In this document: piece after piece, positions 1 through 44,437 of the stretch | Layout: each line of letters starts with the position of its first letter | Numbering within the stretch: the stretch's first letter is position 1 | Translations under genes and position numbers: made by a program | The notes under the pieces: generated by a model | Databases searched by the model: none | What the model saw: only the letters and a program-made list of their open reading frames with translations | Told to the model about the DNA's origin: nothing | IMG/VR virus record: IMGVR_UViG_3300009376_001694 | Location: 1 to 44,437 of that record | Strand: one strand, 5' to 3' | DNA from: a virus | Length of the DNA stretch: 44,437 nucleotides

Positions 1-1
1 T

Positions 2-3000
2 AAGGTAATTGAGTCTTCTGTTGCCACCGAAATTGAGACAGATGCTGGTGCCCTAACACTAGATGGAAAAACAGGTATAAATCTCCAAGAAAACGGAACA
101 ACTGTAATAGCTATCGATGATCAAAGAAATGTGAGCATCGGTGTCGGCGCTACAAAAGGCCTCTACCTCTCATCCTCTGTTTCAGATTTTGCACTAACGG
201 GAACGATTAAGAACTCTGCAACTAAGGTAATTGAGTCCTCAGTCGAAACTGAGATAGAAACAGCCGCCGGTGCACTGACACTAGACGGAAGAACTGGAGT
301 CATTCTACAGACTAGTGGATCTATGCTGATGTCAGTTGGCTCTGGCAGTATTTACATCTCTGGCTCTGTATCAGATTTTGCGCTATCAGGAACAATAAAG
401 AATACAGCTGCTAAGGTAATTGAGTCAGCTGTAGCAACAGAAATTGAGACAACAGCAGGATCTCTAACCCTAGACGGAAAGACAGGCGTCAATCTTCAAG
501 CTAATGGGACAACAGTTCTCTCAGCTGGACCTGGCGGCACCTATCTCTCATCCTCTGTATCAGACTTTACTCTCACAGGAACAATTAAAAATTCAGCATC
601 TAAGGTCATCGAGTCCTCTGTGGCAACTGAGATTGAGACAACAGCTGGTTCTCTCACACTAGACGGCAAGACAGGCATAAATCTCCAGGAAAATGGCACA
701 ACACTCATAGCCCTTGATAACGGACAAAATGTAATAATTGGCACAGCAGGTAAGCAGATTCAGCTTTCAGGCTCTGTGTCAGACTTTGCTTTAACAGGCA
801 CAATCAAGAGCTCAGCATCAAAGGTCATCGAATCATCAGTTGCAACTGAAATTGAGTCAACAGGATCACTCACATTAGATGGTGCCTCTAGTGTTGCACT
901 CCAGGCGAATGGGACACAGATTCTTGCTGTCAGTCCGTCAGGCGTTTATCTTTCAGGATCTGTGTCAGATTTCTCTCTATCTGGAACGATTAAAAACAGT
1001 GCATCCAAGATTATCGAATCATCTGTTGCAACTGAGATTGAAACAGCTGCTGGATCACTGACACTAGACGGAAAGACAGGTGTTAGCTTACAGACAAATG
1101 GCACAACAATGCTTTCTGTCGGACCATCAGGTGTATACATCTCAGGATCCGTTTCTGGATTAGAAATAACCGGAACAATACGAAGCAGTGCAGCTAAGAT
1201 CATAGAGTCCTCAGTCGCCACAGAGATAGAGACAGATTCTGGTGCCTTAACCCTGGATGGAAAGACAGGTGTCAATCTCCAGGCTAATGGAGCGACAGTT
1301 CTCTCAGTTGGTCCAGCTGGAACCTATCTCTCATCCTCTGTCTCTGACTTCGCGTTGACAGGTACTATTAAGAACAGTGCTGCCAAGGTTATAGAGTCAT
1401 CAGTTGCCACAGAAATTGAGACAGATGCAGGCTCACTGACACTAGACGGTAAGACTGGCATCAATCTTCAAGAAGACGGAACAACTGTAATATCCATCGA
1501 TAACCAAAGAAATGTAAATGTCGGTGTCACAGGACAGGGAATTTATCTCTCTGGAACTCTATCAGATTATGCACTTTCTGGTACAATAAAAAATAGTGCT
1601 TCAAAGGTAATTAAATCATCTGTTGCCACAGAGATTGAGTCAACTGGATCACTCACCCTAGACGGTGCTTCTAGTGTAGCACTTCAGGCCAACGGTACAA
1701 CAGTTCTCTCAGTTGGACCTGCCGGAACCTATCTTTCAGGATCTGTGTCAGACTTTGCTCTAACAGGAACAATTAAAAATTCAGCATCAAAAGTCATTGA
1801 GTCGTCAGTAGCAACAGAAATAGAGACAGATGCGGGTGCTCTAACTCTTGATGGAAAAACTGGCATAAACCTTCAAGCTAACGGAACGACAGTTCTCTCA
1901 ATTGGAACAGCCGGAACCTATCTCTCATCCTCTGTCTCTGACTTCGCGTTGACAGGAACAATTAAAAATTCAGCATCGAAAGTCATTGAGTCATCAGTCG
2001 CAACAGAGATTGAGACAGCTGCTGGAGCACTGACTCTAGACGGAAAAACAGGCATAAATCTCCAGGTGAATGGGACCCAGATGCTCTCAGTTGGGCCTGC
2101 AGGTGTTTACCTTTCAGGATCTGTATCAGACTTTTCACTAACAGGAACGATTAAGAATAGTGTAGCCAAAGTCATCGAATCTTCAGTTGCCACTGAGATA
2201 GAAACAGACGCTGGTGCTCTGACCCTAGACGGTGCTGCAGGAGTTGACCTACAGTACAGTGGAAGCTCATATATAAGACTTAACTCCGGATCAATCATAA
2301 TAGGAGATCTCAGCGGATCTAATACACTCGGAGTTGCACCACCAAGCATATACATCTCCGGGGCCATTCTCAGTGAACTACATCTTTCAGGTGCAGTCTT
2401 TGCAGACAAGATAAGCGGATCTCTAACAACACTAGCCGACGGCACCGAGTACATGATTGCTGGTGCAAATATCACAATTAACACAGGATCAACCGGCGCT
2501 CTGACAATTTCAGCCACAGGGCTTGGAGTTGGTGGCTCCGATACACAGGTTCAGTTTAATGACGGAGGATCTTTTGGTGGAGATTCTGGTCTAACATTTA
2601 ACAAGACTTCTAACTTATTAACAGCAGCAAAACTACACACAACAGACAATGCACATCTTTCAGGATCTGTGTCAGACTTTGCTCTAACAGGAACAATTAA
2701 AAATTCAGCATCGAAAGTCATTGAGTCATCAGTCGCAACAGAGATTGAGACAGCTGCTGGAGCACTTACATTAGACGGCAAAACCGGTGTCAGCTTGCAA
2801 GCCAACGGTACAACAGTTCTTTCAGTTGGACCTGCTGGAACCTATCTTTCAGGATCTGTGTCAGACTTTTCCCTAACAGGCACAATTAAAAATAGTGCCG
2901 CTAAGATAATTGAATCCTCAGTCGCAACAGAGATTGAGACAGATGCTGGAGCACTTACACTTGATGGAAAGACCGGTGTCAACTTACAGGCCAATGGGAC

Positions 3001-5743
3001 AACAATTATATCAGTTGGACCTGCAGGAATGTATCTCTCATCTTCAGTCTCTGATTTCTCACTTACTGGTACAATTAAGAACAGTGCTGCCAAGGTTATA
3101 GAGTCCTCAGTCGCAACAGAGATCGAAACAGCTATAGGCACCCTGACACTGGATGGGGCAGCAGGAGTTGATCTCCAGCACAGCGGTAGTTCATACATTA
3201 AGCTAAATTCAGGATCAATTACAATTGGTGATTTGAGCGGTTCAAATACGCTAGGTGTTGCACCACCTGATATTTACGTGTCCGGAGCTATTCAAAGTGA
3301 ATTGCATCTATCAGGATCAGTTTTTGCTGATAAGCTAAGTGGATCACTAACAACTTTGGCAAATGGAAATCCATATCTGGTTGGACACGGTGGTCTTGCC
3401 ATAACGACAGGTTCAGATGGATCAGTTACACTCAACCTTGGTGCAGCAAGCAATGCATTTGGAACAGTAGCAGTATCTGGACAGGATGATGTTGTCGCAG
3501 ATCAGTCAGGTGATACAATCACCTTTGCTGCAGCACAAAACATGGCAATCACAACAAATGCCACCAGTGACACTATCACATTCACCGGAATCGCTGGCGG
3601 CGGAAGTAGTACTGTCTTCAATGATAGAGGTCATAAGGCAACTTCCACAGGATCGTTATCGATAGCAGGACCAGGACATGGTTTAACCTATGACGCCACT
3701 TCTGTTGGTGCTGATGTCTTCTTCTTTGTTAGCGGTACAGCGGGATCAAGAAACACATCAAATACAGGATCAGCTGTTTTTGGTGGTGATGTTATCGTCT
3801 CTGGAACATTTTATGCAGAGAAGATTGTCGCAGAGATAGATGCAACATCAACTGGCTCACTATCGATTTCAGGTAGTGCATACATTCAGCAAGGACTTCT
3901 TGTTTCAGGTGCACATGGAAGAAATATGCATATACTTGCACCGTCTCTGTTTGACGGAAATATGCACATTTCAGGCGCTGTATCAGATTTCGCACTGACA
4001 GGAACTATTAAAAATAGTGCAACCAAGATTATCGAATCTTCAGTTGCAACAGAGATAGAAACTGATGCGGGCATTCTAACACTAGATGGTAAGACAGGCA
4101 TAAATCTCCAGGAAGATGGAACAACTGTAATAGCTATCGATGATCAAAGAAATGTGAGTATTGGCGCCGGCATCACAAATGGCCTCTATCTCTCATCATC
4201 TCTCTCAGACTTTGCTCTGACAGGCACTATTAAAAATAGTGCCTCTAAGGTTATAGAATCTTCTGTTGCAACTGAAATTGAGTCAACAGGATCACTCACA
4301 TTAGATGGTGCTTCCAGCGTCTCACTCCAAGCAAATGGGACACAAATTCTTGCTGTTAGTCCGTCAGGTGTCTATCTTTCAGGATCAGTCTCTGATTTTC
4401 GTATCACTGGAAGTATTAAGATTGATACAAGTACTGCTCTTGAGGCACCTGCCACGACAGTCATAAAGACGCTGGGTGGTTCATGGGATATCGATGGAAA
4501 GACAGGAGTTAATCTCCAGACAAATGGTACAACAATGCTTTCTGTCGGACCGGCAGGGGTCTATATTTCAGGGTCTGTTTCTGGATTAGAAATAACAGGA
4601 ACAATTCGAAACAGTGCAGCCAAGATTATCGAATCTTCTGTGGCAACAGAGATAGAAACAACAGCGGGCGCCCTGACACTAGATGGTAAGACTGGTGTCG
4701 CACTTCAGGTAAATGGAACACAAATGCTCTCGGTTGGTCCCAAGGGAGTTTATCTCTCTGGATCAGTCTCTGACTTCTTGGCAACAGGAACAATTAAGAG
4801 TGACGCAAGTGTTGCTCTAGAGGCCACTGCCGGAACTACTATCAAGACCCTGGGTGGACCATTTAGTGTAGATGGGGAATCGGGTGTTGAACTACAGTAT
4901 AGCGGAAGCACATACATAAAGCTCAACTCAGGATCAATTGTCTTGGGCGATCTCAGCGGAACAACGACCCTGGGTGTGGCTCCTCCAAATATCTACGTCT
5001 CAGGTGCCATTCTCAGTCCTTTGCATGTATCAGGATCAGTCTTTGCTGATAAGCTAAGTGGATCTCTTACGACCCTGGCAGATGGCACTGAGTATATGAT
5101 AGCTGGAACTAATATAACAATTAATACAGGATCAAGTGGTGCACTAACAATTTCAGCTACAACTGGTACAGCAGATCCAGGCGGAGGAAACACTGAGGTT
5201 CAGTTTAATGACGGTGGTGATTTTGGTGGAGATCCAGGTTTCTCGTTTAACAAGACAGCTGGTTTGCTCTCAGTCGTCCGGCTTGCCACGGAATTCAGTG
5301 CACATTTCTCTGGATCAGTTTCAGATTTCAATCTAACTGGAACGATTAAGAACAGTGCATCGAAGGTCATCGAGTCATCAGTCGCAACAGAGATTGAGTC
5401 AACAGGATCGCTCACACTAGACGGTGCCTCTAGTGTTGCACTCCAGGCTAATGGAGCACAGATTCTTGCTATCAGTCCGTCAGGTGTTTATCTTTCAGGA
5501 TCGGTTTCTTCACTAAATGTGACAGGTACTCTCAAGATGACCAGTGACGTGCTACCTTCAGCAAATAACACGTACAACCTCGGATCAGATACAGTTAGAT
5601 GGGCTAACGTTTATACCTCTGACCTCCACCTGAAGAATGAGAGAGGTAACTGGACAATCGTTGAGGAAGAGGATTATCTATGTGTTGTCAACAATAGAAC
5701 AGGAAAGAGATTCAAGATGATGCTTGAGGAGATAGAGGAATAA
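2..5743 (+). CDS. Giant repetitive phage tail fibre protein, 5'-partial
   Basis: The reading frame is open from base 2, so the gene begins before the window; the GTG at 131 lies inside a repeat unit and is not a credible start. The visible part is about 1,913 residues. It contains about 20 units of roughly 62 residues with the pattern YLSGSVSDFALTGTIK, then KVIESSVATEIET, then LTLDGKTGINLQ, then a short variable linker ending in SVGPAGV. Three units (near 2260, 3180 and 4900) carry a long extra module with GDLSGSNTLGVAPP and FADKLSGSLTTLADG. The C-terminus (NTYNLGSDTVRWANVYTSDL, then NERGNWTIVEEEDYL) is of a type familiar from tail fibres of T4-like marine phages. There is no signal peptide or membrane segment in view. 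The protein is rich in Ser and Thr. Role: host recognition or the shaft of a long fibre. The fibre call is strong; the exact position on the virion is unknown. Confidence 0.88.
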   Translation, partial: KVIESSVATEIETDAGALTLDGKTGINLQENGTTVIAIDDQRNVSIGVGATKGLYLSSSVSDFALTGTIKNSATKVIESSVETEIETAAGALTLDGRTGVILQTSGSMLMSVGSGSIYISGSVSDFALSGTIKNTAAKVIESAVATEIETTAGSLTLDGKTGVNLQANGTTVLSAGPGGTYLSSSVSDFTLTGTIKNSASKVIESSVATEIETTAGSLTLDGKTGINLQENGTTLIALDNGQNVIIGTAGKQIQLSGSVSDFALTGTIKSSASKVIESSVATEIESTGSLTLDGASSVALQANGTQILAVSPSGVYLSGSVSDFSLSGTIKNSASKIIESSVATEIETAAGSLTLDGKTGVSLQTNGTTMLSVGPSGVYISGSVSGLEITGTIRSSAAKIIESSVATEIETDSGALTLDGKTGVNLQANGATVLSVGPAGTYLSSSVSDFALTGTIKNSAAKVIESSVATEIETDAGSLTLDGKTGINLQEDGTTVISIDNQRNVNVGVTGQGIYLSGTLSDYALSGTIKNSASKVIKSSVATEIESTGSLTLDGASSVALQANGTTVLSVGPAGTYLSGSVSDFALTGTIKNSASKVIESSVATEIETDAGALTLDGKTGINLQANGTTVLSIGTAGTYLSSSVSDFALTGTIKNSASKVIESSVATEIETAAGALTLDGKTGINLQVNGTQMLSVGPAGVYLSGSVSDFSLTGTIKNSVAKVIESSVATEIETDAGALTLDGAAGVDLQYSGSSYIRLNSGSIIIGDLSGSNTLGVAPPSIYISGAILSELHLSGAVFADKISGSLTTLADGTEYMIAGANITINTGSTGALTISATGLGVGGSDTQVQFNDGGSFGGDSGLTFNKTSNLLTAAKLHTTDNAHLSGSVSDFALTGTIKNSASKVIESSVATEIETAAGALTLDGKTGVSLQANGTTVLSVGPAGTYLSGSVSDFSLTGTIKNSAAKIIESSVATEIETDAGALTLDGKTGVNLQANGTTIISVGPAGMYLSSSVSDFSLTGTIKNSAAKVIESSVATEIETAIGTLTLDGAAGVDLQHSGSSYIKLNSGSITIGDLSGSNTLGVAPPDIYVSGAIQSELHLSGSVFADKLSGSLTTLANGNPYLVGHGGLAITTGSDGSVTLNLGAASNAFGTVAVSGQDDVVADQSGDTITFAAAQNMAITTNATSDTITFTGIAGGGSSTVFNDRGHKATSTGSLSIAGPGHGLTYDATSVGADVFFFVSGTAGSRNTSNTGSAVFGGDVIVSGTFYAEKIVAEIDATSTGSLSISGSAYIQQGLLVSGAHGRNMHILAPSLFDGNMHISGAVSDFALTGTIKNSATKIIESSVATEIETDAGILTLDGKTGINLQEDGTTVIAIDDQRNVSIGAGITNGLYLSSSLSDFALTGTIKNSASKVIESSVATEIESTGSLTLDGASSVSLQANGTQILAVSPSGVYLSGSVSDFRITGSIKIDTSTALEAPATTVIKTLGGSWDIDGKTGVNLQTNGTTMLSVGPAGVYISGSVSGLEITGTIRNSAAKIIESSVATEIETTAGALTLDGKTGVALQVNGTQMLSVGPKGVYLSGSVSDFLATGTIKSDASVALEATAGTTIKTLGGPFSVDGESGVELQYSGSTYIKLNSGSIVLGDLSGTTTLGVAPPNIYVSGAILSPLHVSGSVFADKLSGSLTTLADGTEYMIAGTNITINTGSSGALTISATTGTADPGGGNTEVQFNDGGDFGGDPGFSFNKTAGLLSVVRLATEFSAHFSGSVSDFNLTGTIKNSASKVIESSVATEIESTGSLTLDGASSVALQANGAQILAISPSGVYLSGSVSSLNVTGTLKMTSDVLPSANNTYNLGSDTVRWANVYTSDLHLKNERGNWTIVEEEDYLCVVNNRTGKRFKMMLEEIEE
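1952..2031 (+). repeat. 80-bp perfect direct repeat, copy 1
   Basis: These 80 bases are identical to 2687-2766, starting ACAGGAACAATT and ending GCTGGAGCACT. The two copies lie 735 bases apart, exactly 245 codons, so recombination between them would keep the frame of the fibre gene. Confidence 0.9.
2687..2766 (+). repeat. 80-bp perfect direct repeat, copy 2
   Basis: Second copy of the 80-base sequence at 1952-2031. Outside these borders the two repeat units differ at scattered positions, so the identity suggests recent gene conversion or unequal exchange inside the array. Confidence 0.9.
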
Positions 5744-5746
5744 ACA

Positions 5747-7318
5747 ATGCCATTAGTTACAAACAACCTTTATGTTTCTGGAAACGTCTCTTCATTGAAT
5801 GTGACGGGTGCGATTAAGCCCACTGGAGGTATCGTCTTAGAAGACGCCGATATGAAGCTCTCTCAAATTAATGGCGGCGCTTTTCTTGAATGCATAACAC
5901 TCGATGCTGGCGACGGACTCGCAACAGTAGTTGTCAACGAAGGATCGTCAGCTGTTGTAGACTTTAGAATTGAGACCAACACCGAAGACGAAGCGATCTT
6001 TATAGACTCTAGCACAAACACAATCTACATCAATAGGGGCGAGACAGATGTGACGTCATCATTCCACAATATTGATGACGTCGTGATGACAATAAAGGAC
6101 AATGGTGTCGTCTTCAATGAGGATAGTAGTTCTGTTATAGATGTGAGAATGGAGTCAAATAGTAATGCTCACATGTTTTTCTTAGATGCCAGCGCAGATG
6201 GTATAGGAATCAATACTAGCTCACCTGATGAGCTCTTACACATAGAGAGTGCAGTATCAAATAAGCCTGTTGTGAAGATTGAGAATACGAATTCTGACGC
6301 TTTACCACCCATTCTCGAGTTCAATAAGAGCACAACGGGGGAGGCTGATAACGATCAGCTGGGTGAGATCCAGTTCTATGGGATGGACTCAGGAAATACT
6401 GAGACTCTTTATGCGCACATTGTTGTTTCCGCATCTGATGTAACAAATGCTTCAGAGGGAGGTCTGATGGATTTAAGAGTCAGACCTGGAACAACTGCAG
6501 TAGGGCCAACCTCTCTCTTAAAGCTCGGCGGCGACTCCGGTGTTAATTGTGATGTGATAGTAAATGATGATCAGATAGATAATAACTTTAGAGTTGCAAC
6601 AGCTGCTAATTCACACAATATCTACGTAGATTCAGGTGTAACCAAGGCGGGATTTCTAGACAGCGCAGCAGGTGTCACATCATTTGGATCAATCGGAAGT
6701 GTACAGGTTCAGAGAGATATAACGAATAACTATGCATTCTACGTAAAGCACCATGGAGATAATATAAACAGAAGGGGCATTCGCATAGACTGTGGGACAA
6801 CAGGAAGCTCAGGCACAAACACAGCAATGAGTTTCCGTGACGGCGACGGGACAGAGATAGGAAATATCACTTTCACCGGGACCACAGTTTCATATAATCA
6901 ATTTACAGGTGGTCACTTTGGAACTGTAGAGGACGAAGACGCTCGTAATTACGGAATTTTGTTGAAGGTTGATAGCATAGAAAAAACTAACAGACACATA
7001 CACTATAATATGAGTATGACAACATCTGCAAATGATAGAGCTGTGATCGGAGTCTACTCAGGAGAGCTAGAGAACATGGATGGAATAATATCACATCAAG
7101 TCTACGCAGTTGGTGACGGAAACATACTTGTCTGCTCTGCGGGCGGAAATATATCAACAGGTGACTATATTTGCTCATCAAATGTCGCCGGTCATGGTAT
7201 GAAGCAATCTGACGATCTCCTTCACAACTACACAGTTGCAAAGGCACTAGAAGCAGTTGATTGGTCGCAGGAGTCAGAGACTACAAAGCTGATAGCATGC
7301 ACCTATCATGCTGGGTAG
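5747..7318 (+). CDS. Second phage tail fibre / structural protein
   Basis: 523 residues, starting 3 bases after the previous stop with an AGAGGAA ribosome site six bases before the ATG. The N-terminus (LYVSGNVSSLNVTGAIK, residues 8-24) copies the last partial repeat of the upstream fibre, so the two proteins are related. The middle has the fibre motif GINTSSPDELLHIES (about residues 155-170), common in marine phage fibres and usually followed by beta-rich shaft. The C-terminal part (GNISTGDYICSSN, then GMKQSDDLLHNYTVAKALE) resembles the terminal domains of many phage fibres. No enzymatic motif is visible, and the catalytic Ser-Lys pair of the S74 chaperone was not recognised. Probably the distal fibre or a subunit joined to the repeat fibre. 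Confident as a structural fibre protein, less so about its place. Confidence 0.82.
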   Translation: MPLVTNNLYVSGNVSSLNVTGAIKPTGGIVLEDADMKLSQINGGAFLECITLDAGDGLATVVVNEGSSAVVDFRIETNTEDEAIFIDSSTNTIYINRGETDVTSSFHNIDDVVMTIKDNGVVFNEDSSSVIDVRMESNSNAHMFFLDASADGIGINTSSPDELLHIESAVSNKPVVKIENTNSDALPPILEFNKSTTGEADNDQLGEIQFYGMDSGNTETLYAHIVVSASDVTNASEGGLMDLRVRPGTTAVGPTSLLKLGGDSGVNCDVIVNDDQIDNNFRVATAANSHNIYVDSGVTKAGFLDSAAGVTSFGSIGSVQVQRDITNNYAFYVKHHGDNINRRGIRIDCGTTGSSGTNTAMSFRDGDGTEIGNITFTGTTVSYNQFTGGHFGTVEDEDARNYGILLKVDSIEKTNRHIHYNMSMTTSANDRAVIGVYSGELENMDGIISHQVYAVGDGNILVCSAGGNISTGDYICSSNVAGHGMKQSDDLLHNYTVAKALEAVDWSQESETTKLIACTYHAG

Positions 7319-7326
7319 TAATATTT

Positions 7327-7334
7327 TATAAACT
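7327..7334 (+). promoter_or_regulatory. Possible phage late promoter (TATAAACT)
   Basis: In the 58-base gap between the fibre genes and the glycan island, TATAAACT matches six of eight positions of the T4 late promoter element TATAAATA. It lies about 45 bases before the first island ATG. A gp55-type sigma factor is encoded in this window, so such promoters are expected, but a six-of-eight match in AT-rich DNA is weak. Confidence 0.25.
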
Positions 7335-7376
7335 TCTCTAAATTGAGCTGTAAAATCTCTTTGTGGAGCGCCATAA

Positions 7377-9302
7377 ATGTTCAATCGTAGTCCATTTAAC
7401 ATAGAGCCTCCTCCAAGTGTACCAGATGACTGTGACATTGTCTTTGTTGGAGATATGTTCTCGTCTGATCATCTTGGAGGAGCAGAATTAACAACTGATG
7501 CAATAATTGATTCATCGACATATAAAGTTTTTAAATTACACTCAAGTAAGGTGACAGCAGAACTTCTGTCACAGGGAATAAGAAAGCACTGGATTTTTGG
7601 AAACTATTCATCAATGGACTGGAATCTCATTCCAACAATTGTTGCAAACTTAAATTATTCAATTATTGAGTTTGATTACAAATATTGTAAGTATAGATCA
7701 ACAGAAAAGCATGAGCAAGCAGAGAACATGCCGTGCGACTGTCAGAATCAAATGTATGGAAAGATGGTTTCAGCATTTTACTATGGAGCAAAGTCTCTTT
7801 GGTGGATGTCAGAGCAGCAGATGCAAAAGTATCATCAGGCATTTCCATTTCTTGAGCAGATTAAAAATACTGTTCTATCATCTGTATTCAACTCTGATTT
7901 CTTTAGTGAGATTGATCATTTGCGGAAAAAAGCACATGGCGTCAATCGAGAAAAGTATCTTGTTGTAGGATCAACATCCTGGATAAAGGGAACACAGGAT
8001 GGTGAGGCACTTTGCAAGAAAAAGAATTTTGACTACGAGGTTCTCTGGGACCTGCCATACAAGGATATGCTTGAAAGCCTTTCACAGGCAAAAGCGCTAG
8101 TCTTTCTACCGAAGGGAAAGGATACATGTCCGAGACTTGTCATAGAAGCAAAGCTATTAGGCTGCGATATCATTACAAATGAAAATGTACAGCACATCAA
8201 CGAGGAGTGGTTTAATACAGCTGACTTAAACGTCGTTGAGAGCTATCTCAAGTCAGCAGGAAAAAGATTTTGGAATGAAATAAAGAAGATAATCGATCAC
8301 CAGCCAACAATCAGCGGATATACGACCACTTTGAATTGTATTGATCAGAATTATCCTTTTGTGGAGAGCATAAAGTCCATGCTTGCCTTCTGTGACCAGG
8401 TAGTTGTTGTTGATGGTGGTTCCAAGGACGGGACCTGGGAGCAGCTTCAGAAGCTGACAGAGAAGCACGAAAAGCTACTTGTGCACCAGAATGTAAGGGA
8501 CTGGAATCATCCAAGATTTGCAGTATTTGATGGATTACAAAAAGCATTTGCAAGAGTTCTCTGCACGGGTGAATTTTGCTGGCAGCAGGATTCAGATGAG
8601 ATTATTCATCAGGACGATTATGACAAGATTGCGAATTTATCAAAAATTCTTCCAAAAAATATAGACCTTCTTGCACTACCCGTAATTGAATACTGGGGTG
8701 GGCATGAAAAGATAAGAATAGATGTCACACCGTGGAAGTGGAGATTTAGTCGAAATAAACCGCACATCACACATGGCATTCCAAAAGAGCTTAGAAAGTT
8801 CGATGAGAGTGGAGAAATGTACTCTCTACCTGGTACTGATGGTTGTGATTATATTCGAAGTGACACGTTTGAAAGAGTTGAATTTGCAAACTTTTACACC
8901 GGAGAAAGTGATGCACTGAGAAATCAAGCATTTTCTGACAAGGAAGCATTGAGCAATTATCAGATGTGGTTTCAGGAGATGACAAATAATCTTCCTAGCG
9001 TTCATCATTACTCATGGTTCGATATTAAGCGAAAAATAAGAACATATAAAAATTACTGGTCGAAGCACTGGCAAAGTCTATACAATATAAGCCAGGCTGA
9101 CACTGCTGAAAATAATATGTTTTTTAATAAGCCCTGGTCTGAGACAACAGATGAGGAATTGGATAATTTCGCAGAAAAGCTTGCAAATGAGATGGGCGGA
9201 TGGATTTTTCATACAAAGGTAGATTTTTCAAAAAAGACCCCGCACATGAAATTGTCACAGGGTAATCCAGAGATTATAAGAAACTGGATTGATAAAAAGT
9301 GA
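7377..9302 (+). CDS. Two-domain glycosyltransferase (GT-B plus GT2/GT-A fusion)
   Basis: 641 residues; ATG preceded by GGAG about nine bases upstream. Residues 1-300 look like a GT4-type GT-B domain: a nucleotide-fold start (DIVFVGDMF, with HLGGAE following), a VVGSTSWIKGTQDG segment near 196 and a TCPRLVIEAKLLGCD acceptor/donor helix near 250. Residues about 312-480 are a second, GT2-like GT-A domain with VVVVDGGSKDGTWE (342-355) and a DxD-type metal site in QQDSDE (D405, D407). The remaining C-terminal part is unassigned. It is the first gene of the glycan island and overlaps the next gene by four bases. Expected to add two sugars in sequence to a cytoplasmic acceptor; donor and acceptor are unknown. 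Domain calls are by motif only. Confidence 0.78.
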   Translation: MFNRSPFNIEPPPSVPDDCDIVFVGDMFSSDHLGGAELTTDAIIDSSTYKVFKLHSSKVTAELLSQGIRKHWIFGNYSSMDWNLIPTIVANLNYSIIEFDYKYCKYRSTEKHEQAENMPCDCQNQMYGKMVSAFYYGAKSLWWMSEQQMQKYHQAFPFLEQIKNTVLSSVFNSDFFSEIDHLRKKAHGVNREKYLVVGSTSWIKGTQDGEALCKKKNFDYEVLWDLPYKDMLESLSQAKALVFLPKGKDTCPRLVIEAKLLGCDIITNENVQHINEEWFNTADLNVVESYLKSAGKRFWNEIKKIIDHQPTISGYTTTLNCIDQNYPFVESIKSMLAFCDQVVVVDGGSKDGTWEQLQKLTEKHEKLLVHQNVRDWNHPRFAVFDGLQKAFARVLCTGEFCWQQDSDEIIHQDDYDKIANLSKILPKNIDLLALPVIEYWGGHEKIRIDVTPWKWRFSRNKPHITHGIPKELRKFDESGEMYSLPGTDGCDYIRSDTFERVEFANFYTGESDALRNQAFSDKEALSNYQMWFQEMTNNLPSVHHYSWFDIKRKIRTYKNYWSKHWQSLYNISQADTAENNMFFNKPWSETTDEELDNFAEKLANEMGGWIFHTKVDFSKKTPHMKLSQGNPEIIRNWIDKK

Positions 9303-10018
9303 TAATATTTGTAGTTCCATGCTTTAATGCAGAAAGAAATCTTGACAAGCTTGCTTCATCATTACAGTCTCAGTCTGATGATCGATGGACATGTATTATG
9401 GTTGATGACATGTCAGAAGATGATACCTGGAAAAAAATGATTGAAATTTGCACAAACGACAGCAGGTTTTCGTGTAGAAAAAATTCAGTTAAAAAGTTTG
9501 CATTAAGAAATATTGTTGAAACATCTAGACTGTTTCAGGATGTTGCTGATAATGTCATTATCGCAACAATTGATGGAGATGATTTTTTGTGCAATAACGA
9601 TGCTGTGTCAATTGTTAATAATGAGTATAGTAATGGTAGCGATGTTGTTTGGACTGCTCATGAATGGGATATAAACGGAAGCAATATATCAAATGATATG
9701 CCAGACAATGTAGATCCGTATTTTTGGCCATGGTGCAGTTCTCATTTAAGAACGTTCAGGTGTGCACTGTTAAAAAAAATATCTGATAAAAATTTTAAGG
9801 ACGAAGAGTTAAAATGGTTCAAGCGTGGATATGATCAAGCCTTAATGTTGCCGATATTAAGCGTTTCAAATAAGAGAAAGTATATAGACACTGTATGTTA
9901 TAGATACAACATAAACTCTGTGTCAGTTAATGATAGAGATTGGGCTGAGATGAGGCAGATTTCAACAATAAACCTTGTAAGAGCTAGAGGATTTATCGCC
10001 AAGAAAGAAGATCAGTAG
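9299..10018 (+). CDS. Glycosyltransferase family 2 protein
   Basis: 239 residues, starting with GTG inside the previous stop (GTGA overlap), which implies translational coupling. The N-terminus has the GT2 pattern IIFVVPCFNAERNL, then a nucleotide-binding MVDDMSEDDTW (34-44) and the metal-binding DGDD (92-95) in ATIDGDDFL. These are the usual features of an inverting GT-A enzyme of about this length. It probably acts with the neighbouring fusion transferase. Donor sugar cannot be told from the sequence. Confidence 0.82.
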   Translation: MIIFVVPCFNAERNLDKLASSLQSQSDDRWTCIMVDDMSEDDTWKKMIEICTNDSRFSCRKNSVKKFALRNIVETSRLFQDVADNVIIATIDGDDFLCNNDAVSIVNNEYSNGSDVVWTAHEWDINGSNISNDMPDNVDPYFWPWCSSHLRTFRCALLKKISDKNFKDEELKWFKRGYDQALMLPILSVSNKRKYIDTVCYRYNINSVSVNDRDWAEMRQISTINLVRARGFIAKKEDQ

Positions 10019-10492
10019 ATGATACGCTTTAGAGAAATGTGTGCAGATGATCTTGAATTTTTTATTGCCATACGAAATGAATGTGCCGATTTTCTTGATG
10101 ATAATACTAGATTTACAATTAATCAATGCCGCGAATGGTTCAGGAAAAGCAAGCCAAAATTTTATATTTTGACTCATAATAACAATGATGTAGGGTATTT
10201 TAGAACATCTTCATGGAATGAAGATGAAAGCAGTGTGTTTATAGGATGTGACATACATAGAACATACCGGGGAATGGGAATAGCAAAGCTGGCATACCCT
10301 AAGTTTATGAACTTTATGTTAGAATCTTTTGGGTTTAAGACGTTTATCTTATACGTTTTAGAATTTAATGTTAGAGCAATTTCTCTCTACGAAAAAGTTG
10401 GATTTAAAAGAACAAACAAAAAAACCGACCCAGTGTTCAGGGGCAAAGAAAAAATTAAGAGAATTGAGATGAAGATGGAGATTTCTAAATGA
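10019..10492 (+). CDS. GNAT-family N-acetyltransferase
   Basis: 157 residues; the ATG follows the previous stop directly. The acetyl-CoA pyrophosphate-binding motif is clear as YRGMGIAKLAYP (about residues 83-95), preceded by the beta strand SVFIGCDI and followed by the ISLYEKVGFKR segment typical of motif B. Length fits a single GNAT domain. In this setting, before an RfbC-like epimerase and a sugar aminotransferase, a role in N-acetylating an aminosugar nucleotide (as PseH or WbjI-type enzymes do) is likely, but that is inference from context. It overlaps the next gene by four bases (ATGA). Confidence 0.82.
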   Translation: MIRFREMCADDLEFFIAIRNECADFLDDNTRFTINQCREWFRKSKPKFYILTHNNNDVGYFRTSSWNEDESSVFIGCDIHRTYRGMGIAKLAYPKFMNFMLESFGFKTFILYVLEFNVRAISLYEKVGFKRTNKKTDPVFRGKEKIKRIEMKMEISK

Positions 10493-11067
10493 AGAAAGTT
10501 GCAAAGGAAAAAAGTAAAAATTTTAATGATGTTTTTGTATTTACACCAAGGGTTTTTCATGATCACAGAGGGTGTTTTTACGAATCATATAATGAGAATA
10601 CGTTTAAAGAAGCGGGATTTAATGAAATATTTGTCCAAGATAATTTTTCTATATCAAGGGCGAATGTAATAAGAGGCCTACACTATCAGTGGGACGGCCC
10701 AATGGGAAAATTTGTCAAGGTGGCAAGCGGTGCAATCATGGATGTCATTGTCGATGTAAGAAAAGGATCACCAACGTATGGAGTTTATGAATCATTTATG
10801 CTAACGGCAGAAAATAAAAAAGAACTATGGGTTCCACCGGGCTATGCTCATGGAATTATTTCTCTTGAAGATAACACTGTGCTACATTACAAGTGCACAG
10901 CAGTTTATAACTCAGATGGAGAATCCGGAATAAACCCACTCGATCCAGAGCTTAATATTGACTGGGGCATTGATAAAAGCAGCTTAATATTATCAGAAAA
11001 GGATTCGGCAGCACAGTCTTTTTCTGAATATAGAAATAATCCAAAATTTAATTTTAAGGATAAATAA
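10489..11067 (+). CDS. rfbC: dTDP-4-dehydrorhamnose 3,5-epimerase-like protein (RmlC/RfbC family)
   Basis: 192 residues, a normal length for the family. The cupin core has HDHRGCFYESY near 24, then the catalytic RGLHYQ (H65), a lysine at K74 and the conserved Tyr at 140 in CTAVY. The PPGYAHGI segment (116-123) is also typical. The family epimerises C3 and/or C5 of a 4-keto-6-deoxy-hexose nucleotide. No RmlA, RmlB or RmlD partner is recognised in this window, so the substrate must be supplied by the host, by genes outside the window, or be a different 4-keto sugar. Coupled to both neighbours by overlaps (ATGA at the start, TAATG at the end). Confidence 0.88.
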   Translation: MKKVAKEKSKNFNDVFVFTPRVFHDHRGCFYESYNENTFKEAGFNEIFVQDNFSISRANVIRGLHYQWDGPMGKFVKVASGAIMDVIVDVRKGSPTYGVYESFMLTAENKKELWVPPGYAHGIISLEDNTVLHYKCTAVYNSDGESGINPLDPELNIDWGIDKSSLILSEKDSAAQSFSEYRNNPKFNFKDK

Positions 11068-12035
11068 TGAAAAAAATTCTAATTGCAGGCGGCGCAGGAT
11101 ATATCGGCTCAGTCTTAGTACCAAAACTAATTGAAAGACAGTATGATGTTACTGTTGTAGATTTACTGTGGTTTGGAAATAGTCTTCCAGATGAAACAAA
11201 TATAATTAATGCTGATATTAGGTCACTAACTCCAGACGATGTTTCTGGATTTGACGTTGTCATCTTTATGGCTGGTGTGTCAAATGATCCAATGGCAAAC
11301 TTTAACCCATCTATGAACTTTGTTGAGAATGCATCCTCACCAACGTATCTTGCATTTATTTCTAAGGAAGCAGGCGTGCAAAGATTTGTGTATGCAAGTT
11401 CATGCAGTATTTATGGATATACAGCTGATAAATTGATGAATGAGAGCTCTCATGTTTCTCCAAAATTTCCATACGGTATTTCAAAAATGTTGGGTGAGAG
11501 TGCTGTTATGAGCTTTGAAGATGAAACATTTAGACCAATATCTCTTAGAAAGGGAACGGTAGGTGGGTATTCCAAGAGAATGAGATATGATCTTGTTGTA
11601 AACACAATGACAAAGTTTGCGCTGACAGAGGGAAAGATAGTTGTAAATAACCCTAGTGTATGGCGACCTTTAACAGATGTACGTGACATCGCCACAGCAT
11701 ACATCAGGGCAATTGAAGCAAGCCCAGAAATAACAGGTGTATTTAATGTATCATATGACAATTACACAATGGGCCGCTTAGCTGATGAAATTAGAGATGA
11801 GTTATTAAATAATGGGATCACTGTAGACATAGAGATTAAAAATATTCCAGAATGTAGAAACTATAAAGTAACAAATAACAAGATAAAAGATCAGCTTGAT
11901 TTCGTTCCTCAGTTTTCTCCTGGAGACTCTGTTAATGAAATTTTAAGAAATATAGACTTATCAACATATAGCTTTGACGATAAGACTTACTATAATATTA
12001 AGGTCTTTGAAGAGCTATTTGGAAAACAGCAATGA
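11067..12035 (+). CDS. NAD-dependent sugar-nucleotide epimerase/dehydratase (extended SDR)
   Basis: 322 residues; start overlaps the previous stop (TAATG). The Rossmann motif is GGAGYIGS (8-15), followed by DVVIFMAGVSNDPM, the catalytic ASSCSIYG segment near 111 and the YxxxK pair in PYGISKMLGE. WRPLTDVRDIA in the C-terminal half is typical of sugar-nucleotide SDRs. The family includes 4-epimerases, 4-ketoreductases and 4,6-dehydratases. Being next to the RfbC-like epimerase, this could be the 4-ketoreductase that finishes the same sugar, but the exact reaction is not readable by eye. Confidence 0.82.
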   Translation: MKKILIAGGAGYIGSVLVPKLIERQYDVTVVDLLWFGNSLPDETNIINADIRSLTPDDVSGFDVVIFMAGVSNDPMANFNPSMNFVENASSPTYLAFISKEAGVQRFVYASSCSIYGYTADKLMNESSHVSPKFPYGISKMLGESAVMSFEDETFRPISLRKGTVGGYSKRMRYDLVVNTMTKFALTEGKIVVNNPSVWRPLTDVRDIATAYIRAIEASPEITGVFNVSYDNYTMGRLADEIRDELLNNGITVDIEIKNIPECRNYKVTNNKIKDQLDFVPQFSPGDSVNEILRNIDLSTYSFDDKTYYNIKVFEELFGKQQ

Positions 12036-12268
12036 TTGAAACAAAAACTAGAAGCCTTTTAAAATCTTTGATATGGAGAATTATTGCTATACTTAATAGC
12101 TTTATTATTCTTGTGTCAGATGTGTCAGAAAGGGCTATTATTAATGCGTTTTACATGAACATTAGCGGTTTTATCATATATTATTTCTTTGAAAGGGCGT
12201 GTAATCGTATTTCGTATGGAAAAGTGTACAGTCAAAAAATAGGAGACAGCAATGATAAATCTTTTTAA
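12032..12268 (+). CDS. DUF2061-like small membrane protein
   Basis: 78 residues; ATGA overlap with the upstream gene. The sequence opens with KTRSLLKSLIWRIIAILNSF and ends with IIYYFFERACNRISYG, the two hallmarks of the DUF2061 family of small predicted inner-membrane proteins. Two hydrophobic helices lie at about residues 13-31 and 38-56. Members are often found near sulfate-assimilation or surface-sugar genes; their function is unknown. This is the only obvious membrane protein in the island. It overlaps the following aminotransferase by 17 bases. Family recognition is fairly firm; the role is open. Confidence 0.7.
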   Translation: MIETKTRSLLKSLIWRIIAILNSFIILVSDVSERAIINAFYMNISGFIIYYFFERACNRISYGKVYSQKIGDSNDKSF

Positions 12269-13349
12269 AGTTCATAATCCTGGAACACTAGGACCATTAA
12301 TAGATAAGCTTTTTGAAAACGGCATGGTGACAGAAGGAGAATATTCAGATAGATTTGAAAAAGAGTTTTCTGAATATGTTGAGAATGAAAATTGTTCACT
12401 TGTCAATAGCTGCACATCAGCTTTGACACTAGCGTTTAGACTTTGTGACATTCAGCCTGATGATGAGGTAATTGTTACACCTATGACATGCATGGCAACA
12501 AATGAGCCTGCATCTGTATTTGGTGCAAAGCTTGTCTGGGCAGATATTGATCCTGAGACTGGGAATATTGACCCATGTGATGTTAAAAGAAAGATAACTC
12601 CTAGAACAAAGGCTATTTCTGCTGTCCATTGGGCCGGCCAGCCATTTGAGATAGATGAAATTAATAAAATTGTAAGAGATTTTGATATAAAGGTAATTGA
12701 AGATGCTGCACATGCTCTCGGAGCAACATACAATGGAATCCCGATAGGGGGTCATAGTGATTTTACATGCTTCTCATTTCAGGCAATAAAACACTTAACA
12801 ACCGCGGACGGCGGTGCAATTTGCTCAAAAAACCACGATGATGACCAAAGGATAAAAAGCCTTAGGTGGTTTGGTTTAGACAGAAAGTATACTGCAAAGA
12901 CAGGAAAATCTCGATGGGAGCAGGACGTCACAGAGTGGGGATATAAGTTTCACATGAACAACTTAAATGCATTAATCGGGCTTGAGCAAATGAAGACAAT
13001 AAAGTCGCTTATTAAAAGTCACCAGGATAATAGTGCATTTTTTGATAAAAATATTAATAATTCACGTGTTAAAAAGCTCAAAAGATCAAAAAATTCTGAG
13101 TCTGCATGCTGGATCTACAGTCTTCTTGTAGATAATAGGGATGAATTTAAGAGTCATATGGCAAGCAAAGGTGTGGCAACAGATGTTGTTCATGTAAGAA
13201 ATGATAGATACTCTGTGTATAAAAAGTTTGAAAGAGATGACTTACCAGGGACTGATGAATTTTGTTCAAAAATGATGAATATTCCTGTCGGATGGTGGTT
13301 AACAGAAGAGGATAGGAAAACAGTTGTTGAAGCTGTTAATAGTTTTTAG
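12252..13349 (+). CDS. DegT/DnrJ/EryC1/StrS sugar aminotransferase (Lys type)
   Basis: 365 residues; ATG preceded by AGGAGA nine bases upstream. PLP type I fold: GMVTEGEYSDRFEKEF at the start, SCTSALTLA (53-61) for the phosphate, EDAAHALGA (150-158) with the Asp that pairs with the PLP nitrogen, and the Schiff-base lysine K180 in SFQAIKHLTTADGGA. The family transfers an amino group from glutamate to a keto sugar nucleotide, as in perosamine, 4-amino-arabinose or bacillosamine pathways. With the GNAT gene close by, the likely product is an N-acetylated amino sugar. The substrate nucleotide (GDP, dTDP or UDP) cannot be told. Confidence 0.88.
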   Translation: MINLFKVHNPGTLGPLIDKLFENGMVTEGEYSDRFEKEFSEYVENENCSLVNSCTSALTLAFRLCDIQPDDEVIVTPMTCMATNEPASVFGAKLVWADIDPETGNIDPCDVKRKITPRTKAISAVHWAGQPFEIDEINKIVRDFDIKVIEDAAHALGATYNGIPIGGHSDFTCFSFQAIKHLTTADGGAICSKNHDDDQRIKSLRWFGLDRKYTAKTGKSRWEQDVTEWGYKFHMNNLNALIGLEQMKTIKSLIKSHQDNSAFFDKNINNSRVKKLKRSKNSESACWIYSLLVDNRDEFKSHMASKGVATDVVHVRNDRYSVYKKFERDDLPGTDEFCSKMMNIPVGWWLTEEDRKTVVEAVNSF

Positions 13350-13355
13350 TTTAAA

Positions 13356-14153
13356 ATGGAATCAAAAATTCAAATAGGGATTCCGTGTGGAATCAATTCA
13401 GAGCACTATGTTAAACATTTAATATGGTCATCAAATATGACTGTAAGTGATCAAAAAAGAGTTGAATTTATACTTGCAATAAATGATAAAAGTGTCGATA
13501 CCGATGAAATATTAACCGTAGACACAGACTCAGAGATAAAAATAATTGATGCAATAAATGATAATCCAATATCTAGTCATGATCATGGACTTTGTCTCGA
13601 TTTACTATTCAGCAATATGACAGAAGATTTTGGAATGATAGTTGATGCAGACGTCGCTTTTCTTGCAAAGAGCTGGGATGAAAAAATGCTTAGCTTAATT
13701 CATGACGATATCGTTATCATAGGCTCAGAGTATAGTGGATCAAAATATCTAAAATTTCCCAATGCTATATGCTGTTTGTTTAGAGTGAAAGCATTGCAGA
13801 TGTGCAGCAGTATATCATTTACTCCTGCAAAGACAAGACAGATAACAATTGATTCTACAAATGCTAGAGTATTTGGAAGGGATCCTGGGGATATTATTGA
13901 CTTAGATGTTGGTTGGCAACTACCTTTTAAAATTAAGATACGCGGCGGAGATGGGATAGCACTACCTTTAATAAATTCAAATGATGAAAGATCCAAGTTT
14001 ATGACTGCAGGAATGAGAGGTGAGGAACATCAAATTAATGGAGAGCCTGTATTTACACATGTTGGTCGTTCATCATATAGAAATTTTCACACTGATCCAA
14101 TTATCTTAAGATGGAGGCAAAGAGTCGACGAGTGGATTACTAAAAATGCATAA
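13356..14153 (+). CDS. Probable GT-A-fold glycosyltransferase
   Basis: 265 residues, six bases after the aminotransferase. The N-terminus KIQIGIPCGINSEHYVKHL resembles the first strand of GT2 enzymes, and FGMIVDADVAFL holds a DxD metal site (D97, D99) at the expected place. The C-terminal part has VFTHVGRSSYRNFHTDP, a His near the end that could be a further metal ligand. It is not a close match to any named family I can recall, so the call is made from the fold signature and neighbours. It overlaps the next gene by eight bases. Confidence 0.62.
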   Translation: MESKIQIGIPCGINSEHYVKHLIWSSNMTVSDQKRVEFILAINDKSVDTDEILTVDTDSEIKIIDAINDNPISSHDHGLCLDLLFSNMTEDFGMIVDADVAFLAKSWDEKMLSLIHDDIVIIGSEYSGSKYLKFPNAICCLFRVKALQMCSSISFTPAKTRQITIDSTNARVFGRDPGDIIDLDVGWQLPFKIKIRGGDGIALPLINSNDERSKFMTAGMRGEEHQINGEPVFTHVGRSSYRNFHTDPIILRWRQRVDEWITKNA

Positions 14154-15675
14154 TTTTCCAAAAAAGAGAGTCAAAGTAACACTTTTGTATCCTCCTGAGC
14201 AAACTTGGCCCGAGATGATGTGCAAGCCGAACGGATCTTTAGCATATCCCATGCTAGGAGGAGCTCTGATAGAAAACGGCACAGAAGTAAAAATATTTGA
14301 TGCATGTGTAGGAAATGAAAGTGATAATCTAGACGACGTATTTTACACTTCGTCTGATTTACCCACAGGAATGAAGCGGACAGGCGTGACGGATGAAAGA
14401 ATTCTTGAAGAAGTAGCTGATTCAGATATAGTCGGCTTAACCTCTATTTTCACACATCAGGAGACAATGGTTTTAAATACTTCAAGGCTTATTAAAAAAA
14501 CATTTCCTGATAAGCTTATAGTTGCAGGAGGTGTCAATGCAAGGCATAGACAAAAAAAGTTTTTTGATAATGGTGTTGACCTTATCTGCACTTCTGAATC
14601 AGAAAAAACAATTGTAGAAATAGTAAGAACTATAGAAAGCGGAAGTAGAAACTTTACTCACATTCCAATGGTAGCATACCTTGAAAATGGAACACCAAAG
14701 CAAAGCAGTGCGATAGGTGATATAATATGGAATCTTGATGATTTACCTTTGCCAGCATGGCACCTTCTTCCAAATGACAGATATTGGAAAATTAGAAGGC
14801 CACACGGAGGTCATTTTGAACCTGATGAGGAATTAAAATATGCTTCAATGATGACGTCATTGGGCTGTCCATTTTCCTGCACATACTGTCATATAGCAGG
14901 TGAACGGAAGGGAACAATGTCAGGACCTATTGGAAAATTTAGAATAAAATCTGATCAAAGAGTTCTTAAAGAGCTTGATATTTTAAAGTCACTTGGAGTT
15001 AAGCAAATCTTTATAGAAGATGATTCAATCTTTGGAAAGAAGAGAAGAGCAATTGAGCTAATTAAAAAGATTAGAAATTTAGATTTTGAAATTCTTGATG
15101 TAAATGGAGTCAATGTTATTCATCTGCTAAAGAGCGGAGAACCTGACTTTGAAGTAATAGAAACACTTGCAGAAGCAGGATTTAGAGATATAGCACTGCC
15201 ATTTGAATCTGCTAATCCTAGAATAATATCGAAGTATGCGTCAAGCAAATGGAATATTCAGCAGTCAAATATTCCTGCCCTATTAAAGGCATTAAAGGAT
15301 TATAATTTAAGAATTGCAGGTAACTACATGATAGGGTACCCTGATGAAACAAGAGAAGAAATTATACATACAATTAATTTTGCTAAAGAATGCATGAATA
15401 ATGGTCTTGATGCTGCTAGCTTCTTTTTAGTGATGCCGCTCCCAGGAACTCCAATGTTTGACTCTGCTATGAGAGATGGAAATCTTTCAACTGATTATGA
15501 TCCTGATAAAATGCACTGGCAAAAGGCAAATATGATCAATACGATTGTCCCGTCGGACGAGCTAGAAAAGATAAGAGACAAGGCTTGGGAAGAAATAAAT
15601 GACCATCGCTACACAAAATATAAAAAAGGAATGCTTGTCGACAAAAATTCTGGTGAGATTCATAAGATAGAATGA
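14146..15675 (+). CDS. Radical SAM protein with B12-binding-like N-terminal domain
   Basis: 509 residues. Residues about 8-165 form a cobalamin-binding-like Rossmann domain (VTLLYPPEQTWPEMM, then IVAGGVNARH), lacking the DxHxxG B12-ligand motif, as in many members. The radical SAM centre is GCPFSCTYCHIAG with the CxxxCxxC cysteines C241, C245 and C248. A C-terminal section with GYPDETREEI and MPLPGTPMFD is typical of the B12-binding radical SAM group (MiaB/HemN-like Elp3 fold). Such enzymes methylate unactivated carbons or phosphonates, or rearrange sugars and lipids. In this island a C-methylation or other radical change of a sugar is plausible. Eight-base overlap with the upstream gene, ATGA with the next. 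Confidence 0.87.
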   Translation: MHNFPKKRVKVTLLYPPEQTWPEMMCKPNGSLAYPMLGGALIENGTEVKIFDACVGNESDNLDDVFYTSSDLPTGMKRTGVTDERILEEVADSDIVGLTSIFTHQETMVLNTSRLIKKTFPDKLIVAGGVNARHRQKKFFDNGVDLICTSESEKTIVEIVRTIESGSRNFTHIPMVAYLENGTPKQSSAIGDIIWNLDDLPLPAWHLLPNDRYWKIRRPHGGHFEPDEELKYASMMTSLGCPFSCTYCHIAGERKGTMSGPIGKFRIKSDQRVLKELDILKSLGVKQIFIEDDSIFGKKRRAIELIKKIRNLDFEILDVNGVNVIHLLKSGEPDFEVIETLAEAGFRDIALPFESANPRIISKYASSKWNIQQSNIPALLKALKDYNLRIAGNYMIGYPDETREEIIHTINFAKECMNNGLDAASFFLVMPLPGTPMFDSAMRDGNLSTDYDPDKMHWQKANMINTIVPSDELEKIRDKAWEEINDHRYTKYKKGMLVDKNSGEIHKIE

Positions 15676-16583
15676 ATGTGCTATTTGACAATGTAGATTT
15701 TGAATCAAGTTCAGGTCCCAATGCTTTTGCTGGAAAATTAGCAAGAGCATTTACTGAATTAGACGTAAATTCTGTTAGCAACATCTCTAATTCTCAAAAG
15801 ATTGATATACAATTATCATTCATAGCAGCTTCCTATAAGGTTGCACCCATCGTCCAGAGGCTAGATGGAATTTATTTTAACTCGGACCAGGATTATCAGC
15901 ATCTCAACACACCTATATGTGAAACATTTCATGCAGCAAGTGCAGTAATTTATCAGTCTAATTTCAATAAAGTGCTAACTGAGAAATGGTTTGGTGAGCA
16001 CCAGAATGGAAATGTGATTCACAACGGTACATGCTTGGACCTCATTTCAGAAATAAAACCCATACAGCATCCAGTGCTTGATAAATTTAATGGTGTGTGG
16101 TCATGCGCATCAGCCTGGAGGCCTCACAAAAGACTATCAGAAAACGTACGCTATTTTTTAGAATTTGCACCTGAAGATGCTTGCCTGGTTGTTGCAGGAA
16201 AAAATCCAGACTTTCAAGTAAGTCATGATAGAGTGCTATACGCAGGAGAGATGCCATGGCAAGATTTAATCTCGCTGTTTAAGCGATCTACTAAGTTCTT
16301 ACACCTAGCATGGCTAGATCATTGTCCAAACGTGGTAATTGATGCACAAGCAAGTGGATGCTCTGTCGTTTGTTCAGCTGCAGGTGGAACACATGAGATT
16401 GTCAATGAGTCTGGCCTGATAATAGAAGAAGATCTTTGGGATTTTTCTCCTGTGAGACTTTATAATCCTCCAGAGATGGATTTTAGTAGAGCAATTCAAA
16501 GTGAAAATAGCGTAAATTTTGATATCGCTGAAGTTGCAAAAAAGTATAAATCTGTTTTTGTAGATTTACTCGATAATGTGTAA
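15672..16583 (+). CDS. GT4-type glycosyltransferase
   Basis: 303 residues, starting within the stop of the radical SAM gene (ATGA). GT-B fold with a short N-terminal domain (NVLFDNVDFESSSGPNAFA), a linker strand GVWSCASAWRPHKRL near 145, and the C-terminal donor site HCPNVVIDAQASGC, then SAAGGTHEIV. These match group 1 transferases, which use retaining chemistry and nucleotide sugars. A 41-base gap follows, one of the larger gaps in the island. Confidence 0.82.
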   Translation: MNVLFDNVDFESSSGPNAFAGKLARAFTELDVNSVSNISNSQKIDIQLSFIAASYKVAPIVQRLDGIYFNSDQDYQHLNTPICETFHAASAVIYQSNFNKVLTEKWFGEHQNGNVIHNGTCLDLISEIKPIQHPVLDKFNGVWSCASAWRPHKRLSENVRYFLEFAPEDACLVVAGKNPDFQVSHDRVLYAGEMPWQDLISLFKRSTKFLHLAWLDHCPNVVIDAQASGCSVVCSAAGGTHEIVNESGLIIEEDLWDFSPVRLYNPPEMDFSRAIQSENSVNFDIAEVAKKYKSVFVDLLDNV

Positions 16584-16624
16584 AGCTTATTTTTTTATCT
16601 TAGAATTATCAAGAGGAAGCTTAG

Positions 16625-17611
16625 ATGAAAGTAACATTTGGAATCAATAACTACAATAGACTTTTTTATCTTAGAAGTTGTGCAGAGTCATTGATGGAAT
16701 CTGTTTCAGATTATGATGACGTAGAATTTATCTGTGTAGATGATAATAGCGAAGAACCAGGAACACAGGAATACCTGGGTTTACTACGTGAGAAGGGATG
16801 GAAGGTAATAAATCAGCAGGACTATAGGTCGGGAGAAAAGGGCAAGATAGGAAAAAATGATGTAGACCATATCAGCGCATTTGGTGAAGCCCTCAATATT
16901 ATTTTTCAGGAGTCAACAGGAGATATAATATTTCCCCTCCAGGGAGATTGTCAGTTTATTAGAAAAGGGTGGCTAAAGGACTATGTTTCCCTATTTCAGC
17001 AGAATGATGATGTGGGATCGGTTTTGATAGACTGCCAAAGAAAAGTAAGATTAAATGCAGCGATGTTTACAAAGATAAGAGTAAATAATTCAATTTTTTG
17101 TCTAGATTCCTCTCGATCTAAAGTAAACGGCGCCGGAGATTGTGGATATAGAAGGTCAGTCATTGCTTCTGTAGGCGGCTGGGAAACACCAGGACATGGT
17201 GGAAATGCTGAGGTAAATCTAAGTGAGAAGATTGAAAAGAAATTCTCGTCAAAGATGAAGACTTACTTGCCGTGGATTCCAGTATGTGTGGGAATCTTTA
17301 CGGATCCTCGAGGAACAAATGCAAGAGTTAGGGGAAATAAGAGATTTGGAAAATATTGGTCTGCTGACAATGATCAATATTATGAGTGGGTGGATATCTC
17401 TCAATTGAAAGAATCACCAAGTAGACCATATTCAATAGAGGAGCTTGCAAAGCCCATTGGCTGGAATGCGCCCATAGATGACTTTGGCGAATGGAAGAAA
17501 AATCCCATTGATATTAGTGCTGCATCGAGAGAAGATTACGAGATTGTTTACGAAATAGTGGAATCAGAAGAAGAGGATGATGATCACATACAAGAGTGGT
17601 TGCTAGACTGA
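16625..17611 (+). CDS. Glycosyltransferase family 2 protein
   Basis: 328 residues; ATG preceded by AGAGGAAG. The N-terminus VTFGINNYNRLFYLRSCAES and FICVDDNSEE (D39, D40) show a GT-A nucleotide site, and IIFPLQGDCQF holds the acidic metal-site position (D108). A GAGDCGYRRSVIASVGGWE segment follows, as in many GT2 enzymes where it positions the acceptor. The C-terminal tail is very acidic (ESEEEDDD near residue 315). It overlaps the next gene by one base (TGATG). Confidence 0.78.
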   Translation: MKVTFGINNYNRLFYLRSCAESLMESVSDYDDVEFICVDDNSEEPGTQEYLGLLREKGWKVINQQDYRSGEKGKIGKNDVDHISAFGEALNIIFQESTGDIIFPLQGDCQFIRKGWLKDYVSLFQQNDDVGSVLIDCQRKVRLNAAMFTKIRVNNSIFCLDSSRSKVNGAGDCGYRRSVIASVGGWETPGHGGNAEVNLSEKIEKKFSSKMKTYLPWIPVCVGIFTDPRGTNARVRGNKRFGKYWSADNDQYYEWVDISQLKESPSRPYSIEELAKPIGWNAPIDDFGEWKKNPIDISAASREDYEIVYEIVESEEEDDDHIQEWLLD

Positions 17612-18531
17612 TGAAAATTTTTGTTCTTGCACCAAATGAGAGCTGGATTTGTGATCGAATTGCGCAAGAGTGGTGGGAGAACAACAAAGAGATAACCACA
17701 CCAAATATTCTTGAAGCTAACGTTATTTGGTTGCTTGCAGGCTGGTGCTGGAATCACATATCCCCTAGCATTTTGCAGTCAAAAAAAGTAATAGTAACTG
17801 TTCATCATTTTGTTCCAGAAAAGATGAATCGACAAAAAACCCGTGATTTCTTAATAAGAGACCAGTTTGTTGACTGCTACCATGTTCCAAATAGAAAGAC
17901 CAAGTCTCACCTCGAGAAGCTCACCTATAAGAAAATTAAAGTAATTAGCTATTGGTATGATGAATCAAAATGGTATCCTGAAGATAGGTTGCAAGCCAGA
18001 CAGGACCTTTCGCTACCTGAGAATGATTATATAGTCGGATCATTCCAAAGGGACACAGAGGGAAGCGATCTAATAACTCCGAAACTAGAGAAGGGTCCTG
18101 ATATTTTTTGTGACTACATTGATTCTTTAGACACCAATAATCTTCATGTTTTATTGGGTGGGTTCAGAAGACAGTATGTTATCAAAAGATTAGAATCAGC
18201 AGGAGTCAAGTACACCTATTTTGAACTTGCATCGATTGAAACATTAAGAAAGATGTATGCAAGTTGTGATCTTTACGTAATTTCATCAAGGTACGAAGGC
18301 GGCCCACAATCAGCACTTGAAGCCTCTGCTATGAAAGTTCCAATAATCTCAACAGATGTGGGAATTGTTGAAAATATTCTTACTAAAAGCTGTATTGGAG
18401 ATATTCTAGCACAGAAGTATATCCCATCAGAAGATGATATTCATCAGGGCTTTAAAAACTGTCAACAGTATGAGATAAAGATTCACAAGCAACAGTATCT
18501 TGATATGTTCTGTGAAGTCTTTGCTAAGTGA
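17611..18531 (+). CDS. GT4-type glycosyltransferase
   Basis: 306 residues from the ATG at 17611, chosen because it overlaps the previous stop (TGATG); an upstream GTG at 17596 is possible but has no better ribosome site. The N-terminal domain has KIFVLAPNESWICDRIA and VIVTVHHFVPEKM. The C-terminal half shows GSFQRDTEGSD and then the GT4 donor site with SSRYEGGPQSALEASAMKVP, containing the usual Glu pair, followed by STDVGIVENI. A retaining GT-B transferase of unknown sugar specificity. It ends the first translationally linked block of the island; 73 non-coding bases follow. Confidence 0.83.
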   Translation: MKIFVLAPNESWICDRIAQEWWENNKEITTPNILEANVIWLLAGWCWNHISPSILQSKKVIVTVHHFVPEKMNRQKTRDFLIRDQFVDCYHVPNRKTKSHLEKLTYKKIKVISYWYDESKWYPEDRLQARQDLSLPENDYIVGSFQRDTEGSDLITPKLEKGPDIFCDYIDSLDTNNLHVLLGGFRRQYVIKRLESAGVKYTYFELASIETLRKMYASCDLYVISSRYEGGPQSALEASAMKVPIISTDVGIVENILTKSCIGDILAQKYIPSEDDIHQGFKNCQQYEIKIHKQQYLDMFCEVFAK

Positions 18532-18547
18532 ATCATTCAAATTTAGA

Positions 18548-18574
18548 AATAAATTAAAAGACTTCATAGGAGGA
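18548..18574 (+). promoter_or_regulatory. Gap with AATAAATT element and strong AGGAGG
   Basis: The 73-base gap 18532-18604 is the longest inside the island. It holds AATAAATT at 18548-18555 (six of eight to the T4 late element TATAAATA) and a perfect AGGAGG at 18569-18574. The AGGAGG lies 30 bases before the next ATG, too far to serve it directly. This could be an internal promoter and leader; support is weak. Confidence 0.2.
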
Positions 18575-18604
18575 TGGTAAGATTAAAAATAGTATGGGTA
18601 AAAA

Positions 18605-19573
18605 ATGAAGAAAAGAGCACTCATCACAGGTATAAATGGCATGGATGGAAGTCATCTTGCCGACCTCTTATTAGAGAAAGATTACGAGGTATTTGGTCTT
18701 GAAAGACGCATCTCATTTAGAGAGAGAGTTAACACAGGTCATCTTGTCGGAAAGATAAATTTTCTTTCTGGAGACCTAACAGATCAAAATTCACTCCTCA
18801 GAGCACTCTCTGATTCTGAGCCACATGAGGTTTATAATCTTGCAGCACAATCGTTTGTTGGTGAGAGCTGGAACACACCAAGCCTCACATCAAATGTAAC
18901 AGGAATGGGTGTGCTTAGAATGCTAGAGGCAATAAGAGAGTACAAGAAGCCTGTTAAGTTCTACCAGGCAAGCACCTCAGAGATGTTTGGAAAGGCTGTT
19001 GAGTGCCCTGCCAGCGAGTCCACACCCTTTTACCCAAGAAGTCCATATGGAGTTTCTAAACTATACGGGCACTGGATTACAAAAAATTATCGAGAATCAT
19101 ATGACATGTTCAATTGCTCGGGAATCTGCTTTAATCATGAGTCTGAGAGGCGAGGTTTGCAATTTGTAACTCGTAAAATCACAGATGGAGTTGCCAGAAT
19201 CGCATCAGGCTTGTCAGATCATATAACTCTAGGCAATCTCGATGCCAAGCGTGACTGGGGATACGCTGTTGATTATGTAGAAGCGATATGGCTGATGCTA
19301 CAACAGGACAACCCTGATGATTTTGTTATTGCTACCGGTGAATGCTATTCTGTAGAGGATTTTTTAGAAAAATCATTTTTGTGTGTAGGAATAAGCGATT
19401 GGAAAAAATATGTCAAGCAAGATCCAAGATTCATGAGACCTGCAGAGGTAGATGTTTTGATTGGAGATTATTCAAAGGCAAAGAATACACTGGGCTGGGA
19501 GCCCACAACAACATTTGATCAGCTTGTAACAAGAATGGTTGAATGTGACATGAATAGATTAAAGGAAAGATAA
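18605..19573 (+). CDS. gmd: GDP-mannose 4,6-dehydratase family protein (paralogue 1)
   Basis: 322 residues; a TAA stop lies in frame just upstream, so this ATG is the first possible ATG. NADP site GINGMDG (9-15) fits the Gmd GxxGxxG form; catalytic segments are STSEMFG near 123 and SPYGVSKLYG (YxxxK). The substrate loop NHESERRG and [20 protein letters not shown] are hallmark Gmd sequences. The enzyme converts GDP-mannose to GDP-4-keto-6-deoxymannose, the branch point to fucose, colitose, perosamine and rhamnose. A second copy sits at 25740. Its length is a little short of the usual 340-370. Host GDP-mannose would be the feedstock. Confidence 0.88.
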   Translation: MKKRALITGINGMDGSHLADLLLEKDYEVFGLERRISFRERVNTGHLVGKINFLSGDLTDQNSLLRALSDSEPHEVYNLAAQSFVGESWNTPSLTSNVTGMGVLRMLEAIREYKKPVKFYQASTSEMFGKAVECPASESTPFYPRSPYGVSKLYGHWITKNYRESYDMFNCSGICFNHESERRGLQFVTRKITDGVARIASGLSDHITLGNLDAKRDWGYAVDYVEAIWLMLQQDNPDDFVIATGECYSVEDFLEKSFLCVGISDWKKYVKQDPRFMRPAEVDVLIGDYSKAKNTLGWEPTTTFDQLVTRMVECDMNRLKER

Positions 19574-19577
19574 TAAA

Positions 19578-21209
19578 ATGAAAATTGCAGGATCTTGGTC
19601 AGGGCATGATTGTTCTTACTTTATTATGGAAGACGGTCGACCCGTGCGTCATGATGAGTATGAGAGATTTATTAGAGAGAAGGAGCCACCCGGAGACTCT
19701 CTGTCTTTTTTGATGGAGAATTATGAGAATTTTTCTGAGATAAAGCATCTTGCACTGTGTTCACCTGTGTCAAAAACTACACACTACGATGAATCATTTC
19801 AAAAAATAAAAGAAGTCATAGGTGAAAATGGGGGAAATTTATATGTGATAGGGCATCATAAGTCACATGCAGCAAATACCTTCTTTTCAAGCAATCTTCC
19901 CGAGGCAACAATTATAACAATGGATGGCGGGGGCGCCGAAGAGAATAATTTTGTAACAGCCTTCACAATTTGGACAGGAAATGACAATAAGATCCAGCAT
20001 CTTCACTCCTTTCCCATTTCTCAAATTAATCTTGGCGGATTATGGACCCGGGCAACACGATATATTTTTCAGCTACAATCTGGCTGGCCCCGAGGCCACC
20101 AAGCCGGATCAGTTATGGCTATGGCAGCTTTGGGTAATCCAGAAAGATTTGTCAATGATTTTGAAAAAATGCTGACTGTGGATCTACAAATTGCTTCACA
20201 CAAGCCCACAAATCAGCCTAAGGGAGCACTGGTCCCAGGTAAGGATCCAAAACATCCCTATCTAAATCCCTGGGCCATGATTGCTGAACAAAGTGAGCAG
20301 GATAGGTTTGACCTAGCTGCCGGTCTACAACAAGCTACAGAAAATCTATTTAAAAATGTGCTAGAGACAATATTGTCACAGGTACCAACTAAAAATCTTT
20401 GTCTTGCTGGAGGCGTATCCCTAAATTCTGTAATGGTGGGAAAGATACAGGACTGGTTTCCTCATATCGAAAATGTGTATGTTACACCCACTCCTCATGA
20501 TGGTGGTCTTCCAATTGGTGCAGCACAATTTGTCTGGCATCATGTGCTAGATAATCCGAGAATAGAATGGAATGATAGCTTTACACCATATCTTGGTAAG
20601 ACATACACAGAAGAAGAAATAAAGACTTGTCTCGAGAAAGAGGCAGAGAGTGTTGTAACAAGAAGTGCAGATGATCCAGAAGTAATTCAACTTCTTGCTG
20701 ATCAAAATATAGTTTCTGTTTTTGGAGGAGGATCGGAGTCAGGTCGTAGAGCACTTGGTAATAGAAGCATACTAGCAGATCCCAGGAGCCCACACATGAA
20801 AGATATGATAAATGAGAAAGTCAAGCATCGGCAGTGGTATAGACCTTTCGCTCCTTCTATTCTTCGTGAGGAGACTAAAAACTGGTTCGAATCAGATGTT
20901 GATAGTCCATATATGAGCTTTGTTTTAAACTTTAAGGAAGAAGTTCTAGATAAGATACCAGCTGTGCTGCATGTAGATAATACAGCAAGGCTCCAGACAG
21001 TAACAGAAAATGATAATCCCTGGTATCATGGATTTTTAACGATGTGGAACGAAAAAACAGGAGTTCCCATTTTACTAAATACTAGCTTTAATGATAGAGA
21101 GCCAATATGTGAAACTCCTGAACACGCTATTAGCTGTTTCTTACGAACAAATATTGATTTCTTATACTTTAGAGATTGTGGATTGCTAGTCTCAAAGAAG
21201 GATAAATGA
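19578..21209 (+). CDS. O-carbamoyltransferase, NodU/CmcH family
   Basis: 543 residues. The N-terminal Kae1-like ATPase domain shows IGHHKSHAANTFFSS with the metal-binding HHxxHA (H93, H94, H97) and MDGGGAEENN; further on GLQQATENLF and LCLAGGVSLNSV match the family. The C-terminal domain has GGGSESGRRALGNRSILADP and VPILLNTSFNDREPI, the conserved YrdC-like carbamoyl-AMP site. The family moves a carbamoyl group from carbamoyl phosphate to a sugar or antibiotic hydroxyl using ATP. Here the acceptor is most likely a sugar of the island's glycan. The length is near the family norm. Overlaps the next gene by four bases. Confidence 0.92.
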   Translation: MKIAGSWSGHDCSYFIMEDGRPVRHDEYERFIREKEPPGDSLSFLMENYENFSEIKHLALCSPVSKTTHYDESFQKIKEVIGENGGNLYVIGHHKSHAANTFFSSNLPEATIITMDGGGAEENNFVTAFTIWTGNDNKIQHLHSFPISQINLGGLWTRATRYIFQLQSGWPRGHQAGSVMAMAALGNPERFVNDFEKMLTVDLQIASHKPTNQPKGALVPGKDPKHPYLNPWAMIAEQSEQDRFDLAAGLQQATENLFKNVLETILSQVPTKNLCLAGGVSLNSVMVGKIQDWFPHIENVYVTPTPHDGGLPIGAAQFVWHHVLDNPRIEWNDSFTPYLGKTYTEEEIKTCLEKEAESVVTRSADDPEVIQLLADQNIVSVFGGGSESGRRALGNRSILADPRSPHMKDMINEKVKHRQWYRPFAPSILREETKNWFESDVDSPYMSFVLNFKEEVLDKIPAVLHVDNTARLQTVTENDNPWYHGFLTMWNEKTGVPILLNTSFNDREPICETPEHAISCFLRTNIDFLYFRDCGLLVSKKDK

Positions 21210-22114
21210 GAGTCTTTATTGACAGGAGACCTGTACCTGGTCCCTGGGGAGGCGGAAATAAAACTGTAACAGCGCTTCACAATAGATTACAACAATCGGG
21301 TATTGAAATTTCTCCTTCCCTAGAGCCAAATGTGGATTTAATTTTCTGCTTTGACCCAAGACCGAATAGTTCAGGTATGTGGTATCAGAATTATCTTGAA
21401 CACAAGAATAGATTTGGATCAAAAATAATTCAGCGTGTCGGTGATTGTGGAACACATGGAAAGCCAGAATTAACGCAGTTAGTAAGGCAGTCGATATATT
21501 TTTCAGATTTTGTAATATTTCCAAGTGAGTGGGCAAAAAACTATACTGAATATGATCAAAAAAATTACTGTGTTATTCCAAATGGCCCTAACAGTATTTT
21601 TTATAAAAGTCGCCGAGACAGAGAGCTAAAAGAAGCAACCAGAGTAGTTACACACCATTGGTCAACAAATGAAAAAAAGGGCTTTAATTTCTATGCGGGT
21701 TTAGATGAAATAGCAGAAAAATTAAATATAAAATTTACGTATATTGGAAGAATACCCGCTAATTTTGAATTAAAGAATTCAACCTATATTGAACCATTGA
21801 ATATGGAGGAAGTAGCAGCTAAAGTTGCAGAGAGTGATTTGTATTTAACTGCATCCCTCCAGGAGGCTGGAGCTAATCATGTCCTTGAAGCACTGGCTAT
21901 TGGATTACCAGTGGTATATCATAGAGGGGGTGGAAGCATTGTAGAATATTGTTCCGACTATGGAGAGGGCTACGATACATTTGATGGAATGGTTGAATCT
22001 CTAAAGAGAGTTACAGAAAATTATCAACAGTATCATGAATGTGTGATGACCTATCAAAGAACTGTTGAAGATGTAATTGATGGCTATATGGATGTAGTAT
22101 GCCAGCAAAAGTAA
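21206..22114 (+). CDS. GT4-type glycosyltransferase
   Basis: 302 residues, ATGA overlap with the carbamoyltransferase. N-terminus VPGPWGGGNKTVTALHNRL carries the Gly-rich acceptor loop; VIPNGPNSIFY is the usual GT4 linker between domains; the donor half has THHWSTNEKKGFNFY and the ASLQEAGANHVLEALAIG motif with its two catalytic Glu positions, then RGGGSIVEYC. Retaining GT-B transferase. It overlaps the deacetylase gene by 16 bases, suggesting the two act on the same glycan. Confidence 0.83.
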   Translation: MRVFIDRRPVPGPWGGGNKTVTALHNRLQQSGIEISPSLEPNVDLIFCFDPRPNSSGMWYQNYLEHKNRFGSKIIQRVGDCGTHGKPELTQLVRQSIYFSDFVIFPSEWAKNYTEYDQKNYCVIPNGPNSIFYKSRRDRELKEATRVVTHHWSTNEKKGFNFYAGLDEIAEKLNIKFTYIGRIPANFELKNSTYIEPLNMEEVAAKVAESDLYLTASLQEAGANHVLEALAIGLPVVYHRGGGSIVEYCSDYGEGYDTFDGMVESLKRVTENYQQYHECVMTYQRTVEDVIDGYMDVVCQQK

Positions 22115-22809
22115 ACATAAGCATCGATGATGTGTCACCACATCCATTATCATCTCTTAAGATACTTGAAAAATGCCAGAGGCTTCTTGATGTAATTCCT
22201 GAAGCAAAGTTCACATTGTTTGTCCCTATCTCATATTGGAGAACAGTCACTCCCAATGTGTCTACACAGGCACCCTTGCAAATTAATCTTTTTCCAGAGT
22301 TTTGTGAATCACTTCGTTCACTACCTTCTGAAAGCTATGAAATAGGCTATCACGGATTTCATCACGGAATCCCCGGTAATTCAGACAATGATGAATTTAG
22401 AGATCTTAATGAGGATCAATCTCGAGAAGTATTTCAGAAAATGTTTGATATTGTGGAAAGTGCAGGTCTTCAAGACAAGTTTGAGAAAATTTTTCGTCCA
22501 CCGGCATGGAGAATGTCACCACCCTCCTTTAAGGTTGCTAAAGAGTTTGGAATAGAAATTTTGGCGCTATTAAAAGAAAAATATACCGATGAACACTATC
22601 AGGGCCATGATGAGAAATTTGATAGTGTTATTTATGCAACTTGCTACCCACCCATAAAAAATTTAGAGATGTCAGATAAGATCGAAATAGTCTACCACGC
22701 GTGTGAGTGGGATAAAAATTATTTAAGTGATAGTCAGTTAGATGATTTAATCGACTTTCTTCAGAATAACAACAATATAGAATTTTGCTTTATGAGAGAC
22801 ATGATATGA
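22099..22809 (+). CDS. Polysaccharide deacetylase-like protein (NodB fold)
   Basis: 236 residues. NodB-type motifs: the catalytic base pair in ISIDDVSP (D10, D11), the metal-binding EIGYHGFHHG (H85 and H89, HxxxH) and FRPPAWRMS as motif 3. No signal peptide is visible, which differs from secreted cell-wall deacetylases and fits a cytoplasmic substrate. In the context of aminosugar and nonulosonate genes it may remove an N-acetyl group from a sugar nucleotide or glycan. It overlaps the next gene by four bases (ATGATATGA region). Confidence 0.82.
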   Translation: MPAKVNISIDDVSPHPLSSLKILEKCQRLLDVIPEAKFTLFVPISYWRTVTPNVSTQAPLQINLFPEFCESLRSLPSESYEIGYHGFHHGIPGNSDNDEFRDLNEDQSREVFQKMFDIVESAGLQDKFEKIFRPPAWRMSPPSFKVAKEFGIEILALLKEKYTDEHYQGHDEKFDSVIYATCYPPIKNLEMSDKIEIVYHACEWDKNYLSDSQLDDLIDFLQNNNNIEFCFMRDMI

Positions 22810-23945
22810 TAAATCTTGCAGAAGAAACAATTGACAAATCTGATTTGACAGCTTTAACTGAATGGCTAGATAAAAACCCAAGGTTAACTAAGGGAAAAGA
22901 GACAGAGGATTTTGAGCGAGAATGGTCAGAATGGCAAGGACAGAAGAGTTCAATTTTTGTCAACTCAGGCTCTTCAGCTAATTTCATGATGTTTCATGCA
23001 TTGCTATATTCTAATATGCTTAGAAATAAGAAAGTTGTAGTTCCTTCAATAAGCTGGGTTACAACTGTTTCACCTGCGATGCTGCTGGGATATGATCCAA
23101 TTTGTTGTGATTGTGATGAGGTTGATCTAGGGCTTTCTCTTGATGATTTTGAGAAGATCTGCAAGGAAGAAAAACCTGCTGTTGCAATTATTGTTCATGT
23201 CCTGGGTCACGCAAATAAGATGAGAGAGATCTTACAGATATGTGAGAAGTATGATGTAATTCTATTAGAGGATTGCTGTGAGGCATATGGTGCATATTAT
23301 CAGGGCGAAAAGGTTGGAAATTTTGGATTGATGAGCTCATTTTCCTTCTATTTTGGTCACCATATGTCAACAATAGAGGGAGGAATGGTATCGACAAGCA
23401 ATAGAGAGCTTAAGAATATCTTACTATCAATTCGATCTCACGGATGGCTAAGAGATCTAGACGAAGACATTAAACAGCGTCACATCAAAAAGCACAACAT
23501 CACAGAGTTTGAAAGCCTTTTTACTTTCATATATCCGGGAATGAATTTACGATCAACAGATCTAAGTGCCTTCATTGGAAGACGACAGCTTGAGAAGCTA
23601 AGTGGAAATGTAGATAAACGAGATAAGAACTATCAGATCTATAAAAATCTACTAGAGGGTGATCTTTGGATTCAAACAAGTGAGACAGAAAAGGTTTCAT
23701 GTCTGGGTCTTGGATTAATAGCACCAGATCGTGAGAATATTGCAAGATCACTTCTTGACAATAACATTGAATGTCGTCCGCTAATTTGTGGCAGCATACA
23801 GGAGCAGCCTTTTTGGAAACGACAAAAAAGAAGCCTACCCAATGCTCTAAATGTCCATAACAATGGGTTCTATGTTCCATGTCATGATAAGCTGACAGAG
23901 AGTGATATTGCGAAAATAGTCGATATTGTGAAGGGATCACTTTGA
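22806..23945 (+). CDS. PLP-dependent keto-sugar 3-dehydratase, ColD/RfbH-like (His type)
   Basis: 379 residues from ATG 22806, which overlaps the upstream stop by four bases. DegT/AHBA fold: NSGSSANFMM (53-62) for PLP phosphate, EDCCEAYGA (155-163). At the position of the Schiff-base lysine (five residues after the Ser of SFYF) the protein has histidine: SFSFYFGHHMSTIEGGM, H185-H186. A His here is known from ColD (GDP-4-keto-6-deoxymannose 3-dehydratase) and RfbH/E1, which remove the C3 hydroxyl instead of transaminating. With two Gmd genes nearby the likely reaction is GDP-4-keto-6-deoxymannose to the 3,6-dideoxy form, as in colitose synthesis. The His is seen; the substrate is inferred. Confidence 0.82.
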   Translation: MINLAEETIDKSDLTALTEWLDKNPRLTKGKETEDFEREWSEWQGQKSSIFVNSGSSANFMMFHALLYSNMLRNKKVVVPSISWVTTVSPAMLLGYDPICCDCDEVDLGLSLDDFEKICKEEKPAVAIIVHVLGHANKMREILQICEKYDVILLEDCCEAYGAYYQGEKVGNFGLMSSFSFYFGHHMSTIEGGMVSTSNRELKNILLSIRSHGWLRDLDEDIKQRHIKKHNITEFESLFTFIYPGMNLRSTDLSAFIGRRQLEKLSGNVDKRDKNYQIYKNLLEGDLWIQTSETEKVSCLGLGLIAPDRENIARSLLDNNIECRPLICGSIQEQPFWKRQKRSLPNALNVHNNGFYVPCHDKLTESDIAKIVDIVKGSL

Positions 23946-24835
23946 AGACGCTTGTAACGGGTGGTTGTGGATTTATCGGAAGCCATATTGTCGATAGGCT
24001 TTGTAGCCTGGGCTTTGAAGTGATCGTAATTGATGATCTATCAGCACCAGAAAATGAAATGTTTTATTTCAATAATCAGGCATCATATGTTAAAAAGGAT
24101 ATCTCTAAAGAAGATTGTAGCGATGAGTTCAGTAATGTAGACTGTGTTTTTCATCTTGCTGCTAGAAGTAGAATACAGCCAACCATCAGCTCACCAGCAA
24201 GTTGTTTTGAGGTCAATGTTGTGGGCACACAAAGAGTTCTAGAATGGTCAAGAGACAAGGGTGTTAAAAGAGTTGTGTATTCAAGTACATCTTCACTGTA
24301 TGGCCATCAGAATAAAATACCTTTTTCACCCAACATGCCCGCCGATTGCTTAAACCCGTATTCTCTATCAAAATGGATGGGTGAGCAAATTTGTAAATTG
24401 TATTACCAGGTATACAGCTTACAGCCAGTTGTTCTAAGATACTTCAACGTATACGGTCCGAGAGAGCCGGTAAAGGGAACTTATGCACCAGTTATTGGCT
24501 TATTTAAAAGACAGTTTGAAAAGGGTGATCCCATAACAGTAGTGGGAGACGGTGAGCAAAGAAGAGACTTTACATACATTGATGATGTTGTAGATGCAAA
24601 TATTATTGCGATGAATTTAAAAACTACAAAATTTAAAACGTACAATATTGGCACGGGAAAAAATTATTCAATTAATGAAATAGCTCGACTAATTGGAGGA
24701 GATCAAATAAAGGCTGAAACAATATCTGAAAGACCAGCTGAGGTTAGAGAGACTCTAGCAGACATTAGTGATACACTTAGGGAGACAAGCTGGAAACCGA
24801 AGTCAAATCTAGAAGATATGATTATGAGCTACTAG
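23942..24835 (+). CDS. NAD-dependent epimerase/dehydratase (UDP-hexose 4-epimerase-like)
   Basis: 297 residues, TTG start embedded in the previous stop (TTGA overlap). NAD site GGCGFIGS (7-14), HLAARSRIQPTISSP, SSTSSLYGHQNKIPF, catalytic NPYSLSKWMGE and RYFNVYGPREP match extended SDRs of the GalE/WbpP group. DFTYIDDVVDANI is the usual distal signature. The length is slightly shorter than GalE. Probably a C4 epimerase of a UDP- or GDP-hexose; the exact sugar is not readable. The TTG start is accepted because the glycine-rich strand begins immediately after it. Confidence 0.82.
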   Translation: MKTLVTGGCGFIGSHIVDRLCSLGFEVIVIDDLSAPENEMFYFNNQASYVKKDISKEDCSDEFSNVDCVFHLAARSRIQPTISSPASCFEVNVVGTQRVLEWSRDKGVKRVVYSSTSSLYGHQNKIPFSPNMPADCLNPYSLSKWMGEQICKLYYQVYSLQPVVLRYFNVYGPREPVKGTYAPVIGLFKRQFEKGDPITVVGDGEQRRDFTYIDDVVDANIIAMNLKTTKFKTYNIGTGKNYSINEIARLIGGDQIKAETISERPAEVRETLADISDTLRETSWKPKSNLEDMIMSY

Positions 24836-24843
24836 GATTAAAA

Positions 24844-25740
24844 ATGAAAGTTCTTGTAACAGGTGGAAATGGATTTATTGGAAAAAATTTGCAAGCTATC
24901 CAGCCGGATTGGGCTTATGTGTCTTCAAAAGATTATAATCTGATCAGTCAGGATGAATGCTTACAAATGTTTAAAGATATCGATCCCGAAGCAGTGGTTC
25001 ATTTGGCTGCTAGAGTAGGCGGAATTAAAGAAAACGCAGAAAACCAAGCTGACTTTTTTCACAAGAATGTAACCATTAATAATAATGTTTTGCATTGCGC
25101 ATATCTTGCAGGGGTCAACCGGGTGCTTTCATCTCTCAGCACATGTGCTTTTCCTAATGTGGTTTCACAATATCCCTTCTGTGAAGAAAGCCTATTTGAC
25201 GGTCCCCCAGCACCTACTAATTTTTCTTATGGGTTTTCTAAGAGGATGCTTCACGTTCAATCAGCTGCTTATAGAGAACAGTACGGATTAAATTTTTCAA
25301 CATTTTGTCCCTCTAACCTCTACGGACCAGAGGATCATTTTGATACAGAGTCTTCTCACTTTGTTGCATCACTTATTTCAAAGGTTGCTAGATCTAGTGA
25401 TGGAGATACAATTGATTTATGGGGAACAGGAAAGCCTTTGAGACAGCAATTATTTTCACGTGATCTTTGCAAGATAATACCAAAATTGCTTGATTCTCAC
25501 AATACAAGCCTCCCTATAATAGTTGCTCCAGACCAAAATTTATCCATAGAAGAGATGGCAAATTGTTTGATAAAAGCATCAGGTAAAAATTTAAAAGCAA
25601 TGTTTAATCAAAAACTGGACGGTCAATTTAGAAAAGATGGATCCAATAAGAGGCTTCGTGAATTAATCGGTGAGTTTGAATTTACAAGCTTTGAAAATGG
25701 CGTAAATGAAACATACGAATGGTACTGTGGGAGAGATTAA
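24844..25740 (+). CDS. fcl: GDP-L-fucose synthase family protein (Fcl/WcaG, or ColC-like)
   Basis: 298 residues. NADP site GGNGFIGK (7-14), HLAARVGGI, the GMER-type [10 protein letters not shown] segment, catalytic YGFSKRML (YxxxK) and [11 protein letters not shown] are all characteristic of GDP-4-keto-6-deoxymannose 3,5-epimerase/4-reductase. ColC, the GDP-colitose synthase, belongs to the same family. With a Gmd gene directly downstream and a ColD-like gene two genes upstream, the product could be GDP-L-fucose, GDP-L-colitose or both. It ends in TAATG overlap with the second gmd. Confidence 0.85.
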
Positions 25741-26708
25741 TGAAAACAGCATTCATAACAGGTGTAACAGGTCAGGATGGCTCATATTTGGCAGAGCTTC
25801 TCCTTAAGAAAGGCTATGAGGTGATTGGAATGAAGAGGCGAACTTCATTGATATGCACGGATAGAATCGATCACCTAATGAAAAATACACATTTTCATCT
25901 TGTATATGGCAATATGCATGATGCTGGAAGATTGCACGGCTTAATACATCAATATCAGCCTGATGAAGTTTATAATCTTGCAGCACAGTCACATGTTCGT
26001 GTATCATTTGATGTTCCAGAGGAAACAATTAGTAGTGTAGCACTAGGAACACTGCGCTTGTTAGAGGCGTGCTCTGGAATAGAGGGCCTAAGATTTTATC
26101 AAGCAAGCTCGTCAGAGATGTTTGGGGTAAATACTGAAGCACCGCAAGATGAAGATACCAGATTTATGCCTGCCTCTCCCTATGCATGCGCAAAAGTATT
26201 TAGTCACCATTTAGTGAATAACTTTAGGGACGCTTATGCCATGCACGCATCTTCGGGAATTCTCTTTAATCATGAATCTCCACGAAGGGGTGAGACATTT
26301 GTTACTAGAAAAATAACAAAGGCAGCAGCGAGAATAAAGCTGGGACTTCAAGATGACTTGTATTTAGGAAATCTGGATGCCAAAAGAGATTGGGGATTTG
26401 CTGGTGACTACGTTGAGGCGATGTGGCTTATGCTGCAACAGGATGATCCGGATGATTATGTTATTGCAACAGGAAAAACGCATACAGTCAGGGAATTCTT
26501 AGAGGAAACATTCAAATTAGCAAACCTTGATATTAAAAAGCATGTCAAAATAGACAAGAGGTTATTTAGACCAAGTGAGGTACCCTTGCTGCTGGGAGAA
26601 CCATCGAAGGCTAGAATGAAGCTAGGTTGGCATCCCAAGGTAGACTTTAAAGAGCTTGTTAGGTTAATGTTTGAATATGACCTTGAGAAAGAATCAAAGA
26701 GGCAATAG
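25740..26708 (+). CDS. gmd: GDP-mannose 4,6-dehydratase (paralogue 2)
   Basis: 322 residues from ATG 25740, chosen because it overlaps the upstream stop (TAATG); an in-frame start at 25719 would read through coding sequence of the neighbour. NADP site [15 protein letters not shown] (9-23) is the classic Gmd form, followed by [15 protein letters not shown], the YxxxK-type [20 protein letters not shown] and [18 protein letters not shown]. Makes GDP-4-keto-6-deoxymannose from GDP-mannose. It is very like the protein at 18605 in its second half but diverged at the N-terminus, so the two are old paralogues or separate acquisitions rather than a fresh duplication. Confidence 0.9.
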
Positions 26709-27337
26709 TGGGTAAGTCAGATCCTATTCTATTTAAATGGTATTTATCTCATGCAAAGACTGATCAGAAGTCAATTGCATTTTTGGGATTTAACGGTGAG
26801 AATAATTTTTCAAGAATTGTCAATGGACTAGATCGTGATTTTTATGATTTATCATTGGGAAATTGGAATATTAATGATGAAGAATGGAATATAGACAAAA
26901 AGTATGATGCTGTAATTTGTACTAGATGCGCATATTTTGCAAAAGATCCCGAAAAGTTTATCGCAAACTGTTATAAAATGCTGAATGATAATGGTCATCT
27001 ATTAATTGACTGGGGGCTGGGAGATCATTGGAGATTTGAAGAGTACAAGGTGGGTTGGGTAAAGAATGAAGAGCATGAATATTGCTATGGAGAGGATAAT
27101 TTTTTGTGGTCAACTCTATGGCATAACAGCTTTCTAAAGCATTCAGAATGTCAAAAATTTGCAGAATGGATTAAGAAAAAGAACTACGATGATCTTGAAA
27201 AAGCTATCAATGATGAGGTTCCCTGTGTTCTATCACCTGAGAAACTATCTGGTTTGTTTAAATCAGTAATGATTGATATGCTTTCACTTTGGGAGGATAG
27301 TCCACAACTTTATATTCTCTTAAGCTGTGTTAAATAA
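26708..27337 (+). CDS. Methyltransferase-like protein (class I fold, degenerate motif I)
   Basis: 209 residues with GTG start overlapping the previous stop (TAGTG). KYDAVICTRCAYFAKDPEKF and KMLNDNGHLLIDWG match motifs II/III to post-III of SAM methyltransferases of the methyltransf_11 type. The SAM-binding motif I, normally ExGxGxG, is replaced by IAFLGFNGENNFS, so SAM binding is uncertain. It lies next to a second methyltransferase with an intact motif. It may be a partner subunit or a diverged enzyme of the island's glycan. Confidence 0.6.
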   Translation: MGKSDPILFKWYLSHAKTDQKSIAFLGFNGENNFSRIVNGLDRDFYDLSLGNWNINDEEWNIDKKYDAVICTRCAYFAKDPEKFIANCYKMLNDNGHLLIDWGLGDHWRFEEYKVGWVKNEEHEYCYGEDNFLWSTLWHNSFLKHSECQKFAEWIKKKNYDDLEKAINDEVPCVLSPEKLSGLFKSVMIDMLSLWEDSPQLYILLSCVK

Positions 27338-27338
27338 G

Positions 27339-28016
27339 ATGAGCTATCTAGAAACCATATACCCAGAAGATTTAAAAAATAGCTATCCAGAAAAGCTATG
27401 TGATTATTTGGTCAATAGATTTTGGGATTCTGGTGATTGCGACAATATCCTTGATATTGGTTGCGGAAAAGGGGTCCAGCTAAAGCACCTTTGTAATGCA
27501 CTATCAGCAAATGGGTTCGGTGTAGATAGTGAAGTAGTGAAAAATTCTGAATTTAAGATATGTGCATGTGATTTTGAACTAGACAGCTTACCTTTTGAAG
27601 ATAATTTTTTTGACTTTATTTTTAGTAAATCTGTGTGTGAGCATGTGAGAAATACAGAAAACTTTTTCTCTGAGGCTTATCGTGTCTTAAAGCCAGGCGG
27701 GATTTTTATTTGCATGACTCCTGACTGGGTTAGCCAAATGAAAAACTTTTATGACGACTTTACACATGTCCAGCCTTTTACTGTTAAGTCGATGAAAAAT
27801 TGTCTAAAGATTTATGGATTTGATGTGAGGTGTTGTGAGCATTTTTATCAATTACCATTTACCTGGAAGCATTCTTGGATGAAGATCTTTCCTCCTGTTA
27901 TATCACTTCTTCCTGATTCTCTTAAGTGGAAAAATAAAGATATGGCAAACACAAAGGACAGAAAGCTTATTAGGTTTTCAAAAGAGAAAATGATTCTTGC
28001 TGTGGGCCATAAATGA
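27339..28016 (+). CDS. SAM-dependent methyltransferase (class I)
   Basis: 225 residues from ATG 27339, directly after the previous stop; a GTG at 27327 is possible but lies inside the neighbour. Motif I is intact in ILDIGCGKGVQLKHL (about 37-51), followed by DFELDSLPFEDNFFDFIFSK as motif II and HVRNTENFFSEAYRVLKPGG as motif III. Typical methyltransf_11 enzyme, likely modifying a sugar or a lipid/protein bound glycan. ATGA overlap with the next gene. Confidence 0.85.
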   Translation: MSYLETIYPEDLKNSYPEKLCDYLVNRFWDSGDCDNILDIGCGKGVQLKHLCNALSANGFGVDSEVVKNSEFKICACDFELDSLPFEDNFFDFIFSKSVCEHVRNTENFFSEAYRVLKPGGIFICMTPDWVSQMKNFYDDFTHVQPFTVKSMKNCLKIYGFDVRCCEHFYQLPFTWKHSWMKIFPPVISLLPDSLKWKNKDMANTKDRKLIRFSKEKMILAVGHK

Positions 28017-28933
28017 AAATTCTATTTCCCTTTCATGATTGTGTAGCTTTGAGATATTTCATGCCTCTTGCCATTGAGGCTAAGTCACGAGGTCACACAC
28101 CTCTTTTTGAAGTGACAGAAGGATTTAAGTATAACGGAGTGTCTATTCCAGACAATAGGGCACAAATTGAGGCTTTGATGCATCACTATGATATGGAATA
28201 CGGCGATACAGGTGACGTTTGTGTAACAATCGAGGGATGTGAATTGCGACCAGAAATGGCCAACTACACACTGACTGTTTTGCTGGACTATATTAGCCTC
28301 TACCCAAGCTACATCGATAAAGTTGACTATGTCGTGTTTCCCAGTAGATGGTTTGTAGACATGGTAAGTGAGGCAGCTAGAAAGCCCATATCTAGCTGGA
28401 ATGCGGGTGCACAAAACTGCATTGACAACAACATTCAGAATAATCCAAAAAATCTATTTCTAGGCTCACCAAAATACGATATCTCTCTTGATAGAGACCT
28501 TATTTGTCAAAAATATGGATTAGATCCAGAACACAGATACACAATGATCATGTATCCGAGACCTGAACATAGAAGAGATTTTGACATGGACGCGATTTGT
28601 GAGAATATCGTAGCTGAGGGGAAAATTCCAATCTTAAAGTCAAGAGGCAAGCATCAGTTTTGGCAGCAAGATTTTGAGAAATTTTTATGCTTTTATGATA
28701 TGACATGGTTTCCGCCAACCTCCCTTGAGTTAATGCACATATCAGAAGAAGTTGTTGGAACAGACTCAACTGCTGTTAAGGAGTCTGTGATGATGGAGCG
28801 TCCGATGATAAACATTCCAAATAAAAATTACAGAATGCTTGAGGAATTCTATGAGGAGGGTGCAAAAAATAGATTCCTATATACAGAAAGTTCAAGCATA
28901 AGAATATTGAATCACATGGAAGAAAATGTATAG
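28013..28933 (+). CDS. Probable GT-B-fold glycosyl- or glycerophospho-transferase
   Basis: 306 residues, ATGA overlap. KILFPFHDCVALRYFMPLAIEA suits a GT-B N-terminal strand/helix, DYVVFPSRWF and NLFLGSPKYD mark the interdomain zone, and EEVVGTDSTAVKESVMMERP (about 245-264) is like the donor-binding loop of CDP-glycerol glycerophosphotransferases and UDP-GlcNAc 2-epimerases (NeuC-like). A NeuC role would fit the nonulosonate genes downstream, but the catalytic motifs of NeuC were not recognised. I call it a GT-B protein of unknown substrate. Confidence 0.55.
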   Translation: MKILFPFHDCVALRYFMPLAIEAKSRGHTPLFEVTEGFKYNGVSIPDNRAQIEALMHHYDMEYGDTGDVCVTIEGCELRPEMANYTLTVLLDYISLYPSYIDKVDYVVFPSRWFVDMVSEAARKPISSWNAGAQNCIDNNIQNNPKNLFLGSPKYDISLDRDLICQKYGLDPEHRYTMIMYPRPEHRRDFDMDAICENIVAEGKIPILKSRGKHQFWQQDFEKFLCFYDMTWFPPTSLELMHISEEVVGTDSTAVKESVMMERPMINIPNKNYRMLEEFYEEGAKNRFLYTESSSIRILNHMEENV

Positions 28934-29663
28934 TAGCATAAGTGAACTAAAGGGATTTCTGGGAGGAGACGATCTAGTAATTGTTGGCGGCGGGCCCTCA
29001 TCTGAAAATCTAGGAAAGGAATTTACAAAGAGTCGAGTTGTCTTGGGCTGCAATTATCGCCAACCGCAAAATCGATATGACCTTCATTTGCTTCATGATC
29101 CTCTTGCAATAATGTGGTATAAGAAGAACAATGTAGATTTAAGTACAAGTCATATGATTCTATCACAACTAATAACAGAGGTAGAGTCTCACAATGGTAA
29201 TAGGGAAAAGTTTGAACATGAGAGGCAGTTTGCATTGAATCCTCTCCATCATCGAGACGTGTGGGTGGGAGACATACCTGTAAATGAATATCTCAATGCA
29301 CTAACCTATGAGTGGGAATCCCTTGGAAGAAAAAATAAAATATACAAGGCAAGTAGCCCAACTCCAGAGACCACTGTATCTGTGGGTGATGTAATCGGAG
29401 AGAGGTGGTTTAATGCTGGGCTATGGTGCATAAAGCTGGCACAATACTTTGGAGCAGGAAGAGTATTTCTCTCTGGCTTTGACGGAGGCCAATCCCACAA
29501 CTATTCTCATCCTCCTTCAAGTAGAATTGTAACCGCTAAAAATAGAACCCGTCACGATTACATTCCATATGCTCATCATATGAATGATCTCAAGGCAGAA
29601 ATTGATATCTTCCTTGTAAACACAGAGAATAGTCTATACGATTTACCAAAGGTATTCGTATAA
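28926..29663 (+). CDS. GT42 sialyltransferase-like or DUF115/MptE-like protein
   Basis: 245 residues, eight-base overlap with the upstream gene. The N-terminus DDLVIVGGGPSSENLG (GGGPS at 21-25) followed by VVLGCNYRQP recalls Campylobacter Cst sialyltransferases and the DUF115 domain of Maf flagellin nonulosonate transferases, both of which start with a GxGPS loop that binds the nucleotide. WFNAGLWCIKLAQYFGAGRVFLSGFDGG resembles the C-terminal half of that fold. The next genes make CMP-nonulosonates, so a transferase using such a donor is expected exactly here. Family resemblance is by eye; the distinction between GT42 and DUF115 needs a profile search. Confidence 0.6.
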   Translation: MYSSISELKGFLGGDDLVIVGGGPSSENLGKEFTKSRVVLGCNYRQPQNRYDLHLLHDPLAIMWYKKNNVDLSTSHMILSQLITEVESHNGNREKFEHERQFALNPLHHRDVWVGDIPVNEYLNALTYEWESLGRKNKIYKASSPTPETTVSVGDVIGERWFNAGLWCIKLAQYFGAGRVFLSGFDGGQSHNYSHPPSSRIVTAKNRTRHDYIPYAHHMNDLKAEIDIFLVNTENSLYDLPKVFV

Positions 29664-29664
29664 A

Positions 29665-30378
29665 GTGATAGCACTCATCCCAGCCAGGGGTGGCAGTCGT
29701 GGCATTCCTCGAAAGAACATACAAATAGTTTCTGGTCATCCTCTGATTTCATATTCAATTGCTGCATGCATGCTCTGTGATCAAATAGATCAAGTTGTAG
29801 TAACCACAGATAACGATGAAATAATGGATGTAGCGAGAAAGTATGGTGCAACAGTTCCCTTCAAGAGACCTGCAGAATTTGCAACTGATACTTCTCCCGA
29901 TTCAGAGTTTCTATTACATTTCTTTGATAATTCAGATGCAACTGAGGTGGCACTTGTAAGACCGACTACACCTCTAAGAAATCCTTCACTAATGTCTAAA
30001 ATAATTAAATTTTATTGTGAAAATAGTGTAGATGCAACCGGATTAAGAACAATTCATGAAGTTGATGAAACACCATATAAGCTGTTTAAAATGGAGGGCC
30101 AGTACTGCAAAGGATTTTTTGAATCTTTCAACCATCAGGAGGATTATACTAATCTCCCCAGACAGATTTTTCCTGCAACATACAGAGGGAACGGCTATCT
30201 TGATGTTGTGCAAAAAGTTACCCTGGAAGCAGGAATGACATTTGGCAATAATATTCTCGGTTATGTGACACAACCAAATGTGGATGTTGATAGCTTCGAT
30301 CAGCTAAGAGAAGTACAAGAAATGTGCAATGAGGAGAAGTCAACTCTTTTGTCGTATTTAAACCTTCGGAGGTGGTGA
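29665..30378 (+). CDS. neuA: Acylneuraminate cytidylyltransferase-like (CMP-nonulosonate synthetase), copy 1
   Basis: 237 residues from GTG. The CTP-binding IALIPARGGSRGIPRKN (2-18), then VVVTTDNDEIMDVARKYGA, RPTTPLRNPS and RGNGYLDVV all match NeuA/PseF/LegF proteins. The product would be a CMP-activated nonulosonic acid. A typical C-terminal D for metal is present in VDSFDQL. It is followed by a second, different NeuA-like gene, which suggests two CMP-sugars. The end overlaps the next ATG (TGATG). Confidence 0.87.
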   Translation: MIALIPARGGSRGIPRKNIQIVSGHPLISYSIAACMLCDQIDQVVVTTDNDEIMDVARKYGATVPFKRPAEFATDTSPDSEFLLHFFDNSDATEVALVRPTTPLRNPSLMSKIIKFYCENSVDATGLRTIHEVDETPYKLFKMEGQYCKGFFESFNHQEDYTNLPRQIFPATYRGNGYLDVVQKVTLEAGMTFGNNILGYVTQPNVDVDSFDQLREVQEMCNEEKSTLLSYLNLRRW

Positions 30379-31037
30379 TGAAAATTGTTTCCATTACACT
30401 GGCAAGAGGAGGCTCAAAGGGAATTCCAAAAAAGAACATGGTTCTTATTGATGATAAGCCTCTTGTTTTTTATGCGGTCAATAATTCATTATTTTCTTCA
30501 ATAGATGAGACCTGGGTCAGCACAGATGATGAAGAAATTGCAAAAGCATGCAAGGACTTCGGTGCCAATGTTATAATGCGACCGGAAGAGATATCTAAAG
30601 ATACATCAAAGTGTGAAGCTGCTTTACTTCATTTTGCAGAAAATGTTGAGTTCGACGTGCTTGCATTTATACAGGCGACTTCTCCGTTGCTTGAAGTAGA
30701 GTATCTAGAAATCGGTCTACAAATGATGAGAGAAAAAAGATATGACTCAGTATTCAGTGTTCAGAGAGAGCACTGGATTCCACGGTGGTCACTCGAACTC
30801 GACCCAATTGATTGGATTCCATCACAGAGACCTCGAAGGCAGATGAAACCTGAAACCTATCTTGAAAATGGTGCTTTTTATCTCACGACCAGGGAGCAGC
30901 TTTTAAGTTCTGGAGTGAGATATGGTGGAAATATGGGTGTGGTCGAAATGCCCCTCGCCCAAAGCTTTCAAGTAGATACAGAAGATGATTTAGAATTAAT
31001 TAGAAATCTAATTGGGAGAAAGGATGATAGTCGCTGA
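30378..31037 (+). CDS. neuA: Acylneuraminate cytidylyltransferase-like, copy 2
   Basis: 219 residues from ATG 30378, with GGAGG five bases upstream and TGATG overlap; GTGs at 30372 and 30375 are less likely. LARGGSKGIPKKN is the mononucleotide site, followed by WVSTDDEEIAKAC, FIQATSPLLE and the substrate loop YLENGAFYLT. RPRRQ near 155 is also typical of CMP-sialate synthetases. Only moderately like the gene just upstream, so not a recent tandem duplication. Overlaps the next gene by 14 bases. Confidence 0.87.
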   Translation: MKIVSITLARGGSKGIPKKNMVLIDDKPLVFYAVNNSLFSSIDETWVSTDDEEIAKACKDFGANVIMRPEEISKDTSKCEAALLHFAENVEFDVLAFIQATSPLLEVEYLEIGLQMMREKRYDSVFSVQREHWIPRWSLELDPIDWIPSQRPRRQMKPETYLENGAFYLTTREQLLSSGVRYGGNMGVVEMPLAQSFQVDTEDDLELIRNLIGRKDDSR

Positions 31038-31773
31038 GGTTGGAATCAATCACATGGGTGACGAAGAATATGCGAAAACATATGTTGATCGTCTTTCAAA
31101 GAGTAAGATTGATGCCATTACCTTTCAAGTAAGAGAGAAAAGATTCTATAAAAAGGTGAAATGGCAGTCTTTTTTACTAAGTGATAAATTTTATAAGAAT
31201 GTAATTCCTCAAATAAGATCAAGTAATAAAAAGGTAGGAATTGCAATAAGTGATATAAAAAAGATTGATTTTTTTGAATCCCTAGACGTTGATTTTTATA
31301 AAATCTTAAGCAAGGATCTTTCAAATAAAAAACTGCTAACAAAGGTCCTCAATACGACCAAAAATGTGTATGTTTCCACAGGTATGAGCCCGATGGAAGA
31401 CATAGACACAATGCTAGAGAGATTTACAGATCAAAGAAATCAAATCTCACTAATACACACACAGCTGACCCATAGTGCTGATCAGAATTTAAGAATGATT
31501 AAAGAGATGAGAAAGAAATTTAATCTACCCGTGGGATTTGGAAATCATTGTGAAAACCTAAATGTGCTATATACAGCTCTCGCTTTTCAGCCAAGTGACT
31601 TTTTTGTATATGTTAAGGGTCTTCGATTTAATTCTACTAAGCATCCGGATGAAAATCACGCAATTTCTATCTATTCTATTGATAATTTTGTAATAAACAT
31701 ATTAGAATTATCACAGGCACTTGGAACGGGTGTTAAGTCTGGTATAGAAAATCAAATTAAGGGAATGGAATGA
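31024..31773 (+). CDS. NeuB-like aldolase paralogue, atypical metal site
   Basis: 249 residues from ATG 31024, chosen for the GGGAGAAAGG ribosome site; an in-frame TTG at 31012 is weaker. The opening IVAEVGINHMGDEEYAK is classic for NeuB (TIM barrel, PEP plus sugar condensation), as is NVYVSTGMSPMEDIDTM. GFGNH (H175) corresponds to the first metal His (GYSGH in the second NeuB of this window), but where the second, ERH, is expected there is VKGLRF. Thus the Mn-binding site looks incomplete. It also lacks the C-terminal SAF domain. It could use a different substrate, pair with the intact NeuB, or be inactive. Confidence 0.75.
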   Translation: MIVAEVGINHMGDEEYAKTYVDRLSKSKIDAITFQVREKRFYKKVKWQSFLLSDKFYKNVIPQIRSSNKKVGIAISDIKKIDFFESLDVDFYKILSKDLSNKKLLTKVLNTTKNVYVSTGMSPMEDIDTMLERFTDQRNQISLIHTQLTHSADQNLRMIKEMRKKFNLPVGFGNHCENLNVLYTALAFQPSDFFVYVKGLRFNSTKHPDENHAISIYSIDNFVINILELSQALGTGVKSGIENQIKGME

Positions 31774-32417
31774 AGAGAGCAACAGTACTGGCAGGATCTA
31801 GAGGAATTGGCAGAGCAATTGCTAATTCGCTCGACGGCTTAGGATATGATGTAACTGCAACCTCTAGTGAGGATTTAGACACAGGGGACACTAATGCAGT
31901 CTTAAGATTTGTAGAGGGTCAGGGAGAGATTGATATTTTGGTCCTCAATACAGGAGGTCCCCCAGCAAAATCTTTTTTTGACATAGAGATGTCTGAGTGG
32001 GACAAGTATTATAGACAGCTATTTTTAGGATTTTGTCTAATGTTGCAAAAATCTAAAATAAGAGACAACGGATATGTTTTTCTAGTTTCTTCTTTTAATA
32101 TAAAGGAGCCAAATCCAGACCTAGTATTGTCAAATTCTTTTAGAATGGCATTCGTCAGTGTCTTAAAGTCTGTGTCAAAGCTTCTGGCAGAAAGAGGAAT
32201 TAGTTGTATCAATATTGCTCCAGGGCCGATTAAGACAGATAGACTTTACAATCTAGTTTCAGACATGGAGAGCTTTGAAAGAACTTTACCCATGAAGAGG
32301 GCAGCAGACCCAGAAGAAATCGGAAGATTTGTTTCTGCCCTTGTTGAAAATGATATCAGTTATCTTAGCGGTGTAACAATTAACTTTGATGGTGCAGCAT
32401 CAAATTACGTTCTATGA
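31770..32417 (+). CDS. SDR-family protein with substituted catalytic YxxxK
   Basis: 215 residues, ATGA overlaps on both sides. The Rossmann motif AGSRGIGRAIA (8-18) and LVLNTGGPP are clear, and INIAPGPIKTDRL and YLSGVTINFDG follow the classical SDR pattern. The catalytic Ser is kept (VSSFN, 107-108), but the YxxxK motif is replaced by SNSFR (121-125). A subgroup of SDRs with SN..R at this point is known, though its chemistry is unclear. The reaction on the nonulosonate precursor is unassigned. Confidence 0.78.
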   Translation: MKRATVLAGSRGIGRAIANSLDGLGYDVTATSSEDLDTGDTNAVLRFVEGQGEIDILVLNTGGPPAKSFFDIEMSEWDKYYRQLFLGFCLMLQKSKIRDNGYVFLVSSFNIKEPNPDLVLSNSFRMAFVSVLKSVSKLLAERGISCINIAPGPIKTDRLYNLVSDMESFERTLPMKRAADPEEIGRFVSALVENDISYLSGVTINFDGAASNYVL

Positions 32418-33262
32418 GTATAGAAAAGGTTTTAATAGTCGGACACGGATCAACTGGGATTCGTCATGCAACAAATATAGTAACAGATCTTGATCCGTCT
32501 CTTCGAATAGGATTCCTACGAAGAGCAGAGAGACCAGAGTTTAGATTTGCACAATATTTTTATGACTGTGATGAAGCAAAATCATGGAATCCAGACGTGA
32601 CAATTATATGTTCTCCAAGTGACACGCATGCAGAATATATTTCTACTTTTTCAAATAGTCATATTTTTGTTGAAAAGCCAGCTGTAACAAGAGTCGAAGA
32701 TTTACAGGTGTTAAAAAACCTCAGAGATGATAGAGTATTTCAAATAGGGTTCAATCTTCGCTATCACGACATTTATCAAAAGATTGATTCATCTGATGTG
32801 GATGAAGTCACATGGACCCATTCAGACTTTTTACCAAATTGGCATCCCTGGGAGGATTATAGAAACACATACGCTGCACATGATGGTGTCGCACTAACAC
32901 TGTGTCATGGATTAGATTTAATATACCAGCTATTTGGAAGCTTTAAAGTCGTATCAAGAAAAAAACAATATATTCTTGATATTCCTGCAGATAGTTCATT
33001 TTTTGCAGAGCTAGACTGTTCTGGAATACCTGTAAAATATTCATCAATTATGGATAGTGAAGATAAAGAATGCACACTTAAAATAACTCACAAAAACGGA
33101 CAACAAAAAATCTATGATTTTAATAGTATTAAATTTCCAAGAAATGAATCTTTTAGAAGAGAAATTATAAATTTTTTCAATAGGGTAGAAAATAGTGATA
33201 CAACTAACAATAAGAGTGAGTACAATCTAGCAAGCCTTATATTGGACACATGCGAACAGTAA
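32414..33262 (+). CDS. Gfo/Idh/MocA-family oxidoreductase
   Basis: 282 residues, ATGA overlap with the preceding SDR. N-terminal NAD domain with LIVGHGSTGIRHATNI (7-22), VTIICSPSDTH and the signature FVEKPAV (EKP near 94). The C-terminal domain contains FLPNWHPWEDYRNTYA and LCHGLDLIYQLFG, which I associate with members beside nonulosonic-acid genes. Such enzymes oxidise or reduce a hydroxyl of a sugar or its nucleotide. Shorter than the usual 330-350 residues. It overlaps the next SDR gene by 13 bases. Confidence 0.83.
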   Translation: MSIEKVLIVGHGSTGIRHATNIVTDLDPSLRIGFLRRAERPEFRFAQYFYDCDEAKSWNPDVTIICSPSDTHAEYISTFSNSHIFVEKPAVTRVEDLQVLKNLRDDRVFQIGFNLRYHDIYQKIDSSDVDEVTWTHSDFLPNWHPWEDYRNTYAAHDGVALTLCHGLDLIYQLFGSFKVVSRKKQYILDIPADSSFFAELDCSGIPVKYSSIMDSEDKECTLKITHKNGQQKIYDFNSIKFPRNESFRREIINFFNRVENSDTTNNKSEYNLASLILDTCEQ

Positions 33263-33936
33263 TAATAACAGGATCAGAGGGCTTAATAGGCTCTGTTGTT
33301 AGTAAGCACCTTGAAGAAAGTGGCTATGATGTGATAAGAGTAGATCTTTCTTTAGGTGTAGACCTGACAGATGAAGATCAAGTTAAAGATTTTTTCAGTA
33401 AAAATAATGCTGATTCACTTATAAATCTATTTGGAATGAATCATCACATGGATAAAAATGTCAAGTGCGTTAATGATTTTTTAGAAATTGATAAAAATGA
33501 TCTAAACGCATATCATGAGTGCAATGTTACAGCACTATTTTCAGTATGTAGAGAGTTTATAAAAAATAATCATGGTGATCTTGAAATTGTTAATTTTAGT
33601 TCACTTTATGGAATAACATCACCAAAAAAATCAATATATCCCATATCTGTTAAGCATGTAGGATATGTTACTTCAAAGCACGCAGTTACAGGATTAACAA
33701 AATATATTGCGACTCACTTCGCACCTCGTGTCACTGCAAATACAATTTGTCCTGGAGGTGTTGATAATGAATATATGGATCCTGTCTTTAGGGAAAGATA
33801 TTGCAATCACACTCCAATGGGTAGAATGGCTAGTGCAAAAGATGTTTGCGGACTAGTAGCTCTGCTATGCTCAGATGGTGGGAGATATATTAATGGAACT
33901 GTAATTCCAGTTGACGGGGGGTGGACAGCATGGTAG
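33250..33936 (+). CDS. SDR-family oxidoreductase, PtmA-like
   Basis: 228 residues. NAD motif TGSEGLIGSVV (7-17), VNFSSLYGITSPKKSIY with the catalytic Ser, GYVTSKHAVTGL with Tyr and Lys (YxxxK), and TICPGGVDNEY and GTVIPVDGGW at the C-terminus. The SSLYGITSPKKS segment recalls PtmA, an SDR from flagellin-glycosylation loci that make legionaminic acid. The neighbourhood (NeuA, NeuB, Gfo/Idh) is that of such loci. The stop is seven bases before the ATG of the next gene. Confidence 0.84.
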   Translation: MRTVIITGSEGLIGSVVSKHLEESGYDVIRVDLSLGVDLTDEDQVKDFFSKNNADSLINLFGMNHHMDKNVKCVNDFLEIDKNDLNAYHECNVTALFSVCREFIKNNHGDLEIVNFSSLYGITSPKKSIYPISVKHVGYVTSKHAVTGLTKYIATHFAPRVTANTICPGGVDNEYMDPVFRERYCNHTPMGRMASAKDVCGLVALLCSDGGRYINGTVIPVDGGWTAW

Positions 33937-33943
33937 GAAAAAT

Positions 33944-34783
33944 ATGGAAACTTTAAAAGAAAACTTTTTAAAAGAAGGATACATCATCTTTAAAAATGAA
34001 GTACCAAGGGAAAATTTGCTAAACCTAACTAGCACAATTGATGAATGGAGAAAAGATTCAGATAATATCTTATCTCATCTCCCACCAGGTAGAAGAGGAG
34101 CAATTCCAAATGCGATTAACAATCCTCATTTTAAAGACATGACAGCAGTTTTTGATTTGCCAAATGTCTATAACTTTATGCGGTATGTATGGCAGGATGA
34201 TATCATGTACGGTGATCACTTTGATGCACACATAAATTTTTCGAGCGTTTGGCACGAGGACAATCAGATGAAGCACTTTAAGGAGGGAAATCAGCACCAG
34301 GGAATCGATCCATTTCAAGTATATCAGATCAAGCACGGAGATGAAACAATACCAGAAAAGTATGAGATGATGCGTGTCGCGCTATACTTGCAAGATCATG
34401 AGGATAATCCTGACGGTCTTTCAGTGAGGCCAGGAACACATCTACATAAATTTGATAAGCGATATCCAAACCAGGATCCAGGAATTGATATCAGGACCTC
34501 TGTTGGTGATGCAATTGTATTTGATCCAAGGCTCGTTCATAAGGGCACAGATTATGAAAATTCTATTCTGAAAGCACGCGGTCAAAATCGATATTCAGTA
34601 TTTTTTGTTTTTGGTAAAGTAAGAAGTCTTTTTACTGAAATGTCAACAATGGGTGCAATTCAAAGACAAGTTAGACAGAATAAAAATGAAAAGTATGTGT
34701 TGCAAGATTATGTTAGAGAGAAACTAAATGAACATAATGTCTTATCAATTGATAATGCTGGTGTTTATTATAAGCCGTACTAG
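33944..34783 (+). CDS. Phytanoyl-CoA dioxygenase (PhyH) family Fe(II)/2OG hydroxylase
   Basis: 279 residues from ATG 33944 with TAGGAAAAAT upstream; an in-frame TTG at 33911 overlaps the neighbour and is less likely. A jelly-roll dioxygenase pattern: SVWHEDNQ gives the HxD metal pair (H104, D106), LSVRPGTHLHKF follows, and IVFDPRLVHKGTDYENS gives the distal His (H199) with an Arg in GQNRYSVFF for 2-oxoglutarate. It would hydroxylate a small molecule, here perhaps a sugar or nonulosonate. The substrate is unknown. Confidence 0.77.
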   Translation: METLKENFLKEGYIIFKNEVPRENLLNLTSTIDEWRKDSDNILSHLPPGRRGAIPNAINNPHFKDMTAVFDLPNVYNFMRYVWQDDIMYGDHFDAHINFSSVWHEDNQMKHFKEGNQHQGIDPFQVYQIKHGDETIPEKYEMMRVALYLQDHEDNPDGLSVRPGTHLHKFDKRYPNQDPGIDIRTSVGDAIVFDPRLVHKGTDYENSILKARGQNRYSVFFVFGKVRSLFTEMSTMGAIQRQVRQNKNEKYVLQDYVREKLNEHNVLSIDNAGVYYKPY

Positions 34784-34794
34784 GAATCATATCA

Positions 34795-35625
34795 ATGTCA
34801 AAAGTTAATATTATTGCAGAGATAGGAATCAATCACAATGGTGATATCGACATTGCAAAAAAGCTAATAGATCTAGCTTCTGTTGCAGGGTGTGATTATG
34901 TAAAATTTCAGAAGAGAAATCCTGATGTGTGTGTTCCCGATGCACAAAAAAGTGTAATCAGAAAAACACCGTGGGGTGAGATAACGTATCTCGACTACAA
35001 GTGGCGAATTGAATTTGGGCAGAAAGAATTTGATGAGATTGATGCGTATTGCAAATCTAGAAATATACAGTGGTTTTCAAGTGTGTGGGATCGAGATTCA
35101 GTTGACTTTATGACACAATATGCCACTGATAGAGGGTGTATAATGAAGATACCTTCTGCTTTGATAAATGATATATCTCTTTGTCAGTATGCACGTCAAA
35201 ATTGTGACTATTTAATGATTTCAACAGGAATGAGTGATGAGAGCCAAGTTGAAGCAGCAGCAGAAGTATGTCCTGATCTTATTTTTCACACAAATTCCAC
35301 ATACCCTTGTCCTGTTGAGGAGTTGAACCTATCATATATTACATGGTTAAGAAACAATCACCCTACCAAGGAAATAGGCTACAGTGGCCACGAATACGGT
35401 CTTGTAACAACGTTTGCGACAGTTGGGCTGGGAGCGACATGGATAGAAAGACATGTAACACTTGACAGGAGTATGTGGGGGTCGGACCAGTCAAGTTCAG
35501 TAGAGCCATCCGGTCTAGTTAAATTAGTTAAGGGCATTCGTGATCTTGAAAAGTCGATGGGCTCTGGAGGTCCAAGAAGTCCATCCTGTTCAGAGCTTGC
35601 CAAAATGAAGACTTTGAGAAAATGA
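34795..35625 (+). CDS. neuB: N-acetylneuraminate/nonulosonate synthase (NeuB family), catalytic domain only
   Basis: 276 residues. IIAEIGINHNGDIDIAKKL (6-24) and the YVKFQKRN strand mark the NeuB TIM barrel; WFSSVWDRDSVDF, KIPSALIND and MISTGMSDESQV are standard. Both metal-ligand histidines are present: GYSGHE (H199) and ERHVTLDRS (H220). It condenses phosphoenolpyruvate with a six-carbon amino sugar to make a nine-carbon nonulosonic acid (or a similar length). The usual antifreeze-like SAF domain of about 60-70 residues at the C-terminus is missing. ATGA overlap with the HAD gene. Confidence 0.88.
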   Translation: MSKVNIIAEIGINHNGDIDIAKKLIDLASVAGCDYVKFQKRNPDVCVPDAQKSVIRKTPWGEITYLDYKWRIEFGQKEFDEIDAYCKSRNIQWFSSVWDRDSVDFMTQYATDRGCIMKIPSALINDISLCQYARQNCDYLMISTGMSDESQVEAAAEVCPDLIFHTNSTYPCPVEELNLSYITWLRNNHPTKEIGYSGHEYGLVTTFATVGLGATWIERHVTLDRSMWGSDQSSSVEPSGLVKLVKGIRDLEKSMGSGGPRSPSCSELAKMKTLRK

Positions 35626-35915
35626 TAATCTATATCGACATTGATGAAACTATCTGTGAGACTCCCAAGAGCAGAGATTACGCAAAAGCAATACCGCTTC
35701 AAGAGAATATTGAGAAGGCAAATAAGCTATTTGAAGAAGGAAATACTGTAATATATTGGACTGCACGAGGAACAGGAACAGGTATAGACTGGTCTGATCT
35801 AACAAAATCACAGCTGGCAATCTGGGGTGCAAGATATCATGATTTGAAGTTTGGTAAACCTGTTTATGATCTGTTCATCGATGATAAAAATATGAATGTT
35901 AGAGACTGGAAATAG
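35622..35915 (+). CDS. Small HAD-superfamily phosphatase
   Basis: 97 residues; ATGA overlap with neuB. All four HAD motifs are compact: YIDIDETIC with the nucleophile and acid/base Asp (D6, D8), VIYWTARGT with the Thr of motif II (T47), K79 in FGKP and FIDDKN (D87, D88). No cap domain, so it can act on a large or polymeric substrate, like KdsC-type sugar-phosphate phosphatases. Location behind NeuB suggests removal of the 8- or 9-phosphate of a nonulosonate phosphate; that is inference. Proteins of this kind are also found alone in capsule loci. Confidence 0.82.
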   Translation: MIIYIDIDETICETPKSRDYAKAIPLQENIEKANKLFEEGNTVIYWTARGTGTGIDWSDLTKSQLAIWGARYHDLKFGKPVYDLFIDDKNMNVRDWK

Positions 35916-36764
35916 ATGTCTACTATTGGTGTAATTGGAAATGGATTCGTTGGTTCTGCAATTGTTGCAGGATTTTTACTTCATGTCGATGAAATTTTGA
36001 TCTATGATACAGATAAAAGCCTCTGTACACACACACTTGAAGAGACACTCAATGGTGCAGACGTGATATTTGTGTGTGTTCCAACTCCAATGCTAACAGA
36101 AACAGGCGGGAGAATAGATCTCACAATCATGGATTCTGTATTTAAGACAATTGATGAATTAAATAAGCGAAAAGATAATATATTTGTAATTAAGTCAACT
36201 GTTGTGCCAGGAACCACAGAAAAATATCAAAAACTTTACCCCAATTTAAGAATCGTATTCAGCCCAGAATTTCTTACAGAAAGAGCAGCAAGATTGGATT
36301 TTATAAATGCTTCACGCATTGTGCTAGGTGGCAAAGAAGAGGATGTGAATGTTGTTGAGTCACTATTCAAGCTAAGATTTCCTCATAAAAGGATGGTAAA
36401 GACAGATACAGGAACAGCACAGCTGATAAAGTATATGGCAAACTGTTTTTTTGCAGTAAAGATCTCATTTATGAATGAAATGAAGCAGATATGTGATGCT
36501 TTGGATCTTGATTGGCAAGATGCCTCTGAGGGATTTATAACAGATGGCAGAATTGGAAACTCACATCTTGATGTACCAGGTCATGACAATCAGTTAGGCT
36601 TTGGAGGAAAGTGCTTTCCAAAAGACCTGAATGCTATGATTTATAAGATGGAAGAAGCAGGTGTTACACCAACAGTACTTAAAGCAGCATGGGATAAAAA
36701 CTTAGAGGTTCGAAATTTTTTTGACTGGGCTGAAATTCAGGGTGCTGTCACTAGTAAAGATTGA
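35916..36764 (+). CDS. UDP-glucose/GDP-mannose 6-dehydrogenase family protein, short form
   Basis: 282 residues, ATG directly after the previous stop. NAD domain IGVIGNGFVGSAIV (4-17), VFVCVPTPM-type segment (51-59), KSTVVPGTTEKY and SPEFLTERAA are standard. The catalytic Cys is C233 in GFGGKCFPKDL. Normal enzymes have 390-450 residues with a C-terminal UDP-binding domain; this one ends about 45 residues after the Cys, so the third domain is absent. Short forms occur in phages. It would oxidise a hexose nucleotide to the uronate. It is the last island gene before the nuclease. Confidence 0.82.
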   Translation: MSTIGVIGNGFVGSAIVAGFLLHVDEILIYDTDKSLCTHTLEETLNGADVIFVCVPTPMLTETGGRIDLTIMDSVFKTIDELNKRKDNIFVIKSTVVPGTTEKYQKLYPNLRIVFSPEFLTERAARLDFINASRIVLGGKEEDVNVVESLFKLRFPHKRMVKTDTGTAQLIKYMANCFFAVKISFMNEMKQICDALDLDWQDASEGFITDGRIGNSHLDVPGHDNQLGFGGKCFPKDLNAMIYKMEEAGVTPTVLKAAWDKNLEVRNFFDWAEIQGAVTSKD

Positions 36765-36774
36765 TGCTTTGTGA

Positions 36775-36780
36775 TATAAT
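36775..36780 (+). promoter_or_regulatory. Possible promoter -10 element (TATAAT)
   Basis: A perfect TATAAT sits seven bases before the ATG of the nuclease, in the 22-base gap that ends the island. No -35 box at correct spacing was found, and the proximity to the ATG would leave almost no leader. It could be an extended -10 (preceded by GTGA) or chance. Confidence 0.25.
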
Positions 36781-36786
36781 AGAAAT

Positions 36787-37611
36787 ATGAGTTTATTTCC
36801 AACCAACAAAGAGCACATATCTTTTTCTGAGGTAAAGTGCTGGAGTGAGTGTTCGTGGCGCCACAAGCTTCTCCATATTGATAAAATAGCTACATTTGAG
36901 CCTTCACCTTTTTTAGACTTTGGAACTAACGTCCACGAAGGATGTGAAATGCTTCTAAAGACAGGAGAAATTCCTAGAGAAAGATTGCTTGAAAATATTA
37001 GAAAAGCCTGGAAAGAAAACGGGTTTGATGATCCTGAGTGGGTAAAAAATCAACCTGGCTGGTATAAGCATGCCCCTGTTGAAGAATGGTGCCAGTGGGC
37101 CAGCAATATGTGGAATGAAGTCCCTGGATTTCTAGATGAGACATTTTCTGAGTGGGAGACTGTTGAGGCTGAAGAGATGCTATATGAGTCAATTGAAAAC
37201 AGGGATCTGAACTTCAAGGGATACATTGATGCAATCATTAAGTGTAAAGATAGCCGTGGAAAGGAGAAGTACTGGATCCTTGACTGGAAAACTGCTGGAG
37301 CATGGGGCTGGAGACGCGATAAAAAGCAGGATATCTTGATGACAGCACAGCTTATTCTGTATAAGCATTACTGGTCCAGAAAGCACGGAATTCCCTTAAC
37401 AGATATCAGGTGCGGGTTTATTCTATTAAAGCGTGGTGGAAAGCTTGGAAAGATTTGCGAACTAGTTCCCGTTTCAGTTGGTCCCAAGTCTCTTGAGAGA
37501 GCAAATAAAATTGTAGGAAATATGATCTCAGCTGTTAGAAGAGGGTTATTTCTTAAAAATAGAAATTCTTGCAAATATTGTGACTTTCTAGATACACCTC
37601 ACTGTACTTGA
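36787..37611 (+). CDS. Cas4/AddB-like PD-(D/E)XK nuclease with probable Fe-S cluster
   Basis: 274 residues. The N-terminal ISFSEVKCWSECSWRHKL gives the RecB-type opening with cysteines C18 and C22; GTNVHEG supplies a His (H50). The nuclease core is FKGYIDAI (D148) and WILDWKT (D166, K168), then QLILYKHY (Q188, Y192) as the RecB motif. The C-terminus SCKYCDFLDTPHC has C262, C265 and C273. With one N-terminal Cys this makes a 4Fe-4S site as in AddB/Cas4. Likely an exonuclease for phage recombination or genome end processing. It has no tie to sugar chemistry and marks the right border of the island. Confidence 0.86.
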   Translation: MSLFPTNKEHISFSEVKCWSECSWRHKLLHIDKIATFEPSPFLDFGTNVHEGCEMLLKTGEIPRERLLENIRKAWKENGFDDPEWVKNQPGWYKHAPVEEWCQWASNMWNEVPGFLDETFSEWETVEAEEMLYESIENRDLNFKGYIDAIIKCKDSRGKEKYWILDWKTAGAWGWRRDKKQDILMTAQLILYKHYWSRKHGIPLTDIRCGFILLKRGGKLGKICELVPVSVGPKSLERANKIVGNMISAVRRGLFLKNRNSCKYCDFLDTPHCT

Positions 37612-37656
37612 TTTACTGGGGCTTTCTCAGCAGTAATATTTCAGTGGAGATACTAA

Positions 37657-38907
37657 ATGTCAAAAAAGAAGGTACTTGTATTATCTGATCATGCTCTTTC
37701 GACGTCTGGAGTTGGAACTCAAACTCGACATCTGATTAATGGGCTTCTTGAGAATAAAAAGGGTCAATGGACGTTTCGTCAGTTTGGAGCAGCACTAAAG
37801 CATTCAGACTATAGAACAGTGGTGGTAAATGATGATTTTATCATTAAACCAATTGATGGATTTGGTGATAGAGAGACAATTAGAATGACTCTGGCCACTG
37901 AAAAGCCTGATATTCTTCTAATATTTACAGATCCTAGATTTTTCATATGGCTATTTGAGATGGAAGATGAGGTTCACCAGGTGTGCCCAATAGCATGGTG
38001 GCACGTCTGGGACAATTACCCATACCCGTCTTTTAATCAGCCAATATATGAAGCAACTGATCTTATAAACTGTCACTCTCATTTGACTTACGAGATGGTC
38101 AGCGAGCATTTTCCTGAAAAAACAAATTTCGTACCTCACGCTGTTCCTGATGAGATGTTTTATCCACTACCTTCTGAAAATAAGTCCAATTACAAGAAGT
38201 CAATAATTGGTAAGGATCGAGAGGACCATTTTGTTGGAATTTGGGTAAATAGAAATGCAAAGAGAAAAAGGCCCAACGATGTTCTCTGGGCCTGGAAAAT
38301 ATTTCTAGATAATCTTGAAAAGAAGCACGGGCATAGAAAGGCGACACTAATAATGCACACAGAACCAACTGATCAAGAAGGGCCCAATCTATTTTCAGCT
38401 TCAGAAATGCTTGGCATTCAAGATAATATTTTCTACTCAAGAGAAAGACTGGAGTTTGAAAAGATGAATGTCCTTTATAACATTTCAGATTTTTGTCTAA
38501 ATGTTAGCTACGCAGAGGGTTTTGGCCTTCCAACACTCGAAGGGATGCAAGCTGGTGTACCAATGGTTGCGGCTAAAACAGGCGGCCTTACAAGGCAGGT
38601 TGTCGATCATCGCGATGGCACGCATAATGGTGCTGCACTTGATATTGAGCTTCAAACCCTGGTTGGCTCGCAACAGGTGCCCTACATTTATGAGGATTAT
38701 GTTTCCTGTGAAACCATCGCCGATGGAATAATGAAAATTTACGATCTTGATGACATGGATCGAAGAAAGCTTAAGAAAAAGGTGAGAGAGTATGCAATAT
38801 CAGAATTTGCCTATAGTAAGACAATTGATGATTGGCATAATACACTTACTTCTTTACATCAAAATTGGAAAAACGTCTATAAGAGATGGCAAAGTTTTTC
38901 CTTTTAG
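37657..38907 (+). CDS. GT4 glycosyltransferase (phage core type)
   Basis: 416 residues; GGAG before the ATG. VLVLSDHALSTSGVGTQTRHL (6-26) is the GT4 acceptor loop, CPIAWWHVWDNYP near 110-122, FVPHAVPDEMF is the linker, FVGIWVNRNAKRKRPNDV the first donor strand, and VSYAEGFGLPTLEGMQAG has the catalytic E287. Retaining GT-B enzyme. This gene and the next sit between the nuclease and the structural genes, outside the main island, so they may belong to the older phage backbone. Acceptor unknown: phage protein, DNA or host glycan. Confidence 0.83.
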   Translation: MSKKKVLVLSDHALSTSGVGTQTRHLINGLLENKKGQWTFRQFGAALKHSDYRTVVVNDDFIIKPIDGFGDRETIRMTLATEKPDILLIFTDPRFFIWLFEMEDEVHQVCPIAWWHVWDNYPYPSFNQPIYEATDLINCHSHLTYEMVSEHFPEKTNFVPHAVPDEMFYPLPSENKSNYKKSIIGKDREDHFVGIWVNRNAKRKRPNDVLWAWKIFLDNLEKKHGHRKATLIMHTEPTDQEGPNLFSASEMLGIQDNIFYSRERLEFEKMNVLYNISDFCLNVSYAEGFGLPTLEGMQAGVPMVAAKTGGLTRQVVDHRDGTHNGAALDIELQTLVGSQQVPYIYEDYVSCETIADGIMKIYDLDDMDRRKLKKKVREYAISEFAYSKTIDDWHNTLTSLHQNWKNVYKRWQSFSF

Positions 38908-38922
38908 TCTCTGGAGAAAAAA

Positions 38923-40092
38923 TTGAAAAAGAAAGTACTTCTGCGTGCACCTGCACTATCAATAAGCGGGTATGGTGTTCATTCAAGGCAGGTTTTTAGA
39001 TGGCTTGAGTCACGACACGATATAGAAACATTTGTTCAAGTTTTAAATTGGGGTGACACCAGCTGGATGGTAAATTCTGATTTTGAGGATGGGCTTGTTG
39101 GAAGAATAATGGATAGAACAATTGATCTTAAGGATCAGAAGTTTGATGTGTCATTCCAGCTACAGCTTCCAGATGAGTGGGATCCAAGATTTGCAAATAA
39201 AAATGTTGGAATGTCTGCTGTAGTTGAAACAGATGTTTGTAATCCGGAGTGGATCAAGAGAATGAACACGATGGATGAAGTAATAGTTCCAACCAACCAC
39301 GCCCGCCAGACAATAATGAGAACTGGTTCACCATCGACAAGAGTCCACGTAATACCAGAAAGCTATATTGAATCAATTGATAATGAATCCATTCCTGAAC
39401 TAGAAGTTCCCACAATAGATACTGATTTTAACTTTTTATTAGTGGGTCAATTCACCGGATCTGATCCCTGGAACGATAGAAAGAATATATTCTTAACCAT
39501 TAAGTGGTTTTGTGAGGCATTTGCTGATGATCCAAGTGTGGGTCTAATAGTAAAAGCAAATCATGGTCGTGGAACAATGATCGATAGAACTATTACAAAG
39601 AATACACTTAAGAGCATCCTCTCTGAGGTTAGACAGGGAGACTTTCCAAAGATTCACCTTATACATGGAAACCTATCGCCTGACGAAATGGCAGGAATCT
39701 ATAAGCGCCCTGACGTAAAGTGTTTAATTAGTTTAACACGAGGTGAGGGCTTCGGCCTTCCTCTTGTCGAGGCAGCAGCTTCAGGTATTCCTGTAATGGC
39801 AACAAACTGGTCAGGTCACTTAGACTTTTTAAATCTAGGAAAGTTTATTCCTATAAAGTATAATCTAATAGAGATACCAGAAAATCGTGTAGATAACAGG
39901 ATATTTTTACCAGGGATGAAGTGGGCAGATCCTAATGAGCAAGATTTCAAAGTAAAAGTTAAAAAGTTTAGAAATAAACATCAGCTGCCTAAGCAGTGGG
40001 CGGAAGACCTGTCTAGACGAGTCCGTGCAGAGTTCTCACTAAGTGCTGTGATTGAAAAGTACAATAATTTTTATAATAGCCACATTGGGTGA
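38923..40092 (+). CDS. GT4 glycosyltransferase
   Basis: 389 residues from TTG, preceded by GGAGA about six bases upstream; no ATG is near. KVLLRAPALSISGYGVHSRQV is the Gly-loop region, FLLVGQFTGSDPWNDRKN the first donor strand, and LTRGEGFGLPLVEAAASGIP (E275) the catalytic donor motif, followed by ATNWSGHLDFL. Together with the preceding gene it forms a pair of related transferases, but the two are clearly diverged. The downstream gene's earliest possible TTG lies 41 bases inside this one. Confidence 0.83.
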   Translation: MKKKVLLRAPALSISGYGVHSRQVFRWLESRHDIETFVQVLNWGDTSWMVNSDFEDGLVGRIMDRTIDLKDQKFDVSFQLQLPDEWDPRFANKNVGMSAVVETDVCNPEWIKRMNTMDEVIVPTNHARQTIMRTGSPSTRVHVIPESYIESIDNESIPELEVPTIDTDFNFLLVGQFTGSDPWNDRKNIFLTIKWFCEAFADDPSVGLIVKANHGRGTMIDRTITKNTLKSILSEVRQGDFPKIHLIHGNLSPDEMAGIYKRPDVKCLISLTRGEGFGLPLVEAAASGIPVMATNWSGHLDFLNLGKFIPIKYNLIEIPENRVDNRIFLPGMKWADPNEQDFKVKVKKFRNKHQLPKQWAEDLSRRVRAEFSLSAVIEKYNNFYNSHIG

Positions 40093-40096
40093 ACCT

Positions 40097-40390
40097 TTGG
40101 ATCCACTAATAGCGCTAACGATACTAGTTCCGGTGACTGCCACACTGCTTGTTGTGTCTCTCTACTTTAACTATAAGCACGCCATGTTCATACTGAGCGT
40201 GCAGGATTCAATTGAAGAATCTCTTGATGAGCTTGATAAAAGATATTCTTCAATAAGTGAAATTTTACAAAAGCCTATCTTTTTTGACTCCGTTGAAGTA
40301 AGGCAGGTCATGTCAGACATTAGAAGATGTCGAGACTCTGTGCTAAAGGTCGCGAGAAATATGACTGTCATTGAGGAGGAAAACGATTAA
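40097..40390 (+). CDS. Small membrane-anchored protein of unknown function
   Basis: 97 residues if started at TTG 40097 (GGTGA just upstream); TTGs at 40085 and 40052 are alternatives, giving 101 or 112 residues and overlap with the upstream gene. The N-terminus is one strong membrane helix (LIALTILVPVTATLLVVSLYF). The rest, about 70 residues, is charged and probably helical (SIEESLDELDKRYSSISEIL, then a DIRRCRDSVLK stretch). The shape is that of a single-pass protein with a cytoplasmic coil. Not recognised. It lies directly before the late sigma gene, overlapping its AGGAGG ribosome site region. Confidence 0.6.
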   Translation: MDPLIALTILVPVTATLLVVSLYFNYKHAMFILSVQDSIEESLDELDKRYSSISEILQKPIFFDSVEVRQVMSDIRRCRDSVLKVARNMTVIEEEND

Positions 40391-40391
40391 A

Positions 40392-41129
40392 ATGGCTGAG
40401 AAAAAAATTAGAAGAAGACGAAGAAGGGGAAAATCTAAATCCACAGTTAAGCTGTATTTTCATGCTGGTACTCATGACGCCATTGTCCAGTTTCAAAATT
40501 CAGAATCTGAAAGCGAGAAAGAGAAAATTTACATTGATGAAATTTTGCCGGCTTTTAACAAGCTAGCAGAAAATTTAATTTTCATTCATGGATTCGCAAA
40601 GCCTCACGGCTCGTATGAGGACCTTAAAAATGACTGCGTAACATTCCTATATGAGACACTTAACAAGTTTGATCCCTCGCGAGGAACCAAGGCATTTTCA
40701 TATTTTAATGTTGTTGCAAAGAACTGGCTGATCATTCAGAGCAAAAAGAAGACAAAAAATAACAGGCGCCATGTTAGCATTGATGATACTGCATCACTGT
40801 CAAATGGAGATATGAGCACAATAGAGACACATCAAACTGTTCCTCCCCAAGATGAGTCAATATTAAAAGAAGAATCACTTCAAAATCTATTCATGATGAT
40901 GGAAGAAATAAGAAGGAAATTAACGGGTGAAAATGAATTGTCCTGTATGGATGCAATCATTACACTATTCAAAAGTATTGAAGAGCTTGACCTGCTTAAT
41001 AAACGGGCTGTTTTTGTCTACATGAGAGATTTATCTGACTTGAATCCAAAGCAGCTTTCAGTTGCCATGTCTGTTATTCGAAAACATTATAAGGACCTAG
41101 TTAAGACAGGGGATTTTGATATTTTTTGA
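40392..41129 (+). CDS. Late-transcription sigma factor (T4 gp55-like)
   Basis: 245 residues from ATG 40392, with AGGAGG at 40374-40379; an upstream in-frame TTG at 40371 overlaps that ribosome site. The N-terminus is strongly basic (KKIRRRRRRGKSKS). The sigma region-2-like segment lies at about 78-117: DCVTFLYETLNKFDPSRGTK followed by AFSYFNVVAKNWL, which corresponds to core RNA polymerase and -10 element binding. gp55 directs host RNA polymerase to phage late promoters of the TATAAATA type together with a sliding-clamp activator. No region 4 is visible, as expected of gp55. Located beside the baseplate genes that it would switch on. Confidence 0.82.
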   Translation: MAEKKIRRRRRRGKSKSTVKLYFHAGTHDAIVQFQNSESESEKEKIYIDEILPAFNKLAENLIFIHGFAKPHGSYEDLKNDCVTFLYETLNKFDPSRGTKAFSYFNVVAKNWLIIQSKKKTKNNRRHVSIDDTASLSNGDMSTIETHQTVPPQDESILKEESLQNLFMMMEEIRRKLTGENELSCMDAIITLFKSIEELDLLNKRAVFVYMRDLSDLNPKQLSVAMSVIRKHYKDLVKTGDFDIF

Positions 41130-41137
41130 GGTGACAC

Positions 41138-41497
41138 TTGGCAAAAGCAGTTGAAGACCTACTTGATAAGGTCGAAAACAAGGAAAAAAAGATAGATCGT
41201 TTCTGTGATCTTCTGGACTCTCTTGAAAACACTGAGGAGAGAAAGAAGCTTTTGTGGAAAGAGGTCTATGAGAATGCTCTCGATGATAGAGAGAAGGCAA
41301 ATATTCTCTTTACAGATTTACTAATTGAGACAAAGGGAAATTCTGCACAGCATGCAGTGTTTGGACCCATTATGTCAAAATATCTTGAGAGAATGTGTAA
41401 GACAAATGATCAAATTCTTAAGCTGGCAGAGTTAATAGCAAAGGAAGAGGAAAAGTCCTTTGACATGAATGAAATCTTTGATCAAATAGGAACTTGA
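41138..41497 (+). CDS. Conserved-looking small helical phage protein, function unknown
   Basis: 119 residues from TTG, with GAGGTGA upstream. The protein is charged and largely alpha-helical by composition (KAVEDLLDKVENKEKKIDRF, ENTEERKKLLWKEVYENALD, NDQILKLAELIAKEEE), with no hydrophobic signal or catalytic motif. It sits eight bases after the sigma gene and its stop is two bases before the spike ATG. It could be a chaperone or coupling factor for the baseplate, or a partner of late transcription. I do not recognise a named family. Confidence 0.6.
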   Translation: MAKAVEDLLDKVENKEKKIDRFCDLLDSLENTEERKKLLWKEVYENALDDREKANILFTDLLIETKGNSAQHAVFGPIMSKYLERMCKTNDQILKLAELIAKEEEKSFDMNEIFDQIGT

Positions 41498-41499
41498 TC

Positions 41500-42927
41500 A
41501 TGAGTGATGATCGTTTAAGAGATTTTCTTTCGCAAGGGGGACTGGGTGAAAAGGATAGGTCACGTGAACGTCGTCATTGGGGTCGCTTTGGAGGCCCGGG
41601 TCTATTTCACATTGCAATTGTAACAGAATTTATATCAAATCCGTCCAATAGTGAGCAATTTAATTACATACTTGAGAATGCCACCAATATTCAGAATGTA
41701 GAGATTGCTCCGTCGATGCCTAGAAACTGCATCGTTGCGAGAATGGTATCAAGACAAGGTGAGTTGCGAATCTTTTATCCGTTCTTCTCTCCTCACGTAT
41801 GCCTACCTGTTAAGCCCGGAGAACAGATTTGGGTCTTATACCCAACAGGTGATCTATCAGAAACAGGATATTGGATCGGTAGAGTAACAGCTGATCTTGT
41901 CGCAGAAGATGTAAATTTTACACATCGAGATAGATCGCCTTCTTACAATAATCCAGATTTGTCCTTAGACAAACTTGATTTTCCACTGGGCCCTGATGAA
42001 GACAGTGCCAACAATAGAGTGAATGGTTTGGATCCGTACAAGGGAATAATAGATCCCAGCGAGCCAGGATCTTCTGTAGCCTATAACCGTCAGTTTGTGG
42101 GTGAGCCAGTACCAAGATTTACAAAAAGATGCTCTGACCTCGTGCTACAGGGCTCAAACAATGCCTTGATTTCTCTGGGAGAAGATAGAACAGGAGACGC
42201 GTATGCTAACGATAAGTCTATCACTGGAAAGGGAACAATCGATATTGTTGCAGGTCGAGGCCAGGCAGGATCCACACCAAGAACTGATCCAGACACAGTC
42301 TCAAATACAAGAGGGTATACCGAAGTAAATAAATCACCCGATATCACAACAAGCTCAGCTTCGGAAATTGTTTCTGAGGGCGATCCTAATTTTGAGACAG
42401 ATGCCTCTCGAATTTATGTGTCTATGAAAACAGACGGCGACACAAACTTTAATTTAAATTATCCTGATACCGGAACAGGTGCTAATACAGGCCCAATAGC
42501 TCAGGATGCGTATGTTATTTCAAAATCTGATCAGGTTCGAATTATCAGCAGAAAGGATGGAAGTGTAAGAATTGTCAAGGAGGGTGATGCTGATAGCGAT
42601 CGAGCTGTGATTACAATGCTAAACGATGGGACCATCATGATTGACGGTCCCAAGATAGTAATAGGCTCAGGAATTAATAATCAGACACAGATAGGCCGAG
42701 AAGCCACAGAGCCGTTAGTTCTAGGTGATTCACTTAACTCTCTTCTAGACGCTCACTTTAGTGATCTTAAAAATTTTCTACAAACAATATTTGACACTCA
42801 TTCTCATACTTCCGCTGTCGGCCCAACATCACCTCCTGTTGCTCTGGCAACCTTCATGGAGTCGTCAATCTCCGTGTCCAAGGCGAATCTTTCAAGTATT
42901 TTAAGTAAAGTAGGTAAGGTTAAGTAA
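41500..42927 (+). CDS. Baseplate central spike / hub protein, gp5-like OB-fold
   Basis: 475 residues from ATG 41500 (AGGA nine bases before); an in-frame TTG at 41494 is possible but poorer. The N-terminal 20-130 region (RHWGRFGGPGLFHIAIVTEF, then PVKPGEQIWVLYPTGDLSET and YWIGRVTADL) matches the OB-fold of gp5/VgrG-like spikes. No lysozyme domain is seen, unlike T4 gp5. Toward the C-terminus are SDQVRIISRKDGSVRI and NDGTIMIDGPKIVIG, beta-helix-like strands for the spike shaft, and the terminal segment THSHTSAVGPTSPPVA found in many phage baseplate proteins. Forms the membrane-piercing needle under the tail tube. Confidence 0.84.
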   Translation: MSDDRLRDFLSQGGLGEKDRSRERRHWGRFGGPGLFHIAIVTEFISNPSNSEQFNYILENATNIQNVEIAPSMPRNCIVARMVSRQGELRIFYPFFSPHVCLPVKPGEQIWVLYPTGDLSETGYWIGRVTADLVAEDVNFTHRDRSPSYNNPDLSLDKLDFPLGPDEDSANNRVNGLDPYKGIIDPSEPGSSVAYNRQFVGEPVPRFTKRCSDLVLQGSNNALISLGEDRTGDAYANDKSITGKGTIDIVAGRGQAGSTPRTDPDTVSNTRGYTEVNKSPDITTSSASEIVSEGDPNFETDASRIYVSMKTDGDTNFNLNYPDTGTGANTGPIAQDAYVISKSDQVRIISRKDGSVRIVKEGDADSDRAVITMLNDGTIMIDGPKIVIGSGINNQTQIGREATEPLVLGDSLNSLLDAHFSDLKNFLQTIFDTHSHTSAVGPTSPPVALATFMESSISVSKANLSSILSKVGKVK

Positions 42928-42929
42928 AA

Positions 42930-43433
42930 GTGCCTCTGTCAAAACAAGATCTTGAAGAATCTCTTTTTGAACTATTTTCACCACCCGACAAAGAACCTGC
43001 TGAGCTTGCAAAAATGTGGGCAGATGCAATTGGAACTTATTCAAAAGATATTACTCCAGGTGTCCTAGCTCCTACTATAGAGGCTGCAATGGGAGCATTG
43101 GAGCTAGCACTCTTGCCTGCTTTAGACAATACACTTGATCCAGTTACAAAGATGCCGCTCACACCTATTCTAGCAAGGCCAGCCATTTGGGATGCAGCGA
43201 TTCTGACATTTGTAACTGTGGTAGCAACTGGAATGCAGCCCGATTTCACAGGTGTACCACCAGCAGCACCCTTTTTCATTACAGCGTTTGGCCCAATTCC
43301 CCCTCCCATTCCTCCCCTCCCTCCTTCAACACCAGAAGAATCAGCGAATATCATATCAGGAAAGATCCATCTATGGTTCAAGATAGGAACATGGACAAAT
43401 AATTCCTCAGGTGCTACAGGTCTTTGGCTTTAA
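42930..43433 (+). CDS. Putative structural protein with proline-rich segment
   Basis: 167 residues from GTG, two bases after the spike gene stop. Alpha-helical N-terminal half (DLEESLFELFSPPD, ELAKMWADAIGTY, then APTIEAAMGALELALLPAL), then hydrophobic AAILTFVTVVAT and a polyproline stretch GPIPPPIPPLPPSTP (about 121-135), ending in a tryptophan-containing tail. No match to a named family. Being packed between spike and gp25 genes, a baseplate or hub component is likely. The proline run is encoded by an almost pure pyrimidine tract near 43296-43327. Confidence 0.6.
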   Translation: MPLSKQDLEESLFELFSPPDKEPAELAKMWADAIGTYSKDITPGVLAPTIEAAMGALELALLPALDNTLDPVTKMPLTPILARPAIWDAAILTFVTVVATGMQPDFTGVPPAAPFFITAFGPIPPPIPPLPPSTPEESANIISGKIHLWFKIGTWTNNSSGATGLWL

Positions 43434-43446
43434 ATTTACACACAAT

Positions 43447-43474
43447 GTGAGCATATTTTAAGGTGAGCATATTT
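43447..43474 (+). repeat. Two direct copies of GTGAGCATATTT, 16 bases apart
   Basis: GTGAGCATATTT occurs at 43447-43458 and again at 43463-43474 in the 57-base gap before the gp25 gene. The second copy runs on into ATTCTGAGGG, which provides the ribosome site. May be an operator, a promoter with duplicated element, or slippage product. Confidence 0.5.
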
Positions 43475-43490
43475 ATTCTGAGGGTTCATC

Positions 43491-43988
43491 ATGGCTATAA
43501 GCTTTAAGAGTGTAGGCGACAAGACCACAGCGAGAAAATTTACTAGAACTCGAAGCTCTGTTCCAGTTGGAATTAAGACTCCTCTGGAGATCGGCACAGG
43601 CCGATCCGGTTTGTTTAAAATGCACTTCAATCTTCCCGATACAATTCATGATAATCTTAGAAATTTAATCATGACAAATAATGGTGAAAGGCTGGGAAGA
43701 TATGATTTTGGTGCAAATCTTAGAGAGCTCACAACAGAGCTTGTTGCTAAGGATTCTTTTGATGCAGAGGCAATGATGAGAATTAATCAGACAGCTGGCA
43801 AATTTATGCCCTTTGTAGAGCTAGAAACCTTTGATTCAAAATTTTATAGAATTGCAGGATCAAGTGTTGAGCTTGATCTTTTACCGGATGAGGGGATAGC
43901 AAAAATTGAGATAGAGATTACATACAATGTACCTAAGCTTAGGATAGCTGGTAAGAAACTGGGTCTAACTATCTTCACTATTGGATAG
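43491..43988 (+). CDS. Baseplate wedge protein, gp25/GPW-like
   Basis: 165 residues; GAGGG seven bases before the ATG. SGLFKMHFNLPDTIHDNLRN and NGERLGRYDFGANLRELTTE are the GPW/gp25 family core (the NxGER...FG pattern), with VELDLLPDEGIAKIEIEITY as the C-terminal beta hairpin. gp25 forms the inner wedge ring of contractile tails and starts sheath assembly. The N-terminal 35 residues (SVGDKTTARKFTRTRSS) are an extension often present in T4-like phages. Confidence is high from the family motif and its neighbour gp6. Confidence 0.88.
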   Translation: MAISFKSVGDKTTARKFTRTRSSVPVGIKTPLEIGTGRSGLFKMHFNLPDTIHDNLRNLIMTNNGERLGRYDFGANLRELTTELVAKDSFDAEAMMRINQTAGKFMPFVELETFDSKFYRIAGSSVELDLLPDEGIAKIEIEITYNVPKLRIAGKKLGLTIFTIG

Positions 43989-43993
43989 CGAAA

Positions 43994-44437
43994 ATGGCAA
44001 ATTCAAGAAATATAAAGAAGAAACTCAAGCAGCAGAGACCAAGATCTTTTCTAAATAAGGATTTTGAAGCTTTTCGTGCAGAACTTCTAACGTACGCACG
44101 GACGTATTTTCCCGAAGAGATTCAGGATTTCTCTGAGGCCAGCATGGGTGGTCTATTTTTAGAGATGGCAGCTTACGTTGGAGATGTCATGTCATTCTAT
44201 CTAGATCATCAATTTAATGAGCTCGATATTGAGACAGCTGTTGAAGATAAAAATGTAGAAAGGCTTGTTAGAGCAGCAGGTGTCAAGATAATGGGTGCAA
44301 GTCCGGCCACTGTTGATGTAGAGTTTTCTATTGTCGTGGATGCAGAGACGCTAAACAATACTAGGGTACCAATTTCATCACACCTTCCGATTATTTCTGC
44401 AGGAACTCTTCTGTCTTCAAACACAGGAATAACGTTT
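43994..44437 (+). CDS. Baseplate wedge protein, gp6 / baseplate-J-like, 3'-partial
   Basis: At least 148 residues; the gene runs off the right end of the window. It starts five bases after the gp25 stop with a lysine-rich N-terminus (RNIKKKLKQQRPRSF), followed by LLTYARTYFPEEIQDFSEAS and MGGLFLEMAAYVGDVMSFYL, the typical opening of T4 gp6/baseplate-J proteins. DIETAVEDKNVERLVRAAGV follows as in this family. gp6 forms the wedge ring together with gp25 and gp53. The order gp25-gp6 is that of T4-like and most contractile phages, which supports both calls. Confidence 0.85.
   Translation, partial: MANSRNIKKKLKQQRPRSFLNKDFEAFRAELLTYARTYFPEEIQDFSEASMGGLFLEMAAYVGDVMSFYLDHQFNELDIETAVEDKNVERLVRAAGVKIMGASPATVDVEFSIVVDAETLNNTRVPISSHLPIISAGTLLSSNTGITF

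Follow-up and report, generated by a model that had tools for sequence, protein, structure and literature searches.

In crAss-like phages, arrays of BACON domains occur in tail-associated proteins, where they have arisen through internal duplication of single domains, while in other lineages horizontal transfer has been involved (PMC6949934). A second route to a longer protein has been followed in phage EfV12-phi1, in which in-frame tandem duplications of 1.8 kb appeared in the tail fibre gene during coevolution (PMC6365445). Here we describe a repeat array in a fibre-like protein encoded by the window, which is the whole of a virus record of 44,437 bp. It is like the BACON arrays of crAss-like phages in being a domain array in what is probably a tail-associated phage protein (PMC6949934), but it differs from them in that the repeat has 63 residues and the open reading frame has no BACON match in Pfam; furthermore, domain order is conserved in the best-studied BACON array, whereas the array in the window is rearranged between close relatives. 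With EfV12-phi1 it shares in-frame duplication by which a tail fibre gene changes in length, although there the duplications are recent, 1.8 kb long and experimental, whereas here the units are old, 189 bp long, accompanied by block exchange and accessible by comparison alone. The 63-residue unit family and its mosaic are new, whereas the principle that modular phage fibres change by duplication and exchange is already known.

Architecture and age of the repeat array

The reading frame is open at its 5' end, as the record begins inside it, and what the window retains is the final 1913 residues of a fibre-like protein whose gene start is lost at the contig end (Table 1). The frame is unbroken across the whole array. 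Self-identity of the protein is maximal at a shift of 63 residues (0.30), whereas none of 200 shuffles of the residues exceeded 0.115. The array is far beyond what chance would give. The consensus of the unit is GSVSDFALTGTIKNSAxKVIESSVATEIETDAGALTLDGKTGVNLQANGTTVLSVGPAGTYLS. An earlier note, made from the letters of this DNA, had given the unit as 62 residues, but this length is confined to four variants (units 4, 8, 16 and 20); ten units have 63 residues (1, 2, 5, 6, 9, 10, 12, 13, 17 and 18) and three have 73 or 74 (3, 7 and 15). Its count of about 20 units agrees with the 20 clear units obtained by splitting the reading frame, to which a partial first unit and a degenerate last one are added. 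The three long modules run on from units 11, 14 and 19, exactly as the note had placed them, and the two units that it had singled out as aberrant, 17 and 19, are both of the type ALEA...TTxIKTLGG. No regular order can be discerned among the variants, contrary to its description of unit and linker type as varying regularly. Collagen-like fibre repeats were considered for the array and rejected, as the period is 63 residues and no G-X-Y runs are seen in the translation.

Table 1. Features of the fibre gene and its neighbour (window coordinates)
Feature	Position	Strand	Remarks
Fibre-like open reading frame, 1913 aa, 5' end cut by contig end	2..5743	+	L002 has complete gene
Partial first unit, 73/74-residue type	2..172	+	matches L002 unit 3
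Units 1-11, consecutive: 63, 63, 73, 62, 63, 63, 73, 62, 63, 63, 81 aa	173..2359	+	unit 11 continues into long module 1
Mosaic block, 72-83% DNA identity to L002, one-unit indels, flanks 95-100%	520..2233	+	
Exact in-array copies: 58 bp (1731 = 2655), 80 bp (1952 = 2687)	1731..2031	+	synonymous-codon shuffles max 43
Long module 1, GAILSELHLSG...SGSLTTLADGTEYMIAG...TQVQFNDGG...FNKTSNLL	2360..2662	+	common to many aquatic phage contigs
Units 12-14	2663..3283	+	
Conserved array core, 1007 bp identical to L002	2539..3545	+	
Long module 2	3284..3973	+	distal part repeats L002 fibre N-terminal segment, 82% over 351 bp
Units 15-19, including aberrant 17 (4382-4570) and 19 (4760-5002)	3974..5002	+	
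Long module 3	5003..5311	+	
Unit 20, 62 aa	5312..5497	+	
Degenerate last unit and C-terminal domain (NLGSDTVRWANVYTSDLHLKNERGNWTIVEEEDYL...)	5498..5740	+	shared with cyanophage virion structural proteins
Second structural gene, 523 aa	5747..7318	+	right-hand edge of mosaic region inside

The units had also been called near-identical, which is true, loosely, of the protein (mean identity between window units 76%, over a core of the first 53 codons) but not of the DNA, where most pairs share about 60-84% and the aberrant units 17 and 19 share 49-65%. At four-fold degenerate third positions the identity is 43% (0.43), vs 37% (0.37) expected from codon usage. Synonymous sites are therefore near saturation, which implies that most of the array is old and speaks against units of near-identical DNA that recombine freely. 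Judged by these sites, most unit copies are old and their protein likeness is kept by selection. Against this background some copying within the array appears to be recent. The window has exact copies of 80 and 58 bp, its relative L002 has one of 95 bp and L003, a member of another lineage, has one of 63 bp (both below); when synonymous codons were shuffled with the protein held fixed (500 trials per gene), the longest exact repeat was at most 41-43 bp across the three genes. Since the observed tracts of 58-95 bp are longer than this, they indicate recent copying within the array.

Comparison with relatives

A single close relative of the window came to light, L002, a 98-kb contig with a complete fibre gene of 2432 aa. 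From position 6643 of the window onward the flank is 99.25% identical to L002 over 36,124 bp, whereas the sequence to its left is a mosaic, with identities of 95% at 2-519, 72-83% with one-unit indels at about 545-2233, 95% at 2234-4255, of which 1007 bp are without any difference, and 72-79% with one deletion to the right of 4255. The C-terminal part of the L002 fibre is about 400 residues longer than that of the window. Whole units and modules have been gained, lost, exchanged or moved between the two phages. Of 12 reciprocal best pairs of units 9 are colinear, and an equally good result was given by 2 of 10,000 shuffles; units 7, 16 and 19 pair with L002 units at non-corresponding positions. 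That the array can change by recombination, as had been proposed in the earlier note, is well supported by this contrast between a nearly invariant flank of 36 kb and a mosaic array; a fixed unit number and order among related phages would have spoken against it, and in L002 the order is not fixed.

The right-hand edge of the mosaic lies beyond the fibre gene. As far as about 6643 the second structural gene has diverged from its L002 counterpart, whereas the remainder is 99% identical, so that a recombination edge lies within this gene. By eye, its C-terminal end looks like an autoprocessing domain of the chaperone type, which Pfam did not detect. As to where the diverged blocks came from, the best match of the mosaic units 2, 5 and 6 is in each case the L002 unit at the expected place, above any unit of the window itself, yet the identity is still far under the 99% of the flank. 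Copying from the phage's own array would therefore be a poor source for the blocks of 72-83% identity, and the two genomes would be explained most simply by exchange with a related phage that carries a diverged allele. Part of long module 2 (3777-4125) corresponds to L002 10113-10461, within the N-terminal segment of that fibre, and by virtue of this repetition the fibre gene may have originated by duplication or fusion of two fibre genes. Elsewhere, window 42738-43469, between the sugar genes and a baseplate gene, does not align to L002, where the corresponding stretch has about 600 bp more.

The unit itself is rarer than the C-terminal domain and the pieces of the long modules. It was found in L002, in L003-L005, which are three assemblies of another lineage with an identical main array, and in L086, with weak matches in L087, L088 and L128. 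Two of the L003-lineage assemblies, whose samples may or may not be independent, differ at 5 positions in 27.7 kb and at 0 in the main array, and the identity of the three main arrays implies that copy number is not hypervariable in that lineage. The modules of the window also occur in L003 and L086, in different orders, and pieces of the long modules together with the C-terminal domain recur in many aquatic phage contigs. In L003, two adjoining reading frames at 9539-17948 (1825 and 836 aa) each carry an array of the 63-residue unit; in L006, L008, L115, L117 and others, several fibre reading frames per phage end in the C-terminal domain of about 60 residues. Bacterial and archaeal genomes, when scanned with the unit, yielded no relatives, and a 22-mer of the variable block was not matched exactly in any of the viral contigs, from which the window's own record was possibly excluded. 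When 53 loci were compared by PhoH synteny, the only unit-like match besides L002 was a single one in L128, so that the array is evidently not fixed at that gene position.

Repeat arrays invite the suspicion that short-read assembly has collapsed or joined co-occurring strains, leaving the order and number of units partly wrong, and the window is indeed a metagenomic contig that ends inside the array and holds exact internal repeats of up to 80 bp. We regard such an artefact as very unlikely, given that the DNA of most units is too dissimilar to be confused, that the conserved block is identical over 1007 bp in a separate contig, that the same main array is seen three times in L003-L005 and that the reading frame stays open all through. 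Identity in the mosaic, moreover, declines by degrees, from 100% to 94%, 81% and then 72%, with no sharp break, which argues against a chimera.

Variation in array length

The claim that the length of the array can change was borne out between long modules 2 and 3, which are separated by 446 residues in the window vs 261 in L002, and at the C-terminal end, where long module 3 is followed by 143 vs 549 residues. It was not borne out before long module 1, where, starting at the first unit that they share, the window and L002 each have 11 units, which differ in type, in 729 (window) and 739 (L002) residues. Any change in the number of units would be expected to alter the length of the fibre, by a few nm per unit if estimated from known fibres.

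The net differences in length, together with the one-unit indels, are what would be expected of a ruler, that is, of an array in which unit number is itself the selected trait and unequal crossing-over tunes fibre length or receptor spacing; the varying numbers of duplications seen in the EfV12-phi1 tail fibre gene during coevolution provide a precedent (PMC6365445). Such a ruler is nevertheless unlikely. Most units are old and diverged in their DNA, a divergence that speaks against frequent unequal crossing-over, the first block has held its 11 units and nearly its length despite the exchange of units, and the main array is unchanged throughout the three L003-lineage assemblies. Similarly doubtful is an evolved cassette system whose units would be continually reshuffled in number and order under selection, re-tuning fibre reach and host contact while the 36-kb block of sugar genes stays near constant.

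Nature of the protein and its genomic setting

The C-terminal region of about 65 residues is about 40-48% identical to cyanophage virion structural proteins, such as those of S-CAM4 and P-GSP1. At E 1e-5 none of the cyanophage and marine phage records among the matches listed hits the 63-residue array, the similarity falling instead in the C-terminal domain and, in one case, in long module 2. A monomer model of three units (pLDDT 80, pTM 0.47, moderate) has nine short beta strands, three per unit, with no helix and no compact single-chain fold. Its neighbours in BFVD are models of marine phage tail fibres and of chaperone-processed fibres (best E 2.5e-4), and those in the PDB are non-significant and mostly trimeric fibres. 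Among these weak fold matches, the proximal long tail fibre protein gp34 of T4 and other intertwined trimeric fibres, which are extended and beta-rich, are best represented, although none of these fibres has a significant structural or sequence match to the window protein. The model of the distal end with its long module is poor (pTM 0.24), but its last 40 or so residues are confident (pLDDT 88-93 in most blocks). Searches of Pfam and PHROG returned no family that would back the repeat as a fibre domain, and the unit profile found no relative among solved structures (best E 0.36). The Pfam matches of the reading frame (malaria, scorpion peptide and DUF families) are scattered, short and unrelated to one another, have the look of chance hits and were dismissed as composition-driven or repeat-summed.

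Baseplate wedge matches lie in L089 and, weakly, at window 43491, about 38 kb from the fibre gene and across the sugar block. On the strength of the C-terminal domain, the structural neighbours and the baseplate wedge genes at the far end of the block, the protein is probably a modular fibre shaft. A surface protein other than a tail fibre, for example a capsid decoration or a whisker, might be entertained because residues 1-145 of the L002 fibre, an N-terminus that is absent from the window, match no family in PHROG and so do not indicate a point of attachment; with baseplate genes at the end of the gene block and structural neighbours annotated as tail fibres, this is quite unlikely.

Our preferred reading, to which we assign a probability of roughly 0.78 as a whole, is that the product of the reading frame is the long shaft of a fibre on the tail or baseplate of a large uncultured aquatic tailed phage. 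The modelled units are monomers, and the shaft would probably be an intertwined homotrimer. It would be built of a few interchangeable modules, namely the unit of 63 residues, its variants of 62 and 73/74 residues and the longer spacer modules, and would end in a C-terminal domain common among marine phages; contact with the host is presumed. Purifying selection would hold the units alike as protein while their DNA drifts, and the gene would be remodelled in three ways: blocks would be exchanged with related phages whose alleles have diverged, short stretches of about 30-95 bp would be copied within the array in the manner of gene conversion, and whole units and modules, as well as the distal end, would be gained or lost.

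The phage appears remote from cultured phages, as the baseplate wedge protein of L002 shares about 32% identity with its counterparts in Microcystis phage Mel-JY01 and the Flavobacterium immuto phages, and the PhoH of L002 is less than 60% identical to every record among the matches listed. In L002, genes for a GroEL-like chaperonin and PhoH lie directly upstream of the fibre gene (2988-9238). On the 3' side of the fibre gene, about 35 kb of the window (7377-42927) consist mostly of sugar-metabolism and glycosyltransferase genes (epimerases, DegT aminotransferases, NeuB, UDP-sugar dehydrogenase, carbamoyltransferase and radical SAM proteins), and this block is 99.25% identical to L002 although the fibre is a mosaic. 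Clusters of LPS sugar genes are known from large cyanophages, and in P-SSM2 they lie near phoH (PMC3037559).

The locus thus offers a natural example of a fibre shaft that would have been rebuilt by recombination, with its breakpoints mapped on a nearly constant genome background, and it defines a family of 63-residue repeats that has no meaningful match in Pfam or the PDB. If it is true that the number of units sets the reach of the fibre, these phages would provide a natural series of fibre lengths.
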